Below are positions 1 through 64,000 of a DNA stretch of 64,000 bases, in pieces. The notes under the pieces were generated by a model that made no database searches, was not told where the DNA came from, and worked only from the letters and a program-made list of their open reading frames with translations. This DNA comes from Vibrio rarus (GTDB lineage: Bacteria > Pseudomonadota > Gammaproteobacteria > Enterobacterales > Vibrionaceae). A program made the translations under genes and the position numbers. The number at the start of each line of letters is the position of its first letter. The stretch's first letter is position 1. The DNA is taken from assembly GCF_024347075.1 (NCBI RefSeq), contig NZ_AP024901.1, positions 806,001 to 870,000 of the forward strand, read 5' to 3'.

Positions 1-227
1 TGATCATGAACGATAAAACCATACTCTTGGCCGGCGCGAACACCAGCGACATAGATGTGCTTAATGCCAGCGTAGCTTTGCGTGAGCGGGTAGGTGTCGA
101 ACTCGGTGTTGGAGTTAAACACAACCAAAGAGATCACTTTACAGCTAGGAGCATGAATAGAAAAATTGCATCCACTTTCATCTAATTCAGCGCCGAGTGG
201 ATAGGGGCGCGATTTATTGCTATTCAT
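1..227 (-). CDS. glgX: Glycogen debranching enzyme GlgX-like, N-terminal fragment (cut by window edge)
   Basis: Only the first 75 codons are inside the window; the gene continues past base 1. The translation begins MNSNKSRPYPLGAEL and continues with a pattern of the type CNFSIHAPS, then LVVFNS, then AGQEYGFIVH. That is the N-terminal early-set (CBM48-like) beta-sandwich found at the start of GlgX and isoamylase enzymes, which hydrolyse alpha-1,6 branches of glycogen or maltodextrin. The ATG complement lies at 225-227. It is divergent from the maltoporin gene, which fits a maltodextrin/glycogen locus. Family is fairly clear; GlgX versus another isoamylase-type enzyme cannot be settled from the fragment. 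Confidence 0.7.
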   Translation of the reverse strand, partial: MNSNKSRPYPLGAELDESGCNFSIHAPSCKVISLVVFNSNTEFDTYPLTQSYAGIKHIYVAGVRAGQEYGFIVHD

Positions 228-834
228 TCTTTGTTTAAGTCTTTGTTTATTTTGTGAATGGTTTGAGTATTAAGTTAAAAGGTTTCGCTTGTTAACGCAA
301 TAGAGACTATGTGTGCCTAGAAAAAATCTGTGGGTGTCCAGATAAAATACTATGCGTGTCTAGAGCTTAGCAGGGCTTTGTCTTTTTATGCTCAACCTAT
401 GTCATAGGGAATATAAAGGGATTACTTGCGCAAATATATCAATTGAGGGGTGAATATCCGTCACTGGCTTAGAATTTTCAATGGATGGGACTTCCATCAC
501 GAAACTGGTTTTTTTACAAAAATTCGTCGCAAATCCGGGGAACTTTCAAATAGAGACCTAGATCCTATATTGCTTCTCCCTCAGTGTGATCCTTATCGTC
601 AGTCACTGAATATCTCCTCCCTAATAGTGTGACTGGTTAGACAAGTAGCACTTTCTACGCCCTTCTCAGCCTACTCTCCCTCCCCCGTCATTTTGCATAG
701 GGAGGAGGACAACGACACCGTTCAATCCTTCTATTATCAGTGTTAGTCGAATGCAAGCAGTCTTCGCACTGAACATTCTTTGGATAATTAAGAATGTAAA
801 AAAATAAAAATAATCGTTTCGGGAGTTAACGAGA
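228..834. promoter_or_regulatory. Divergent glgX/lamB intergenic region with MalT-type boxes
   Basis: This 607-bp gap separates the divergent debranching-enzyme and maltoporin genes. Three matches to the MalT half-box GGGGAKGAGG are visible: 613-622 on the minus strand (AGGGAGGAGA), 676-685 on the minus strand (8 of 10), and 699-708 on the plus strand (AGGGAGGAGG, 9 of 10). A TATTAT -10-like hexamer lies at 732-737, so the last box would be centred near -40 of a start around 744, the position expected for a MalT-activated promoter. Further upstream, three related decamers at 311, 332 and 354 are spaced 21-22 bp apart. A 60-codon reading frame at 450-632 has no supporting signal and is not called. 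Confidence 0.55.
699..737 (+). promoter_or_regulatory. Probable MalT-dependent lamB promoter
   Basis: The decamer AGGGAGGAGG at 699-708 differs from the MalT consensus at one position, and TATTAT at 732-737 is a fair -10 hexamer. No good -35 hexamer is present, as is usual when MalT replaces it. The predicted 5' leader is about 90 nt to the lamB ATG at 835. The spacing is seen in the sequence; MalT binding is inferred from the family rule. Confidence 0.5.
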
Positions 835-2043
835 ATGAAAAAGGTAAACCTACTAACAGCTGCAGTCTCTGCTGCCCTACTTTCAACTTCAGCTTTGGCT
901 GTAGATTTCAATGGTTATATGCGTGCTGGCACTGGTATCAGTGGTAGTGATGGTGGCGACGTCTCCTTCATGAAAAATGGTGTGGGTCGTCTTGGTAATG
1001 AAAATGACAACTACTCTGAGTTTGGATTTGCTCAAGACCTGAAAACCGGTGAACAAACTTGGCGTCTTGAGTCAATGATCGCCTCTGGTGCTAATGGTGC
1101 AAATGGTTGGGAAGATGGTGACTTTAACGTTGCTCAGTTTGCTGTCAAAGCAAAAGGTGTGCTGGCATTTGACCGTGATGCAACCCTTTGGGCTGGTAAA
1201 ACGTATTACCAACGTAAAGACATCCACATCACTGACTTTTACTTCTTAAATACCTCTGGTACTGGTGGTGGTATTGAAAATATCTCTTTAGGTAACCAAA
1301 AACTTTCATTAGCTCTTATTCAAGATGGAGAAGACAGCAATGGAGCCGGTTATATTGCTGATGCGCGTTTAGCTAACATTGGTCTATGGTCTGATGCGAC
1401 GTTAGAAGTTGCTCTTGCTTATAACTTCTCCACAGAAAATGAAAATGGTAAGTACGACGGTGATAACGGTCTACTTGCTACTGGTATTATTCACCAAAAC
1501 ATGAGTAATGGCTTTAACCAAACGGTTGTTCAGGTTGGTACTGCAGGTTATGGCGTACAAATGGCGAACCTATGGGGTGCTGGTACTTATTATGACCGTT
1601 CAGGCAATCAAAACGATGGCCTTGGTTACCGTATCCTTAACTGGGGTGTAATGAACTTTGGCGATTCTTGGGAAATGGGTCACCAATTGGCCTACCTTGC
1701 CGGTTCTGACTTAGGATCGAATAAACACGATTCAAGCCAATACTCGGTGGTTGTTCGTCCAATGTATAAGTGGAATGACACTATGCGTACCGTGTTTGAA
1801 GCGGGATATAATGCCGGTGAGGTGGACGACGTAGACTTTGGCGGTGCTAAGTTAACGATTGCTCAAGCATGGGCAATGGGTGATAGCTTCTGGGCGCGAC
1901 CTGAAATTCGTGTATATGGTAGCTACCTGATGGATCTTGAAAATGACAGCTTTGGTGAAGTTACCGATGGCAACGGCAATATCACAGGGGCAGGCTCTGA
2001 CAATGATTTTGTTGTGGGCATCCAAGTAGAAGCTTGGTGGTAA
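835..2043 (+). CDS. lamB: Maltoporin LamB
   Basis: A 402-residue outer-membrane porin that passes maltose and maltodextrins into the periplasm. A signal peptide (about residues 1-22, ending STSALA) precedes the mature start VDFNGYMRAGTGIS, the first strand typical of LamB. The rest is beta-barrel sequence rich in alternating aromatic residues and Gly/Asn/Asp loops, ending in an aromatic C-terminus (VEAWW), the assembly signal of trimeric porins. Length is close to the roughly 420 residues usual for LamB. The ATG has GGGAG about 10 nt upstream. malM follows after a strong terminator, and probable MalT boxes lie upstream, so maltose induction is expected. Confidence 0.95.
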   Translation: MKKVNLLTAAVSAALLSTSALAVDFNGYMRAGTGISGSDGGDVSFMKNGVGRLGNENDNYSEFGFAQDLKTGEQTWRLESMIASGANGANGWEDGDFNVAQFAVKAKGVLAFDRDATLWAGKTYYQRKDIHITDFYFLNTSGTGGGIENISLGNQKLSLALIQDGEDSNGAGYIADARLANIGLWSDATLEVALAYNFSTENENGKYDGDNGLLATGIIHQNMSNGFNQTVVQVGTAGYGVQMANLWGAGTYYDRSGNQNDGLGYRILNWGVMNFGDSWEMGHQLAYLAGSDLGSNKHDSSQYSVVVRPMYKWNDTMRTVFEAGYNAGEVDDVDFGGAKLTIAQAWAMGDSFWARPEIRVYGSYLMDLENDSFGEVTDGNGNITGAGSDNDFVVGIQVEAWW

Positions 2044-2078
2044 TACAACACACTTAGTGTAAGTTAGGTTTATTCAAT

Positions 2079-2105
2079 AGCCGACCTAGGGTCGGCTGTT
2101 TTTTT
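2079..2105 (+). terminator. Rho-independent terminator after lamB
   Basis: An 8-bp perfect stem AGCCGACC/GGTCGGCT (2079-2086 with 2090-2097) with a 3-nt loop is followed by a T run at 2099-2105. It lies 36 bp past the lamB stop, so malM probably relies on readthrough or on its own promoter in the remaining 100 bp. Confidence 0.85.
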
Positions 2106-2204
2106 AAGGGCTTTACGTCATTTGTATTTGTTATAAACATGGTTTTGTTATAAATATGCAATTGGATGCGAGAGCGATTAAAAAAATAACTAAGGAAACC
2201 CCCC

Positions 2205-3023
2205 ATGAAAGTACCAGCCTTATTTTTGAGTTGTTGTGTGGCTCTAGGTGGTTGTGCTACCCAACAAACAATTCATCAAGTTGGGACGCAGGCCGTCGCC
2301 ACATCAATCACCTCGCTTAATAAGTCATCTTTAAAGCTTGATACTCAAGCTATGGTGACCATTGATGACAATACTCAAGTGTTGAGTAATAGCGTCATTG
2401 ATAGCCCAGTCGTCGCCCTGGACGTTCCCGCAAATCGTGGACCGTTAGATATTTCTGTGACCAGTAATATGGTGGATAAGGCATTTTTCTCGCCAGAAAT
2501 GCTGTTGGTGAGCGAAGAAGGTGAAGTGATCGAGCGATATGATGCTTCAATCTTTGAATATCAAAGACCACGTTTAGCTTGGGGAGATCGTTTGGTTGCC
2601 GAGGTGAGATTTACTCCGCCTGTGAATCAACAATCCGTCACTCTACTCATTTATACAACAGCGGCAGAGTTAGCTAAAACCACTGACCGTGTTGATCCCT
2701 ATCGCGCTATGGTTGAGGGGCAGGGCGGGCATATGCCTGAGCTAAAAGATATCCCTACAGCGCATGTGACAAGCGGTAAGTTGGTGGTGGAAGTATCAGG
2801 AGTCAGTGCGGTTAGCGCCAGTGTTGAACCATCAGATGCACAAAACCCGTCGCTGCACAGTAGCGTCGAACAATCGACACAAGACTATTATCACAAGGCC
2901 ATTCGTCAAGCAGTGCAAGACAACAATATTCCTAAAGCTTTGGCTTTAGTGGATGAAGGTAAAGGGCTCAATGTGCCGGGGGTACAGCAAGTTTATATTG
3001 AGGCGATACAAGCGCAGCAATAG
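2205..3023 (+). CDS. malM: Maltose operon periplasmic protein MalM
   Basis: A 272-residue envelope protein of the MalM family, which is encoded next to lamB in enterobacteria and vibrios; its biochemical role is not firmly known. The N-terminus has a short hydrophobic signal with a lipobox-like ALGGCAT, so it may be lipid-anchored. The first half is a beta-rich domain with the conserved stretch VVALDVPANRGPLDISV; a Ser/Gln-rich linker and a short helical C-terminal segment (about 228-272) follow. AAGGAAA lies upstream of the ATG. The neighbourhood supports the name more strongly than the sequence alone. Confidence 0.85.
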   Translation: MKVPALFLSCCVALGGCATQQTIHQVGTQAVATSITSLNKSSLKLDTQAMVTIDDNTQVLSNSVIDSPVVALDVPANRGPLDISVTSNMVDKAFFSPEMLLVSEEGEVIERYDASIFEYQRPRLAWGDRLVAEVRFTPPVNQQSVTLLIYTTAAELAKTTDRVDPYRAMVEGQGGHMPELKDIPTAHVTSGKLVVEVSGVSAVSASVEPSDAQNPSLHSSVEQSTQDYYHKAIRQAVQDNNIPKALALVDEGKGLNVPGVQQVYIEAIQAQQ

Positions 3024-3082
3024 CCATAAACCTAGCTGCGTTTTAATCAGCTAAACCCAATACGTGGTGTATTTGTCCTATT

Positions 3083-3119
3083 AACCAGAGAAGGTATTCC
3101 CTTATCTCTGGTTTTTTTT
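3083..3119 (+). terminator. Rho-independent terminator after malM
   Basis: A 9-bp stem AACCAGAGA/TCTCTGGTT (3083-3091 with 3105-3113) is followed by an uninterrupted T run to 3119. It ends the lamB-malM unit. Confidence 0.85.
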
Positions 3120-3200
3120 GTCTTGGAAATAGCGTTTGAACAGAGAAAAGCTCTGCTTGCACTATAATTAGATGATATTTGGGTCGCAGACATGGATTTG

Positions 3201-3291
3201 TAACCATCAAAATAAGAATACTTTCAGCCAATAGCGCCGTAAAAATACGGGATAACCCGCTAGCCTGAACCGTTAATTATTATGATGGTTA
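3201..3291 (+). promoter_or_regulatory. Possible structured leader upstream of the 3334 gene
   Basis: A perfect 9-bp inverted repeat, TAACCATCA at 3201-3209 and TGATGGTTA at 3283-3291, encloses 73 nt. Inside it lie two smaller hairpin-capable segments, CCGT/ACGG (about 3237-3250) and CGGG/CCCG (about 3248-3260), which overlap and so could be alternatives. A TATAAT hexamer at 3163-3168 could start the transcript upstream. I recognise no riboswitch class; this is a structural observation only. Confidence 0.3.
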
Positions 3292-3333
3292 TTGTGTCAG
3301 GTAGGCTTAATTTTTGTGGGATGGGAGCACTGT

Positions 3334-3975
3334 ATGGACACAGTCACTGAGATAATTACTACCCTTGCTATGATCGTGCTGTTTATGGTGGTTTTTTTTG
3401 GCATAGCAAAGTGGTTTTCTAGGCGTTCGAGGCGGGCTGAACAAAAAAGGGTAGAAGCGCAAAAACAATCTCGTATTGAAGAGGCGGAGAGGGTAAGGCG
3501 TCATAAAGAAAGAGTGGCGTTTGCCGAAAATGGCCATCTTGCTACTCAATTAGAGCTCGGTAAAGAAAAAGAGCGTAAGCACTCAAAAGAGGCGGTTTAT
3601 TGGTATGAGAAAGCTGCGCTACAAGAGAGTCGAGAGGGGATAGAAGGGATCATCCGTGTGTGTGATACATCAGCACAGGATGTCGTCTCTCAAGATAAGT
3701 ATCAATATTGGAAAAACGCGTTAGATGCCCTTAATGGAGATGAACAAGCGGAATACGAACAAGGCATAGCGTTATTTGAAGGTTTTGGTGTTAGAAGTAA
3801 TATGGATAGAGGCTTGCAATTAATTGAACACGCAGCCAATCGACGTTGCTTGAGAGCGCAGATGTTTTTGGTGAATTGGTATCAGTCACCAGAAAATCCA
3901 TTAGCCGATGAGCAAAAAGCCCAAATGTGGAAAGGGCGGATGGATGATCCTGCCGATCACGATGCTGATTCGTGA
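3334..3975 (+). CDS. Membrane-anchored Sel1/TPR-like protein of unknown function
   Basis: A 213-residue protein with one N-terminal transmembrane helix (about residues 3-26) followed by a strongly basic, Arg/Lys/Glu-rich helical stretch (about 28-60) that looks like a coiled coil. The C-terminal half has Sel1-like helical repeats: LATQLELGKEKERKHSKEAVYWYEKAA and a second repeat with YEQGIALFEGFGV then GLQLIEHAA. Such repeats usually mediate protein contacts on the cytoplasmic side. The start at 3334 is preferred over an upstream in-frame codon at 3292 because GGGAG sits 8 nt before this ATG. No function can be assigned. Confidence 0.75.
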   Translation: MDTVTEIITTLAMIVLFMVVFFGIAKWFSRRSRRAEQKRVEAQKQSRIEEAERVRRHKERVAFAENGHLATQLELGKEKERKHSKEAVYWYEKAALQESREGIEGIIRVCDTSAQDVVSQDKYQYWKNALDALNGDEQAEYEQGIALFEGFGVRSNMDRGLQLIEHAANRRCLRAQMFLVNWYQSPENPLADEQKAQMWKGRMDDPADHDADS

Positions 3976-4143
3976 GTAATATTGGCTGTCTGGATGGGAA
4001 ACTCGGTGTGGTGAAGTGTATTTTTGCATTACTGGCGTTCAGTTTTAGCAGCTTTGTTATGCCGCAAGTGAGGCACTAGCGCCTCTTACGAGGGCAAGAA
4101 GCCTTTGTTACCAAAGGCCTCTTGAAATCGTCATTAGACGACA

Positions 4144-6210
4144 TTAAGGATAACGCACTTCATCGAGATAGCGTAAATAGGCGTTTCTTAGGCGTAGCGG
4201 ATTATGGGTAAAATAGTTTGGATTGAGCCGAGCTCTATCAAAGTATTGCCTATCAAGATTGTGATAATTATTGGCGTCTTGTCCAAGCCCAGTGTTGAGT
4301 TGATTATGAGTTTCACCGACACGAGTTTGTACGCTAAAGTTCCACTCACTTGCTCCTCGCACAGTGAAGTAATCCGGTTTCATGCCGCGCCAAAAGGTGA
4401 GCGGAATGGCGATATTGAGAGTAACAAATTGCTCTTTTTCACTGTTGAGATAAGACGCATCCAGACGAGTGTCTCCTAACCAGTGGCTAGAGGTGGCTTT
4501 GACCCCTTGATCTCCGCCCCAAAACTCTCCTCCTTGCACTTGCATTTGCCAGTTCCACTGCGCCATAGAGAAACGATAATGGGCTAGCAATGGTGTGCGC
4601 GCTTCACTTTCTGTACGATTGTCACTTTCAAAATAGCCTGCTTCAAAACCTAGGTTATGCATACCTTGAGCACTGTACCATTGTGTCTCATTTTGCGCGC
4701 CGTAATAATCACTGCGAATAACACCAAAGCTAAATTGAGTCATCATATCTGCAGGCAAACGAAAAGCCTGATGAAGCAATGCGCGGTCTATTTCGTTTTG
4801 CAGTGCACTACTTTGATAGTAGCCATCGTCATAGTCATCACTGTTGGCGATGGGCAAAATATGGCGTACATCGATAGCCGCGCCTTTCCATAATGGAGTG
4901 TAGAGGTTACTACCGAGTCCAATGGAGTAATCAAAAAATCCATACTCAGTGGCGACTGCGTAATTCATTACGGGTGTAAAAGTTAGCTCACTATAAGCAA
5001 AGCCATCATTGCTGGTTTGATAGTGCCAATGGGGCTGTTCTAGCTTAGCGGTAAGGGATTGGTTAGAGAACTCAAGGTGTTGGCATTCAATGCCTGTTTT
5101 TAGAAAATCACGATAACATTGCAGTTCGGTATTAATTGCCAGCATGGGCAATTTATTGTGCAGTAAAATCAGTTGCAGTTTTTGCGCGTGGCGGTTGCCC
5201 CGAGGCAAGTCAGCAAAGATCCCTTCACCTGAGTGGGCCGCGATGATTCCTAAGGCGACCCCTACGCCATCGATGTCATTGTGCTGATAACGTTTATTTT
5301 CTAAGGCGATGACGAGCGTATCTAGATTGGAACCCACACGGATATTCACAAACCCTTCCTGCTCAAGTTGACCAATAAGCTGCGTCATACTGTTGCTGTC
5401 AGCGTTAGCAAGCTCACTGTTTATTTGAGTTTGTGTATCTGGTTTGATTTGTGAGTATTTTTTGCGAGTAAATGTTTCGCCAAAAAAGGGCACCGAAGCG
5501 CTGACTGCCCATAAGGTTTGATCTTGGTTATCGTGCCCTGAGTAAAGTTGATATTGGGCGGCAAATTGTGCGCCATAAGGGAGCGCATCTTGTGGGGTCA
5601 TGACACGTAGCGCAGCATTGAATTGTTGCGCGTCATATTCCCCTGCAAGCTGAACAAAATCAAAGGGTTGCCATTCGGCGCCGGCAAAGGGACCATCCAA
5701 TACCCCAAGGCTTAGATCGGATTTACCATAACCGGCACTTAAGCGTAAGCTCAAGGCATCTACTTGGGTATCCGCTACCACAAAGTAGGCATCGAAATTA
5801 CTGGCGGCACCGCCAATATCTTGTGCGCCAAAGGCGAGGTTAAAACCGGTAATATCCTGTAAATAGGGAAGCTGAAACTTGGCAGTGGCGGAGAGGTCGC
5901 GTATCCCACAACCTTCGGTATAGCAATTGGATTGGTATTCTTGAGTAACAATTCGCCCCCCTACTTCAAGGTGCGGAAAGACTCCCGCATTAACATACCA
6001 AGAATCCAACTCAGAAATACGACCACGGTAGGGCACACCTTGACCAAATGAAGCACTCCCTTTACCTGTGGCAAGAGTTTGTGCGTTAGGAGTGAAAATT
6101 AATCCGCTAAAGCCTTGTTGGGAAGGCAAAACATCCACCTGAGCGAGGGCGGGATAACTGAGTGTGCTAAGCAGACAAAAAACAACAGTGCGCAAAGGCG
6201 TATTGTGCAT
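4144..6210 (-). CDS. YjbH-like outer-membrane protein (DUF940 family)
   Basis: A 688-residue exported protein. A signal peptide (about residues 1-23, ending PALA) precedes VLPSQQGFSGLIFTPNAQTLATGKGSASFGQ, the start typical of YjbH/DUF940 outer-membrane proteins linked to exopolysaccharide secretion. The length matches the family (around 700). Beta-strand-like alternation runs throughout, with an internal segment (about 270-350) resembling a periplasmic alpha/beta domain (QLIGQLEQEGFVNIRVG). In enterobacteria YjbH is encoded with YjbE, YjbF and YjbG; none of these is recognisable nearby. The lipoprotein and small barrel genes upstream on the same strand may belong with it, although a terminator lies between. 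Confidence 0.75.
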   Translation of the reverse strand: MHNTPLRTVVFCLLSTLSYPALAQVDVLPSQQGFSGLIFTPNAQTLATGKGSASFGQGVPYRGRISELDSWYVNAGVFPHLEVGGRIVTQEYQSNCYTEGCGIRDLSATAKFQLPYLQDITGFNLAFGAQDIGGAASNFDAYFVVADTQVDALSLRLSAGYGKSDLSLGVLDGPFAGAEWQPFDFVQLAGEYDAQQFNAALRVMTPQDALPYGAQFAAQYQLYSGHDNQDQTLWAVSASVPFFGETFTRKKYSQIKPDTQTQINSELANADSNSMTQLIGQLEQEGFVNIRVGSNLDTLVIALENKRYQHNDIDGVGVALGIIAAHSGEGIFADLPRGNRHAQKLQLILLHNKLPMLAINTELQCYRDFLKTGIECQHLEFSNQSLTAKLEQPHWHYQTSNDGFAYSELTFTPVMNYAVATEYGFFDYSIGLGSNLYTPLWKGAAIDVRHILPIANSDDYDDGYYQSSALQNEIDRALLHQAFRLPADMMTQFSFGVIRSDYYGAQNETQWYSAQGMHNLGFEAGYFESDNRTESEARTPLLAHYRFSMAQWNWQMQVQGGEFWGGDQGVKATSSHWLGDTRLDASYLNSEKEQFVTLNIAIPLTFWRGMKPDYFTVRGASEWNFSVQTRVGETHNQLNTGLGQDANNYHNLDRQYFDRARLNPNYFTHNPLRLRNAYLRYLDEVRYP

Positions 6211-6265
6211 AGGAACATCCCTATCCTAAGGTACAAATGGGAGGGTAATAAGTACGGTGAAACCT

Positions 6266-6292
6266 GTAAAAACGCCTCCGTTAAGAGGCGTT
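6266..6292 (-). terminator. Rho-independent terminator after the lipoprotein gene
   Basis: Read on the minus strand, AACGCCTC (6285-6292) pairs with GAGGCGTT (6271-6278) across a 6-nt loop and is followed by a T run (complement of 6268-6272). It separates the lipoprotein gene from the YjbH-like gene. Confidence 0.8.
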
Positions 6293-6309
6293 GCTAAAGC
6301 AGGCTGAAC

Positions 6310-7203
6310 TTAGCCTGTTGTGCCGCCGCCACCGGTTGCTGGTGGTAATTCCTCTGGCTCTTCAGGTGGGAGTTCTTCACCTGGTACGAGTGCATCATCA
6401 GGTATTTCTGCATCTCCAGGTTCCGTATTCACAACATCGTCAAAGTTAGTGTCGTCCTTCAACTCTTCAGAGACATCAACATAGGTTGGGTTGCCATCTT
6501 CGTTGACCGGAAAGTTGGGGTCAGCGGCTAACGTTGTGGCCAATGTTTTTGTCACGTTAGTGAGGTCAGAAGAATCTTTGTCGGGCTGTGCGATAAGCGC
6601 ATCAGATAGGATAATTGTTGAAGCTTGTACGTTGGCTGAGGTTTGCTCATCCATGCTGGCTAGGGCTGTACTCGGGTCGCTGAGTAATTGGGATTTTTGC
6701 GTATCGGTTAAGTCTGTACCTGCAGGAAAGCTCTCTTCAAATACGGAGTCAATAATCTCATCTAACTCGGTATCTGGCTGTTCTTGCAAGCGTTTAGCAA
6801 TTAGCGTGGTAAATGGGGTACCTGCAATAGGCTCTCCGGCAACGATGAGCGATCCAGGCACAGAGTATGCCACGTTAGGCATGGGTTTGCTGTTGCTTTC
6901 ATCAATGGCTTCTTTACTACCAAAGTTAGGATCTTCTCTAAACGAGAAATCACACTGGGTAGGGTCTTCATCAAACAGAGGGAAGTTACCTTCACCAATG
7001 AGAATTTTACCCTCACCACCCGTTTCACCAATAAACACCTCAGGCTCACTGCCACACGTCATAAAGGTATCTAAATAGCGTACAGCACCGTCAAATGCTT
7101 GTACTGTGGTGTAACTTTCAGCCTCAACACTATTGTTGTTGTCACTGCCACATGCCACTAAAAGGGCACTACTGACAGCTAATGCGATTACTTTATATTT
7201 CAC
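6310..7203 (-). CDS. Putative lipoprotein, function unknown
   Basis: About 297 residues. The N-terminus MKYKVIALAVSSALLVACGSD is a clear lipoprotein signal with lipobox LVAC, so the mature protein should be lipid-anchored with an Asn/Asp-rich spacer. The central part is acidic with no motif I recognise; two cysteine pairs could form disulfides. The C-terminal 50 residues are a low-complexity Pro/Glu/Gly tail (PPEEPEELPP, then Gly-Gly-Gly-Gly). An ATG two codons upstream (7209) directly abuts AGGAGG, too close to be used, whereas the GTG at 7203 is 6 nt away; I therefore prefer the GTG. It lies 73 bp after the small barrel gene and is probably cotranscribed with it. Confidence 0.65.
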   Translation of the reverse strand: MKYKVIALAVSSALLVACGSDNNNSVEAESYTTVQAFDGAVRYLDTFMTCGSEPEVFIGETGGEGKILIGEGNFPLFDEDPTQCDFSFREDPNFGSKEAIDESNSKPMPNVAYSVPGSLIVAGEPIAGTPFTTLIAKRLQEQPDTELDEIIDSVFEESFPAGTDLTDTQKSQLLSDPSTALASMDEQTSANVQASTIILSDALIAQPDKDSSDLTNVTKTLATTLAADPNFPVNEDGNPTYVDVSEELKDDTNFDDVVNTEPGDAEIPDDALVPGEELPPEEPEELPPATGGGGTTG

Positions 7204-7276
7204 AGTCATCCTCCTGTGTGAAATAAGCGCTATCCATCCATTTTGGACAGCAAATTAAAATCAGGTTGTGTTGTTT

Positions 7277-7834
7277 TTAGCGCCAGTGGTAGATTGCCGC
7301 AATACCAAAATAGCTGATATCAGGGCCACCAATGTCGTTGTACCATGTATAGTCTAGTGCGCCAGACCAGTTTTTGTTGAATTCGTAAGCAAGTCCTGCT
7401 CCTAAATGAGGGGTCCATCCATTATCATTTGAATAAACACCTGAGCCATTGGCATTCCAGTCATACCATTGCGTGCCTAATTTGCCATAGATAGCCAGTT
7501 GCGGAGCCACATCGTAGGAAAATTTGGCGGTAAGATTGATGGTTTGCGCATCATAGCTACCGGAAACATTTTTTAAATCAGCTTCACCTAAGTTTTGGTA
7601 GCCGAACTCAAAAGCAAGCCATGGTAAAGTTTGTACGCCAGCAAACCCTCCCCAAGAAACATTTGAATCATCAATACCTGTTGCATTGGTCACGTCTGAG
7701 CCAAGACTGCCCCAACTGGTCATGCCTAAATTAATGCCACCATAAAAATGTGGCTCATGTGCATTGGTATCGGCGGCTATGGAGGCCGTTGATACTGCAA
7801 ACATGAGTGAAGCAGCTAAACTTATTTTTTTCAT
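7277..7834 (-). CDS. Small outer-membrane beta-barrel protein (OmpA/OmpX-like fold)
   Basis: A 185-residue protein with a signal peptide (about residues 1-21, ending SIAA) and an eight-strand-barrel pattern: HFYGGINLGMTSWG, then VSWGGFAGVQTLPWLAFEFGYQNLG, INLTAKFSYDV, AIYGKLGTQWYDW, PHLGAGLAYEF and a C-terminal strand ending YHWR. This is the transmembrane domain of OmpA-like surface proteins without a peptidoglycan-binding domain. The terminal Arg rather than Phe is a little unusual. The ATG is preceded by GAGAGGGAT. Role unknown; adhesion or envelope stability are common for the fold. Confidence 0.75.
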   Translation of the reverse strand: MKKISLAASLMFAVSTASIAADTNAHEPHFYGGINLGMTSWGSLGSDVTNATGIDDSNVSWGGFAGVQTLPWLAFEFGYQNLGEADLKNVSGSYDAQTINLTAKFSYDVAPQLAIYGKLGTQWYDWNANGSGVYSNDNGWTPHLGAGLAYEFNKNWSGALDYTWYNDIGGPDISYFGIAAIYHWR

Positions 7835-8184
7835 CGGCTGAAATCCCTCTCAGTAAATGTTACTTAGAATGGTTAGCTTGGCTGTATGTTTATACCAAGA
7901 ATAGTCTGTTTATCTTCCTAACCCATTGTTTAACAAAACGTTTGAATTGAGTAGACCTAAAGTGAAAAATGTTAATGAGTTGTTCGGTGGTGTGAGGTTA
8001 GTCATAATTTTATGCAAATGGAATACATAAGTTTTCATCTCTCGCTGTGATAAAGAGAGCTTATAGGAATGAATTGCGCAAGAATCGGGTTGAGCATTAA
8101 CCCGTGAGCATTCACACTTTACTCAAGCAATATTTTGCTCTCTTTTTTCAGCACAGAAGGCGTATTATTTTGACTTTAACCAGC

Positions 8185-9057
8185 ATGCTACGGCTCATCA
8201 CTTTGGCCGCTATTTGGGGTGGCTCATTCCTATTTATGCGTATATCAGCAAACGCACTGGGACCGGCTTATTTAATTGAAGCAAGAGTCCTATTTGCGGC
8301 ACTGAGTTTGTTGGCGGTGGCCACTTATTTAAAGAAACGTCTTGAGTTCGCTCGTTTTAAGCAACACTTTTTTATTATTGGTCTGTTTAACACGGCATTG
8401 CCATTTTTGTTATTCGCCTATGCAGCTCAAGTTCTTCCAGCATCCATACTGTCAATATTGAACTCTACGGCTGCCATTTGGGGGGCGGCGATCAGCATTG
8501 TATGTTCACGAACCTTGCCAACATTGAAAGTGGTACTTGGGTTGATCTGTGGTGTGATTGGTGTGTCAATTTTAGTTGGCTTTGATCGTGGTCACTTAGC
8601 ATCAGGCTCAGAGTGGGCGATAGTGGCGGGGGTGATGGCAGCGTGTTGCTATGGCATCGCCAGTAACTATGCCAAGAGCGCGCCTAAAGTATCTTCGTTT
8701 GATAATGCTCACGGAAGCATGTGGGCGGCGTGTCTCATTATCTTGCCATTGCTGCCTTTTTTACCCATTAGAGAGATGCCTAATGTACAGATATCTATCT
8801 CCGTCATTTTGCTTGGTGTGGTATGTACAGGGCTGGCTTATTTACTCTATTTTCGTTTGATAGAAGATATTGGTCCTCCTTCTGCTTTGTCGGTGACGTT
8901 TTTAATTCCGCTGTTTGGTATTCTATGGGGGTATCTATTTTTAGATGAGCAAGTGGGTTGGAACACGGCATTTGGTGCGTTATTTGTTATTGGAGGCACT
9001 ATGCTAGTCACAGGGTTCTCTGTGAAGAAGATGTTATTTACTAAGAGACAGGCATGA
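8185..9057 (+). CDS. EamA/DMT-family transporter
   Basis: A 290-residue inner-membrane protein with two EamA domains and about ten transmembrane helices, the drug/metabolite transporter fold that exports metabolites or amino acids. The start MLRLITLAAIWGGSFLFMRI matches the usual family beginning, and the second half carries the second repeat (PPSALSVTFLIPLFGILWGYLFLDEQ). An in-frame GTG at 8104 would add 27 residues with a basic, non-family extension; neither codon has a good ribosome-binding site, so the start is uncertain. The stop overlaps the next gene's ATG (ATGA at 9054-9057), implying translational coupling. Substrate unknown. Confidence 0.8.
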   Translation: MLRLITLAAIWGGSFLFMRISANALGPAYLIEARVLFAALSLLAVATYLKKRLEFARFKQHFFIIGLFNTALPFLLFAYAAQVLPASILSILNSTAAIWGAAISIVCSRTLPTLKVVLGLICGVIGVSILVGFDRGHLASGSEWAIVAGVMAACCYGIASNYAKSAPKVSSFDNAHGSMWAACLIILPLLPFLPIREMPNVQISISVILLGVVCTGLAYLLYFRLIEDIGPPSALSVTFLIPLFGILWGYLFLDEQVGWNTAFGALFVIGGTMLVTGFSVKKMLFTKRQA

Positions 9058-9884
9058 ATATCAATCAACAACGTCATTATGAAACGGTAGAAAAAGCGAT
9101 TGAATATATTCGTCAAAATATAGACCAACAGCCGAGTTTGGCCAAAGTGGCCCAACAGGTGCACCTTAGCGAATATCATCTGCAGCGGGTTTTTACCGAG
9201 TGGGCCGGCATTTCGCCAAAACGTTTTATGCAATCCATGACCAAAGAAAGGGCATTACAAGAATTAAAGACGTCACAGAATTTATTGCAAGTTGCGGACA
9301 ATATTGGCTTATCGGGCACTGGTCGCCTACATGATTTATTGGTGTCTTGTGAGGCGATGACTCCTGGGGAGGCAAAAAACCTTGGGGCGCAATTGGTGAT
9401 TTTCTTTGGCTGTGCTTATACCCCATTTGGTTATGCGGTTGTGGGATGGACAGAACGCGGCATCTGCTTTTTACAGTTTGTGGATAATGATACTAAAGAA
9501 ACAGAAGCGATCTTAAAGCAGCAATGGCCTCTGGCAACGTTTACACCTGCGGATGCACAGGGGGTTGCTAATACGATATTTTCAGGTAATGGCAATAAGG
9601 TTCACCTGCTAGTGAAAGGCACTAACTTTCAAATAAAAGTATGGGAAGCATTAATGAAAAGCCAGTCAGGGCAATTATTTTCTTATTCGCAGATCGCCAA
9701 TACAATAGGCTCGCCAAAGGCATCGAGGGCAGTGGGAAGCGCGGTGGCATCCAATACCATTGGCTTTTTGATCCCTTGTCATCGAGTGATTCGTGGTGAT
9801 GGTGATGTGGGGCAGTTTCGTTGGGGAAGTGATAGAAAAGTGGCCATTCAGGGCTGGGAGGCGGCTCATCAGAGTGCAAGCTAA
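9054..9884 (+). CDS. ada: AraC-type HTH fused to O6-methylguanine-DNA methyltransferase (Ada-like)
   Basis: A 276-residue fusion. Residues about 15-105 are an AraC/XylS double HTH (SLAKVAQQVHLSEYHLQRVF, then SPKRFMQSMTKERALQEL). Residues about 110-270 are the suicide methyltransferase domain with the active-site motif IPCHRVIRGDG, the acceptor cysteine near residue 242, followed by GQFRWGSDRK. The enzyme transfers the methyl group of O6-methylguanine to that cysteine. E. coli Ada also has an N-terminal zinc domain that senses methylphosphotriesters; it is absent here, so the usual adaptive-response switch is missing. The gene overlaps the exporter by 4 bp. Confidence 0.85.
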   Translation: MNINQQRHYETVEKAIEYIRQNIDQQPSLAKVAQQVHLSEYHLQRVFTEWAGISPKRFMQSMTKERALQELKTSQNLLQVADNIGLSGTGRLHDLLVSCEAMTPGEAKNLGAQLVIFFGCAYTPFGYAVVGWTERGICFLQFVDNDTKETEAILKQQWPLATFTPADAQGVANTIFSGNGNKVHLLVKGTNFQIKVWEALMKSQSGQLFSYSQIANTIGSPKASRAVGSAVASNTIGFLIPCHRVIRGDGDVGQFRWGSDRKVAIQGWEAAHQSAS

Positions 9885-9918
9885 TTTGTTGCAAAGTTGC
9901 TTTTAGAACAGGGTAAGC

Positions 9919-9943
9919 CCGATAGAGATCACCTCTCTATCGG
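9919..9943. terminator. Hairpin between convergent ada-like and YjiH genes
   Basis: A 9-bp perfect stem, CCGATAGAG with CTCTATCGG, spans 9919-9943 between two convergent genes. No convincing T run follows on either strand, so termination efficiency is uncertain. Confidence 0.45.
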
Positions 9944-9957
9944 ACGGCATTATGAGG

Positions 9958-11331
9958 TTAGAAAATGAGGTGGGCGACACCGGCGATGACAGGTAAGGTG
10001 ATCAAGGTACGTAAAATGAAGATGACAAAGAGCTCGCCGATATTTACTGGGATCTTACTGCCAAGCAGCAGAGCCCCCACTTCCGACATGTAAATTAATT
10101 GAGTGACTGACATTGCTGCAATCACAAAACGGGTCAGTTCGCTGTCAATGGAAGCGGCAAGAATGGCCGGAATGAACATATCGGCAAAACCTACAACTAT
10201 GGTTTGGGAAGCAGCGGCGGCTTCAGGAATGGCCAATAATTCCAGATAGGGAACAAAAGGCTTTCCTAGAATAGCGAACACGGAAGTGTATTCAGCAATA
10301 ACTAATGCAATTGTGCCCAGCCCCATCACCACTGGCAGTACGCCAAACACCATATCAACGGCGTTTTTAACCCCTTCAGAGATGACTTTTTTAAATGAGG
10401 TGACTTGTCCTGCTTTATGCAGAGCCAGATCCATGCCCCATGAAAATGTACTGTGGCCTTGTGGGATGGCATTGGCATCATGATTCGGTTTTGTCCCATC
10501 AATAAAGGTATCTTTTTTACGGCTAAGGGGGGGGAGGCGTGGAATGATGACTGCCGCGACAAATCCAGCCAAACAAATGGCGCCGTAGAAGGGAAGAAAC
10601 AGGTGTTCTAGCTCTACCTGTGCAATCACGACCAAGCTAAAAGTAATGGAAACGGCCGAGAATGTGGTGCCGACGACCGCCGCTTCTCTTTGGGTATAAA
10701 ATTTACTTTCGTATTGCTTGCTGGTGAGAAGAATACCGACACTGCCGTCACCTAACCAAGAGGCCATGCAGTCGATAGCAGAGCGTCCGGGTAGGTTAAA
10801 CAAGGGGCGCATAATTTTACTCAGTAGAGTACCGAACAATTCAAGCAGGCCAAAATTGAGTAGTAAAGGGAGCAGTAGGCCGGCAAAAATGAATACGGAA
10901 AACAGAGTAGGCAATAAACCATCCAACACTAAGCCTCCGGTATTTTCCTCCCAAATCGCTTCTGGTCCAACTTGAAAGTAGGTCATAGTGACGGCGATAC
11001 CACCAATGACACGTACCGCTAACCATAGTGGTGATGGTTTAAATAACCCGGTTAAGAAGTGGCTATTGGCGATAAATGGTGGCGTTTTTATTGCACAAGC
11101 AACCGAGGCCAGTGCCATGCTGGCAATGATGAATGTCACGATACCGATTAAGCTACTGTCTAATGCTGCTTGGAGCGTTTTTGCTAATACAGCGACGGGA
11201 ATAGTGAGATTTCCGTCATAGCTGATAGGAGCCATAAACAGGAATAGCCCGAGGATGGATGGGATAAAAAACATCCAAAAATTGCCTTTCGTTGGCGGTG
11301 TAGAAGGTGTCGTGGTGTTGTTTGTATGCAT
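9958..11331 (-). CDS. YjiH-family membrane protein (nucleoside-recognition/Gate domain)
   Basis: A 457-residue polytopic inner-membrane protein with about ten hydrophobic helices. The N-terminal part (NFWMFFIPSILGLFLFMAPI) and the central stretch MASWLGDGSVGILLTSKQYESKFYTQREA resemble the YjiH/nucleoside-recognition (Gate) family, whose members are thought to be transporters though the substrates are undefined. A cytoplasmic loop with charged residues lies at about 265-310. It is transcribed toward the ada-like gene and has no obvious partner. The assignment rests on recognition of the family, not on a catalytic motif. Confidence 0.65.
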   Translation of the reverse strand: MHTNNTTTPSTPPTKGNFWMFFIPSILGLFLFMAPISYDGNLTIPVAVLAKTLQAALDSSLIGIVTFIIASMALASVACAIKTPPFIANSHFLTGLFKPSPLWLAVRVIGGIAVTMTYFQVGPEAIWEENTGGLVLDGLLPTLFSVFIFAGLLLPLLLNFGLLELFGTLLSKIMRPLFNLPGRSAIDCMASWLGDGSVGILLTSKQYESKFYTQREAAVVGTTFSAVSITFSLVVIAQVELEHLFLPFYGAICLAGFVAAVIIPRLPPLSRKKDTFIDGTKPNHDANAIPQGHSTFSWGMDLALHKAGQVTSFKKVISEGVKNAVDMVFGVLPVVMGLGTIALVIAEYTSVFAILGKPFVPYLELLAIPEAAAASQTIVVGFADMFIPAILAASIDSELTRFVIAAMSVTQLIYMSEVGALLLGSKIPVNIGELFVIFILRTLITLPVIAGVAHLIF

Positions 11332-11764
11332 GGGTTAACTCGCGTCTAACATCTTAATAATGACAGTGTGTTTTTTAGTCGCTATTACGCAACTGGTTTG
11401 TGAGCAAGGATACGGTATCTTGGAGTGGGATAGCAATCCTATTCAGTCATGATGTGTAATTATTCATGGGCATCCTCTCTGTTTGGGACATACCCCTGAT
11501 TTTTATAATGAAAAATGTATTTTGCTGGCATGGATCTGCTGGCCAATCGTAAGGAATGAGGGGGAATGTCAACTCAGAATGGTGAGGGATGGAATGCTGT
11601 TTAATTAGAGCAAATAGTGCGGGGTGTAAAGTGCCATTCGCCGTGTAAGAGATCTCTTACAAAAGCGTAGGAAAACAATTAAATATTGAATGCGCAATAT
11701 CCTTTTTGTTGTTATAAGTCGTTGATTTTAAATCATATATCGGATTTGCCTATAGGATAAAAGT
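11332..11764. other. Intergenic region upstream of csrB and yjiH-like gene
   Basis: About 430 bp with no reading frame I can support. Its right part contains the GacA/VarA box described separately and probably the csrB promoter; the left part should hold the promoter of the YjiH-like gene on the opposite strand, but I see no convincing hexamers there. Confidence 0.5.
11644..11661 (+). promoter_or_regulatory. GacA/VarA upstream activating box for csrB
   Basis: TGTAAGAGATCTCTTACA at 11644-11661 is an 18-bp perfect palindrome and an exact match to the GacA/UvrY/VarA consensus TGTAAG-N6-CTTACA. It lies about 110-155 bp upstream of the likely csrB start, a position usual for these boxes ahead of CsrB/RsmZ-type RNA genes. 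Confidence 0.85.
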
Positions 11765-11769
11765 AAAGT

Positions 11770-12205
11770 TAAATGTCATAATCCATTGTATACGGGGCTA
11801 AAAACAGCGAAACTTTAGTTGTCAGCAGGAAGCAGACATTTAAGGACTCTTCAGGATGAAGAACAACGACTAGGATGGCGTTGATAAGGATATTTGGACA
11901 TTGTATGGACACAGAAGCTACTAGGATGGTAGTTTGCAACGGAACGCAATGGACACCTCTAGGATAGAGGAAGGAATAAACATCAGGACGATGTAAGGGA
12001 CACCGCTCAAGGAATAAGTGAGTAATACCAGTAAGGATATTGGTCTGCCAGGATAAGGCATTGGACACCGCTAGGATGGCGAGTAAGGATTAAGCTTAGG
12101 ATTAGCACACTATCATGGACTAGATGCATGGAGCATTTTTTAGTAGCCGGATTGCTGCAAGTAAAACAATAAACCCCGATGGGCTTTTAGCCCTCGGGGT
12201 TTTTC
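11770..12205 (+). ncRNA. csrB: CsrB-type CsrA-sequestering regulatory RNA
   Basis: A non-coding stretch with about 24 GGA motifs between 11827 and 12165, many as CAGGAUGA or CUAGGAUGG in the loops of short stems (for example CUUCAGGAUGAAG near 11850 and CACCGCUAGGAUGG near 12066). Repeated GGA loops plus a strong terminator are the hallmark of CsrB/CsrC RNAs, which bind many copies of CsrA and relieve its control of translation. The 5' end is uncertain: TATAGGAT at 11751 or TGTATACG near 11788 could be the -10, giving a 405-440 nt RNA. The exact GacA/VarA box upstream supports control by the VarS/VarA two-component system. A reading frame on the other strand here is an artefact. Confidence 0.9.
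12171..12205 (+). terminator. csrB Rho-independent terminator
   Basis: AAACCCCGA/TCGGGGTTT and GGGC/GCCC form a near-continuous stem around the loop TTTTA, followed by five Ts. It defines the csrB 3' end. Confidence 0.9.
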
Positions 12206-12236
12206 TTTGCCTATTGTTTTTTGTCCGTTGCCTTTA

Positions 12237-12355
12237 CATACCAATCACACTAAGTAAGTGTTCAGAAATAGCGCTGGGAAAATGCTCGAAAACAAGGCGG
12301 AATTTTTCGATAAGTAGTGATTCTACAATCAAAAATTTTAATAATATGCGCAGGG
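12237..12355. repeat. Dispersed palindromic repeat, copy A (partial)
   Basis: About 115 bp here match 46458-46575 with few differences. Shared words include ATGCTCGAAAACAAGG, AATTTTTCGATAAGTAGT and TTCTACAATCAAAAATT. The core forms a hairpin (AATTTTT with AAAAATT). The similarity fades after about 12345, near the end of the mscS-like gene, so this copy appears to lack its right end. Confidence 0.75.
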
Positions 12356-12410
12356 CTTCTACTAGGGTAGATAAGTGCATAGGAGTGCATCCTATGCACA
12401 ATATGAGCGG

Positions 12411-14012
12411 TTACGCTTGCTCTGTTTGGTAAATATGCACATCCCGTTGAGGGAATGGAATAGTAATGCCATTAGCATCAAACTGACGTTTCATCTCTTC
12501 TGTGACATCCCAGTACACATCCCAATAATCATCCGTTCTTACCCAAGGTCGCACGATAAGATCCACTGAAGACTCATTTAATGTATGTACTCGTACATTC
12601 ATCTCTGGGTGTTTTAGCACTCGGTCATGATTTTCTAGCACTTTAATGGCTATTTGCTTAGCAAAATCAAAGTCATCGTCATAGCCAATGCCGAACACCA
12701 TATCCACACGTCGCACTCGTTCAGAGGTCATATTATTAATGACATCTCCCCAAATTTTATTATTTGGAATGACTAATGTTTGGTTATCTAGCGTGCGAAC
12801 AGTCGTAGACACTAAGCTCATGTGGCTGACTGTGCCTTGTATTCCCGCCACCTGAACCAAGTCTTTTACATCAAATGGGCGATAGATCAGAATCATTAAT
12901 CCTGACGCAAAGTTAGACAAGGTATCTTGTAATGCAAAGCCAATAATGACCCCTGCCACACCAAAACCGGTCAAAAGCGGGCCTAGGTTGATACCAACTT
13001 GAGACAGAGCGATGAGCAAGCCAATAAAGGTGACGGCTTTTGACACTATGGAGATGAAGAAGTCTTGCATTAACACACTAAAGTCCATTTTTGAGTGCGA
13101 AACGCTTTTTTTCACAAGATTGGCGATGATTTTCGATAAAATTCGGGTGACCCATAAAATCGCTAAGAACACTAACAATTTGACCAGTAGCGATGGGGAG
13201 TTATCGAAGGCCCAATCTTTAAAAGAATCCAGCCATTGGCTGAACAGTCCCATAGCCACATTGACATCTAATACATCGGCGTTGATGTCGCCAGTCATTG
13301 CAAATAAGGTCTGTTTATAATCCGTTACGTCTAAGCCAAAATCCGACATTAGCGTGACGGTATTATTCATACTAGCCAGAAGAAAACGTTGTAACTGAGC
13401 CAATGCCACCACTTGTGTTTCTAGGTCGGGTTTATCGGCTTCCGTGGTGTAGGTCATGCGTTCATCAAGGGCTTTTTTGCGACTGTCTATGTAAATGACA
13501 ATATCGTATAAAATTTGACTACGTTGTTGTAAGTCTTGTTTAAATCCACTGTCATCTAATTTTAGGTTTAAGGTTTTGGCCCAAGTAAAGGTAGTGGCGA
13601 GTTCAGTGTAATAGATATCAATACTACTGATGCGTTGTTGGGCGAGAAATTGAAATTCTGCTTTTTCCGCCCCACTGGCATTTCGTGCTTCTTTAAACAG
13701 TTGTTCTGACTGTTTATCAGCATGCACGATCAATGCTTGTAGCATAGTGGCTTGGGCTGGGATCAGTGTTTTTAGCCCTTCGCTATCGGGCGCTGTTGTC
13801 ACTAAATTAGCGATGCTCTCTCTGAGAACCCCATTTTTACGTCTTAACACATCTTCTATAAATAAGGCTTCTTCTCCCGATGACGCTTCTATTTTAGTGA
13901 TCTGAGCAGAAAACTGGCTCTGCTGTTGTAAGAGGTGATCCATTTCTGCAGCGGTTGCAACTTTAATAAAAGCCGTGCAGAGAAAAACAAGCAGTAATAA
14001 TCCTTTACGCAT
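12411..14012 (-). CDS. MscS-family mechanosensitive ion channel
   Basis: A 533-residue inner-membrane channel that opens under membrane tension to release solutes after osmotic downshock. A signal peptide (about 1-21) and a long helical periplasmic region (about 22-260) precede three membrane helices (about 275-370). The conserved pore helix and beta domain follow: GVAGVIIGFALQDTLSNFASG, then IYRPFDVKDLVQVAGIQGTV, then TLVIPNNKIWGDVI and the C-terminal alpha/beta domain. It is larger than E. coli MscS (286) and closer to the YbdG/YnaI size class. Its 3' end borders the dispersed repeat. The gene stands alone. Confidence 0.85.
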   Translation of the reverse strand: MRKGLLLLVFLCTAFIKVATAAEMDHLLQQQSQFSAQITKIEASSGEEALFIEDVLRRKNGVLRESIANLVTTAPDSEGLKTLIPAQATMLQALIVHADKQSEQLFKEARNASGAEKAEFQFLAQQRISSIDIYYTELATTFTWAKTLNLKLDDSGFKQDLQQRSQILYDIVIYIDSRKKALDERMTYTTEADKPDLETQVVALAQLQRFLLASMNNTVTLMSDFGLDVTDYKQTLFAMTGDINADVLDVNVAMGLFSQWLDSFKDWAFDNSPSLLVKLLVFLAILWVTRILSKIIANLVKKSVSHSKMDFSVLMQDFFISIVSKAVTFIGLLIALSQVGINLGPLLTGFGVAGVIIGFALQDTLSNFASGLMILIYRPFDVKDLVQVAGIQGTVSHMSLVSTTVRTLDNQTLVIPNNKIWGDVINNMTSERVRRVDMVFGIGYDDDFDFAKQIAIKVLENHDRVLKHPEMNVRVHTLNESSVDLIVRPWVRTDDYWDVYWDVTEEMKRQFDANGITIPFPQRDVHIYQTEQA

Positions 14013-14343
14013 GATGTGGTCTCTTAAAATGAGTTTAAAAATATAGGGTTAGAGAATATTTGGTATCTGGTTGAGTATAGTTAACAAAGGCAAATTTTGC
14101 TGACGGTAAAATGTAATTTCATGGATTTCTTGATTGTTATTTAATCTAAACTAGCATTTATTAACATAAATATAACATGGTTGTATCGAAGGGTTGCTCA
14201 GATAACCTGCCGAGCGTGTGCTTAAATCTTTAGGGTTGCGCATACCTGACTGTTGTCGCCAGATATGCATTGACGTTCAAATGTTCTGATGAGCTGGTTA
14301 GATTCCGGCCTCAACATTGGCTCACCAGGAGGGTGACACGCTA
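14013..14343. other. Divergent promoter region between mscS-like gene and cta operon
   Basis: About 330 bp with no reading frame. The AT-rich middle (14130-14180) is a plausible promoter zone for one or both divergent genes, but no clear pair of hexamers or regulator box stands out. Confidence 0.35.
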
Positions 14344-15615
14344 ATGCGAGACCAAAACACGATTCAATCACATAACACTATGCCATTTTCAACCGCAGCT
14401 CCGTTGATGGAAAGAGTGCTGTTTGCTGAAAAAAAACGGTTTTCAAAAGCCCTGCAAGGGTGGGGAAATGTCGTGTGTCGGTTTGCGGTGTGTGTACTTT
14501 TTATTATGGGCAGTATTTCTCTCGCACAGGCTGAAACAGGCACTTCCTCTTTTAATACGACTCAAGGTGTAACTGAAATCAGTGGCAAGGTTTATCACTT
14601 GCATATGCTGATTTTTTATATTTGTGTTGCTATCGCCGTGGTGGTGTTTGGCGTGATGTTTTACTCCATTATTAAGCATCGTAAATCAAAAGGTGCGGTG
14701 GCAGCCAATTTTCATGAAAGCACCAAAGTGGAAATTATCTGGACGATTATCCCCATTGTTATTTTGATTGGTATGGCCATTCCCGCGACGAAAACCTTAA
14801 TTGAGATGGAAGACACGAGTGAATCGGATCTGACCATTAAGATTACTGGCTCACAATGGAAATGGCATTATCGTTATTTTGAGCATGATGTGGCGTTTTT
14901 CAGTTATTTATCTACGAGTAATGAACAAATTACAGGGATAGATGAAAAAGGCGAACACTATCTGCTTGAAGTGGATAACCCACTCGTTTTGCCCATAGGT
15001 AAAAAAATCCGTTTTCTTATGACCTCTGATGATGTGATTCACTCATGGTGGGTGCCTGACTTTGCGGTGAAAAAAGATACCATTCCAGGGTTTATAAATG
15101 AAGCATGGACAAAAATAGATAAGCCGGGGATATACCGAGGTCAGTGTGCAGAGTTGTGTGGTCGTAATCACGGCTTTATGCCGATTGTGGTTAAGGCGGT
15201 GAGCAGTGACGAATTTGATGCTTGGGTGCAAAGTAAGGAGCAGGAAATTGCTGCGGCTAAAATTGAGCAACAACAAGCGTTACAAAAAACCTTGAGCATG
15301 GATGAACTTATGGTTTTAGGTAAAGAGGTGTATGAGGGGCGCTGTGCGGTATGCCATCAAAGTAATGGCTTAGGTGTAGCAAATGTATTTCCTGCAATGA
15401 AAGGAAGTGCAGTGGTTCTAGGGGAAGTAGGCACTCACATTGATATTATTATGAATGGGGTGAATGGCACTGCCATGCAGGCGTTTGCAACACAATTAAC
15501 GGCAGAAGAAATAGCTGCGGTGGTGACGTATGAGCGTAATGCATGGGACAACAATACCGGTGACGTCGTGCAGGCATCTGACGTTAATGCGCAAATGAAT
15601 CCGGAGGGTGACTGA
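14344..15615 (+). CDS. ctaC: Cytochrome c oxidase subunit II with fused cytochrome c domain (aa3/caa3 type)
   Basis: A 423-residue membrane-anchored periplasmic subunit that takes electrons from cytochrome c. Two transmembrane helices follow the signal-like region, then a cupredoxin domain with the binuclear CuA site ([15 protein letters not shown]) and a C-terminal class I cytochrome c with CAVCH (about residue 335) and a later Met ligand. The fused haem domain makes this a caa3-like subunit. The ATG at 14344 is preferred over an in-frame TTG at 14317 because AGGAGG precedes it. The stop overlaps the ctaD ATG by one base, so the operon begins here. Confidence 0.93.
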
Positions 15616-17258
15616 TGAAAGCGTACGACAAAACCTCTACCTATGAGAGTTCGGCGACCGATGATCTCACCGCTTCTGGTGAGCAAGGCGCGACTGTGAG
15701 TGAGCATGAACATCATGGGCCAGCAAAAGGCATCGCACGCTGGATTTACTCTACTAACCATAAAGATATTGGTACTTTGTATTTATGGTTTAGCTTGATC
15801 ATGTTTTTTACCGGTGGTGCCATGGCTATGGTGATTCGCGCTGAACTCTTTCAGCCTGGGTTGCAATTAGTTGAGCCACAGTTTTTTAATCAAATGACCA
15901 CAGTGCACGGCTTAGTGATGGTGTTTGGTGCGGTGATGCCTGCTTTTACGGGATTGGCAAACTGGATGATCCCTATGATGATTGGCGCGCCAGATATGGC
16001 GTTACCTAGGATGAATAATCTCAGTTTTTGGATTCTACCTTTTGCGTTTCTTATTTTATTAAGCTCGTTATTTATGCCCGGTGGTGGCCCTGATTTTGGT
16101 TGGACGTTTTATGCGCCGCTTTCTACCACTTACGGGCCTGATAGTACCGCGCTGTTTGTGTTCTCCATTCATATTATGGGGATCAGTTCCATCATGGGGG
16201 CGATTAATGTCATTGTGACCATTTTTAATATGCGTGCTCCCGGTATGAACTTTATGAAAATGCCGTTGTTTGTTTGGACTTGGCTTATCACCGCATTTTT
16301 GCTCATTGCTGTCATGCCTGTACTGGCTGGTGCTGTCACTATGGTACTGACGGATAAGTACTTTGGAACGAGCTTCTTTGACGCAGCAGGAGGGGGCGAT
16401 CCGGTGATGTTCCAGCATATATTTTGGTTCTTTGGCCATCCTGAAGTTTATATTATGATCTTGCCCTCCTTTGGCATCATTTCAGCCATAGTTCCTGCTT
16501 TCAGTGGTAAAAAACTGTTTGGCTATCATTCTATGGTGTACGCCACTTGCTCCATTGCGCTGTTGTCATTTTTAGTCTGGGCGCATCATATGTTTACCAC
16601 AGGAATGCCGGTGTTTGCCGAGCTGTTCTTTATGTATTGCACTATGTTAATTGCGGTGCCAACTGGGGTGAAGGTATTCAACTGGGTGGCGACAATGTGG
16701 CGAGGGGCCTTAACTTTTGAAACGCCCATGTTATTTGCTATCGCCTTTATTGTACTGTTCACCATTGGCGGGTTTTCCGGTTTGATGTTAGCCATTGTTC
16801 CGGCGGATTTTCAGTATCATGATACTTACTTTGTGGTGGCGCACTTTCATTATGTGTTGGTGTCTGGTGCGGTATTTTCCATTATGGCTGCCGCCTATTA
16901 TTGGTTACCAAAGTGGACGGGCAATATGTACAACCAACGCCTTAGCCTAGTGCACTTTTGGACTTCTATCATCTCGGTCAATGTGTTGTTTTTTCCGATG
17001 CATTTCTTGGGGTTAGCGGGTATGCCAAGGCGAATACCCGATTACGCTATCCAGTTTGCCGATGTGAACCAAATTGTCTCTATAGGAGGGTTTGCCTTTG
17101 GCTTATCTCAGCTTATTTTCTTATGGGTGGTGATCAAATGTATTCGAGGAGGGGAAAAAGCGCCCGCTAAGCCGTGGCAGCGTGCAGAAGGATTAGAGTG
17201 GACTGTGCCTAGCCCCGCACCTCATCATACATTTTCGACGCCCCCTAAAGTGGATTAA
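15615..17258 (+). CDS. ctaD: Cytochrome c oxidase subunit I (aa3 type)
   Basis: A 547-residue, roughly 12-helix catalytic subunit that reduces O2 to water and pumps protons. Haem and copper ligands are visible: [11 protein letters not shown] (low-spin haem), [11 protein letters not shown] (CuB His and cross-linked Tyr), [10 protein letters not shown] (CuB pair) and [11 protein letters not shown] (haem ligands). These identify an A-type haem-copper oxidase. A GGAGG site inside the ctaC end precedes the ATG. Confidence 0.97.
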
Positions 17259-17264
17259 CGCATT

Positions 17265-17864
17265 ATGGGCAAGGGAATGTCGAATCAAAAACTCACTCTG
17301 GTACTGTGCGGCGCCACCTTAGCCATGTTTGGTTTTGGTTTTGCCTTGGTGCCTTTGTACGACATTTTGTGTGAGCAATTAGGTATTAACGGTAAAACGT
17401 CTACGGTGGCGGCCGTTCCCCCTACAGCGATGCAAGTGGATAAATCCCGAACCATTAAGGTGGAGTTTGTGTCGCATATTTCTGCTGGTTTGCCCATTGC
17501 TTTTGAGCCACAAAGTAAGGTGATAAAAGTTCATCCTGGGGAGGTGGTTCGCACCGCCTATATTGCCACTAATCATTCTCAATCAGCGCTGGTAGCACAA
17601 GCTGTGCCATCGGTAACACCCGGTTTGGGCGCGACCCATTTTAATAAAATAGAGTGTTTTTGTTTTAATCAGCAACCCTTAAAGGCTAAGCAACAAGCTG
17701 AGCTCCCTTTGCTATTTTATGTAGAACACGATCTGCCCGATTCCATACATACACTAACGTTGTCTTATACCCTTTATGACATCAGCGATAGTGTGGATAA
17801 CACCAATGAAACATTCGCCTCCTCTGCCGTACCGGAGTATGAAATGCAAGGAGATGCACTATGA
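17265..17864 (+). CDS. ctaG: Cytochrome c oxidase assembly protein CtaG (Cox11)
   Basis: A 199-residue copper chaperone for the CuB site of subunit I. One N-terminal membrane helix (about 8-30, LTLVLCGATLAMFGFGFALVPLYD) is followed by the periplasmic immunoglobulin-like domain containing the copper-binding CFCF motif (KIECFCFNQQPL). A second in-frame ATG at 17277 is an alternative start. It overlaps ctaE by 4 bp (ATGA), and the order I-Cox11-III is the standard proteobacterial one. Confidence 0.93.
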   Translation: MGKGMSNQKLTLVLCGATLAMFGFGFALVPLYDILCEQLGINGKTSTVAAVPPTAMQVDKSRTIKVEFVSHISAGLPIAFEPQSKVIKVHPGEVVRTAYIATNHSQSALVAQAVPSVTPGLGATHFNKIECFCFNQQPLKAKQQAELPLLFYVEHDLPDSIHTLTLSYTLYDISDSVDNTNETFASSAVPEYEMQGDAL

Positions 17865-18736
17865 ACGACAAGCCGTCAACGTATTATGTTCCCGCACAAA
17901 GTCAGTGGCCGTTAATTGCAGCATTCGCTCTGTTTTTTATTGCCGTAGGCGCCGGTATGACAGTGCAGACTATGGATGAAAAAGGAGGCGTGGGCCCTTG
18001 GTTATTGGGGCTTGGGTTTATTGGTTTGCTGGTGGTGCTTGCAGGGTGGTTTAGCAACGTGGTTCAAGAATCATTGGCGGGATATTACAGCGAGCAGATC
18101 ACACGATCTTTTAAACAAGGGATGAGTTGGTTTATTTTCTCTGAGGTGATGTTTTTTGGTGCCTTTTTTGGTGCTTTATTCTACGCCAGAATGTTTTCCG
18201 TCCCTTGGTTAGGCGGAGCCGATAATAACGTGATGACTCATGAAGTGCTTTGGCCATCTTTTGAAGCTATGTGGCCTCTCACGGAAACGCCGGCAGGGGT
18301 GACAACTCAAGCGATGGGGTGGCAGGGATTACCGCTAAAAAACACCGTTATTTTACTGTTATCCTCGGTCACTCTACATATGGCTCATGTCAGCCTTGAG
18401 CAAAACAAGCGTATGGCGTTGGTTGTGTGGCTTGAGTTGACCATTGTACTGGCAGGTTTTTTCCTGTTTTATCAAGCCGAAGAGTATATCCATGCTTACC
18501 AAGATATGGGGCTCACATTGCAATCTGGCATTTATGGCAACACCTTCTTTTTGCTTACTGGTTTTCATGGAATGCATGTTTTTATTGGCACACTCTTTCT
18601 GATTATATTGCTCTTTAGAATTAGCAAAGATCATTTTTCAGCCCACAATCATTTCGCTTTTCAGGCGGGCAGTTGGTATTGGCATTTTGTGGATGTGGTG
18701 TGGTTGTGTTTGTTCATATTTGTGTATGTGCTGTAG
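17861..18736 (+). CDS. ctaE: Cytochrome c oxidase subunit III
   Basis: A 291-residue integral membrane subunit of seven helices that stabilises proton uptake by subunit I. Diagnostic stretches are MSWFIFSEVMFFGAFFGALFYAR and, at the C-terminus, FHGMHVFIGTLFLIILLFR then WYWHFVDVVWLCLFIFVY. The gene starts inside the ctaG stop codon. Confidence 0.95.
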   Translation: MNDKPSTYYVPAQSQWPLIAAFALFFIAVGAGMTVQTMDEKGGVGPWLLGLGFIGLLVVLAGWFSNVVQESLAGYYSEQITRSFKQGMSWFIFSEVMFFGAFFGALFYARMFSVPWLGGADNNVMTHEVLWPSFEAMWPLTETPAGVTTQAMGWQGLPLKNTVILLLSSVTLHMAHVSLEQNKRMALVVWLELTIVLAGFFLFYQAEEYIHAYQDMGLTLQSGIYGNTFFLLTGFHGMHVFIGTLFLIILLFRISKDHFSAHNHFAFQAGSWYWHFVDVVWLCLFIFVYVL

Positions 18737-18768
18737 AAACGGGCTTTGTAAGGCGCAGAACCGTTTAC

Positions 18769-18990
18769 TTAATATGGCCTTTGGTTGGGGATAATCCAGC
18801 CTAGTTTTAATGCCAGGATCAGAAACAAGATAACCACCGCAGAGAGGACAACACGACGCCCTAAATAGCGAGTCATGGCAGTGGGATTATCGGGTTTTTC
18901 ACGCACCATGTTCACCAGAGCAAGGGCAAGATTAAATACGATAAACAGCAAACACAGGATGATGATTGATTTGAATAGTAGTGGTGCCAT
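18769..18990 (-). CDS. Twin-transmembrane DUF2909 protein
   Basis: A 73-residue protein with two hydrophobic helices (about 5-28 and 47-68) joined by a basic loop (NMVREKPDNPTAMTRYLGRR). This is the DUF2909 pattern found between subunit III and SURF1 in gammaproteobacterial aa3 loci such as Pseudomonas PA0109, also on the opposite strand. No function is established. Its 5' end overlaps the probable SURF1 start. Confidence 0.8.
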   Translation of the reverse strand: MAPLLFKSIIILCLLFIVFNLALALVNMVREKPDNPTAMTRYLGRRVVLSAVVILFLILALKLGWIIPNQRPY

Positions 18991-19753
18991 CAGATCCTCT
19001 AAGTCTTCTTATAAAGTTCTTGGGGTAAAAGCATTTTGGATAGTAGCGACGGTATTAACTGTGGCTCTGTTTGTGGTTTTGGTCAAATTAGGTTTTTGGC
19101 AACTTTCGCGAGGAGAGGAAAAGCAGCACTTAGAGCAGCAATTGCTGACAAGAGATCAAATGCCGGCGTTGTCTATTGAGCAAGTGGTCAGTTTTGCCGC
19201 GCAATCGAATGTGACGGGATACCCTTTAACAGTGGCTGTGACTGCGCAATCACAACCTTTAATTTATTTAGATAATGTCACTCATGATAGCAAGGTAGGT
19301 TATCGGGTACTGCAACCGATGAGTGTCAGTGTAGAGGGTGAAAGTAGACTATTGTTGGTTGAATTAGGTTTTATTAATGCAGCTGTAACACGAGATACAT
19401 TACCTGCTGTCACTGCCATCAACAGTCAGGAACAGCAAACCTTTAGTGGCAGGGTGTACCAAAAAAGTGCCAACCCCCTCAGCCATGATGTGATGGCAGA
19501 GCAGATGGCCACCTCTATTCGTATTCAGAATCTGAATTTACAGCAATTGGCGGTGATTTTAGAGAAGCCATTATTGGGTTTTGTTTTTCAGCCTAGCGTT
19601 ATACCAGATAGTGATCTACCTATGCTTTGGTCCCCTTACCCAATGACGTCACAGAAGCATTTTGGCTATGCATTGCAGTGGTTTTCCATGGCGATAGTGT
19701 ATGCGGTGCTGGTGATTTTGTTTGTCTTAAGAAAGAGAAAAGTTAAGGAATGA
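18962..19753 (+). CDS. SURF1-family cytochrome oxidase assembly protein
   Basis: About 263 residues. Two transmembrane helices flank a periplasmic domain: FWIVATVLTVALFVVLVKLGFWQLSRG near the N-terminus (the FWQL motif is typical of SURF1) and YALQWFSMAIVYAVLVILFVLRKRK at the C-terminus. SURF1 helps insert haem a into subunit I. The start is uncertain. ATG 18962 or TTG 18971 give a sensible N-terminus, but both lie within the 5' end of the divergent DUF2909 gene, and an even earlier ATG at 18875 would read antisense to most of it. Confidence 0.85.
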   Translation: MIDLNSSGAIRSSKSSYKVLGVKAFWIVATVLTVALFVVLVKLGFWQLSRGEEKQHLEQQLLTRDQMPALSIEQVVSFAAQSNVTGYPLTVAVTAQSQPLIYLDNVTHDSKVGYRVLQPMSVSVEGESRLLLVELGFINAAVTRDTLPAVTAINSQEQQTFSGRVYQKSANPLSHDVMAEQMATSIRIQNLNLQQLAVILEKPLLGFVFQPSVIPDSDLPMLWSPYPMTSQKHFGYALQWFSMAIVYAVLVILFVLRKRKVKE

Positions 19754-20340
19754 CTATGCTCAAAAACACATTAGGAACTCGGCAAGGCCAAACGATTTAC
19801 CAGCAACAAAAGCAAGGGCGTTTGAAGCTGCTAGCTCTATTGTTCATCTTTGCCGTTCCCGTTATTGCCGCGCATTTAATTCTCAATCAAGGGTGGTATC
19901 AATCTGGAGTGACTAATAAGGGCATACTCATTGAGCCTAGGTTTACTTTTACTGATGCGGGGTTAGTTAATCCCGTGAGCGAAAGGTGGCAGTTGGCGTT
20001 TATTGTGCCAGAGCAATGTGATGCCCTGTGTGAGCAAAGGTGGCATTTATTGAATCAAAGCTATATTGCTTTGGGCGCTTACAGTGAGCGGGTAGTGATT
20101 ACTTTGCTCGTTTCAGAAATCTCGGATAGTGCTTGGCTGGCGAAAAATAGGCAAGATCAACCCATCTTGATGTTTGATCAATCCTCCGTGCCAGTTAAGG
20201 CACAGGACTATTTATTGGTTGATCCTTTAGGTCAATGGGTGATGCGATACCCTGAGGTTAATGATGTTAATTTGGTGTCGCAGAACAAAGGTTTAATTGC
20301 TGATGTTCGGAAAATATTAAAGCTCTCCAGAGTGGGGTAG
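19750..20340 (+). CDS. Membrane-anchored protein of the cox locus, unknown function
   Basis: A 196-residue protein with one N-terminal membrane helix (about 26-46, LLALLFIFAVPVIAAHLIL) and a periplasmic domain. The segment RWQLAFIVPEQCDALCEQRWHLLNQ contains a CxxxC pair set like that of thioredoxin-fold or SCO-like proteins, and QDYLLVDPLGQWVMRYPE resembles their later strand. It sits where Pseudomonas PA0111 lies between SURF1 and ctaA. A role in oxidase copper or haem assembly is plausible but unproven. It overlaps SURF1 by 4 bp. Confidence 0.75.
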   Translation: MTMLKNTLGTRQGQTIYQQQKQGRLKLLALLFIFAVPVIAAHLILNQGWYQSGVTNKGILIEPRFTFTDAGLVNPVSERWQLAFIVPEQCDALCEQRWHLLNQSYIALGAYSERVVITLLVSEISDSAWLAKNRQDQPILMFDQSSVPVKAQDYLLVDPLGQWVMRYPEVNDVNLVSQNKGLIADVRKILKLSRVG

Positions 20341-20347
20341 GTAAGGT

Positions 20348-21397
20348 ATGCAAGGATGCATTTCAGTAAAGAGATTAACTTGGGTTGCATTAGCCATGAC
20401 TTTACTGGTGATTGCATTGGGTGCGTATACCCGTCTTGCAGATGCGGGGCTAGGTTGCCCTGATTGGCCTGGATGTTATGGGAAAATTGCTGTCCCCATG
20501 CAGGCAGAAGAGATAGCGCAAGCGCAGCAACGTTTTCCTGAAAGAGTGTTAGAAGTAGAGAAAGCTTGGCTGGAAATGATTCATCGTTACTTTGCAGGTA
20601 CATTGGGCTTAGTCGTGTTCGCACTTTCTTTTTTGCTTTGGAAAAACTCAGTTACGTCTAAAGTGTTGCCGGTGGTATTAAGTGGCGTGATCATCGCTCA
20701 AGCCGCCCTTGGCATGTGGACAGTGACGTTAAAGTTGATGCCTGCGATTGTGATGCTTCATTTACTTGGAGGGTTTACGTTATTTAGTTTATTGACTCTC
20801 TTACAGTGCCATTTAAGAAGCGCTTCTCTGGCGTGTAGCCAACTTCCCCACTCTACTTTGCGATCGGTGCGCGGGATTGCTGTTTGCGCCACCTTAGTGT
20901 TAGTTGTGCAAATCATGCTTGGTGGCTGGACATCTGCCAATTATGCGGCGTTGATGTGCTCATCCTTACCCATCTGTGAGGGAGAGTGGCAAAACCATTT
21001 GGATTTTTACAATGGTTTTAACTTGGTGCAAACAGGCTTTGATAATTACGAGTTTGGAGTATTGGATTATAGCGCTCGAATGACAATCCACGTGACTCAT
21101 CGAGTGGGTGCCATGGTGACGAGTATAGCCTTACTCGCATTGATAGTTCAGCTGTGGCGAACTTCGTTAATAGCCGCAAGAGGTTACGCAACGGCGATAG
21201 GAATTGGGCTTATCATTCAGTTAGGTTTGGGAATGGCTAATGTCGTGTTTCATCTACCTTTGCTGAATGCAGTGATGCATAACTTAGGCGCGGCGTTGTT
21301 GTTGGTTACCTTAGTCGCAACACAGTATTTTTTATGGATGAAAGTGAGCGCGTTACGTGCACGTACTCATGAAGCTGAAAGGGAGTATTTGCTATGA
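20348..21397 (+). CDS. ctaA: Haem A synthase (CtaA/Cox15)
   Basis: A 349-residue, eight-helix membrane enzyme that oxidises the C8 methyl of haem O to give haem A. Conserved pieces are [21 protein letters not shown] near the N-terminus and four histidines in membrane helices: [32 protein letters not shown] and [10 protein letters not shown]. The periplasmic cysteine pair (CSSLPIC) is also present. It overlaps ctaB by 4 bp. Confidence 0.93.
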
Positions 21398-22290
21398 GTC
21401 ACCTTGTTGGTACACAAACACGAGTTAGCCAAAAAAGTGCGTTGTATAGCTACTATCAGCTAACAAAGCCGAAAGTGGTGGCGCTGATGTTGTTAACCGC
21501 TGTGGTAGGGATGTGCTTGGCTATGCCCGGCGCTTTGCCATTACAGCAATCATTGTTCGCCTTGTTAGGCATAGGGTTTATGGCAGGTTCTGCCGCCGCA
21601 TTTAATCACCTTATTGACCAACGCATTGATGCTATTATGGCACGCACCTACAAACGACCTCTTCCATCTGGCGAACTCTCTTCTTCTCGAGTATTTATCT
21701 TTGCCACGGCTATTGGTATGGCTGGTTTTGCTGTCTTATGGTTGGGGGTGAATACGCTAACAGCACTATTAACTTTTGCCAGTCTGTTAGGTTATGCGGT
21801 GATTTATACGATGTACCTGAAAAGAGCCACTCCACAGAACATTGTGATTGCCGGTATTGCTGGGGCGATGCCACCATTGCTTGGCTGGGTTGCTGTCACT
21901 GGAGAGTTGCATGCTAACGCATGGTTATTGGTGATGATTATCTTCATTTGGACCCCACCCCACTTTTGGGCGTTAGCCATTCATCGCAAAGAGGACTATG
22001 CCAAGGCTGACATCCCAATGTTGCCTGTTACACACGGCGTCTCATACACAAAAACTAGCATCTTACTGTATACCATTTTATTGGCAGTAGTCTGTGCAAT
22101 GCCTGCTGTTGTGGGTATGAGTGGCCAGATATACCTTGCCAGTTCAACGATATTAAGTGCAGGCTTTATCTACCATGCATGGAAGCTAAAATACAAATCC
22201 GACAACAAACAAGCCATGACCACATTCAAGTTCTCCATCTATCATTTGATGCTACTATTTATAGCCCTATTAATAGACCATTACCTATGA
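21394..22290 (+). CDS. ctaB: Protoheme IX farnesyltransferase (haem O synthase)
   Basis: A 298-residue UbiA-family membrane enzyme that adds farnesyl to protohaem. The prenyl-diphosphate-binding motif [20 protein letters not shown] and the second conserved loop [21 protein letters not shown] are intact, as is TPPHFWALA. It is the last recognisable gene of the cta operon; the SCO gene that follows it in Pseudomonas is absent. Confidence 0.95.
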
Positions 22291-22624
22291 TCCCCCCCAC
22301 TAAAAAAAGCCGACTCTTAAGTCTAGCGACTCTTAAGTCTAGCGACTCTTAAGTCTAGCGACTCTTAAGTCTAGCGACTCTTAAGTCTAGCGACTCTTAA
22401 GTCTAGCGACTCTTAAGTCTAGCCACCCATAGTTATCTCTTATTAAGCATCTCAATAGGTATTTTTATTCCATCATCGAACAATTTGTTGCTTGTGAAGA
22501 GAAAAAGGCGCAAAGAGGGACGGTTTACTAGAAATGAGTGTGGGAAACTTAAAAAATAAGCATGCTCAATCTACCAATGAGCTAGTTGGTATCAATCTTT
22601 AATAAAATACGTACTACAGGGCCA
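22291..22624. other. Gap between ctaB and RAYT copy 1
   Basis: The first part holds the 16-bp tandem array, the middle holds the left end of the RAYT element at 22421, and the remaining 200 bp are non-coding sequence downstream of the minus-strand transposase gene. I see no gene here and no remnant of an SCO gene. Confidence 0.6.
22311..22422 (+). repeat. Seven-copy 16-bp tandem repeat abutting RAYT element 1
   Basis: The unit CGACTCTTAAGTCTAG occurs seven times without a mismatch and without spacers. Each unit contains GACT-CTTA-AGTC, a 4-bp stem with a 4-nt loop. The final AG of the last unit is also the first two bases of the element's terminal AGCCACCCATAG, so array and element are continuous. 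Confidence 0.95.
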
Positions 22625-23677
22625 TTAACTGTGCTTCAGATGCTGACAACATCTAGAAAAATGCCGTCGTCGTTTTTCTAAATGTTCACAATAGGAAGTC
22701 ATCTCTTCTAGTGTCCCGACGGGGCCATGGAATAAATGGCCAAACTCTACTATCAGTTTCAGCCACGTCTCTTGAGAAAGGTTCATTTTTTCAAGAAGTG
22801 ACGGATGAGCATCATCCAAACTGCCTCGCTTATCATTACGAATAATCCGTCCGGTTTCATTCACTAAACTGAGATAATCAGATAATGAAAAGTGAATCCC
22901 TTTATCTTGATGTTGCTGCTCATTTCCGACAAAGGGTAACAAGGTTTTAGGTTGCTCACCTTTTATTGCAGCTCGTATGCGCAGTTGAATGCTGGTGTGG
23001 TTTGATTGCTCAACCGTTGTGGCCATTTTCGCTCTAATGGGGTTTAAATCCACGTAGGCCATGCAGGTTAATAGAGCCGTCTCATCAAGTAGGGCTTGTG
23101 ATTTAAAGCGCCCCTCCCAAAAGCGGCCAGTGCAGTTATCTTCTTGATTTGCTTGCCGCGCTATAGGCTCATTCAAACAACGCATAAACCAACTAATGTC
23201 ACACAAGCGGCTACGGTAAGTGGCGATGGCGTGTTTGAGTTGGGGGAGTTCAAACGCTTCGACTAGGTCACCTTGGACAAATTTATGCGTTAAGGCATCG
23301 CCTTTAAAACACTTATGCCACTGCTCAAGGACTTCTTTATCACTCCAATTGTTCGCTTTATCGATATCAATGCGTAACACCACATGTAAATGGTTGGACA
23401 TTATGGCAAAAGCGGCCACATCAATGGCAAATACGGTGGCTAGTTTGGTCAGCAGTGCCTCAACCCAACCTCGGCGATGGTCGTAGTTTTTACCAGAATA
23501 TGAATCGTGACCACAGAGGAAAGCACGCCTGACAACACGGCTACAACAGTGGTAGTAGGGCGTATCTTCAATACTAATTTGAGTTCTGCGAGGGCATGGC
23601 ATAAACGTACTCCAGCATTGGTGACTGAAATGAGTTTAGTTGAGGATAGGGGTTCTTGCTATTTACTATGGGTGGCT
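22421..23677. mobile_element. RAYT element 1 bounded by 12-bp inverted ends
   Basis: AGCCACCCATAG at 22421-22432 and its exact reverse complement CTATGGGTGGCT at 23666-23677 bracket a Y1 transposase gene, giving a 1257-bp unit. The second transposase copy (37225-38504) is bounded by the same sequence. The ends resemble REP-type sequences kept by REP-associated transposases. No target duplication was identified. Confidence 0.7.
22625..23602 (-). CDS. REP-associated Y1 (HUH) transposase, copy 1
   Basis: A 325-residue single-strand DNA transposase related to IS200/TnpA. The HUH pair is in SNHLHVVLRI (His 71 and His 73), and a candidate nucleophile Tyr 129 lies in ATYRSRL 56 residues later, the spacing expected for the family. 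The N-terminus PYYHCCSRVVRRAFLCG and the stretch GRFWEGRFKSQALLD then YVDLNPIRA are typical of RAYTs. It is full length and in frame, so probably functional. The copy at 37300 has the same length and is about three quarters identical by eye. Confidence 0.9.
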   Translation of the reverse strand: MPCPRRTQISIEDTPYYHCCSRVVRRAFLCGHDSYSGKNYDHRRGWVEALLTKLATVFAIDVAAFAIMSNHLHVVLRIDIDKANNWSDKEVLEQWHKCFKGDALTHKFVQGDLVEAFELPQLKHAIATYRSRLCDISWFMRCLNEPIARQANQEDNCTGRFWEGRFKSQALLDETALLTCMAYVDLNPIRAKMATTVEQSNHTSIQLRIRAAIKGEQPKTLLPFVGNEQQHQDKGIHFSLSDYLSLVNETGRIIRNDKRGSLDDAHPSLLEKMNLSQETWLKLIVEFGHLFHGPVGTLEEMTSYCEHLEKRRRHFSRCCQHLKHS

Positions 23678-24216
23678 TGGTTGAGGGGGAGGATTCTGGG
23701 AAATAAAATTATGTTTCATTTTTATTTGAAATAGGGTTTCAAAAATTGCTATAGTACTCTGTATCAACGCTGTACATGCTTTTTTGGGCATGTGGTTTGG
23801 TATAAGAGGCATACTTATCAGGTAGGGGGTATCTGTCGTGAGTATGTATAGTCAATGCGTGAGCTTGAGATAGAATTCATATGTAGAGAGCAGTGGCTTG
23901 TAACAAAGCACAAGTGCTTAATATTGATAATAGATGAATCATAGAGCGAGCCGAGCATTAACTTGTGTATGTATTCAGGGTTGCTTGAGGTGGCTGAGAT
24001 TAACACGCTCTTAGTGTCGGCATTTCAAGTTAGATAAGCGAGTTTATCATGGCTCTTAATGACACGTGATGACTATGTAAAAGAACACTGGGCAGAGTAT
24101 TGCCACGCTATGGAATGATGTAACTTAGTCGTGTGCGAGCAAGGTAACATAAGCCATGTTATCTTCAGCCCAATACTTAATATAAAAATAATTACAGTTT
24201 ACTGTAGGAGTATTCA
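23603..24216. other. Gap between RAYT copy 1 and the RpiB-like gene
   Basis: The right end of RAYT element 1 lies at 23666-23677. The remaining 540 bp contain no gene I can support; a 62-codon minus frame at 23818-24006 has no ribosome-binding site or family features. The promoter of the RpiB-like gene should lie near the right edge, together with the inverted repeat listed separately. Confidence 0.5.
24193..24206 (+). promoter_or_regulatory. Inverted repeat just before the RpiB-like gene's ribosome-binding site
   Basis: TACAGTTTACTGTA is a 6-2-6 inverted repeat that touches the ribosome-binding site GTAGGAG (24204-24210). It could be an operator or a small translation-controlling hairpin. 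The binding factor is unknown. Confidence 0.35.
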
Positions 24217-24852
24217 ATGAAAATCGCACTTATGATGGAAAACAGCCAAGCACCTAAAAATGCAATGGTAGCAACTGAGCTAAACAACGTCGCTGGTGGC
24301 TTAGGTCATGATGTCTTTAACCTAGGTATGACTGATGAAAACGATCATCATTTAACTTATGTTCACCTAGGTATTATGGCGAGCATTCTTCTGAACTCTA
24401 AAGCTGTAGACTTTGTGGTAACGGGTTGTGGCACAGGGCAAGGTGCATTGATGGCCTGTAACCTCCACCCCGGAGTAGTGTGTGGTTATTGCCTAGAGCC
24501 TTCTGATGCATTCCTTTTCAACCAAATTAATAACGGCAATGCACTTTCTTTAGCTTTTGCTAAAGGCTTTGGTTGGGCCGGTGAATTAAACGTGCGTTAT
24601 ATTTTTGAAAAAGCATTTACAGGCACTCGTGGCGAAGGGTACCCAGTTGAGCGTGCCGCGCCTCAACAAGCCAATGCCGCTATTTTGAATAATGTAAAAT
24701 CTGCAGTTTGCAAAGACGTCGTGTCTTCTTTACGTGCTATCGATCAAACGCTGGTTAAACAAGCCGTAGGCAGTGCGCATTTTCAAGAGTGCTTCTTTGC
24801 TAACTGTCAAGATACGGAGATCGCAGAGTACGTGCGCTCTGTTATTGCTTAA
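24217..24852 (+). CDS. RpiB/LacA/LacB-family sugar-phosphate isomerase
   Basis: A 211-residue cytoplasmic enzyme of the family that interconverts aldose and ketose phosphates. The active-site segment VVTGCGTGQGALMACNLHPGV carries the family cysteine and the Gly/Thr phosphate-binding loop; a conserved Asn/Asp region (INNGNALSLAFAKG) follows. It is longer than RpiB (about 150) because of a C-terminal helical extension (about 150-211). The substrate is not deducible; vibrio relatives lie in sugar-acid clusters, but none is present here. GTAGGAG precedes the ATG. Confidence 0.8.
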   Translation: MKIALMMENSQAPKNAMVATELNNVAGGLGHDVFNLGMTDENDHHLTYVHLGIMASILLNSKAVDFVVTGCGTGQGALMACNLHPGVVCGYCLEPSDAFLFNQINNGNALSLAFAKGFGWAGELNVRYIFEKAFTGTRGEGYPVERAAPQQANAAILNNVKSAVCKDVVSSLRAIDQTLVKQAVGSAHFQECFFANCQDTEIAEYVRSVIA

Positions 24853-24874
24853 TTATTGAAGGGTTATATACATT

Positions 24875-24905
24875 AAGGCCAGCACACCTGCTGGCCTTGT
24901 TGTTA
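24875..24905. terminator. Bidirectional terminator-like hairpin
   Basis: AAGGCCAGC/GCTGGCCTT (24875-24883 with 24890-24898) lies between the convergent isomerase and MDR oxidoreductase genes, with short T-rich flanks. Confidence 0.7.
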
Positions 24906-24920
24906 CTTATAGTGGTTGGA

Positions 24921-25949
24921 TTACAGTGGCTGATTGGTTTGTACGATTAACTTGCCAAAATTGTTGCCTTGTAGAAGACCAATGAAAGCCTCTGGCGCTT
25001 TTTCCAGCCCTTGAATAAGATGTTCTTTATAGACGATCTTTCCTTCGCTTAACCAAGTGGTCATCTGTTGGGCAAATTCAGGATAACGATGGCCATAGTC
25101 ATCGAAGATAATAAAAGCTTGCATTTTAATTCGTTTCACCAGAAGTTGCCCCATTAGCATTGATAACCTATCAGGTCCATCTGGTAGCGAGGTTGCGTTG
25201 TATTGCGAAATTAAACCGCATAATGGAATGCGCGCTGAGGTATTTAACAGAGGTAATACATTATCAAATACCATTCCTCCAACATTTTCAAAGTAAACAT
25301 CAATACCATTACTGCAAGCATTCGTCAGTTGCGTAGCAAAATCCGGATCTTTGTGATTGATACAAGCATCAAACCCTAAGCTATCGACGGCAAAGCTGCA
25401 TTTCTCATCGCTGCCTGCAATACCAATGACTTTACAGCCTTTTATCTTGGCTATTTGACCCACCATAGAACCTACAGCACCCGTGGCAGCTGCGACGACA
25501 ACTGTTTCTCCAGCCTTTGGCTGACCTATTTCAAGAAGGCCCATATAAGCGGTAAAGCCTGGCATTCCCATCACCCCTAGCGCATAAGAAGGGTGTTGGG
25601 GATTTATTCCCAACTTTAGTAGACCGTCGCCCTTAGATATTGAGTAGTCTTGCCATCCACTATAAGCGAGTACCCACCCACCTTTGGTGAATTCACTGTT
25701 ATTTGATTCGACTATTTGGCAAACGCTACCCCCGACCATAACCTCACCAAGGGCGACAGGATCTGCATAAGATTTGGCATCACTCATTCTGCCACGCATG
25801 TAAGGATCTAGAGATAGATACACACTGCGCAACAAGACTTCGCCAGTACCTATTTTGGGTACATCCCCATGATTTAAACGAAAGTTTTCCGTTGTTGGAG
25901 CACCAACGGGGCGAGAGGCTAGAACAAGTTGGCGATTGATGGCTGTCAT
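24921..25949 (-). CDS. MDR-family NADP-dependent oxidoreductase (CurA/YncB-like)
   Basis: A 342-residue zinc-independent medium-chain reductase. The N-terminus NRQLVLASRPVGAPTTENF and the pattern VYLSLDPYMRGRMSD are typical of the leukotriene B4 12-hydroxydehydrogenase/curcumin reductase branch, which reduces alpha,beta-unsaturated carbonyls with NADPH. The Rossmann motif VVAAATGAVGSMVGQIAKIKG and a distal VGGMVFDNVLPLL are present. Physiological substrate unknown. The gene stands alone and is divergent from the alcohol dehydrogenase. Confidence 0.87.
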   Translation of the reverse strand: MTAINRQLVLASRPVGAPTTENFRLNHGDVPKIGTGEVLLRSVYLSLDPYMRGRMSDAKSYADPVALGEVMVGGSVCQIVESNNSEFTKGGWVLAYSGWQDYSISKGDGLLKLGINPQHPSYALGVMGMPGFTAYMGLLEIGQPKAGETVVVAAATGAVGSMVGQIAKIKGCKVIGIAGSDEKCSFAVDSLGFDACINHKDPDFATQLTNACSNGIDVYFENVGGMVFDNVLPLLNTSARIPLCGLISQYNATSLPDGPDRLSMLMGQLLVKRIKMQAFIIFDDYGHRYPEFAQQMTTWLSEGKIVYKEHLIQGLEKAPEAFIGLLQGNNFGKLIVQTNQPL

Positions 25950-26143
25950 TGGTTACATTCCCATTATTGATATTAGGTTAAGATTTCACTCACCCCAGTG
26001 TAAACCATTTATTCATACGCGGCGGTGAGAAAGGCGATTAAGTCTATTTATCGAAGCCACATAACAAGTTAAGTCTATTTTAGTTGAGTCATTGCTTGGT
26101 TGAATTAGGATGGAAACATCGCTAGAAAACCAAGGATTGGCGG

Positions 26144-27346
26144 ATGCTGCATGCCATATTAGTGAATGTAAGAAAACCTTTTTTAAAAGCGCTTCCTATA
26201 CCAATACCAAAACTTATTGTAGGTTACACCGCGGCAAAACAAGTGGGTGAATTATGTAGAGAGTTTCATATTGAATGTCCCTTATTGGTAACGGATAAAA
26301 CGCTAACCAGCTTAGGTATCGTTGAGCCGATATTATGCACTCTACAACGTGACGACTTAGCCTATCATCTTTTTGATGACATCGAACCCGATCCTAAATT
26401 CGAAACTGTGCGCAGGGGCGTTCAACAATTTATCCGTCACCAATGTGATGGCATTATTGCCTTAGGTGGTGGCTCAGTGATCGACTGTGCTAAAGCCATC
26501 TCGGCTAGTGCTAAAACGAACAAGGATATCCGCAACATACTTGGTCTGTTTCGAGTTCATCGTCCTATTTACCCTATTATTGCGATACCAACAACCGCAG
26601 GTACGGGCTCTGAGGTGACGGTTGCTTCGGTCATCAGTGATGTTTCTGCGCGTAAAAAACGCGCCATAACGGACCCCTTTATAGTACCGAAGGCTGCTGT
26701 GCTAGATGCGACATTGATGGTAGGTTTACCGCCTACACTTACCGCAGAAACGGGAGCCGATGCTTTGACGCATGCCATAGAGTCTTACTTGAGTGGCTAT
26801 GCGAATCAAGACACTCGACGATACAGTATTCGTGCCATTGAGCGAGTGTTTAAGTGGCTCCCTATTGCGGTAGAGGATGGTGATAATTTACTGGCGAGAC
26901 AAGAGATGGCACTAGCCAGTTACGAGGCTGGTTTTGCCTTTACTCGCACTTATATTGGCTATGTACATGCCATAGCGCATCAACTTGGCGCTTTTTATCA
27001 TATCCCTCATGGTAGAGCGAATGGGATAGTGCTTCCTTCGGTTTTGAGGTTTACTGCTCTGGGTAATATGAGGGTGATCGCTCAATTAGCTAGTGAGTCG
27101 GGATTAGTGGCGCAAGATACCGATAAGATTATGGGGTATGAATTTATCGCCATGGTCGAGCAACTGCTACTGCAAATTGCCATCCCTCAGCAAGTGGATG
27201 AGCTAAAAGGCGGTGACATTCCACACATCGCAAAACAAGCCATGAAGGAAGCTTTTGCAGAATATCCCGTGCCTGTGGAAATGAGTTGTGAACAGTGTCA
27301 GGACATTCTAAAAACGTTACTGAAGGAGTCGACCAACGATGAGTAA
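26144..27346 (+). CDS. Iron-containing alcohol dehydrogenase
   Basis: A 400-residue group III dehydrogenase. The NAD-binding GGGSVIDCAKAIS, the second signature PTTAGTGSEVT, the metal site DALTHAIESYLS and the iron-binding HAIAHQLGAFYHIPHGRAN are all intact. Such enzymes interconvert short alcohols and aldehydes or ketones; the substrate cannot be told from sequence. AAGGATT stands before the ATG. Its 3' end overlaps a small membrane-protein gene by 8 bp. Confidence 0.92.
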   Translation: MLHAILVNVRKPFLKALPIPIPKLIVGYTAAKQVGELCREFHIECPLLVTDKTLTSLGIVEPILCTLQRDDLAYHLFDDIEPDPKFETVRRGVQQFIRHQCDGIIALGGGSVIDCAKAISASAKTNKDIRNILGLFRVHRPIYPIIAIPTTAGTGSEVTVASVISDVSARKKRAITDPFIVPKAAVLDATLMVGLPPTLTAETGADALTHAIESYLSGYANQDTRRYSIRAIERVFKWLPIAVEDGDNLLARQEMALASYEAGFAFTRTYIGYVHAIAHQLGAFYHIPHGRANGIVLPSVLRFTALGNMRVIAQLASESGLVAQDTDKIMGYEFIAMVEQLLLQIAIPQQVDELKGGDIPHIAKQAMKEAFAEYPVPVEMSCEQCQDILKTLLKESTNDE

Positions 27347-27563
27347 TCACGCCCTTAAAAGCCAAATGAGAATTACCTTAGCCATGATCGTAGTCGCTCT
27401 ACTTTCGATTTTTGGGCATATTATTTTATCTCCGTTATTAGCAAAACTAGGTTGGGTAGAGTACGTTGCTGCTGCGATCCCCTTCACTATGATGGCACTT
27501 TGTATTTGGGCGGTCAGAGACGCAGCTAAGTCGTTACAAGCCGACGAGGATAATCAAGACTAG
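27339..27563 (+). CDS. Small two-helix membrane protein, unknown
   Basis: A 74-residue protein with hydrophobic helices at about 12-36 and 41-60 and an acidic tail (ADEDNQD). It starts inside the end of the alcohol dehydrogenase gene (GAAGGAGT as ribosome-binding site), which supports translation and coupling. No family recognised. Confidence 0.65.
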   Translation: MSNHALKSQMRITLAMIVVALLSIFGHIILSPLLAKLGWVEYVAAAIPFTMMALCIWAVRDAAKSLQADEDNQD

Positions 27564-27762
27564 TGATGGATTTTATCGTTTTAAAGCGATGAATTTCTTG
27601 GTAAAAAATAGTTGAAGTGACCTTTAATTAGAATTGTAAATGCCACTAAATCAACGATTTTCTACGTTAGAAGAGGCAGCCAAACGTTGTGGCAATGCCA
27701 CTTCCTCCAATGGACGTGGGTGGTTCTCGGTATCTTTATGATGGCGCACCTGCTCCCACAAA

Positions 27763-28098
27763 TTAGGGGGCAGGGCATTGATACGCCGTCCCAAGAAAGG
27801 TGACAGAGGTTTTGAAGTAGTGAGGGCTTAATAGCACAACGGTATTGGCATTCAATCGCGAAGCATTATTTTTAATATCATTCACCGCACCTCGAACTAA
27901 TACGCTATTGGGGTAAAAAAGATAAGAATACCAATGTCCCTCACTTCCCGTTACCTCACCCACCCAATTACAGTTTATGACCGCAGGGGCATTATTGGTT
28001 ATCACTTGTACCTGTTTGGCCTCTAACATGAGTTTATTCGATGGAGCGCTGCACCCTGTTATCAAGGTAATGGAAAAAAACCACAACAGAGGTTTCAT
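27763..28098 (-). CDS. DUF4156-type lipoprotein
   Basis: About 111 residues. The start at 28098 gives a lipoprotein signal (MKPLLWFFSITLITGCSAPS, lipobox ITGC) and is preferred over an upstream codon that would prepend 19 non-signal residues. The body (EAKQVQVIT, CNWVGEVTGSEG, then NDIKNNASRLNANTVVLL) follows the DUF4156 pattern of small periplasm-facing lipoproteins. Function unknown. Confidence 0.75.
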   Translation of the reverse strand: MKPLLWFFSITLITGCSAPSNKLMLEAKQVQVITNNAPAVINCNWVGEVTGSEGHWYSYLFYPNSVLVRGAVNDIKNNASRLNANTVVLLSPHYFKTSVTFLGTAYQCPAP

Positions 28099-28274
28099 GG
28101 TGGGGCAATTCCTAAGTAGCAATGACGTACAATGATAATAGTAAACAGAGGCCATCTCTGCTCAATAGATGCATGGTGTAAGTTGAATTATTTAGTTGAT
28201 TTAATTAGTTTTATCTATGGCAAGTGTTGCTTTTAGTCCCATTTGGTAAAGAGCACTGCGTTTGGATAGGGAAC

Positions 28275-28814
28275 ATGAAGGGACACACAGTGATAATAGA
28301 GACCACAAGACTTACATTAAAGGCACTTACCGCCGAAGATTGGCCACTATTTTATGAGTTACACCGAAATCCGCTTGTCACTCAACTGTGCTTTGATCCT
28401 CCTAGTATTGAGGCGATGAAACAACGCTTCCATTGTCGACTTCAGGCGTGGAATACGCAGTCTACTCACTGGTTGTGCTTTGTAGTGAACCATAGGCACA
28501 GCAATGAGAGCATTGGGCTTACAGGGTTTTGCATGCAAGATGGGGTAGCAGAAGTGGGGTATATGTTTTTACCGAGCTTTTATGGGCAAGGTTTTGCGAC
28601 CGAGTCATTGCGTGGCCTGCTGGAGTGGGCAAGAGAGCGTCATGCAATAGATGAGTTTTTAGCGACAGTAACAAAAGGCAATGTGGCCTCTGAGAAAGTG
28701 TTATTAAACTCAGGCTTTACCTTCCATCAAAGTATTGCCAATGCTTATTGTATCGGCGGTAATCTGTACACAGATCATATCTATAGATTATCGTTAAAAG
28801 CACAGTCGGCGTGA
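28275..28814 (+). CDS. GNAT-family N-acetyltransferase
   Basis: A 179-residue cytoplasmic acetyltransferase of the RimJ/RimL-like group. It begins with IIETTRLTLKALTAEDWPLFYEL, has the core strand VAEVGYMFLPSFYGQGFATESLRGLLEWA with the acetyl-CoA loop (GQGFATE), and ends with NVASEKVLLNSGF. The ATG at 28275 follows GATAGGGA and is preferred over an upstream TTG. Substrate unknown. Confidence 0.87.
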   Translation: MKGHTVIIETTRLTLKALTAEDWPLFYELHRNPLVTQLCFDPPSIEAMKQRFHCRLQAWNTQSTHWLCFVVNHRHSNESIGLTGFCMQDGVAEVGYMFLPSFYGQGFATESLRGLLEWARERHAIDEFLATVTKGNVASEKVLLNSGFTFHQSIANAYCIGGNLYTDHIYRLSLKAQSA

Positions 28815-28846
28815 TTAAGGGGCTTATTTGTGCAATACAAGGCAAT

Positions 28847-28877
28847 AAAAACCCCACAAGTTTAGCAGTGGGGTTTT
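28847..28877. terminator. Bidirectional terminator between GNAT and catalase genes
   Basis: AAAACCCCAC/GTGGGGTTTT forms a stem with A and T runs on its outer sides, so it can act on both converging transcripts. Confidence 0.85.
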
Positions 28878-28971
28878 ATTCTGGTTACGCTATTTTACTA
28901 CCATAAGATAAGGTAGCTTTCCTGTAAGGCAAAGATTTGAAAGAGCCCTTCTGGCATCATTTCTCCTAGCT

Positions 28972-30417
28972 TTAAAGTTCAGATAACTTGATGTCCATCG
29001 CTTTAGCTAACCCTTCACCATAAGCTTTATCCGCTTGTAGAGCGTGTTTGATATGCTTATGTTTTATTGGTAGCGATACTCCGTCCATCGCACGAGCCGT
29101 GTTTTCAAATAGGCGCTGTTTCTCATCATCTAGCATGATGCGGAACAAATTCCCAGCTTGGGTAAAGTAATCATCATCTTCACGATGATCCCAATGGGTA
29201 GCTACGCCCTGTAACTCTAAAGGTGGCTCAGAAAACTCCGGCTGTTCAGCCCACTCATTGTATTGATTGGGCTCATAACCAATGGTTGAACCATAGTTAC
29301 CATCGGTGCGCATTGCACCATCTCGGTGATAACTGTGTACCGGACAACGAGGAGCATTTACCGGAATTTGGTGATGGTTTACTCCTAAACGGTAACGCTG
29401 CGCATCACCATAGGAAAATAAACGGCCTTGTAACATGCGATCAGGAGAGAAGCCTATTCCCGGTATGATCGCCGCCGGGTTAAACGCCGATTGCTCTACT
29501 TCGGCAAAGAAGTTTTGTGGGTTTTTGTTGAGCTCTAACACACCGACATCATGTAAAGGGTAGTCTTCATGTGGCCATACTTTAGTCAGATCAAATGGGT
29601 TGTAAGGAACGGTTTCTGAATCTTTTTCTGGCATGATCTGTACTTTCAAATCCCATTTAGGGAAAGCGCCATTTTCTATGTTTTCGTAGAGATCTTTCTG
29701 GTGACTTTCACGATCTTTACCTACTAGGGTTTCGGCTTCCTGATCAGTAAGATTTTTAATGCCTTGCTGCGTTTTAAAATGGAATTTTACCCAATATCGC
29801 TCGTTATCAGCATTGATAAAGCTGAACGTATGGCTACCATAACCATTCATACAGCGATAGCTTGCAGGAATACCACGATCGCTCATGACGATAGTGATTT
29901 GGTGCAGTGCTTCAGGCAGTGAAGTCCAAAAATCCCAGTTATTTTCAGCACTACGCATGTTAGTTCTAGGATCTCGTTTAACCGCATGGTTTAGGTCCGG
30001 GAATTTAAGTGGATCACGTAGGAAGAACACTGGGGTATTATTACCTACGAGATCCCAGTTGCCTTCTTCTGTATAAAATTTTACAGCAAATCCGCGAATA
30101 TCACGCTCGGCGTCGGCAGCACCACGTTCGCCGGCGACGGTAGTAAAACGTGCGAATAAGTCAGTTTTCTTGCCAATTTCAGAGAAAATTTTAGCTTTAG
30201 TAAACTGCGTGATGTCATGGGTAACCGTAAAGGTACCGTAGGCACCGGAACCTTTAGCGTGCATGCGACGCTCAGGAATGACTTCACGATCAAAGTGGGC
30301 TAATTTTTCTAAGAACCATACATCTTGAAGAAGCTGAGGGCCTCTTTTTCCTGCAGTCAGAACGTCTTGGTTATGGGCCACAGGACATCCGCCTGCCGTA
30401 GTGAGTTTTTTGGTCAT
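28972..30417 (-). CDS. Monofunctional haem catalase (small-subunit type)
   Basis: A 481-residue enzyme that dismutates H2O2. The distal His region ([20 protein letters not shown]), the Asn stretch ([21 protein letters not shown]) and the proximal Tyr motif ([14 protein letters not shown]) are intact, and the length is that of clade 3 catalases. The ATG at 30417 is preferred over the GTG two codons upstream because AAGGAT is 7 nt from it. A perfect Fur-type 7-1-7 palindrome lies about 20 bp upstream. Confidence 0.96.
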
Positions 30418-30879
30418 AATCACATCCTTTTTTGTTTGTGATAATGATTATCAATGTTAATAAATTGTTTAATTTGATTTGAATCAAAAAACAATTCTGT
30501 ATCATTCTTAGTTTCCATTTTTAGAATAATAGTGTGATGTCGGACCAGTTTCTTATCGCTATATTGCGCATGCACGAAAGTTGAGTACAACAATTTTTAG
30601 GATTTTAAGGGCTATCAGTAGAGGGGTAATTGAATTTTTATCTTGTTTATTAATGCGTTACATAGAGTTTTATTAATGTTGATTTGTCTGTAAGCGAAAT
30701 GAATGATCACCTTGTTGTACAGTATTTAATCTGCGTGATCTCGCTCACGCTTTTGGTTGGGTTAAAACAATATAAACCTGAAATTTACTCATGTAACGAC
30801 TGAGCAATTTTCACTTTCCCATGTCATAAACCTCCTATTTAATACCGCTTATCCAATAGTGTTGTATGGAATAAGAAAA
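30418..30879. other. Divergent region between catalase and homocysteine methyltransferase genes
   Basis: About 460 AT-rich bp without a coding frame. It holds the Fur-type box near the catalase start. I see no recognisable MetJ or MetR box for the methyltransferase gene. Confidence 0.5.
30439..30453. promoter_or_regulatory. Fur box upstream of catalase
   Basis: TGATAATGATTATCA is an exact 7-1-7 inverted repeat, the core Fur-binding form. It lies 22 bp before the catalase ATG, a position where a bound repressor would block transcription. Confidence 0.75.
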
Positions 30880-31782
30880 ATGACAGATATAACTATCCTT
30901 GATGGTGGAATGGGACGCGAATTAAAACGAATTGGCGCGCCTTTTTCACAACCATTATGGAGCGCTCAAGCATTAATTGAGTCTCCAGCGCATGTTAAAC
31001 AAGCCCACCAAGGTTTTGTTGATGCTGGTGCGCAAATCATCACCGCGAACAGCTATGCCTGTGTCCCTTTTCACTTAGGTGAGGCGCTGTATCAAGAGCG
31101 AGGCTTTGAACTCGCTAAACGCGCGGCTGAGTTGGCAAAAGAAGTGGCTAATAATCATTCTTCATCCGTTCTTGTAGCCGGTTCTATCCCTCCTGCATTT
31201 GGCAGTTATCGTCCGGACTTATTTGCAGAGAAAGAAGCTGAAAAAATTTCTCAAACCTTGTTTGATGCCCAAGATGACAATGTCGATTTATGGTTGGCTG
31301 AAACGGTGGCAAGCATTGCTGAATTTACCATGATCAGTAAGGTATTGTCGGCGACAGATAAACCTTGTCATTATTCATTTACTTTACAAGATGATGTGTC
31401 TGATAGTGCTAAGTTACGCTCAGGTGAGTTGGTGACAGATATGGCGTTAAAGGTCTGTGAAACCGGCGCAACTGGCATTTTGTTTAACTGCTCTATTCCT
31501 GAGGTTATGGAACAAGCCGTTATTGATGCGAAAGCCGTATTTAAGGCCAAAGGTGTTCACAAAAGTATCGGTGTGTTTGCCAATAGCTTTACGCCTATCA
31601 GCACAAGCCATGAAGCTAACGACACAATGCAGTCTACCCGTGAGCTTACCGCGAATGAATATTTAGCGTTTGCTAAACGTTGGGTGTCTGCGGGAGCCAG
31701 TATGGTGGGAGGATGCTGTGGTATTCAGCCTGTACATATTAAAGCGCTAGCCGAATGGAGAGATAGCATTGAAAAATCTTAA
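30880..31782 (+). CDS. Homocysteine S-methyltransferase family protein
   Basis: About 300 residues, a zinc-dependent TIM-barrel enzyme that moves a methyl group to homocysteine to make methionine. The N-terminus ITILDGGMGRELKRIG, the ITANSYACVP strand and the zinc ligands (Cys in LFNCSIPE and the pair in GGCCGIQPVHI) are present. MmuM uses S-methylmethionine, BHMT glycine betaine; which applies here is not clear. The ATG at 30880 is favoured over a GTG at 30859. The next gene, a BCCT carrier, overlaps its end by 14 bp. Confidence 0.88.
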   Translation: MTDITILDGGMGRELKRIGAPFSQPLWSAQALIESPAHVKQAHQGFVDAGAQIITANSYACVPFHLGEALYQERGFELAKRAAELAKEVANNHSSSVLVAGSIPPAFGSYRPDLFAEKEAEKISQTLFDAQDDNVDLWLAETVASIAEFTMISKVLSATDKPCHYSFTLQDDVSDSAKLRSGELVTDMALKVCETGATGILFNCSIPEVMEQAVIDAKAVFKAKGVHKSIGVFANSFTPISTSHEANDTMQSTRELTANEYLAFAKRWVSAGASMVGGCCGIQPVHIKALAEWRDSIEKS

Positions 31783-33304
31783 TTTTGGCCTAGCGATCCC
31801 AGCTGTGGCCTTGGTGATTGTGCTGCTATTTGTTTCATCTTTATTTCCTGTTCAGTCCCAAGCGATGGCTGGTGGAGCGATGACATTTGTGACTCACTGG
31901 TTTGGTTGGTTAGTGCAAATAGCCAGTTTAGCTTTGGTGTGTTTTTTATTTTGGCTAGCCTTTTCCCGTTATGGTGATATTAAGCTGGGTGAAGAAAAAC
32001 CTGAATACAGTAACTTCACCTACGGTGGCATGATTTTCACCGCAGGCGTTGGTGCTTCGCTTATATACTGGGGTATTGGCGAACCTATGTATTATTTGCA
32101 GTCACCGCCTCTGTTTGCGGATGCAAATAGTTTTCAAGCGGCTGCATGGGCGGTCACCTATTCTATTTTCCATTGGGGAATTACTGGTTGGTCTATCTAT
32201 TGCTTTCCTGCTATTCCATTTGCCTATGCATTTTACGTTAAAAAACAGCGTACTTTAAAGTTATCAACACTGTGCGAATCGGTTGTTGGTACTAACCCTA
32301 TTGTGGCAAAAACCATAGATTTATTAGCAATTTTTGGTACTTTAGCCGCATTTGCCAGTTCCCTCTCTTTAACCGTAACCTTACTTAGTACGGGAGTCTC
32401 TGAGCTGTTTGGTATTGATAATGGTTTATGGCTTCAAGGTGGCATTATTTTGCTGTTTGTAGCCGTGCTTATGTGTGTGATGCTAGTGGGCTTTAATAAA
32501 GGGATTAGTAAGGTCTCAGATTACACCGTAGTGATGGCGATTGCTTTTGCCTTATTTGTGTTGTTCTCGTCTAATGCGCAGTTTATTTTGAATAACTTTA
32601 CTGACTCTATTGGTGTGATGTTGGACAGTTATTTCAGAATGTCTTTATGGACGGATCCTGTACAACAAAGTGGCTTCCCGCAAAGTTGGACCCAATACTA
32701 TTGGTTCTGGTATTACGCTTACCTCATCATGATGGGCTTATTTATCACCCGCATATCCCGAGGTCGCACCATTCGCCAAGTGATTTTATGCACGATCTCT
32801 ATGGGGTCACTAGGCTGTACTTTCTTTATCGCGATATTTGGTGGTTACGCTGTTTGGGCGCAAATGTTGGGTGGTTATCCAGTACAACAATGGATGAGCG
32901 ATGGCGGACTTACATTTGCCGTGGTGTCTTTAATAAAAACGTTGCATGCTAAATCACTTATTCTTGGCGTATTTTTGATTATCCAGTTTTTCTTGATGTT
33001 AACGACTATGTCCAGTGCCAGTGTGGCAACGGCTATGTTAACGACCAATCGACTCGAGTTGAACGGTGATCCTGACAACAAGGTAAAACTGTTGTGGGCA
33101 GGTGCGATTGCCATGATTAGCTTTAGTGTGTTTTTAGCGGGTGGCGGAATTAATACCATTAAGTCTTTATGTGTGGTGGCAGGGCTACCTATGATGTTCA
33201 TCTATGCCATTTTAGTGAAGCACCTTCTTATTGAGTTAGGAGTAGTTAAAGGTAAGCAATCGGACCATAATGCTGTGCCGTTAGAGAAGACAGTTACAGA
33301 TTAA
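31769..33304 (+). CDS. BCCT-family transporter
   Basis: A 511-residue, 12-helix carrier for betaine, choline, carnitine or related onium compounds. Family signatures are TYGGMIFTAGVGASLIYWGIGEP, the Trp-rich helix SIFHWGITGWSIY and the loop GLFITRISRGRTIRQVI. It begins with TTG inside the previous gene, with GGAGAG 7 nt upstream. The long osmosensing C-terminal tail of BetP is absent, suggesting a nutrient role. Coupling to a homocysteine methyltransferase suggests import of the methyl donor. Confidence 0.9.
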   Translation: MKNLNFGLAIPAVALVIVLLFVSSLFPVQSQAMAGGAMTFVTHWFGWLVQIASLALVCFLFWLAFSRYGDIKLGEEKPEYSNFTYGGMIFTAGVGASLIYWGIGEPMYYLQSPPLFADANSFQAAAWAVTYSIFHWGITGWSIYCFPAIPFAYAFYVKKQRTLKLSTLCESVVGTNPIVAKTIDLLAIFGTLAAFASSLSLTVTLLSTGVSELFGIDNGLWLQGGIILLFVAVLMCVMLVGFNKGISKVSDYTVVMAIAFALFVLFSSNAQFILNNFTDSIGVMLDSYFRMSLWTDPVQQSGFPQSWTQYYWFWYYAYLIMMGLFITRISRGRTIRQVILCTISMGSLGCTFFIAIFGGYAVWAQMLGGYPVQQWMSDGGLTFAVVSLIKTLHAKSLILGVFLIIQFFLMLTTMSSASVATAMLTTNRLELNGDPDNKVKLLWAGAIAMISFSVFLAGGGINTIKSLCVVAGLPMMFIYAILVKHLLIELGVVKGKQSDHNAVPLEKTVTD

Positions 33305-33326
33305 GCAATTGATTGATGAATGGTTT

Positions 33327-33355
33327 AAGGTCGCCAATGTTGGCGACCTTTTTTT
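33327..33355. terminator. Terminator between BCCT and HD genes
   Basis: AAGGTCGCCA/TGGCGACCTT (33327-33336 with 33341-33350) is followed by a T run to 33355 on the plus strand. Confidence 0.9.
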
Positions 33356-33365
33356 ATAAACAAAA

Positions 33366-34001
33366 TCAGCCAATTTCTTGCCGTAACTGGTTTAGATATT
33401 GACGCATAAATAGGGCTCTTTTGTGGGCTTCTTTTTTGCCTGACTTAGTGTGCATAAGTTCGGGTAATTTGAATAATTTTGCAAAAAAGTGGTCCACAGT
33501 AAATGCTTTATCATCCAATGAGCGTTGCTCAGCAAAGGGATCTTCTGCGCTGTACAACTCACCATTAAATCCACTACTTACCTGAATACAACGAGCGATA
33601 CCAATGGCCCCTAATGAGTCTATCCTGTCGGCATCTTGGACTATTTTCGCTTCAATTGTGGTTGGGGTAATGTCGGCACTGTAGCTATGAGCGCAGATGG
33701 CGTGGTGCACGTCTGAAAAAGTGTAAGACGGGTAGCGAATGGAGGCTAAAAATTGTACCGCTTTGTCGGCTGCTAATTGCGAGCTTAATTGACGTTGGGG
33801 ATGATTTTTTGCAAAGGTAAAACAGTCATGTAGATAGGCTGCAGGAAGTACTACCCATAAGTTGCCTTTTTCTTGTTTGGCGAGGGACTTAGCCATGGCC
33901 ACTACTCGAGTGACATGGCTGAGATCATGAGCGACATCAAGGGTCATCTCTTTTTTAATAAAAGCTTCAAATATGGGCTCAAAATCGGTCACTAGCTTCA
34001 T
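33366..34001 (-). CDS. HD-domain phosphohydrolase (YedJ-like)
   Basis: A 211-residue protein with the metal-binding pattern of HD hydrolases: AHDLSHVTRV, the HD pair in AAYLHDCF, a middle HHAICAHSYS, and the distal DADRIDSLGAIGIAR, which matches the YedJ branch. It is probably a nucleotide or phosphate-ester hydrolase, but the substrate is unknown. The gene is alone. Confidence 0.82.
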   Translation of the reverse strand: MKLVTDFEPIFEAFIKKEMTLDVAHDLSHVTRVVAMAKSLAKQEKGNLWVVLPAAYLHDCFTFAKNHPQRQLSSQLAADKAVQFLASIRYPSYTFSDVHHAICAHSYSADITPTTIEAKIVQDADRIDSLGAIGIARCIQVSSGFNGELYSAEDPFAEQRSLDDKAFTVDHFFAKLFKLPELMHTKSGKKEAHKRALFMRQYLNQLRQEIG

Positions 34002-34216
34002 TAAATACTCGGTTGGAAAACAAAAAAAGTTTATTTAAACACTTTAGCATTGTTTGGCGAACGCCATAAAAAGTAAGTGATGATTTGTGTTGTGTATTTA
34101 GATAGAAGGCGGGGGGTTTTTAGGCGTATTTTTTCTACGCTATCTGCTATTTCTGGCCATTTAATTGTTGTAAGAGGTCTAACAGTTAACGGGTTCTTAT
34201 GTAGAGTATAGATCTA

Positions 34217-34252
34217 AAAGGGCTTGCTGTTGTTATCAACAGCAAGCCCTTT
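34217..34252 (-). terminator. Terminator of the binding-protein/hisC operon
   Basis: A 16-bp perfect stem (34217-34232 with 34237-34252) with a 4-nt loop, followed on the minus strand by TTTT. Confidence 0.85.
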
Positions 34253-34278
34253 GCTATTTAAATCAAATGACACATATT

Positions 34279-35055
34279 TTATTGCAAATCTTCGCCGTAG
34301 ATGTCGAAGTTGAAGTATTTCTTAGCAATTTTATCATAGGTGCCGTTGGCGCGTATTGCTGCGATTGCTTTGTTAAATTTAGCAGCCAGTGCTTTGTCTT
34401 GTTGTCTAAGAGCGAGAGCGGTTCCTTCACCAATATAGGCTTTATCTGTTACTGCTTTACCTTTAAATTCAAAGCCTTGACCAATTTCTTTATCGAGGAA
34501 AGCAAGCATTAACTGGTCTGCATTACCAAAGGTCACGTCTAGACGACCATTTTGCATATCAAGGTAAACTTCATCTTGACCGCTATAGCGTTTGATGGTG
34601 GCAATTTTACCAAATTTATCCGTTACATAACGATCATGAATTGTACCTTGTTGCACGCCGATAACTTTGCCTTTTAGGCCACCTTCATCAATGGTGATCT
34701 TGCTGTCAGCTTTCGCAACAAAGCGTGCTGGTGTTTGATAATATTTATCCGTAAATAGGATGCGCTTTTTACGCTCTTTGGTAATTCTCATAGAAGCCAT
34801 GATAACGTCAGATTTACGAGCTAGTAGGCTAGGAATTAGCGCATCCCAGCTTTGTGATACCCAAGTACACTGAAGTTTGGCTTCAGCACATAATGCGTCG
34901 GCAATCTCGATATCAAAGCCCACAGGTTTACCATCGGCATTTTTATAGTTAAAAGGCGGATAGGTAAAATCAGAGGCTAAACGGACTTCTTTTGCCATCA
35001 CTGATACAGAGCAAAGTGAAGCGATAAAAGCGAGTGCAAGTAGGAGTTTTTTCAT
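34279..35055 (-). CDS. Periplasmic amino-acid-binding protein (ArgT/HisJ-like)
   Basis: A 258-residue solute-binding protein of an ABC importer. A signal peptide (about 1-21) precedes EVRLASDFTYPPFNYKNADG; the ligand-binding pattern DIEIADALC, SWDALIPSLLARKSDVIMAS and RITKERKKRILFTDKYY resembles lysine/arginine/ornithine or histidine binders. It lies 13 bp downstream of the HisC-like gene. No permease or ATPase gene is nearby, so it must use a transporter encoded elsewhere. Confidence 0.88.
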   Translation of the reverse strand: MKKLLLALAFIASLCSVSVMAKEVRLASDFTYPPFNYKNADGKPVGFDIEIADALCAEAKLQCTWVSQSWDALIPSLLARKSDVIMASMRITKERKKRILFTDKYYQTPARFVAKADSKITIDEGGLKGKVIGVQQGTIHDRYVTDKFGKIATIKRYSGQDEVYLDMQNGRLDVTFGNADQLMLAFLDKEIGQGFEFKGKAVTDKAYIGEGTALALRQQDKALAAKFNKAIAAIRANGTYDKIAKKYFNFDIYGEDLQ

Positions 35056-35068
35056 TATATTGTCCCTG

Positions 35069-36145
35069 TTAGAGCGGTGAAATAGTGTATTGGTTAATAA
35101 GTTCAGCGACTTCTTGCATCGACTCGGGTGAACCTATCGTAATTCTGACGCAGTTGCGCAGTGCGGGTTCATGATGCTGGTTACGGGTAACCACACCATG
35201 CTCTTTTAAATAGTTAAACAGAGTGGCGTCTTGGTGCGTACGGATAAGCACAAAGTTAGTTGAAGATGGATAAATGAGCTCAATCCATTCAATATTTTGT
35301 ATTGCAGCAATAAAGTGTTGTTTTGTATCAACAACGTTTTGAGTGTTACTCATCGCCATCTCAATGCCTTTTTCAGAGAGGGCTTCTTGTACTATTTGTG
35401 CAGAGCAATCAGGCATAGGGTAGGGAGGAATGAGCTTTAATATATAGTCCATGACATCTTGTGCAGCTAGGATGAAACCGCAACGCACCGCGGCTAACCC
35501 GAAGGCTTTAGACAGGGTACGAATCACAACTAGATTAGGGTATTTATTTATGAGACCGACAACGGTTTCTGCCAATTCAAACTCAATATAGGCTTCGTCT
35601 ACAACGACGAGCGCATCCTGCTGTGTACCTTCTAATATCGCCACGATATCTGTACGGGACAGGAGGTTACCGGTAGGGTTATTGGGGCTGCATAAGAAAA
35701 TAATTTTAGCTTCTGGGGCTCGAGCGATGATTTGCTCGCTATTGAGAGAAAAGTTTGCGCCAATTAATGGTACATCAATGGTTTCCACAGCAAATGCATC
35801 AGCACAAAATTCATACATAGCGTATGTAGGGGAACTGATAATGATTTTATCTGTACCTGGCTGACAAAATGTTCTAATTAATAGATCGATCGCTTCATCT
35901 GCACCGCGAACAGCCACAGTAGGGTTGTCGGTTTGGCAATATTGTTGATAAGCCGCTGCGATATCATGTGGAAGAAAATCTGGGTAGCGGTTGTAATCTA
36001 CCGCGTGATCACTGTAGTGAACCCCGTGCTCCAATTCGTTGGCATTAAGCCATAATCGGCCTGAACCACCGATGCGGCGTGCCGATTGATAGGGTATTAA
36101 TTTTTTTATGCTTTCAGGAGCCAATTTTGAAGCTAGCGACGTCAT
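35069..36145 (-). CDS. hisC: Histidinol-phosphate aminotransferase-like PLP enzyme
   Basis: A 358-residue fold-type I aminotransferase. Signatures are LWLNANELEH and YNRYPDFLP at the N-terminus, CSPNNPTGN, VVDEAYIEF and the PLP lysine in RTLSKAFGLAAVRCGFI, followed by the phosphate-binding Arg in NCVRITIG. HisC transfers an amino group from glutamate to imidazole-acetol phosphate, but paralogues act on aromatic or other amino acids. No other his genes are present, so this may be such a paralogue working with the adjacent binding protein. Confidence 0.85.
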   Translation of the reverse strand: MTSLASKLAPESIKKLIPYQSARRIGGSGRLWLNANELEHGVHYSDHAVDYNRYPDFLPHDIAAAYQQYCQTDNPTVAVRGADEAIDLLIRTFCQPGTDKIIISSPTYAMYEFCADAFAVETIDVPLIGANFSLNSEQIIARAPEAKIIFLCSPNNPTGNLLSRTDIVAILEGTQQDALVVVDEAYIEFELAETVVGLINKYPNLVVIRTLSKAFGLAAVRCGFILAAQDVMDYILKLIPPYPMPDCSAQIVQEALSEKGIEMAMSNTQNVVDTKQHFIAAIQNIEWIELIYPSSTNFVLIRTHQDATLFNYLKEHGVVTRNQHHEPALRNCVRITIGSPESMQEVAELINQYTISPL

Positions 36146-36177
36146 TGAATAGGTCTCTTGGTGAATGCTGAGTCACT

Positions 36178-36281
36178 TAAAGTGTTTAACAATGCACTTT
36201 AGGCGGTTTATTTGTCTAATTTAATCAAAAACCGTTTGAGTAAGAAACGAATTAAATACATACTAGCCATGCATTTAATTC
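36178..36281. promoter_or_regulatory. Two inverted repeats in the hisC/LysR intergenic region
   Basis: TAAAGTG (36178-36184) with CACTTTA (36195-36201), and GAATTAAAT (36249-36257) with ATTTAATTC (36273-36281), lie between the divergent hisC-like and LysR genes. The second ends 16 bp before the LysR ATG. Paired palindromes of this kind are common LysR-type binding sites; the link to this regulator is inferred. Confidence 0.45.
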
Positions 36282-36297
36282 ATGGCTTTGACTATTT

Positions 36298-37182
36298 ATG
36301 AACTCTAGAGTCCCTTCAACAAAAAATCTACAAACCTTTTTAGCCACCGCTGAGCATTTAAATTTTACTCATGCCGCTCAAGCAATGAATATGACTCAGG
36401 GTGCGATAAGCCGTCAGATTCAATCTCTAGAAGAGCTTTTGGGTGTGCAGTTGTTTTATCGTCAAGCCCGAGGACTTTCACTCACTAAAGAGGGCATCAA
36501 ACTGGTGCCTTTAGCTGAAGATATTTTAAATCGCTTAAAGCAGGTTGTGGTCGACGTTGTTGAGCGTTCGAACCGCATAAAATTAAACGCACCCAGCTGT
36601 GTAACCTCATGGCTATTACCACGCCTAATGTCATTCCAACATAGACACCCAGAAGTAGAGGTTGAACTCACATCGAGTATTAAGCATCAATCCCAGCCTA
36701 ATTTTGAATCCTTTGACTTGGTGATTGTCTATGGCCACCCACCTCGCTCGCACTCTGTGAAAGAATATGTACTGTTTGATGAAAAATTGACACCCATCTG
36801 TACTCCGCAACTTTGGAAGCAAGTAATAGGTGATAAACCGCAGTGGCGTGATGAGGATTTGGGCGAATTTACTTGGTTACACGCTAATACAGCACATAGC
36901 GACTGGGCTTTATGGCTAGAGAAAAATGGCAAAGTGGCACAAAAAGGGAAACGAAATCAAACCTTTGCGACCCTTGATCAAACAATGAATGCAGCTCTGC
37001 ATGGTTTTGGTATCGCTGTTGGAGATATTACGCTTGCGGCCGAAGACTTAAAACTAAATCGTTTAATGCAGCCTTATCCTGATTACATTATTTCAGGCCA
37101 GAGTTATTACTTACTACGACCTATAAATGCACAAAGTACGGTAATAGATGACTTTTTACCGTGGTTGTTACCACCAAAATAA
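36298..37182 (+). CDS. LysR-family transcriptional regulator
   Basis: A 294-residue regulator. The winged HTH is at about residues 7-66 (NLQTFLATAEHLNFTHAAQAMN, then GAISRQIQSLEELLGVQLFYR), followed by the inducer-binding domain (about 90-294). It resembles the GcvA-type group. It is divergent from the hisC-like/binding-protein operon, the usual arrangement of a LysR regulator and its target. The ligand is unknown. Confidence 0.92.
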   Translation: MNSRVPSTKNLQTFLATAEHLNFTHAAQAMNMTQGAISRQIQSLEELLGVQLFYRQARGLSLTKEGIKLVPLAEDILNRLKQVVVDVVERSNRIKLNAPSCVTSWLLPRLMSFQHRHPEVEVELTSSIKHQSQPNFESFDLVIVYGHPPRSHSVKEYVLFDEKLTPICTPQLWKQVIGDKPQWRDEDLGEFTWLHANTAHSDWALWLEKNGKVAQKGKRNQTFATLDQTMNAALHGFGIAVGDITLAAEDLKLNRLMQPYPDYIISGQSYYLLRPINAQSTVIDDFLPWLLPPK

Positions 37183-37224
37183 CTTGTCCGAATTCTGTTT
37201 TTAACTTTTAATCACTTTTAATCC

Positions 37225-38504
37225 AGCCACCCATACTAAATAGCACGATTCTGTCTCATCAACTAAACTATTAGCAGTGATAAATGCAGGAGCCCCACTA
37301 TGGCCACACCTCGCAGAGCTCAAATTAGTGTTGAAGATACGCCTTACTACCATTGTTGTAGTCGCGTGGTAAGGCGCGCTTTTCTTTGTGGTGATGACCC
37401 CTATTCAGGCAAAAGTTATGACCATAGGCGCGATTGGGTTGCCTCTCTTCTTGTGAAGCTCAACTCCGTATTTGCTATTGATGTCGCAGCATTTGCTGTT
37501 ATGTCCAATCACTTGCATGTTGTCTTACGCATTGATATCGATACGGCCAATAATTGGAGTGATAGAGAGGTTATTGAGCAGTGGCATCAACTGTTCAAAG
37601 GGGATGAATTGACGCGAAAATTTGTACGTGGTGACGTCATTGATGCCAATGAAGTCGCATCTCTAAAGCATACCATTGCGATTTATCGCAGTCGCTTATG
37701 CGACATCAGTTGGTTTATGCGTTGTCTTAATGAGCCTATTGCACGTCAAGCAAATCAAGAAGATAACTGCACAGGTCGGTTTTGGGAAGGACGGTTCAAA
37801 TCTCAAGCATTGCTGGATGATGCGGCACTTATTACGTGTATGGCGTATGTGGACTTAAACCCTATTCGAGCAAAGGTCGCCACATCTTTAGAGCAGTCCA
37901 ATCACACAAGTATTCAGCAACGTATTCAGTCAGCCTTAAAGAGAGAGCAACCGGCATCTTTGTTACCTTTAATAGGACATGAGCGTGAAAATCAGCCCAA
38001 AGGCATAGCGTTTTCGCTAAGTGACTATTTAGCATTAGTGGATGAAACAGGGCGGATTATTCGTCGTGACAAACGAGGCGCTATCAGTGAGCACAGCGAG
38101 CAACTGCTGACGAAGCTAAATATTGACCATGAGAATTGGCTGAGGCTGATTACTGAGTTTGGCCATTTATTCCACGGCCCTGTGGGAAGCCTTGCAGAGT
38201 TAACCTGTTACTGTGAGCACTTACAAAAACGGCGACGGCATTTTTCTAAATGTTGTCGGCACTTGCAAGTAAGTTAGAGCAGATTTTTTTAATTTAATTC
38301 CCTTTACCTTCATTTAATACTCCGTAGTCTCGCTATGGGGATTTCTGCTGTTTGTTAAACGGGCTTTTGGCATGAAAAGGGTTTAATTTTGGCAAGAAAA
38401 TGCCGGAAATTGTGAGAAAGCCCTCCTTTAGAGGGTAAACACTAGTTAACGGGTTTTAGATAGTGGATATAGATGGATAACTGCTTGTTTTATTATGGGT
38501 GGCT
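37225..38504. mobile_element. RAYT element 2 bounded by 11-bp inverted ends
   Basis: AGCCACCCATA at 37225-37235 and TATGGGTGGCT at 38494-38504 bracket the second Y1 transposase gene (1280 bp). Immediately left is a two-copy 10-bp repeat (ACTTTTAATC), whose second copy aligns with the sequence left of element 1 (ACTCTTAAGTCT). The conserved left end therefore extends beyond the perfect inverted repeat. Confidence 0.7.
37300..38277 (+). CDS. REP-associated Y1 (HUH) transposase, copy 2
   Basis: A 325-residue transposase with the same HUH motif (SNHLHVVLRI) and candidate tyrosine (IYRSRLCDISWF) as the copy at 22625, aligning without gaps but with many substitutions, so the two are not a recent duplicate. 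GCAGGAG precedes the ATG. Frame and motifs are intact. The gene points away from the LysR gene and toward the Bat operon end. Confidence 0.9.
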   Translation: MATPRRAQISVEDTPYYHCCSRVVRRAFLCGDDPYSGKSYDHRRDWVASLLVKLNSVFAIDVAAFAVMSNHLHVVLRIDIDTANNWSDREVIEQWHQLFKGDELTRKFVRGDVIDANEVASLKHTIAIYRSRLCDISWFMRCLNEPIARQANQEDNCTGRFWEGRFKSQALLDDAALITCMAYVDLNPIRAKVATSLEQSNHTSIQQRIQSALKREQPASLLPLIGHERENQPKGIAFSLSDYLALVDETGRIIRRDKRGAISEHSEQLLTKLNIDHENWLRLITEFGHLFHGPVGSLAELTCYCEHLQKRRRHFSKCCRHLQVS

Positions 38505-38526
38505 GATTTTAATAAATTTAAGTGAA

Positions 38527-38561
38527 AGGAAACAAGCACCGTGCAGTTGTGCAGGTGCTTG
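38527..38561 (-). terminator. Terminator of the Bat operon
   Basis: On the minus strand CAAGCACC (38554-38561) pairs with GGTGCTTG (38533-38540), with an inner GCAC/GTGC extension, followed by TTTCCTTT. It lies just past the batD stop. Confidence 0.7.
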
Positions 38562-38571
38562 TGTGGGTTTG

Positions 38572-40214
38572 TTATAGGCGAGCTAAGTCGTCATGTTGTT
38601 TGTGGTTTTGATTTTTTACGTTTTTTATGCTGCTGATTAACTCGGTATGCTCCCAAGGAGTTGAGCTTTTGCCTACTAATGCTTGGCTCATATCTTTGAT
38701 TTGTTTACGAATTTTATTGGAGTCTACATCAGATATAGCGGCATTTTTAATCCAAGCATCAAAAATCGTTTGCGCTTTAATTACATCTCTATTTTTGATT
38801 GCACAGATTAATTGCTCTTTAAGGTTTGTTGTTGCTGCCTTATTTTTGGGTGGCTTGGTTTGTGTGTTTTGTGTTGCATTACGTTGGGTGGCCCGAATCC
38901 AGAGGATAGTGGATATGATCCATAAGATGGCGAATACGGCGGTGAGAATGGGCCAATAACCGTTGTCTTTATGTTGTGGGGGCAGTGGATCTTTGGTTTC
39001 TGTTATTGGGGGCTGAGGTAACTGCGCTTTTTCCGTAGTATCGCCTGGATTTACTGTTACGTTTAAGCCACTTACTTCGCTGATTTTCGGTTGCTTGGTT
39101 TGTGAGTTCCACCATTGAACTTTGACACTGGGTAAAGCATATTCGCCACTTTTCTTGGCAATCAATACTTGCTTTGTGGTCATTGTTACAGAGCCATCAT
39201 CATTAGGGGTAAAACTTGGCTTATCGCTATAAACTCGAAATGCATTGGGGCTACTTATGCTGAGATTGGGTAATTGTTCAGAGGTTAAATCTGCTGCCGT
39301 CAAGGTGATGGTTCGGGTAATAGAGTCACCGGCATCTATGGTTACCGATTGATTAGTTACACTTTGTTGGTTATCCAACTGCCAATGTTGGGATAGCTGT
39401 AAGTTTGATGTGGGTAACCATGGGCCATGATAGTCCTCTGGTATGGGTAGAACTTTTATTGGTACTTGTTTTGATTGACCAGACAACGTCACAATGTGAG
39501 AGTTGCCACGTCCATTACCATAGTTGACGAGGCCTGTAAGAGTGGGAGCTTGAATAGTGAAATCACCACTATTATTTGCTGTTACTCTAAATGATTGGTC
39601 GATAACAAGAACTTCCACACCATTAAGTACTGCTTGAGACTGTTTAGGATCGGCTAAAGGTTGCAGTTGCATTCCCGGTGCGCTTGGCTTGGTCAAATTG
39701 ACATTTTGTAAACGACGAGGATCCACTTTTACTATAATTCGTGCATTGAATACGGTACTTTCGTTTGGATACAGTTCTTTTTTATCGAGCTTAGTTCGTA
39801 CCTCTAGAATGTCGTCGCTGCTTGGCGCTTGGGCATTCATGGATACATTCAGAGTAATAGGTGCAGTGGCAGCGTTGTTGACCTTAAAGCTAGGAATCGT
39901 CAATGTGCCTATTTTTTGTGGCGCTATAGCCACGGTCCAAATGCTACTATCACTGCGTTTACCATTAATGATATTGACCGATGACCCGAAGCTTGGACGA
40001 CTCACATAAAAGTCGTCTGATAAAACATCTAAGTTGATGCTATCACTGTCAAGTTTTTCATCTGCGGTAATTTTGAGTTGAATAACTTCATCTTTGCTTA
40101 CTGTTGTTTTAGTGACACTGGCACGTAGATTGAGTGCCCACGTTGAGAAACTACACAATAGCGTTGTAGCTAATGCAAATGTGGTAATAACGGGCTTAAA
40201 TTTATTCATTGCTG

Positions 40215-40221
<7 letters not shown>
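38572..40221 (-). CDS. batD: BatD-family protein
   Basis: A 549-residue exported membrane protein, the last gene of a Bat operon. A signal peptide (ending STWA) precedes a beta-rich region typical of BatD (LRASVTKTTVSKDEVIQLKI), and a C-terminal helix (about 425-447) anchors it with a cytoplasmic tail. Bat proteins have been linked to stress tolerance and envelope functions; the molecular role is unresolved. The ATG at 40221 overlaps the previous gene by 7 bp; an in-frame ATG at 40209 is possible. Confidence 0.85.
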
Positions 40222-42300
<2,079 letters not shown>

Positions 42301-42308
<8 letters not shown>

Positions 42309-43269
42309 TATTTCTCCTTAAAACAACGACAACGAAAATTAACAGTAGGCCAATTAGTGTCGGCCAAACAAAGCATTCGGTTCTTGGCCTCCAAGATTGG
42401 GTAGCATTTTGAACAGGTTGTAATTCGTTGATCTTGCTGTAAATATTCTCTAAATCCTTAGCGTTGCGAGCCCTAAAGTATTGCCCTCCAGTTAAGGTGG
42501 CCACTTTAGTTAGGGTTTGCTCATCAAGATCCTGCGCTGTATTGACGGTTCGTGTCATAAAGAAATCGTTCACTTGCATCTTTCCTGCTCCCACCCCAAT
42601 GGTATAGATAGTGGTATGGAATTTTTTGGCAATTTGCGCAGCTTGAATTGGGTCCATGACACCTGCATTGTTACTGCCGTCGCTGAGTAAAATCATGACC
42701 CTTTGTGGTGCGTCGCTGTCAACAAAGGTTTTTGTGGCCAAGCCAATGCCGTCCCCAATAGCGGTTTGTGTGCCAATTAGCTTTAAAACCGTTTGATTGA
42801 GCTGTGCTTTAACCGTTTCTCTATCAAAGGTTAAAGGGGTTTGTAAGTAGGCGTGATCGGCAAAATAGACGAGGCCTAATCGGTCACCAGTGCGCTGATC
42901 AATGAAATCAGAAACGACATTTTTCACAGCGCTAAGCCTATCGATATAGTCACTCCCTTGTTGCATATCTTCTTGGCTCATGGAGTAAGAGAGATCAATA
43001 ACCAACATCATGTCTCTATGTTTCGGATGGATAGCAACAGGGTCGCCGTACCAAACAGGTCTTGCACTTGCTAGTACTAATAATACCCACGCTAAGATGG
43101 TGAGAGCCTTAGCAATAGTGGTGCTTTTATCTTGTTCAACAACCTTTTGTGAAAGGTGAGGCAAAATCACCATTGACGTTGCTTTTCGCTCACGCAAAAA
43201 ACGATATGTTAGATATGGAATGGGGAGAGCGAACAGCATCCACCACCATTCAAAGGTAAAATCACTCAT
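42301..43269 (-). CDS. batA: BatA-like VWA-domain protein
   Basis: A 322-residue inner-membrane protein with a helix at each end and a von Willebrand A domain between. The MIDAS is intact: DLSYSMS, TQTAIGDGIGLATKT and ILLSDGSNNAG. An upstream ATG at 43317 lies within the DUF4381 gene; the ATG at 43269 overlaps that gene's stop (ATGA) and gives the usual N-terminus FTFEWWWMLFALPIPYL. It overlaps the next gene by 8 bp. Confidence 0.88.
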
Positions 43270-43763
43270 GATTCGTTCCAGTTTCGAAATTTTCTTTTTG
43301 GTGGCAGAGCGTGGCACAGCCAGTGCTCACAGTCTTTGATGAGCTCGGAGTTGACCTCATCTGTATTGCCTTGTTCAGCGTATAAGGCCGTTTGCCACTG
43401 TTTGCCTTTAGGTGAAAATCTAGGTTCGGTTAATTGAGAGTCGAGAAAAGCCAACCACTGCTTCCCAGTCAGTTTTGCAATATCTTGGCGAGGGAAATAA
43501 CTCAATGCGGCTTGACGTAATAACTCTTGGGTTTCTGGCACCGTAAAACGGTTGGCGTTCTGCTTGAGTATGCACAGAGCTGCTTTCTTTGCTTTGTGCT
43601 TCGTTCGTCTTTGTAAAAGCACAATAACGAGGCATAGGATCACCAAGCAGGCGAGGATTAATATTCCCCAATACCCCCAAGCGAGTGGCCAAGCACTAGG
43701 ATCGGAAGGGAGATGGAGCGGCTTTAAAGGCAATGTGTGAGCGTGTTGCTGTATTTGACTCAT
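43266..43763 (-). CDS. DUF4381 protein
   Basis: A 165-residue protein with one N-terminal membrane helix (about 28-50, WGYWGILILACLVILCLVIVLL) and a cytoplasmic helical domain (LRQAALSYFPRQDIAKLTGKQWLAFLD) that matches DUF4381, a family encoded between DUF58 and VWA genes in Bat operons. Function unknown. Confidence 0.85.
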   Translation of the reverse strand: MSQIQQHAHTLPLKPLHLPSDPSAWPLAWGYWGILILACLVILCLVIVLLQRRTKHKAKKAALCILKQNANRFTVPETQELLRQAALSYFPRQDIAKLTGKQWLAFLDSQLTEPRFSPKGKQWQTALYAEQGNTDEVNSELIKDCEHWLCHALPPKRKFRNWNES

Positions 43764-43769
43764 AATGAT

Positions 43770-44846
43770 TTATTTTACTGTATGTGGCCGTAGTTGTTGC
43801 AGTATAGGCGTACCGCTTGAGATGAGAGAAAGGGCGATATTGTATTGGCCAAACTGCTCTGCTAATTGCTGCTGTTGTTGGGAAAACGCCTCATTAATGG
43901 ACTGTTTCACCTTAGTGTTGGATAAATTAACCAACATGACATGTTCTTTGCCACACAATGTTTGATTGCCTTTAGCTTGGGTCTCACCTAGCTCTATAGG
44001 GTCATAAATTTGCATTGCTCGCACTTTATTATGTGTTGAGATCTGTGCAATAGAAGTCATGTCGTGCTGTGAGAAATCGGAGAAATCACTAAGGATAATG
44101 AGCTCACTTCCTTTTCGGCATAACTGTGCTGCTTTTTTTAACGCTTGTTGTCGCTCACTATTATGGGTGTCCAGATTAATTGATAGAGGGTTTTGGCTTA
44201 TTGTACTGTGCAAAGTCGTTGGCTTGTTTGGGGCTTGTTTGTTGGTGTTATAAGTTAAGCCATTGTTATGTATGTGACTTAGTCGGTGGAGCAATTGCAA
44301 AAGCGCTACTTTTGAGCTGGATGGACGTATTTCAGTTAGCGTCTCTCCACTACGAATAATTGCTCCTACTCGATCTTTATTAATGATGGATGTCCAGGAT
44401 AGTAGGCTGGCTAAGTGGCACATTTGTACGGATTTTAGTAGTAACTGTGTGCCGCTAAACATGCTTGGGGTTAGGTCGATGAACAGGATGACGGGTCTTT
44501 CGCGCTCTTCTGTAAATAGCTTGGTGTGCACTTTTCCTGTGCGTGCGGTGACACGCCAATCAATTTGACGCACATCATCGCCTGCTTGATATTGGCGCAC
44601 TTCAGAAAACGTCATACCTTGGCCTTTGTGTGCGCTGGTATGTTGACCATTGAGTTGCGACCACAAACTTTTAGCAGGTGGTTGCCAGCGTTTAGCATGT
44701 AATTGATAAAAGCTCAGTTCATTGACGCTGACGGTTACCCCATTACAGGCATGAGGTAACTGGGCAGACGCAATAGCGTGTTCAAATTTATTGGGGGCAC
44801 TGGGTTTACGACCAAACCAAGAGGTCTTTTTACTGCGTTCAAACAT
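43770..44846 (-). CDS. DUF58 protein
   Basis: About 358 residues. The core DUF58 motif YQAGDDVRQIDWRVTARTGKVHTKLFTEERERPV is followed by a VWA-like segment (LFIDLTPSMFSG) and ILSDFSDF near residue 255. The start at 44846 lies 11 bp after the MoxR stop; a codon further upstream would overlap MoxR. DUF58 proteins accompany MoxR ATPases and probably act in their complexes. Confidence 0.88.
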   Translation of the reverse strand: MFERSKKTSWFGRKPSAPNKFEHAIASAQLPHACNGVTVSVNELSFYQLHAKRWQPPAKSLWSQLNGQHTSAHKGQGMTFSEVRQYQAGDDVRQIDWRVTARTGKVHTKLFTEERERPVILFIDLTPSMFSGTQLLLKSVQMCHLASLLSWTSIINKDRVGAIIRSGETLTEIRPSSSKVALLQLLHRLSHIHNNGLTYNTNKQAPNKPTTLHSTISQNPLSINLDTHNSERQQALKKAAQLCRKGSELIILSDFSDFSQHDMTSIAQISTHNKVRAMQIYDPIELGETQAKGNQTLCGKEHVMLVNLSNTKVKQSINEAFSQQQQQLAEQFGQYNIALSLISSGTPILQQLRPHTVK

Positions 44847-44856
44847 AAGTGGTGCC

Positions 44857-45813
44857 TTATGCTGAGGCAACAGTATGCAGCAGTTCTTCGATGACTTTGT
44901 TAGCATCGATACCTTCTGCTTGCGCTTGGTAGCTAAGTAACAATCGATGACGGAGTACAGGGAATATCACAGCGCTGACATCTTCAGGGCTAACAAAGTC
45001 ACGCCCGGCAAGCCAAGCGCTGGCTCTGGCTGCTCTATCGAGTGCAATGGAGGCGCGTGGGCTAACACCCATTTCTATCCACTGGCTTAATTGCTCGCTG
45101 TAAGCACTGGGCTGTCTGGTGGCCATAATTAGGCGAATAATATATTTCTCAATGGTTTCAGACATATGTATAGAGAGCACTTGACGGCGCGCTGCAAAAA
45201 TATCTTGCTGGGAAAGTTGCTGAGTAAATGAATGAACTTCACCAAGGGCTTCCCCTCGATTGAGTCTTAGTATATTTAACTCACTTTCTGCATCAGGGTA
45301 GTTAACTTCAATATGCAATAAAAAGCGGTCTAATTGCGCCTCAGGCAATGGGTAGGTGCCTTCCTGCTCGATAGGGTTTTGTGTGGCCATAACCAAAAAT
45401 AACTCTGGTAACGGATACGTTGTTTGGCCGACACTGATTTGTTTCTCGGCCATGGCCTCCAACATTGCCGCTTGTACTTTTGCAGGGGCGCGGTTGACTT
45501 CATCCGCTAGAACTAACGAATGAAATATAGGGCCTGATTTGAATTGAAACTCGCCGGTTTCTGGACGGTAAATATCGGTACCCGTTAAATCTGAAGGCAG
45601 TAAGTCAGGGGTGAATTGGATACGGTGAAAGCTACCTTCAATGCATTCAGCTAAAGATTTGATGGCACGGGTTTTAGCCACACCAGGGGCGCCTTCAACT
45701 AAAATATGCCCATCAGCTAATAGCGCGATAAGAAGTTGTTTAACTAAATTATCCTGACCAATAACTTGGCTGTTTAAATAATGTTGTAGCTGCTGGAAAG
45801 CGTGCGCAGGCAT
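44857..45813 (-). CDS. MoxR-family AAA+ ATPase
   Basis: A 318-residue ATPase, first gene of the operon. The Walker A motif is EGAPGVAKTRAIKSL, Walker B is LVLADEVNRAPAKVQAAMLEAM, sensor 1 is LVMATQNPIEQEGTYPLPEAQLDRF, and the C-terminal lid (SPRASIALDRAARASAWLAGR) is typical of MoxR. These proteins act as chaperones that activate partner proteins with VWA domains, matching the genes downstream. Confidence 0.94.
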   Translation of the reverse strand: MPAHAFQQLQHYLNSQVIGQDNLVKQLLIALLADGHILVEGAPGVAKTRAIKSLAECIEGSFHRIQFTPDLLPSDLTGTDIYRPETGEFQFKSGPIFHSLVLADEVNRAPAKVQAAMLEAMAEKQISVGQTTYPLPELFLVMATQNPIEQEGTYPLPEAQLDRFLLHIEVNYPDAESELNILRLNRGEALGEVHSFTQQLSQQDIFAARRQVLSIHMSETIEKYIIRLIMATRQPSAYSEQLSQWIEMGVSPRASIALDRAARASAWLAGRDFVSPEDVSAVIFPVLRHRLLLSYQAQAEGIDANKVIEELLHTVASA

Positions 45814-46173
45814 GTGAGTGTTCCTTGTTGCGTTCTAAGCGATAATAAATAGAGGGAAGAATAAAGAAAAAGTTCCCTTCTTTATGTCTTTGTTTTATCG
45901 GTATAAAAATTAGCAGTGATTAACATACTGTTAAGTTGGGCCTATTATTAAAAGTTCAAGAGCATACCGATGTATATTCTGACTAAGCCGAAAACTAGGT
46001 TGAATATCTGCTGATTACAATACAGCGAATACCTTATCTGATTCAAAAAGCAGTTTTGCAAGCTATTATTTCAATGTTGTAAGCATTGCCATACGAAACA
46101 GTATTATATGCAGTGTATAGATCGGATAGGTTACCATGCGCCATAACCTCCTCTTTCGATGACACGATGAAGA
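45814..46173. other. Gap upstream of the Bat operon
   Basis: 360 AT-rich bp with no coding frame. It should hold the Bat operon promoter on the minus strand. No regulator box stands out. Confidence 0.4.
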
Positions 46174-46437
46174 CTAGATTGCATGAGAAGATGTGCTCTG
46201 AGACTGTAAAATCGTTGATAACATGGTTTCACGACGAACGTCTAAAATCTCATCAATAATGGTATTTTTGGCGGCAATGCCAAAATGATGCACGTAGTTT
46301 TGAATTTTATGCACTTCGTCTTTATGCAGTTTATAGACTTTTTTCTTTATCAGAGCTTTAGCTTCGCTTTTTATCAGGCCCTGCTGTTGCAGTACTCGAA
46401 TAATTTCACTATCTAAAGGGTGAGGTGTTTTGGTCAT
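46174..46437 (-). CDS. Small hypothetical protein
   Basis: An 87-residue, Lys/His/Ile-rich, probably all-helical protein. The first part (DSEIIRVLQQQGLIKSEAKALIKKKVYKLHKDEV) could form two helices like a small DNA- or protein-binding domain, but I recognise no family. There are no membrane segments or signal. It lies just right of a 360-bp gap and left of the dispersed repeat. Confidence 0.5.
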   Translation of the reverse strand: MTKTPHPLDSEIIRVLQQQGLIKSEAKALIKKKVYKLHKDEVHKIQNYVHHFGIAAKNTIIDEILDVRRETMLSTILQSQSTSSHAI

Positions 46438-46457
46438 TATTGGCTAGCTCAGCTTGT

Positions 46458-46624
46458 TATACCAACCACACTTAATAAGTGATCAGACATAGCGCAGGAA
46501 AAATGCTCGAAAACAAGGGGGAATTTTTCGATAAGTAGTTATTCTACAATCAAAAATTCTAACGCAGTTATCGAGTATGTTAACAAGCTAGAATGACCAG
46601 TTATTTAGTACGCTTGGTTCTATA
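46458..46624. repeat. Dispersed palindromic repeat, copy B (full)
   Basis: About 167 bp with ends TATACCAA and TTGGTTCTATA in inverted order, an internal hairpin GAATTTTT/AAAAATTC, and further complementary arms (ATGCTCGA with TCGAGTAT). The first 115 bp match copy A at 12237. It has the look of a non-autonomous miniature element. Confidence 0.75.
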
Positions 46625-46938
46625 TCAATTAATTTGCCGTTGTTCGGCTTGGCGCTGAGCATAATAGATAACATGGATGACAGCTTTGTTATCTCAATGT
46701 GTGCGAATGTAATTTTGTGCGTTAATTATGGTTTTTTATTCATTGCAGAACAAAGAATGTGACGAGGTTAACATTAAGTGAGTGTCGTATAGCGATCAAC
46801 GTAAAAGGCAGCCCCTGTTACACTGACAATAACAGGGACAGAGAAAAGCAGTATGAGATCAGCGTAATGAGTGAGTGTTGACACAATGCTGTAAGTGCTT
46901 AGTGTGGAAATTTATGCAATTAATACCTTGTAAGCAAT

Positions 46939-46958
46939 TAATACCATATATGGTATTA
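46939..46958. repeat. Perfect 20-bp palindrome
   Basis: TAATACCATATATGGTATTA reads the same on both strands. A direct repeat of its left arm (AATTAATACC) lies about 19 bp to the left. It could be an operator or part of the 3' structure of the following minus-strand gene. Confidence 0.5.
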
Positions 46959-47025
46959 AAGTGGCAACGGAGCTGGACTGAATAATCGTCAAAACCTTGT
47001 TTAAGCTCGTTGCCCTTTAAGAGTA

Positions 47026-47646
47026 TTAAAACTTATAGCTGATGCCACCATAAAGCATACTGACATTCCAAGTGGTATTTGAACTGCTCACATAACTTCT
47101 TTCAATATCGGCACTGTCACCTTCATAGGCAACTCTAAATGAGAGTCCTGGTAAGATGTTGAGGGGGGCATAGTCAAGGCCAAGGCCATAGTGAATCGCT
47201 GCGCCAGAATCTTTATTAAGAAGGGTAAAATCACGACTTTGTTTTAAATCAAGGTCAGCTAAACCGAATTTCACAAAAGGGCGCAGTCCACAGTCGAATG
47301 TATAACCAAGGTTGGCTGAAAACGAAAACGAAGTGGGTGATAAGGCCTTCATTGTGGTGGCGTCTGCCTGAAAATTAACATTGCCATAATCGGCATACGA
47401 TGCTTCTAAGCCAATAATTCTGTTAAAGAAGTACCCAGCGTATAGGATGTAGGCTGTGTTTTGTCCTGTGTAATGGGGTTTATCCGATTTGTAGAAACCA
47501 TCATCGTATTTGCTAGCAAACCCATCATCGTCAAATGAGGTTTTACCTGCCCCAGCACCAAGGTATAAACCACTGCTGTCATTGGCAATGGCTGTGCCTG
47601 ATACAAGGAAAGCTCCTGACAAAAACATCGCTGTATATAATTTCAT
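47026..47646 (-). CDS. Outer-membrane beta-barrel protein
   Basis: About 206 residues. A signal peptide (MKLYTAMFLSGAFLVSGTAIA) is followed by an OmpA-like eight-strand barrel: GLYLGAGAGKTSF, YILYAGYFFNRIIGLEASYADYG, SFSANLGYTF, RPFVKFGLADLDL, AIHYGLGLDYAP, and a last strand ending YGGISYKF with the C-terminal Phe signal. The ATG at 47646 is preferred over a TTG four codons upstream. No specific role can be assigned. Confidence 0.8.
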   Translation of the reverse strand: MKLYTAMFLSGAFLVSGTAIANDSSGLYLGAGAGKTSFDDDGFASKYDDGFYKSDKPHYTGQNTAYILYAGYFFNRIIGLEASYADYGNVNFQADATTMKALSPTSFSFSANLGYTFDCGLRPFVKFGLADLDLKQSRDFTLLNKDSGAAIHYGLGLDYAPLNILPGLSFRVAYEGDSADIERSYVSSSNTTWNVSMLYGGISYKF

Positions 47647-47804
47647 AATAGTGTGCAATAGATTTAAAATGGAGCGGGAGTTTAGCTAAGTTGTTTGCTT
47701 TTTAGCCATGTGTAAACCATGTTCTCATTTTTTATGGTTTCATATGCGAAACAAGGATTGTCGGTCTTAACTGGCAAGTATTGATTGTTACATTCTGTTG
47801 CAAA

Positions 47805-47819
47805 TGATAATAATTAGCA
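47805..47819. promoter_or_regulatory. Fur box upstream of the nitrobindin-like gene
   Basis: TGATAATAATTAGCA matches the 7-1-7 Fur palindrome TGATAATNATTATCA at all but one informative position. It lies 88 bp before the ATG of the 47907 gene. Confidence 0.65.
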
Positions 47820-47906
47820 TGTAAATGTTTGATTTAAGTAACTTTATGTATATTAGTATTTCATTATTCTAGTGAGGTTGTTAACCAAACTAGGAGTAAA
47901 ATAATA

Positions 47907-48536
47907 ATGAAATTAAAGTCGGTAATCGCACTCTCTCTGTTGATCCCTTTTGGCGCAATGGCTGACCATGACAACACCGTAATCAATGGCTTCGATTACG
48001 GACCATTGGCGCAATTTGTAGGTACTTGGAAGTCTGTTGAAAGTGGTGGTGTGGATATCTCTCCTGCACAAACTGGAACCCCTCAAGGTGAAGGCGCTCC
48101 AGCCGTTACTCCTTTTTACGAAGTGATGACGTTTGAAGTCGCTGCAGATGCGGTGAATGCGAGCGAACAAACATTGGTTGCGCTTTACTACAAACAAGAA
48201 GTCTTCCGTAAATTGGACGATACTAAGTTTCACGACCAGCGTGGGTACTTAATCTACGATAAAGATAATCAAATTGTATATAACTCTTTCTGTGTGCCAA
48301 GAACAACGTGTGTCACAGCAGAAGGTACCGCAGGTAGTGACATGAGCTTGAAAGTTTCCGAGCGTGGTATTGCCGAGTCGAATTATATGCTAGCGAACGC
48401 CTCCACAACGGATTTCTCTATGAACATTAAAGTTGAGGGAGATACGTTAACCTATTCACAAACCACCGCGCTGCAAATTTATAATAAAGCGTTTGCTCAC
48501 ACAGATGCGTCAGTATTGCAACGGGTGAAAAACTAA
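47907..48536 (+). CDS. Exported nitrobindin-like haem-binding beta-barrel protein
   Basis: A 209-residue periplasmic protein with a signal peptide (MKLKSVIALSLLIPFGAMA). The mature part has the start QFVGTWKSVESG, then FYEVMTFEV, LYYKQEVFRKL, FHDQRGYLIYD and a C-terminal barrel strand, which resembles the 10-strand nitrobindin/DUF1794 fold. A conserved His (here possibly in KFHDQRG) binds haem in that family. The Fur box upstream suggests iron- or haem-linked expression. Family placement is moderate. Confidence 0.6.
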   Translation: MKLKSVIALSLLIPFGAMADHDNTVINGFDYGPLAQFVGTWKSVESGGVDISPAQTGTPQGEGAPAVTPFYEVMTFEVAADAVNASEQTLVALYYKQEVFRKLDDTKFHDQRGYLIYDKDNQIVYNSFCVPRTTCVTAEGTAGSDMSLKVSERGIAESNYMLANASTTDFSMNIKVEGDTLTYSQTTALQIYNKAFAHTDASVLQRVKN

Positions 48537-48582
48537 TAACCCCCCATACATTTTTCCTAGTGTTATCGCTAACCATGGAAAC

Positions 48583-48637
48583 AAAAAAGCCCTGATATTT
48601 ACTGGTTTAGTTAAAAGTAAATCAGGGCTTTTTTTTA
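48583..48637. terminator. Bidirectional terminator between nitrobindin-like gene and ccoP
   Basis: AAAAAGCCCTGAT pairs with ATCAGGGCTTTTT, with an inner TTTACT/AGTAAA extension, and T runs on both outer sides. It overlaps the ccoP stop. Confidence 0.9.
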
Positions 48638-50791
48638 TTTAATGTTGATGTTTCTATCTCGCAGATCGTACATATCGGGTGTGGTATGCACCCCACCGGC
48701 AAAGCCTGCTTTTTCTAATGTTTCTCGAACTTGTTTTACATCTTCTGCAGAGACCACAATGTCTCTTGCCCCTAAATGGTAGCGAACAAAGGTGATCAGC
48801 TCGGCGAGTTTCTGATCCGATAACACGTCTTCAAAACTTGCCATCGGCATAAAGTTTTTATCTTCAACCAAATAGGTAGGAGCTAAGCCGCGCACAGCAA
48901 CCGCAATGGTATTGAAAGGGTCACGATGCATAATGATACCGTTATTCAATAACGCAGGAGCAATGGGATCACGCCCTTTACCATCTTCCCCATGGCATGC
49001 GCCACAGGTTTGTTGGTAGACGGAATAAATGTCGGTATTATAGGCGCTTTCATCAAAGCCTTTGGCCTTGAGTACTTTAGCCTCTGGGTCAATGAAATTA
49101 TTGTTGTCCCCTTGAATGAGGTAGTAGGCCATGGCTTCTACATCATCACGAGACATCAAGCTGAGACTATTTTTAACCACATCGGCCATGCCAGCAAAGG
49201 CGGTGCCCTTATCTGAGTGTCCGGTATGTAAAAAGTCGCTTAAAACGTCAGTGTCCCAACCATCGATATACAGCTCATTGGCAGTAATATCTGGCGCATT
49301 CCATCCATCAATGATGTTACCTTGGAATATGCGATCACTGATGATGGCTTGGGCGAGGTTACGTGGTGAGTGACATTCAGAGCAATGGCCTAATCCTGCA
49401 ACCAAATACTTACCTTGTTGCCATTTTTCAACCTCTTGCACGCTCTCTTTTATCTGTGCGGGCACGTCATAAGATAGTGGGCTAGTGTCCATAAACACCA
49501 CATTCCAGCCAAATAAACCTAAACGAATATTGGAAGGAAATAGCATACTGTTGTCATTATTACGCCTTGCGACAGCGGTGATGGATTGTAAATATTGCCA
49601 CATATCCTGCATATCTTGTTCTTTGACATACTGATAAGAGGTGTAGGGCATTGCTGGATATAAATAACCATGGCGTCCTTTGCCATCCACCAGTGCGGCT
49701 TTAAAGTCCTGATAATTATATTGGCCAATGCCTTCACTGGCATGAGGGGTAATATTGGTGGAGTAGACAGTACCAAATGGCGTCACAAAAGGCAGTCCAC
49801 CGGCAAAAGGTTCACCACCTTCTGCGCTATGACATGCCACGCAATCTCCAGCATGAGCTAAATACTCTCCTCGTTGGATGGCATCACTATCAAGACCGGC
49901 CAGTTTGATATCTTGGTCTAGACGATCACGGGTGAGCATAGCACCAATGGCTAAAATTTCGTTGTGCGTTAACTGACTGGCAAAAGCGGGCATGACGTTA
50001 TTTAGACCAAAACGTATGCTGTGCTGGATCTCTTCAATACTGCCACCGTGTAGCCAAATATCATCCGATAAAATAGGCACGCCAATTTCCGGATTGGCAA
50101 CGGAGCCATCACCGTGACAGGCGGAACAGTATTGAGTGAACAAGTGTTTCCCAAGTTCCACTTTTACGGGGGGAACATCCGTATGACGTTGATTTAATGA
50201 GGCTAAAAAGTATGACAGTTTAGCTATTTCATCATCGTTAAGAATTTCGTTATAGCCAGCCATAGCGCCGTTGCGCCCTTTTTCTATAGAGTGAAGGATC
50301 GCTTCATCCGTGCCACCATACAGCCAGTCATTATCGATTAGGTTAGGGAAGTGCTTTTGACCTTGAGCATTGTCTCTATGACAGGCTGCGCAATGGGTTT
50401 GAAATAATATTCGTCCAGAGTCCGTGATGGCTTTGTTATCGGCAAGGTGTGTTAATGAAGTATCGGTGACCTTGGCAAACTGCTCATCTAAAGAGGTCAC
50501 GGGCGAACTTAATTTGTCATCGCTTTGCTGCCAATCAACTAAGCCTTGCCAGTTGCCTAGCCCTGGATAGAGCACGAGAAAACCGACCGCAAGACAAAAT
50601 GCAATGAAGTAACCTACAAATAAGATCTTGGGTGGAGGTGCATCGTTTTCGTCAATACCATCAAATGTTGCCAACGACTTGCTGGCGTTCGCCTCATGAT
50701 TTTTTCGCCAGTATTTGATGATAATGCTAACCATTAATAGCAAAAAAATAACAATGCAGGTTACAGCCCATAAATTCCAGAAATGACTCAT
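48635..50791 (-). CDS. ccoP: CcoP fused to a triheme dehydrogenase-type cytochrome c (five haem sites)
   Basis: A 718-residue periplasm-facing cytochrome. Two N-terminal helices (about 5-26 and 57-76) and two c-type haem sites, C134-H138 (CAACH) and C222-H226 (CSACH), make up a normal cbb3 CcoP. After about residue 300 the sequence changes to the three-haem subunit of membrane-bound alcohol or gluconate dehydrogenases, with sites C317-H321 (CVACH), C470-H474 (CSECH) and C596-H600 (CGACH) and typical stretches such as GEPFAGGLPFVTPFGTVYS. CcoP is usually about 300 residues with two haems. No CcoQ gene is present. It overlaps ccoO by 4 bp. Direct electron input from a periplasmic dehydrogenase is inferred. 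Confidence 0.85.
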   Translation of the reverse strand: MSHFWNLWAVTCIVIFLLLMVSIIIKYWRKNHEANASKSLATFDGIDENDAPPPKILFVGYFIAFCLAVGFLVLYPGLGNWQGLVDWQQSDDKLSSPVTSLDEQFAKVTDTSLTHLADNKAITDSGRILFQTHCAACHRDNAQGQKHFPNLIDNDWLYGGTDEAILHSIEKGRNGAMAGYNEILNDDEIAKLSYFLASLNQRHTDVPPVKVELGKHLFTQYCSACHGDGSVANPEIGVPILSDDIWLHGGSIEEIQHSIRFGLNNVMPAFASQLTHNEILAIGAMLTRDRLDQDIKLAGLDSDAIQRGEYLAHAGDCVACHSAEGGEPFAGGLPFVTPFGTVYSTNITPHASEGIGQYNYQDFKAALVDGKGRHGYLYPAMPYTSYQYVKEQDMQDMWQYLQSITAVARRNNDNSMLFPSNIRLGLFGWNVVFMDTSPLSYDVPAQIKESVQEVEKWQQGKYLVAGLGHCSECHSPRNLAQAIISDRIFQGNIIDGWNAPDITANELYIDGWDTDVLSDFLHTGHSDKGTAFAGMADVVKNSLSLMSRDDVEAMAYYLIQGDNNNFIDPEAKVLKAKGFDESAYNTDIYSVYQQTCGACHGEDGKGRDPIAPALLNNGIIMHRDPFNTIAVAVRGLAPTYLVEDKNFMPMASFEDVLSDQKLAELITFVRYHLGARDIVVSAEDVKQVRETLEKAGFAGGVHTTPDMYDLRDRNINIK

Positions 50792-51399
50792 TGCAGAACC
50801 TCCTCTGCAGTATCAACTCCTAAACTTTGTAAGTAACGAATTAATGCCTCCCCTTTTGTTTTCCCGCGTACTTGTAATCGGGCATCTGCGATTTCATTCT
50901 CTGAGTAAGGTACACCTAAGGTTTGTAACGCTCGCATTTTATCTGTGATGTCATCACCAGAAAGTTTATGTTCAAAAAGCCATGGATAAGCGGGCATGAT
51001 GGACGTTGGAATGACATCTCTAGGGTTGACTAAGTGCAGTACATGCCATTGATCGGAGTACTTTCTGCCAAGGTTGGTTAAGTCAGGCCCTGTGCGTTTA
51101 GAGCCCCAAAGGTTAGGGAATTCATAAATATCATCCGGTTCTTGGTTGGCTCTACCATTGCGTTTTGTTTCCGGCTCTAGTGGGCGCACCATTTGCGTAT
51201 GACAAACATGACACCCTTCACTGATATAAATATCGCGTCCAGCGATTTGGATGGCGGTGAGGGGTTTAGCCGAGCTATTTAATGCCAGTTCCGGTCCTCT
51301 TACAATATTGGGGACAATCAATACCAAGATTGAAAAAGAGGCAACAATGAGGGTGGCGATGATGAGAATCAGCACCGATTGAGTGAAGTCTTTACTCAT
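50788..51399 (-). CDS. ccoO: cbb3-type cytochrome oxidase subunit II
   Basis: A 203-residue membrane-anchored monohaem cytochrome c. One N-terminal helix (about 9-31) precedes the haem site EGCHVCHTQMVRPLEPE, and a distal Met ligand may lie in PTSIMPAYPWLFEH. This matches CcoO. It overlaps ccoN by 1 bp and ccoP by 4 bp, so N-O-P form one operon. Confidence 0.92.
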   Translation of the reverse strand: MSKDFTQSVLILIIATLIVASFSILVLIVPNIVRGPELALNSSAKPLTAIQIAGRDIYISEGCHVCHTQMVRPLEPETKRNGRANQEPDDIYEFPNLWGSKRTGPDLTNLGRKYSDQWHVLHLVNPRDVIPTSIMPAYPWLFEHKLSGDDITDKMRALQTLGVPYSENEIADARLQVRGKTKGEALIRYLQSLGVDTAEEVLQ

Positions 51400-52814
51400 T
51401 ATAAAGTCTCCCTTTTAAGCACTAGCTTAGGCATTTTTACCGTTTTATAGAGGTTGTATACCATGAGCAATAAGCCGAGTACGAATAAGGCCCCACCTAA
51501 GAAACGTAACAATAACCATGGGGCTTTAAAGTCCATAGCTTCGACAAAGCTATACATAAGTTCACCGTTGTCATTTTGTGCCAGCCACATATAGCCCTCA
51601 CCAATGCCTGCAACCCATAAAGCAATGGCATAAATAGCCACTCCGGCATGAGCAAGCCAGAAGTGCCATTTGATTAAGCGCGCGGACCACAGTTTGTCTT
51701 TGTCCCACAATTTTGGGATAAAATAGTAAAATACGGCAATGCCAGACATGCCTACCCAACCTAAAGCCGCAGAATGTACATGACCAATAATCCACTCGGT
51801 GTTGTGCGCTAACATATTGAACCAACGTATGGCCAATAGCGGCCCTTCAAAGGTGGCCAAGCAGTAATACATAATGGCGGAGAAGAAGAACAACATAATG
51901 TAGTCATTTTTCAGCTTTTGCTTGTTTTGCAGTAACGTCATAGCGCTGTTAAATGCGCCCCCCCATGACGGTAACCACAAGATAAGTGACATCACAATCC
52001 CGATATTTTGTACCCAAATAGGCACGGAAGAGTAAATAAGATGATGGGTTCCTGCCCATGTATAAAAGCCGACTAATCCCCAAAAGTGAATCACAGAAAG
52101 GCGATAGGAATAGATAGGACGTTCTGACACTTTAGGGATGAAATAATAGTTCATCCCGATAACGCCTGCGGTGAGAAGAAAGCCTACGGCATTGTGCCCC
52201 CACCACCATTGAACAATGGCATCTTGAGCGCCGGCAAACACCGAATACGATTTTGTTAAAGAGGCGGGAAGCGCCAGATTATTCACCACAAAAATTAATG
52301 CGATAACAATAATAAAGGCAGCAAAGAACCAGTTAGCGACAAAGATGTGATGGACCTTTCGCTTGGCAATGGTGCCAAAAAACAAAATGGCATACAGCAC
52401 CCACACTAAAACAATAAGAAGATCGATAGGCCATTCCAGTTCGGCATACTCTTTTGACGTGGTGTATCCCAAAGGTAAGGAGAGCACGGCTAATAGCAAG
52501 ACCAGTTGCCAGCCCCAAAAGACCATCCAAGCTAAACTTTTATTAAATAACTGGCATTGACCTGTGCGTTGAGCAATATAAAGAGAGGCACCCATTAGCA
52601 TGTTGACCACAAACCCATATATTACCCCTGAGGTGTGCAAGGGGCGCAAGCGGCCAAATTGAATGTATTCAGAGTCAAAATTTAAACTAGGCCAGTACAG
52701 TTGGGCAGCTAATACCACGCCAATGAACATACCGATCACGGCCCATACAACGGACGCCATAACGAAGTATTTGACCACCTTAGTGTCGTACTGTGGGATT
52801 GTGTTTTCCATCAC
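51399..52814 (-). CDS. ccoN: cbb3-type cytochrome oxidase catalytic subunit I
   Basis: A 471-residue, 12-helix haem-copper oxidase subunit. Ligand regions are RPLHTSGVIYGF, WWWGHNAVGFLLTAG (CuB His), GTHHLIYSSVP (CuB pair) and IIGHVHSAALGWVG (haem ligands). The catalytic tyrosine of C-type oxidases lies in IMYYCLATFEGP. NO reductase (NorB) is the main alternative, but the TFEGP context with this Tyr favours the oxidase. It is 9 bp downstream of a small cytochrome c gene. Confidence 0.93.
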   Translation of the reverse strand: MMENTIPQYDTKVVKYFVMASVVWAVIGMFIGVVLAAQLYWPSLNFDSEYIQFGRLRPLHTSGVIYGFVVNMLMGASLYIAQRTGQCQLFNKSLAWMVFWGWQLVLLLAVLSLPLGYTTSKEYAELEWPIDLLIVLVWVLYAILFFGTIAKRKVHHIFVANWFFAAFIIVIALIFVVNNLALPASLTKSYSVFAGAQDAIVQWWWGHNAVGFLLTAGVIGMNYYFIPKVSERPIYSYRLSVIHFWGLVGFYTWAGTHHLIYSSVPIWVQNIGIVMSLILWLPSWGGAFNSAMTLLQNKQKLKNDYIMLFFFSAIMYYCLATFEGPLLAIRWFNMLAHNTEWIIGHVHSAALGWVGMSGIAVFYYFIPKLWDKDKLWSARLIKWHFWLAHAGVAIYAIALWVAGIGEGYMWLAQNDNGELMYSFVEAMDFKAPWLLLRFLGGALFVLGLLLMVYNLYKTVKMPKLVLKRETL

Positions 52815-52822
52815 GTCATCCT

Positions 52823-53161
52823 TTACTGCTGAGGTTTTTGACCAAGCTTGGAGAAGAAGTACGAGACATCTTCAATATCTTGATCGGACAGAGCGTCAGC
52901 TTGTTGCTGCATGAGTATTGCGAGGCCACTACTGCGTTCGCGAGCTTTGTAATCTTTTAGGGATGAAATGAGATACCCCATTTTCTGACCGCGCAGGTTG
53001 GGGTAGGGATCTAATGTTGAAATGCCATCTTCACCATGGCAGGTCATACACACTTTGGCTTTTGCTTGACCCACTGCAAATTGAGCGTCTTCTTCTGCTA
53101 AAGCATTTCCTGTTAAAGCAATGCAGCTAAATCCAAGTAGAGTGATTAAATGCATTTTCAT
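52823..53161 (-). CDS. Periplasmic c-type cytochrome
   Basis: A 112-residue class I cytochrome c with a signal peptide (about 1-22, ending NALA). The haem site is KVCMTCHGEDG, and IDYPNLRGQ-like sequence (DPYPNLRGQKMGYLISSLKDYK) with a distal Met is typical of the c4/c5/c553 group. It is the first gene of the cbb3 operon and could donate electrons to it. Confidence 0.9.
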   Translation of the reverse strand: MKMHLITLLGFSCIALTGNALAEEDAQFAVGQAKAKVCMTCHGEDGISTLDPYPNLRGQKMGYLISSLKDYKARERSSGLAILMQQQADALSDQDIEDVSYFFSKLGQKPQQ

Positions 53162-53310
53162 CGGCGCCAGTCCTTGTCCGAGCCTCCAGTGTTGGCCGTT
53201 GGAGGGATATAGGTGTAGAAAAAAGTATAGTTAAGCATTTGGATAAGGCATTGCATTAATTCAACTTGTGGCGAATTTTGTGGCGAGTTGTGTTCAAGAG
53301 ACGTATTGGC

Positions 53311-53344
53311 AAAGATAAGCCTTTAACTCAATAGGCTTATCTTT
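53311..53344 (-). terminator. Terminator-like hairpin after nasA
   Basis: AAAGATAAGCC pairs with GGCTTATCTTT (53311-53321 with 53334-53344) just past the nasA stop and ahead of the cytochrome/cbb3 operon. The T run is short. Confidence 0.65.
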
Positions 53345-53384
53345 GCGGTGAAATAGGGCTTGGAAAATAGGTTAACCATTTGTT

Positions 53385-55865
53385 TTAAAGTGCAATTTCA
53401 ATCATTTCATCCGCTTTAAACAACTCGGATGGCTGGTTGAATGCCTCGATGAGTTCGCTCACTTGCTGTTTTGTGAAATGATCTTGAAGTGACACAAACT
53501 GAACTGGGCGTGCGTGAGCATCTAAGGTGATCCAGCGGGCTTTTCCCTGAGCAGATTCATTTCTTATTTGACATCGCTCATCCCTGTCTAAATAGAGTGC
53601 TAACGCTTTTGCTAGCTCATTTATGGGAAGAGTGGATTCAATGCGATACACATATCCGCCTTGTATTTTCTGTCTAGCCCAATAATCAATGCCCTTTAAA
53701 TGAATGATCTTTTTGGATATGAAAAGGGCACAACTATTGCGCTGATAGGGAGAAATTGCGACAGCGGAGTGTTTAAATTCAGGCTGGCCTGACGCTTTAT
53801 CTGTGGTATTGGCGATCAGAGCACAAGGCTTACTGTGGTTGGCTGTGGTGTCGTTCCAATGTATCGGCATAAAGAGTTGCTGTGGCGATACATCGCAGGT
53901 GACATTTGCACGTACTAAAGCGGTTCCTTGTGCGTTAGATACCCAAGCTAAATGCCCGTCAGTAATGGAAAATTGCGCAGCAGTGTTAGGGTGGATTTGC
54001 ACATAAGGTTCACTGCAGTGCTTGGCCAGTTGCGCTGATAATCCGGTACGGGTCATGGTGTGCCAATGATCTCGAGTGCGCCCACTGTTAAGGATCAAAG
54101 GGGTATCATGGGTGATTGTGGCAACGGGTGGGTGATAGCATACAGCCACAAAACGTCCGCGGTGATTAGGGGTATTAAAGCGTCCATCGCTAAATAAGCG
54201 TTGGTTTGTCGTTTGCTGTTGTAGTTCAGTGACTGGCCATTGTTGTGGGGTTAAACGGCTATACCCTTGAGCATCTAAAGAGGTTAAACCTATGAGGTTT
54301 AAGTCTCGTTCGTTCTGCAGGTTATCTAAAGTGGTGAGGCGAGCATACTCGTTAAACACCTCACCTTCGTGTTGGTAATTGAAGGCATCGGTGTGTCCCA
54401 TCTTTTGCGCTACTTGCGAGATGATCCACCAATCAGGCTTTGCTTGCCCAGGACTTGGTAAAATACGTCTTTGCCGCGATATGCGCCTTTCTGAGTTGGT
54501 GACTGTGCCCGACTTTTCACTCCAGCCCTGAGCGGGAAGCACAATGTCAGCCATACGCGTGGTTTCAGTATCGGCAATACAATCGGACACCACCACTAGT
54601 GGACACTTGGTTAGAGCGGACTGTATTTTGTCTGAATTGGGTAGGCTCACCATAGGGTTGGTGGCCATGATCCAAATGGCTTTGATTTTGCCACACTCAA
54701 TGGCATCAAACATATCAATCGCTTTGAGACCCGGTTGCGTGGCCAGTTGTTCTGTTTGCCAAAATTCACGGATAAGCTGTTGATGACGTGGGTTTTCAAA
54801 CTCCATGTGCGCAGTTAACGTATTTGCTAGCGCCCCCACTTCTCGTCCGCCCATAGCATTAGGTTGCCCGGTGATGGAAAAGGGCCCACTACCTGGTTTG
54901 CCAATTTTTCCCGTAGCGAGATGACAGTTTAAAATCGCGTTGACCTTATCAGAACCTCGACTGGATTGATTTACCCCTTGAGAATAGATGGTCACTACAC
55001 GCTCGGTATGGGCAAAAGCGCAATAAAACTGGTGTAACTGCTCCGTAGAAAGTTGAGTGACTTGAGTTAAGTCTATATCGCGTGTTGCGGTTTCAAGGGC
55101 GTGTTGAAAGCCTTGGGTATGGGTGGCGATATACGGTTCATCTAACGCATCGTGCTGTTGTAAATGCGATAGCAGTCCATTAAATAAAGCCACATCGGAA
55201 CCCGACGCAATCGCTAGGTGGCTATCGGCTAGATCGCATGTGTCTGTTCTTCTTGGGTCGATGACCACAATATTTAATGCAGGGTTAGACTGTTTGGCAA
55301 TGCGCAATCGTTGAAATAATACCGGATGACACCACGCTAGGTTAGAGCCGACGATAACCACCATTTCTGCCTGTTCTAAGTCTTCGTAACAAATCGGCAC
55401 TGTATCGCTACCAAAAGCACGTTTATGCCCAACCACGGATGAAGCCATACACAGACGTGAATTGCTGTCGATATTGGCGCTGCCCATAAACCCTTTAATC
55501 AGTTTATTGGCCACATAATAGTCTTCGGTTAAGAGTTGCCCTGACACATAAAATGCCACCGAGTCTCTGCCATGCTCCTCTATGGTTTGGCTAAAACGAT
55601 CGGCGACCATTTGTGTGGCTTCATCCCAGTCTAAGGTTTGCGAGGCTGACTGGGTGTTTAATGTGGGATAAAGTAAACGTCCCTCATGCACGACAGTATC
55701 GCCAAGTGCAATGCCCTTTGTGCAGAGTTTGCCATAATTAGAGGGGTGGTTTTGATCGCCCCTCACTTCTAATTCACCACAGGCTTTTGGCCTAGCTTCT
55801 ACACCACAACCCACACCGCAATAAGCACAGGTTGTTTTTATCCATCCTTCCTCTTGTTGATTCAT
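53385..55865 (-). CDS. nasA: Assimilatory nitrate reductase catalytic subunit NasA
   Basis: An 826-residue molybdopterin enzyme that reduces nitrate to nitrite in the cytoplasm. The N-terminal [4Fe-4S] ligands are in TTCAYCGVGCGVEAR and later KLCTKG. The molybdopterin domain includes SNSRLCMASSVVGHKRAFGSD, with a conserved Cys that would bind Mo, and the C-terminal domain follows (about 590-690). There is no signal peptide, so it is not periplasmic NapA. The C-terminal [2Fe-2S] domain seen in Klebsiella NasA is absent. AAGGA precedes the ATG, and a sigma-54 promoter match lies 40-55 bp upstream. Confidence 0.93.
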   Translation of the reverse strand: MNQQEEGWIKTTCAYCGVGCGVEARPKACGELEVRGDQNHPSNYGKLCTKGIALGDTVVHEGRLLYPTLNTQSASQTLDWDEATQMVADRFSQTIEEHGRDSVAFYVSGQLLTEDYYVANKLIKGFMGSANIDSNSRLCMASSVVGHKRAFGSDTVPICYEDLEQAEMVVIVGSNLAWCHPVLFQRLRIAKQSNPALNIVVIDPRRTDTCDLADSHLAIASGSDVALFNGLLSHLQQHDALDEPYIATHTQGFQHALETATRDIDLTQVTQLSTEQLHQFYCAFAHTERVVTIYSQGVNQSSRGSDKVNAILNCHLATGKIGKPGSGPFSITGQPNAMGGREVGALANTLTAHMEFENPRHQQLIREFWQTEQLATQPGLKAIDMFDAIECGKIKAIWIMATNPMVSLPNSDKIQSALTKCPLVVVSDCIADTETTRMADIVLPAQGWSEKSGTVTNSERRISRQRRILPSPGQAKPDWWIISQVAQKMGHTDAFNYQHEGEVFNEYARLTTLDNLQNERDLNLIGLTSLDAQGYSRLTPQQWPVTELQQQTTNQRLFSDGRFNTPNHRGRFVAVCYHPPVATITHDTPLILNSGRTRDHWHTMTRTGLSAQLAKHCSEPYVQIHPNTAAQFSITDGHLAWVSNAQGTALVRANVTCDVSPQQLFMPIHWNDTTANHSKPCALIANTTDKASGQPEFKHSAVAISPYQRNSCALFISKKIIHLKGIDYWARQKIQGGYVYRIESTLPINELAKALALYLDRDERCQIRNESAQGKARWITLDAHARPVQFVSLQDHFTKQQVSELIEAFNQPSELFKADEMIEIAL

Positions 55866-55902
55866 GAGGAGTCCTTTGATTTGCTATTAATGCTAGTTAC
55901 CT

Positions 55903-55918
55903 TGCAAAAATCAAACCA
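55903..55918 (-). promoter_or_regulatory. Sigma-54 promoter of nasA
   Basis: On the minus strand TGGTTTGATTTTTGCA has the invariant GG and GC dinucleotides with 10 bp between them and the TTGCA -12 element complete. The expected start is near 55892, giving a leader of under 30 nt before the nasA ATG. Confidence 0.7.
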
Positions 55919-56191
55919 AGTTAATGGAAATGCAAAAATCTTAAATAAATCCTTTGTATTCAAATATTTAAATTATCGCCTACTACCAAAGTAGTAGGCT
56001 TAATGTGCTAAATAATGTGATGATATCTTGGTTGTGCACCAAGTTGAGTATTATTGCACCTTAAAGGTTCAATTTGTCTTATTTTTTCTTGTTGCCAGTG
56101 AAGTAAACTAGCTATATAGCGTAAATGTTTCCCCGGTAAGTATTTGTAATTAAATGGATTCAACGTAATTTGTTAAATAATATTTAAAGAT

Positions 56192-56207
56192 TGGTATTGA
56201 AATTGCA
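56192..56207 (+). promoter_or_regulatory. Sigma-54 promoter of the cobA-nirBD operon
   Basis: TGGTATTGAAATTGCA has the -24 GG and -12 GC at the required 10-bp spacing with TTGCA complete. The expected start is near 56218, about 70 nt before the cobA ATG at 56289. Confidence 0.7.
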
Positions 56208-56288
56208 GGGCTTAGTATAGAAGTCATCACATCAATGCTCGCTTTTGAACAGTGGCAGGATGGCAAGACAAGATCTAGGAGCAATTCA

Positions 56289-57101
56289 ATGCAAGCACAT
56301 GGACATTACCTTGGAAGCGTCACACTGGTTGGCGCCGGACCTGGAGACCCAGACCTGCTCACAGTAAAGGCCCATCGAAAGATCCAACAAGCCTCCTTTA
56401 TTGTGTATGACAACTTGGTAAGTGAAGAAATACGAGATCTCTTTCCTCAACAGGCAAAGAAAGTGTTCGTTGGAAAAGCGAAGGGTGCCCATAGCGCGAC
56501 ACAACAACAGATTAACGACATATTGTTGCAATCAGCATTGGATGGCAATGATGTGTGTCGCGTGAAAGGGGGAGATGCTTTTGTGTTTGGACGTGGCGCA
56601 GAAGAGATGTTGATGTTGGCCAAAAACGGCATTGCTGTGGATGTGATCCCTGGTATTACCGCAGCGTCAGGGTGTACTAGTTATGCAAACATTCCATTGA
56701 CTCATCGCGGGTTAGCTCAAGGGTGTACTTTTATTACCGCTCATGCGGATAAAAAGTTGGATATTAATTGGTCCGCTTTAGCTCAGTTAAAGCAAACATT
56801 AGTCCTTTATATGGGGCTGAGCAAAACAGATATGCTGATGGATAAATTGGTTGATGGAGGATTATGTGCCAATACGCCAATCGCTTTTATAGAAAATGGC
56901 TGCACGATAAAGCAGCGAATCATTCTGGGAACACTGCATCAATTGACGTCGCTAAAACGGCACCACCAAATTCAATCACCCGCATTGATTGTGGTGGGAG
57001 AAGTGGTTGCGGTTGCTGAGCAAATGGACTGGCTTAGCCAGTTATCTCATCGTCAACTGTCCAAAACAGAATGTCCCCAATCATTGCAATTAACCGCTTA
57101 A
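56289..57101 (+). CDS. cobA: Uroporphyrinogen-III C-methyltransferase (CobA)
   Basis: A 270-residue SAM-dependent enzyme that makes precorrin-2, the precursor of sirohaem needed by NirB. The N-terminal VTLVGAGPGDPDLLTVKAHR, the VCRVKGGDAFVFGRGAEE loop and VIPGITAASGC are diagnostic. It lacks the CysG oxidase/chelatase part, so sirohaem completion must come from elsewhere. ATG 56289 is chosen over 56235 because TAGGAG lies 7 nt upstream. It leads into nirB after 35 bp. Confidence 0.93.
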   Translation: MQAHGHYLGSVTLVGAGPGDPDLLTVKAHRKIQQASFIVYDNLVSEEIRDLFPQQAKKVFVGKAKGAHSATQQQINDILLQSALDGNDVCRVKGGDAFVFGRGAEEMLMLAKNGIAVDVIPGITAASGCTSYANIPLTHRGLAQGCTFITAHADKKLDINWSALAQLKQTLVLYMGLSKTDMLMDKLVDGGLCANTPIAFIENGCTIKQRIILGTLHQLTSLKRHHQIQSPALIVVGEVVAVAEQMDWLSQLSHRQLSKTECPQSLQLTA

Positions 57102-57136
57102 TCGAACCAAGTTAGCAATTTCAAGGAATGAATATT

Positions 57137-59695
57137 ATGGATAAGCATCGAGTGATAGTCGTGGGCAACGGTATGGTTGGTCACAAATATATAGAAGCGT
57201 TATTACAAGAAAAACGTACCGATATTGAAATTATTACTTTTTCAGAAGAGCCTCGACTTGCTTACGATCGCGTGCATTTAACTTCCTATTTTACGGGCAA
57301 TGGTGCATCGCAATTGGCTTTAGCCGATGAGGACTATTACAGGGAAAACGGCGTTAAATTTGTTGTGAGCGATAAGGTCGCACGCTTGGACACCCAAGGG
57401 AAACAAGTATTCACAGAAAGTGGCCGTATTGAGTCTTACGATACTTTGGTATTAGCCACGGGCTCTTATCCATTCGTGCCTCCTATTGCTGGTAATGACG
57501 GTGAACATTGCCATGTTTATCGTACTCTTGAAGATCTTGATGGTATTGAAGAATCCAGTAAGTTGAGTCAAAACGGCGTAGTGGTTGGGGGAGGGTTGTT
57601 GGGTTTAGAAGCGGCCAACGCTATTAAAGAGTTGGGTTTAGAAACCCATGTGGTTGAGTTTGCGCCACGACTGATGGCGGTGCAACTTGATACGGGAGGC
57701 GGCGCACTGCTGCGTAGAAAAATTGAATCCTTAGGGGTGAATGTACATACCGAAAAGGCCACTAGCGAAATTGTGGCAGGTAGCAACTCTCGATACCGTA
57801 TGAACTTTGCAGATGGCTCCCATTTAGAAACGGATATGATCGTCTTTTCGGCGGGCATTCGTCCGCAAGATGAGTTAGCTAAAGGTGCCAATATTGAGTT
57901 AGGTGAGCGAGGGGGAATTGTGGTCAATGACTACTGTCAAACCAATCTCCCAGATGTGTACGCGATTGGTGAATGTGCTTTATGGAAGGGCAAGATTTTT
58001 GGTTTAGTGGCTCCGGGTTATCAGATGGCAAAGGTCGCCGCTGAGCACTTAGTTGGCGGTAAAGAGTCTGGAACTGTGGCCTTTACCGGTGCGGATATGA
58101 GCACTAAGTTAAAGCTTCTTGGTGTGGATGTGGCCAGTATTGGCGAAGTTCACGATCAAACCCAAGGGGCTCAATCTTACACCTTTAGCGATGAAATAGA
58201 ACAAGTCTACAAACGCTTAATCATTTCAGAAGACGGCACAAAAATCATTGGTGCTGTGCTGGTGGGGGATGCCGAGGCTTACGGCACTTTATTGCAAATG
58301 AAGCAAAATGATCTGCCTCTTCCCTCTAATCCATCCGTGTTAATTTTGCCTAATGTGGCAGGGGATGACTCGGCGGGGATGGGGGTGGATGCGTTACCTG
58401 ATAGCGCGGTGATTTGCTCTTGTTTTGATGTGACAAAAGGGGATATCAAGGACGCCGTTCAGGCCGGTTGCAATACTATGGGCGCCCTTAAAGAGTCCAC
58501 CAATGCCTCTACTGGTTGTGGCGGTTGCAGCGCTTTGGCAAAACAGGTACTTGATAGCGAATTATTGAGTTTAGGGGTAGAGGTGAATAATGATCTTTGT
58601 GAGCATTTTGCGTACTCAAGGCAAGCGCTGTCAGATATTGTTCGCATCCAACAAATTAAAACCTTTGATGAGTTGCTCAACCAATACGGTAGCGGGCATG
58701 GCTGTGAAATATGTAAGCCAACGGTAGGCTCTATTCTAGCTTCATTTTGGAACGAATATATTCTGCAAAATGCGCATATGGAACTGCAAGATACCAATGA
58801 TATTTATCTTGGCAACATGCAGAAAGATGGCACCTATTCGGTTGTGCCGCGTATTGCGGGAGGGGAAATTACCCCTGATAAATTGATTGTGCTTGGTGAA
58901 GTGGCGAAACAGTTTGATCTGTATACCAAAATTACCGGCGGGCAACGTGTGGATTTATTTGGGGCACAATTAAATGATTTACCAATCATTTGGCAAAAAT
59001 TAGTCGATGCGGGATTTGAAACGGGGCACGCCTACGGTAAGTCGGTACGTACTGTTAAATCCTGTGTGGGCAGTACTTGGTGTCGATATGGGGTGGCCGA
59101 TAGTGTGCGCTTAGCCATTGATGTTGAGAATCGCTACAAAGGGTTGCGCGCCCCTCATAAACTGAAATTTGCGGTGTCGGGGTGCACCCGAGAATGTGCC
59201 GAAGCACAATCAAAAGATGTGGGGATTATTGCCACGGAAAATGGCTGGAATTTGTATGTGTGTGGTAATGGGGGCATGCGCCCTCGTCATGCCGATTTAT
59301 TAGCGACCGATTTAGATGAAAGCACACTGATTCAATATATAGATCGTCTGTTGATGTACTACATCCGCACAGCCGATAGATTACAACGCACGTCAGTATG
59401 GCTAGAAAATTTAGAAGGTGGCATTGACTACCTCAAACAAGTGGTGGTTGACGATAAATTGAACCTGAGCGCAGAACTTGAAAGAGAGATGCAAAGCAAT
59501 ATCAATCACTATCAGTGCGAATGGAAAACGACCTTAGAGTCACCAGAGAAATTAAAGCGCTTTAGTCACTTTATCAATAGCAAACAGCGTGATAATTCAT
59601 TGAATTTTGTCTCAGAACGCGAACAGCGTGTTCCCAAACTCAGTAAGACACAGCCAAGCATTGAACAATCAATAGACGTGGTAGAGATCCATTAA
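57137..59695 (+). CDS. nirB: NADH-dependent nitrite reductase large subunit NirB
   Basis: An 852-residue cytoplasmic sirohaem enzyme that reduces nitrite to ammonium. The order is an FAD/NAD domain (VIVVGNGMVGHKYIEAL, then VVVGGGLLGLEAANAI), a BFD-like [2Fe-2S] domain (CSCFDVTKGDI, then STGCGGC), a ferredoxin-like half domain, and the [4Fe-4S]-sirohaem site with cysteines in SCVGSTWC and SGCTRECAEAQ. An upstream ATG at 57128 touches the ribosome-binding site AAGGA; 57137 has better spacing. Confidence 0.95.
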   Translation: MDKHRVIVVGNGMVGHKYIEALLQEKRTDIEIITFSEEPRLAYDRVHLTSYFTGNGASQLALADEDYYRENGVKFVVSDKVARLDTQGKQVFTESGRIESYDTLVLATGSYPFVPPIAGNDGEHCHVYRTLEDLDGIEESSKLSQNGVVVGGGLLGLEAANAIKELGLETHVVEFAPRLMAVQLDTGGGALLRRKIESLGVNVHTEKATSEIVAGSNSRYRMNFADGSHLETDMIVFSAGIRPQDELAKGANIELGERGGIVVNDYCQTNLPDVYAIGECALWKGKIFGLVAPGYQMAKVAAEHLVGGKESGTVAFTGADMSTKLKLLGVDVASIGEVHDQTQGAQSYTFSDEIEQVYKRLIISEDGTKIIGAVLVGDAEAYGTLLQMKQNDLPLPSNPSVLILPNVAGDDSAGMGVDALPDSAVICSCFDVTKGDIKDAVQAGCNTMGALKESTNASTGCGGCSALAKQVLDSELLSLGVEVNNDLCEHFAYSRQALSDIVRIQQIKTFDELLNQYGSGHGCEICKPTVGSILASFWNEYILQNAHMELQDTNDIYLGNMQKDGTYSVVPRIAGGEITPDKLIVLGEVAKQFDLYTKITGGQRVDLFGAQLNDLPIIWQKLVDAGFETGHAYGKSVRTVKSCVGSTWCRYGVADSVRLAIDVENRYKGLRAPHKLKFAVSGCTRECAEAQSKDVGIIATENGWNLYVCGNGGMRPRHADLLATDLDESTLIQYIDRLLMYYIRTADRLQRTSVWLENLEGGIDYLKQVVVDDKLNLSAELEREMQSNINHYQCEWKTTLESPEKLKRFSHFINSKQRDNSLNFVSEREQRVPKLSKTQPSIEQSIDVVEIH

Positions 59696-59762
59696 CCGTC
59701 AGGGATGCATTGAACACCAAACCACGCAATATCAATATTATCATTCAGTCTAGGAGAAAAGG

Positions 59763-60107
59763 ATGGATAACTGGCAAACCGTTTGTGATGTAAAGGACAT
59801 CGCCCCAAATGTTGGAGTCTGCGCTCTGATTAATGGACAGCAAATCGCGATATTTAACTATCAGCGAGCAGGGGCGTTATACGCCATTTCTAATTATGAC
59901 CCAATAGGAAAAGCGCAGGTACTTTCTCGAGGTATTGTCGGCTGTTATGAGGGCGTACCTGTGGTGGCTTCCCCTTTGTATAAACAGCACTTTAATCTTA
60001 TCAGTGGCTTGTGTGTGGAAGAACCGCAATATAGCGTGAAAACACACCCAGTGCGTTTACTCGATGGTGTAGTACAAGTTCAAGTGGCAGAAGCGATAGC
60101 TGCATAA
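59763..60107 (+). CDS. nirD: Nitrite reductase small subunit NirD
   Basis: A 114-residue Rieske-fold protein. The regions corresponding to the two Rieske ligand boxes read SNYDPIGKAQ and ASPLYKQHF, with no CxH and CxxH pairs, so it binds no cluster, as in E. coli NirD. It pairs with NirB. AGGAGAAAAGG precedes the ATG, 67 bp from nirB. Confidence 0.92.
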   Translation: MDNWQTVCDVKDIAPNVGVCALINGQQIAIFNYQRAGALYAISNYDPIGKAQVLSRGIVGCYEGVPVVASPLYKQHFNLISGLCVEEPQYSVKTHPVRLLDGVVQVQVAEAIAA

Positions 60108-60194
60108 ATTGTGTGCATTACTGAGCGTAAAAATGATCTATTCGAGCAGTGGGATGTCGCTAGAATGAAAGCATAGTAGAAAAGGATTTATAGT

Positions 60195-61664
60195 ATGGAT
60201 AACAGTAAATTTTCTTTATTTTCGTTCACCGGTAAGATGAAAATTTTACACTTAAGCTGGATGGCTTTCTTTATTACCTTTGTGGTGTGGTTTAACTTCG
60301 CCCCCTTGTTACAAATGGTAAAAGAAACCTTAGGTTTGAGTACCCAAGAAGTAAAAATGCTATTGATATTGAACGTAGCATTAACCATACCGGCACGGGT
60401 CATTATTGGTATGTTTACGGATAAATTTGGACCCCGTAAAGTCTATTCGGCACTTTTGGCCGTGTGTTCTATCCCATGTTTTATGTTTGCGTTTGCGGAT
60501 AGCTTTGTGCAAGCGGCTATTGCCCGTTTTTTACTGGGCTTTATTGGGGCTGGCTTTGTTATTGGTATTCGCTTGGTTTCCGAGTGGTTTCCACATGATG
60601 AACTGGGGACTGCAGAAGGTATTTATGGTGGCTGGGGTAACTTTGGTTCTGCCGCTGCTGCATTTACCTTACCTACGCTTGCCCTCTTGTTTGGCGGTGA
60701 AGAGGGTTGGCGCTACGCGATTGCTTTGACTGGCTTGTTGAGTTTGTTGTTTTCTATCGTTTTTTATCGTTCGGTATCGGACACGCCGAAAGGCTCCACC
60801 TATTTTAAACCTAAGCACCTCACAGCAATGGAAGTCACCTCTAAAGGGGATTTCTATTTCTTACTATTTATGAAGATCCCTATGTATGCGGTATTGGCGT
60901 TGTTGACTTGGAAAATGTCTGCAAGTGGCATCAACATGTTATCTGATACGGTGGTCAATTGTATTTATGCGGGGTTATTTACTTTATACCTTGTTGAAGT
61001 GACACAAGTTTGGAAGGTGAATAAAAACATCTTCAAGCAACCTGTGCCAAAAATGCATCAATACAAATTTAAACAAGTGGCGGTGCTGAATGTATTGTAT
61101 TTCGCTACCTTTGGTTCGGAATTAGCCGTTGTTTCTATGTTGCCATTGTTCTTTGCTGAAACCTTTGAACTTACCCCTGTTTTAGCGGGTATGGTGGCAT
61201 CGGCTTACGCCTTTATGAATCTCATGTCTCGTCCTGGTGGCGGTTGGATTTCGGATAAATGTGGCCGTAAACCGACACTGCTTATTTTAACATTAGGTCT
61301 TGCTATTGGTTATTTCTTAATGGGCCAAGTGGGGAGTCAGTGGCCGGTATGGTTAGCGGTAGTGACGGCGATGGTGTGCTCGTTCTTTGTGCAAGCAGGC
61401 GAGGGGGCAGTATTTGCTACAGTGCCTCTTATCAAGCGCCGTATGACAGGTCAAATAGCCGGCATGACAGGGGCGTACGGTAATGTGGGGGCGGTGACCT
61501 ATTTAACTATCCTGTCTTTTGTGGATTACCAAACATTTTTCTACGTCATTGCAGCTACGGCAGTACTGGGCTTTGTGACTTTAATCTTTATGGAAGAGCC
61601 CAGCGGTAAAATTGCTGAAGTGAACGACGATGGCAGCGTGACATTAATCGATGTGTCGCACTAA
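60195..61664 (+). CDS. narK: Nitrate/nitrite transporter of the NarK/NNP family
   Basis: A 489-residue major-facilitator carrier. Two nitrate-signature motifs are visible: GGWGNFGSAAAAFTLP and, in the second half, GMTGAYGNVGAVTYL. Conserved substrate arginines may be in IPARVIIGMF and SRPGGGWISDK. The membrane helices are standard for this family. It lies 87 bp after nirD and would bring nitrate in for NasA. Confidence 0.93.
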   Translation: MDNSKFSLFSFTGKMKILHLSWMAFFITFVVWFNFAPLLQMVKETLGLSTQEVKMLLILNVALTIPARVIIGMFTDKFGPRKVYSALLAVCSIPCFMFAFADSFVQAAIARFLLGFIGAGFVIGIRLVSEWFPHDELGTAEGIYGGWGNFGSAAAAFTLPTLALLFGGEEGWRYAIALTGLLSLLFSIVFYRSVSDTPKGSTYFKPKHLTAMEVTSKGDFYFLLFMKIPMYAVLALLTWKMSASGINMLSDTVVNCIYAGLFTLYLVEVTQVWKVNKNIFKQPVPKMHQYKFKQVAVLNVLYFATFGSELAVVSMLPLFFAETFELTPVLAGMVASAYAFMNLMSRPGGGWISDKCGRKPTLLILTLGLAIGYFLMGQVGSQWPVWLAVVTAMVCSFFVQAGEGAVFATVPLIKRRMTGQIAGMTGAYGNVGAVTYLTILSFVDYQTFFYVIAATAVLGFVTLIFMEEPSGKIAEVNDDGSVTLIDVSH

Positions 61665-61693
61665 TCATTGCTGCAGCCTTATAGATTAGCGTT

Positions 61694-61722
61694 AGATAAG
61701 CCCCGTATTGCAGGGCTTATCT
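61694..61722 (+). terminator. Hairpin between narK and the kinase/phosphatase gene
   Basis: AGATAAGCCC pairs with GGGCTTATCT (61694-61703 with 61713-61722). No T run follows, so it may only attenuate or mark an mRNA end. Confidence 0.5.
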
Positions 61723-61753
61723 ATTGGCATAGCAAAGATGGAAGGTATGCTGA

Positions 61754-63487
61754 GTGAAACAGAGAGTTCAATCACAATTGATGGTGAGTTTTGGTGGAGC
61801 ATCATGGCAAGGGATGCGGGATGAAAACCAAGATGCATTTCTAGTTAAGGTGCCGCAACAGCGATATGAACGAGAGCATAAAGGGGTGGTGGCCTGTATA
61901 GCCGATGGTGTCAGTTGCAGTAATCACAGTCAAAAGGCAAGCCACACCGCGGTTATGCAGTTTGTGAGCGATTACTATTCTACTCCTGACAGTTGGAGTA
62001 TTCAGCATTGCGCCAGTAAAATTTTGACCAGCATGAATAACTGGTTATTTACTGAGGGGTTAAAGCAGAGCCTTAAGCATAATGGATTAGTGACCACCTT
62101 TAGTGCGGTGATATGTAAATCCAATACGGCGCATTTATTTCATGTGGGGGATACCAGAATTTACCGCGTAAGAGGGGGTAAGGTTAAGTTGCTCACTCGT
62201 GATCATCAAAGGGTCAACTTTGGACAAAATCCGCATCTTATCCGAGCCTTGGGAATGGACAGTCGATTAGATGTGGACTATCAATCTTTTGAGTTACAAG
62301 TTAGTGATCGCTTTATCTTAACCAGCGATGGTGTACACGATACGATTGCACAAAATGATCTCTACAGCATGTTTACATCTCAAGTGAGTAAAGAGCCGTT
62401 GGCTGACAGCATAAGCCAAATGGCCATAGATCAAGGAAGTACCGATAACGTCACCTGTTTAATCTTGGATGTGGAGCAATTACCTAGCCATTCACTATTA
62501 GAACATCAAGCTCAATTGCTTTCTCGCACTGTGCCTCCCGCTTTAAAAGTAGGTAATAAAATTGACCAGTATCGGGTGACTAAGGTGCTGTATGCGGGGC
62601 CTAGAAGTTATGTATATCAAGTTGTTGATGAGCATGGGGTAAGCAAGGTGCTTAAAGCGCCGTCACTGACTTACAGTGAGGATATTGAGCATTTAAACCA
62701 ATTAGCGAATGAGTATTGGGTGGGGCGGCAACTTAATAGTGAGCGAGTGATGAAGGTGTATCCGGTTGCAGACGATACTCGGTTTGTCTATCAACTGTGT
62801 GAGTTTATTGATGGTATTACGCTTCGGCAGTGGATGTTTGATAACCCTAATCCGAGCATAAATAAGGTGCGCACCATTATTGAGGGGATCATTAAAGGGG
62901 TACGGGTACTGCAACGCGCGGATATGGTACATGGAGATTTAAAGCCAGAAAATATTCTTATCACTGAATCAGAAGAGGTTAAACTTATCGATTTTGGTGC
63001 GGTAAAAGCATTAGGGCTAGAAGAAATAGTGACTAGCAATCAAAGCTGTGAGCCTTTGGGAGCGGTAAACTATATTGCTCCTGAAAGTATAGATACGGGA
63101 GAGGCGAGTACATTATCGGATCTGTTTTCCGTGGCGGTGATTGGCTATGAAATGCTGTGCGGCGAGTTGCCTTATAAGCCCATATCGGCACAAGTGGCGC
63201 AATCGACTCGCCATCATAAATGGCATTACCGGCCACTGCAGCAGTTTCGTGGCGATATGCCAGCATGGTTAGACTTGGTGTTTCGCAAAGCTACACAAAC
63301 CAATCCCAGTGTTCGTTATCAGGCGCTAGGGGATTTTTTGCTGGATCTAGCCACGCCTAACCCACAATTAGTAAAAAAAGCGAAACAGAGCCCCTTATTA
63401 AAAAGAGACCCTGTGCTGTTTTGGAAGTCATTAGCGATCATTGCTATAGCGACCGCTTGCTTACAATCGTTATGGTTACTCGGCTAG
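61754..63487 (+). CDS. Bifunctional PP2C phosphatase / Ser-Thr protein kinase
   Basis: A 577-residue fusion. The N-terminal PP2C domain (about 1-240) keeps its metal sites: GMRDENQDAF, CIADGVSC, LTRDHQR, LTSDGVHD and STDNVTCLIL. The kinase domain (about 270-535) has the ATP lysine in SKVLKAPS, the catalytic loop MVHGDLKPENI, DFGAVKA, and the activation segment to NYIAPES. The usual Arg before the catalytic Asp is Gly (HGD), a type that may not need activation-loop phosphorylation. A C-terminal helix (about 557-576) anchors it in the membrane. GTG start after GGAAGG. It ends the nitrate cluster; its target is unknown. Confidence 0.88.
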   Translation: MKQRVQSQLMVSFGGASWQGMRDENQDAFLVKVPQQRYEREHKGVVACIADGVSCSNHSQKASHTAVMQFVSDYYSTPDSWSIQHCASKILTSMNNWLFTEGLKQSLKHNGLVTTFSAVICKSNTAHLFHVGDTRIYRVRGGKVKLLTRDHQRVNFGQNPHLIRALGMDSRLDVDYQSFELQVSDRFILTSDGVHDTIAQNDLYSMFTSQVSKEPLADSISQMAIDQGSTDNVTCLILDVEQLPSHSLLEHQAQLLSRTVPPALKVGNKIDQYRVTKVLYAGPRSYVYQVVDEHGVSKVLKAPSLTYSEDIEHLNQLANEYWVGRQLNSERVMKVYPVADDTRFVYQLCEFIDGITLRQWMFDNPNPSINKVRTIIEGIIKGVRVLQRADMVHGDLKPENILITESEEVKLIDFGAVKALGLEEIVTSNQSCEPLGAVNYIAPESIDTGEASTLSDLFSVAVIGYEMLCGELPYKPISAQVAQSTRHHKWHYRPLQQFRGDMPAWLDLVFRKATQTNPSVRYQALGDFLLDLATPNPQLVKKAKQSPLLKRDPVLFWKSLAIIAIATACLQSLWLLG

Positions 63488-63522
63488 TTGTACTGTATGA
63501 AAAAAGCTAAGTGGGCATTTAC

Positions 63523-63975
63523 TTATGGTTGAGTGGCTTTCGTGGCAAACCCATTTAAAGCCTTGCTCATCTTGGCAATAATATCGTCGCAACCGGTAAT
63601 ATTATGTCGTTGTTTAAGGTAGTTTGGATCGTTATAGGTTAACCAAACGAGTCCATGAACGTCTTTGGAGATAAGCGCTTTTTGTGGAAGGTCAATACCC
63701 GCGCTTTGTTGACATGCCATAAGAGGCGAACCCACTTTAGGGTTACCAAACAGCAGCAACTCGGTTGGGCGCAGTTCGATGCCAATATCTTGCGCCACAT
63801 CAGAGTGTTTAATACGAGCAAAAGTGGCCATTCCTTTTTCTTGAAGCGCGGCAACAAGTCTATCTGCGGTGGTATCAACGTCATGATGACTCTTTATCGA
63901 GATCAGTCCATTATTAGCTTGAACGGAAAAGCTGACCAGTAGTGTGCCTATCAGTGCCATCAGTGATTTCGACAT
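63523..63975 (-). CDS. DUF302 protein
   Basis: A 150-residue exported protein with a signal peptide (MSKSLMALIGTLLVSFSVQA). The body (SHHDVDTTADRLVAALQEKGMATFARIKHSDVA, then TELLLFGNPKVGSPLMAC) is the alpha/beta DUF302 domain. Function unknown; it is convergent with the kinase gene. Confidence 0.87.
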   Translation of the reverse strand: MSKSLMALIGTLLVSFSVQANNGLISIKSHHDVDTTADRLVAALQEKGMATFARIKHSDVAQDIGIELRPTELLLFGNPKVGSPLMACQQSAGIDLPQKALISKDVHGLVWLTYNDPNYLKQRHNITGCDDIIAKMSKALNGFATKATQP

Positions 63976-64000
63976 AGTGCCTCCTGCGATAGTCGTTATA

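Follow-up and report, generated by a model that had tools for sequence, protein, structure and literature searches.

A second cbb3-type oxidase of Vibrio rarus with a five-haem CcoP related to three-haem dehydrogenase cytochromes

Organisation of the operon

The window, a 64,000-nucleotide stretch of Vibrio rarus contig NZ_AP024901.1, carries on its minus strand a tight operon of four genes, in the order small c4/c554-type cytochrome, ccoN, ccoO and five-haem ccoP. Its features are the following.

52823..53161, minus strand: small c4/c554-type monohaem cytochrome c, opening the operon, 112 aa (phmmer; tblastn)
51399..52814, minus strand: ccoN, cbb3 oxidase catalytic subunit, 471 aa (TIGR00780; 3mk7_A alignment)
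50788..51399, minus strand: ccoO, monohaem subunit, 203 aa (FixO; NF011055)
48635..50791, minus strand: five-haem ccoP, 718 aa (domain matches, CxxCH sites)
49922..50791, minus strand: CcoP part, residues 1–290, with membrane helix, FixP_N and haem sites 134 and 222
48695..49891, minus strand: three-haem dehydrogenase-cytochrome part, residues 301–699, with haem sites 317, 470 and 596
48638..48763, minus strand: C-terminal tail of CcoP, residues 677–718

The ccoN frame starts with GTG, directly followed by ATG, and lies 8 bases behind the small cytochrome gene. The ccoN and ccoO genes overlap by 1 base and ccoO and ccoP by 4 bases, leaving no space for a ccoQ, which is therefore absent from the operon. 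The first-pass annotation had described these same frames, the cytochrome gene ahead of ccoN and the missing CcoQ, all of which were confirmed. CcoQ is described as dispensable for cbb3 activity (PMC8780969) and for this reason was not treated as a defining subunit. An ordinary ccoNOQP operon is also present in the genome, on the larger contig, with a 57-aa frame between its ccoO and ccoP, and the two CcoN copies of the genome share 53% identity; the cassette is thus a second cbb3-type cytochrome c oxidase of this genome. Adjoining it in the window are genes which, named by eye, resemble assimilatory nitrate and nitrite reductases.

Identity of the subunits

CcoN scores 604.7 bits against TIGR00780, above the cut-off of 583.15, and in an ungapped alignment with 3mk7_A over residues 7–463 it keeps H60, H207, Y251, H257, H258, E323, H345 and H347, a set that covers the C-family ligands of haem and CuB together with the cross-linked tyrosine. 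CcoO contains one CxxCH, matches FixO at 5.1e-60 and passes NF011055 (231 bits, cut-off 218), its TIGR00781 score of 195.8 bits lying below the cut-off of 200.65. With a monohaem CcoO, and a dihaem CcoP part anchored by FixP_N, the enzyme has the features of the cbb3-type (C-family) oxidases apart from CcoQ. The small cytochrome is similar to cytochrome c554 (2zzs_A, 3.3e-25) and cytochrome c4 (1etp_A, 5.1e-20) by phmmer.

The 718-residue CcoP harbors five CxxCH motifs, at residues 134, 222, 317, 470 and 596, as originally counted. The two halves were matched separately, and the proposed fusion of CcoP to a three-haem dehydrogenase cytochrome was borne out. Residues 1–283 match solved CcoP chains (3mk7_C, 4.8e-38; 8smr_G, 1.4e-42), and this part contains FixP_N (1.1e-7) together with cytochrome domains, its TIGR00782 score of 179.0 bits being marginally below the equivalog cut-off of 179.95. 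Residues 301–699 match the three-haem subunit of an alcohol dehydrogenase (8gy2_B, 3.5e-62), with Met381, Met535 and Met650 as candidate axial ligands; the three haem motifs and three methionines are conserved in fused and stand-alone forms alike. Near full-length matches to three-haem subunits rule out that the second half consists of generic class I cytochrome repeats, the outcome which had been named as fatal to the fusion. Judged from these matches, the protein is a true CcoP followed, after a linker of approximately 13 residues, by a near-complete three-haem dehydrogenase cytochrome. The AlphaFold model was poor (mean pLDDT 56.5, pTM 0.48) and the haems could not be placed.

Compared with the canonical cbb3 oxidases, namely that of P. 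stutzeri (3mk7) and the genome's own ccoNOQP, the cassette shares the active-site residues of CcoN, CcoO and the first ca. 285 residues of CcoP, but it lacks CcoQ, brings its own c4/c554-type cytochrome gene and extends CcoP by three haems. With the three-haem subunits of membrane-bound dehydrogenases (8gy2_B, 8gy3_A, 7w2j_C, 8hdd_B and those of IorAB-type operons) the second half shares the three haem motifs and candidate axial methionines along near full-length similarity, reaching 42% identity over 402 aligned columns with the Shewanella IorAB-type subunit of locus L109. Unlike these subunits, it is joined to an oxidase subunit, has a C-terminal tail of its own, in which G699 and H702 are invariant among 23 fused proteins, and is not encoded with a dehydrogenase, an IorAB-type neighbour being found at 1 of 49 loci.

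Conservation and origin

Many relatives of this Vibrio and a number of Shewanella have the five-haem form, which was found in Vibrio, Photobacterium, Aliivibrio and Shewanella, from an order-level search scoring at most two candidates per genome and a contig scan listing the best 80 matches. A class-level search for the fusion outside the genus, at 1e-75 and with at most three candidates scored per genome, found none among 369 genomes, a weak negative. The same four genes are kept together as a cassette while their surroundings vary, and the small cytochrome accompanies it (tblastn match) at all 49 loci.

In 23 aligned fused proteins, the window's own included, all five haem motifs are invariant, each being followed by at least one invariant candidate axial Met, so the five-motif pattern is not a chance occurrence. 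Furthermore, conservation of the three-haem part equals or exceeds that of the CcoP haem domains, with mean pairwise identities of 0.71–0.72 and 0.61–0.66, respectively. Such conservation across genera, haem-binding motifs included, speaks against a neutral fusion whose module carries no electrons, a reading for which nothing was found beyond two broken copies (G038 and G058) and which is very improbable.

The fused modules form one clade in the tree (support 100/100), and the closest relatives of this clade are the cytochromes that belong to molybdenum (IorAB-like) dehydrogenases. A likeness to alcohol and gluconate dehydrogenases was suggested at first; the alcohol dehydrogenase subunit 8gy2_B is matched, but the gluconate enzymes are not the closest relation. 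On the alignments and tree, the five-haem architecture is a conserved form with a single origin. The fused and stand-alone forms are set apart by 37 positions, each invariant across 26 fused sequences and rare among 53 stand-alone ones. Of these positions, 17 fall in the third-haem domain (p 0.002), as though the module had acquired a different partner.

Electron donors and possible partners

The reading favoured here, with roughly even confidence, is that the three-haem module lengthens the electron-entry wire and receives its electrons from periplasmic cytochrome c, within a self-contained cassette that brings its own small cytochrome. Oxygen would be reduced by CcoN and CcoO as in any cbb3 enzyme, and CcoP retains its anchor and two haems with the module covalently attached, the latter having originated as the cytochrome subunit of a dehydrogenase of the periplasm, in all likelihood a molybdenum enzyme. 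We infer both the donor and the direction of flow: periplasmic cytochrome c in its reduced form, most likely that encoded in the cassette, would pass electrons to the three-haem module, from there to the CcoP haems, CcoO and the haem b3–CuB site, the donor being supplied ultimately by bc1 or by other periplasmic donors.

The domain matches and kept active-site columns of CcoN are in favour of such a wire, as are the conservation of the three-haem part, the single clade of fused modules and the constancy of the four-gene cassette in changing surroundings. In addition, the cytochrome present at every locus is a homologue of cytochrome c4, which is listed together with cbb3 chains in PDB entries 8smr and 8snh. 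In Rhodobacter capsulatus, cytochrome c2 is positioned to deliver electrons to the nearer CcoP haem, and electrons appear to pass through a cytochrome domain that was attached to the C-terminus of CcoP by engineering (PMC7876108), both of which agree with the wire. That engineered protein, c1-CcoP-cy, differs from the natural one in its single haem, its 69-residue linker and its additional fusion to bc1 (PMC7876108).

Against the wire, the ancestor of the module had the job of serving a dehydrogenase. In a rival reading, rated as unlikely, the three-haem part is the docking site of a periplasmic dehydrogenase whose gene lies at another place, and its electrons reach oxygen directly, with the quinone pool and bc1 left out. 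Such docking would agree with the ancestry and with the retention of all three haem motifs and candidate Met ligands. At one locus (G684) an IorAB-type dehydrogenase operon lies convergent with the cassette, which also tells against the wire, and at loci L063–L065 a four-motif CcoP shares an operon with a sulfite-oxidase-family enzyme. The latter protein resembles the present one in its lengthened CcoP and in the ccoO/ccoP overlap, hence no ccoQ between them, but its two extra motifs are c4-like by eye and its adjacent enzyme is of the molybdenum type.

The genomic context mostly opposes docking. A gene-neighbour survey had been proposed for a periplasmic dehydrogenase lacking its own cytochrome, and it lent no support to one: the IorAB-type enzyme is absent from 48 of 49 loci and that of G684 has its own three-haem cytochrome, while SorA-type neighbours are absent from all 49. 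In the 22 carriers of the set, none of the listed matches to PF02738 or PF00732, and no long one to PF01011, is closer than 10 kb to the cassette. The window's own genome has no match to PF13618, PF02738 or PF00174, one partial PF00732 match barely above the cut-off, and only short PF01011 pieces within a 395-aa (BamB-sized) frame; G065 and G023, in which PF13618, PF02738 and PF00732 were covered, likewise give no match to these three. This scarcity supports the wire, although GMC or PF02738 enzymes are present in many of the genomes that carry the fusion, and long PQQ matches in two. The 37 fused-specific positions also weigh against docking. A variant, in which a periplasmic oxidoreductase of an unrecognised class binds at the re-specialised face of the third haem and drives oxygen reduction and proton pumping directly, with no part for the quinone pool or bc1, is likewise unlikely. 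The genome encodes cytochrome c1 of the bc1 complex, thus the bypass of bc1 proposed at first is not required, and the dehydrogenase-coupling interpretation as a whole is partly supported.

Cytochrome c1 is also unfavourable to the suggestion that the three-haem part oxidises quinol directly, as a bc1-free quinol:oxygen oxidoreductase. Acetic-acid-bacterial relatives of the module exchange electrons with ubiquinone, but the C-terminal 60 residues contain no hydrophobic stretch (top 17-residue Kyte–Doolittle mean 0.95 in 26 fused rows, stand-alone rows being similar at up to 0.97), and direct quinol oxidation is decidedly improbable.

Relation to the Neisseria CcoP and regulatory sites

A 2010 paper described every annotated CcoP outside Neisseria as dihaem (PMC2924362), and no description of a five-haem CcoP was found in the open-access literature searched. 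The closest described precedent is the Neisseria tri-haem CcoP, likewise a natural C-terminal haem extension by gene fusion, with its extra haem from cytochrome c5, a 42-residue Ala/Ser/Pro stretch and an outlet to NirK (PMC2924362). The present protein differs in taking three haems from a dehydrogenase cytochrome over a linker of about 13 residues, and in the lack of a NirK match, and so does not belong to the Neisseria type.

An outlet of this kind, through which a periplasmic reductase would draw electrons off the oxidase branch, is improbable here, even if the one natural CcoP extension found to be described has this function (PMC2924362), norR, hcp or hcr lie near some cassettes and the reductase-like genes lie next to that of the window. 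Copper nitrite reductase, the reductase covered, gave no match (TIGR02376 at E 1e-10) either in this genome or in 22 fused-carrying relatives, nitrogen-oxide neighbours occur in a minority of loci, and the upstream sequences show no conspicuous NorR or sigma-54 site: across 47 upstream regions both were near chance against shuffles preserving base content only, the lowest p being 0.03 (sigma-54, L097).

An FNR box was likewise rejected. The best window site agrees at 7 of 10 positions, and no site is common to 41 loci, most of which score 6–8, with 9 at L088 and 8 at L050, both at about the same distance; the genome's ordinary ccoN also reaches only 7.

Significance

As a conserved form, the five-haem CcoP shows that a dehydrogenase cytochrome can be taken over whole by an oxidase to serve as an additional arm, and it makes a testable case for donor-side rewiring of respiratory chains.

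The five-haem CcoP and its operon

The cassette consists of four genes, all on the minus strand, which lie within the window as follows.

52823-53161, minus strand: small cytochrome c gene, first gene of the cassette
51399-52814, minus strand: ccoN, second gene
50788-51399, minus strand: ccoO, third gene
48635-50791, minus strand: ccoP, 718 residues, fourth gene

With 8 bases between the first two genes and overlaps of 1 and 4 bases thereafter, the four very probably constitute one operon, leaving no space for ccoQ, a subunit described in PMC8780969 as dispensable for activity. The features recorded in the first-pass annotation, namely a cbb3 operon without CcoQ, a preceding small cytochrome and a 718-residue CcoP with five CxxCH sites, stand in every detail.

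The window sits on contig C2 (1,007,363 bases); the genome totals 3.88 Mb and comprises three contigs. On the larger contig, C1, fixH and a cation-transport ATPase gene follow an ordinary ccoN-ccoO-ccoQ-ccoP operon, in which the 57-residue CcoQ was named from place and size. The two CcoN proteins share 53% identity. Residues 7-463 of the cassette CcoN align without gaps to 3mk7_A, from the Pseudomonas stutzeri cbb3 oxidase, with the active-site columns H60, H207, Y251, H257, H258, E323, H345 and H347 kept. As all eight are kept, oxygen reduction by normal chemistry would be expected.

The proposed fusion was borne out by sequence searches of both halves of CcoP. FixP_N and two cytochrome domains lie within residues 1-285, which align with CcoP chains of known structure. 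Residues 301-699 are similar to the three-haem subunit, over most of its length, of dehydrogenases acting on alcohol, glucose, fructose and aldehyde, the best match being 8gy2_B of an alcohol dehydrogenase (3.5e-62, chain residues 40-444 of 478). Background on dehydrogenase cytochromes is found in PMC6472588. Across 23 aligned fused proteins the haem motifs at 134, 222, 317, 470 and 596 are invariant, as are Met 177, 267, 381, 535, 648 and 650. Conservation is lowest in the short linker (291-303), at a mean pairwise identity of 0.34, and in the three-haem part (0.71-0.72) it equals or exceeds that of the CcoP haem domains (0.61-0.66). A C-terminal tail peculiar to the fused clade (window 48638-48763) harbours invariant G699 and H702 (G-x-x-H), a motif not seen by eye among the stand-alone tails inspected. 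The predicted structure of the five-haem CcoP was too poor in quality for use.

Distribution and ancestry

The full-length fusion occurs in 20 of the 71 genomes G001-G071, with broken copies in two more, and in none of the remaining 47 (119 searched, this genome and 118 others); all carriers in that set belong to the same genus. An order-level sample gave 18 carriers in 394 genomes, this one included: 14 from the same genus, one from a different genus in the family and three from two other families. Among the matches listed, at least 20 carrier rows span Vibrio, Photobacterium, Aliivibrio and Shewanella, one being titled Vibrionales bacterium, and the plasmid collection holds the fusion in one Vibrio campbellii record and another Vibrio record.

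In a tree rooted only at its midpoint, the three-haem modules of 26 fused proteins make up a single clade (100/100). This groups with seven cytochromes of molybdenum dehydrogenase (IorAB-type) loci (98/88), separate from GMC-linked cytochromes, with a tool warning that the nearest join brings long branches together. Row labels are based on gene clusters within the same locus; that of locus L109 was checked with Pfam (MoCoBD_1 1.5e-39, Fer2_2 3.7e-19), and the PF02738 search also matches the labelled row of genome G027 (L066). Since one Shewanella row is placed within the Vibrionaceae and one Photobacterium row within Vibrio, the tree suggests that the cassette has moved by horizontal transfer. 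In G038 and G058 (L061, L062) the cassette is broken, with ccoP in two frames in both and ccoN split or short, which points to its recent loss from one lineage.

Candidate partner dehydrogenases and gene neighbourhood

The first-pass annotation had further proposed direct coupling to a periplasmic dehydrogenase, and candidate partner families were searched for. The Vibrio rarus genome gave no match to Gluconate_2-dh3 (PF13618), MoCoBD_1 (PF02738) or Oxidored_molyb (PF00174), one partial GMC (PF00732) match (25.8 bits against a cut-off of 23, profile positions 136-198, within a 1014-residue frame), and three short PQQ (PF01011) pieces (one 395-residue frame, the size of BamB). Genomes G065 and G023, with intact cassettes, gave no PF13618, PF02738 or PF00732 matches, and a known partner is therefore unnecessary for the cassette to persist. 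Many other carriers encode GMC enzymes, most of which have 550-590 residues, as well as PF02738 proteins some 800 residues long; PF02738 frames of at least 950 residues occur in three carriers (G027, G034, G042), long PQQ matches in two (G040, G049) and PF13618 in none. A dehydrogenase from a family beyond those searched could still serve as partner.

The neighbourhood was surveyed in 49 loci, at least five being second fetches of the same contig and two being broken. The small cytochrome is present in all 49 by tblastn, including L056 and L098, two fetches of one contig in which frame calling had missed it, and the other neighbours vary between lineages. An IorAB-type dehydrogenase lies near the cassette in one locus (G684, L178:4895-16129), where its operon converges on ccoP5, and this sole case has its own three-haem cytochrome rather than lacking one. 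A SorA-type enzyme was found in none of the 49, and among the 22 carriers of the relatives set no PF02738, PF00732 or long PF01011 match falls closer than 10 kb to the cassette.

NorR was matched in four of the 49 fetched stretches (L060, L181 and the same-contig pair L052/L094), Hcp in three (L060, L181, L182) and Hcr in four (these three and L104). The genes adjoin the cassette at L060:1338-11023, L181:1455-10851 and L182:8604-17783, the last without a norR match. In L060, which falls in the fused clade's first branch, all seven genes run in the same direction; in L181 norR and the cassette are divergently oriented, and L182 has narGHJI-like frames (by eye) on the opposite side. A norR2-hcp-hcr cluster is a standard unit in Vibrionales according to PMC1274295. 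As no NorR, sigma-54 or FNR sites are prominent upstream of the cassette, the association is a lead only.

Another lengthened CcoP, of 488-489 residues with four CxxCH motifs, occurs at L063:5737-11101, L064:5221-10641 and L065:6255-11617. Its operon runs ccoN-ccoO-ccoP4 and continues with the gene of an enzyme of the sulfite-oxidase family (in L063, Oxidored_molyb 6.9e-45 and Mo-co_dimer 6.1e-12) and then that of a small haem protein. The arrangement is found in G051, G118 and G034, of which G051 and G034 also hold the five-haem cassette, and gives a more direct example of an oxidase arm encoded next to a periplasmic molybdenum enzyme.

Other features of the window

A second haem-copper oxidase cluster (14317-22290), of aa3/caa3 type by eye, includes a protein, CoxB-like by eye, with a computed cytochrome domain, and Cox11-, SURF1-, CtaA- and CtaB-like frames (by eye). 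A 697-residue protein (40215-42308) contains a long stretch of Gln and another of Ser-Gln-Gln repeats, a tract likely to be slippage-prone. Two 325-residue paralogues on opposite strands (22625-23602, 37300-38277) resemble REP-associated transposases by eye, and a 577-residue protein (61754-63487), by eye like a PP2C phosphatase and Ser/Thr kinase fusion, adjoins nitrate-transporter-like and nirBD-like genes.

Precedents and the proposed electron route

The closest precedent described is the tri-haem CcoP of Neisseria, from which electrons branch off to NirK; according to the 2010 paper, every other annotated CcoP was dihaem (PMC2924362). NirK was not found in the Vibrio rarus genome or the 22 carriers. 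A search of the open-access literature found no description of a five-haem CcoP.

A bypass of the quinone pool and bc1 had also been proposed; the genome encodes cytochrome c1 of the bc1 complex (61 bits), so the ordinary route is available. In Rhodobacter capsulatus, according to PMC7876108, the diffusible cytochrome is positioned to supply the nearer CcoP haem with electrons, and the results suggest electron transfer through a cytochrome domain attached at the CcoP C-terminus. The three-haem module is joined at the same C-terminal end, by a short linker. Of 37 positions invariant in the 26 fused proteins and rare in 53 stand-alone cytochromes, 17 fall in the third-haem domain of the module (Fisher p 0.002), which may reflect a partner surface changed since fusion; common descent by itself also yields such clade-specific residues. 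Given that a c4/c554-type cytochrome is always in the operon and that cytochrome c4 and cbb3 are listed in the same PDB entries, we infer that the three-haem module would act as an extended entry wire of the oxidase, receiving electrons from reduced periplasmic cytochrome c.
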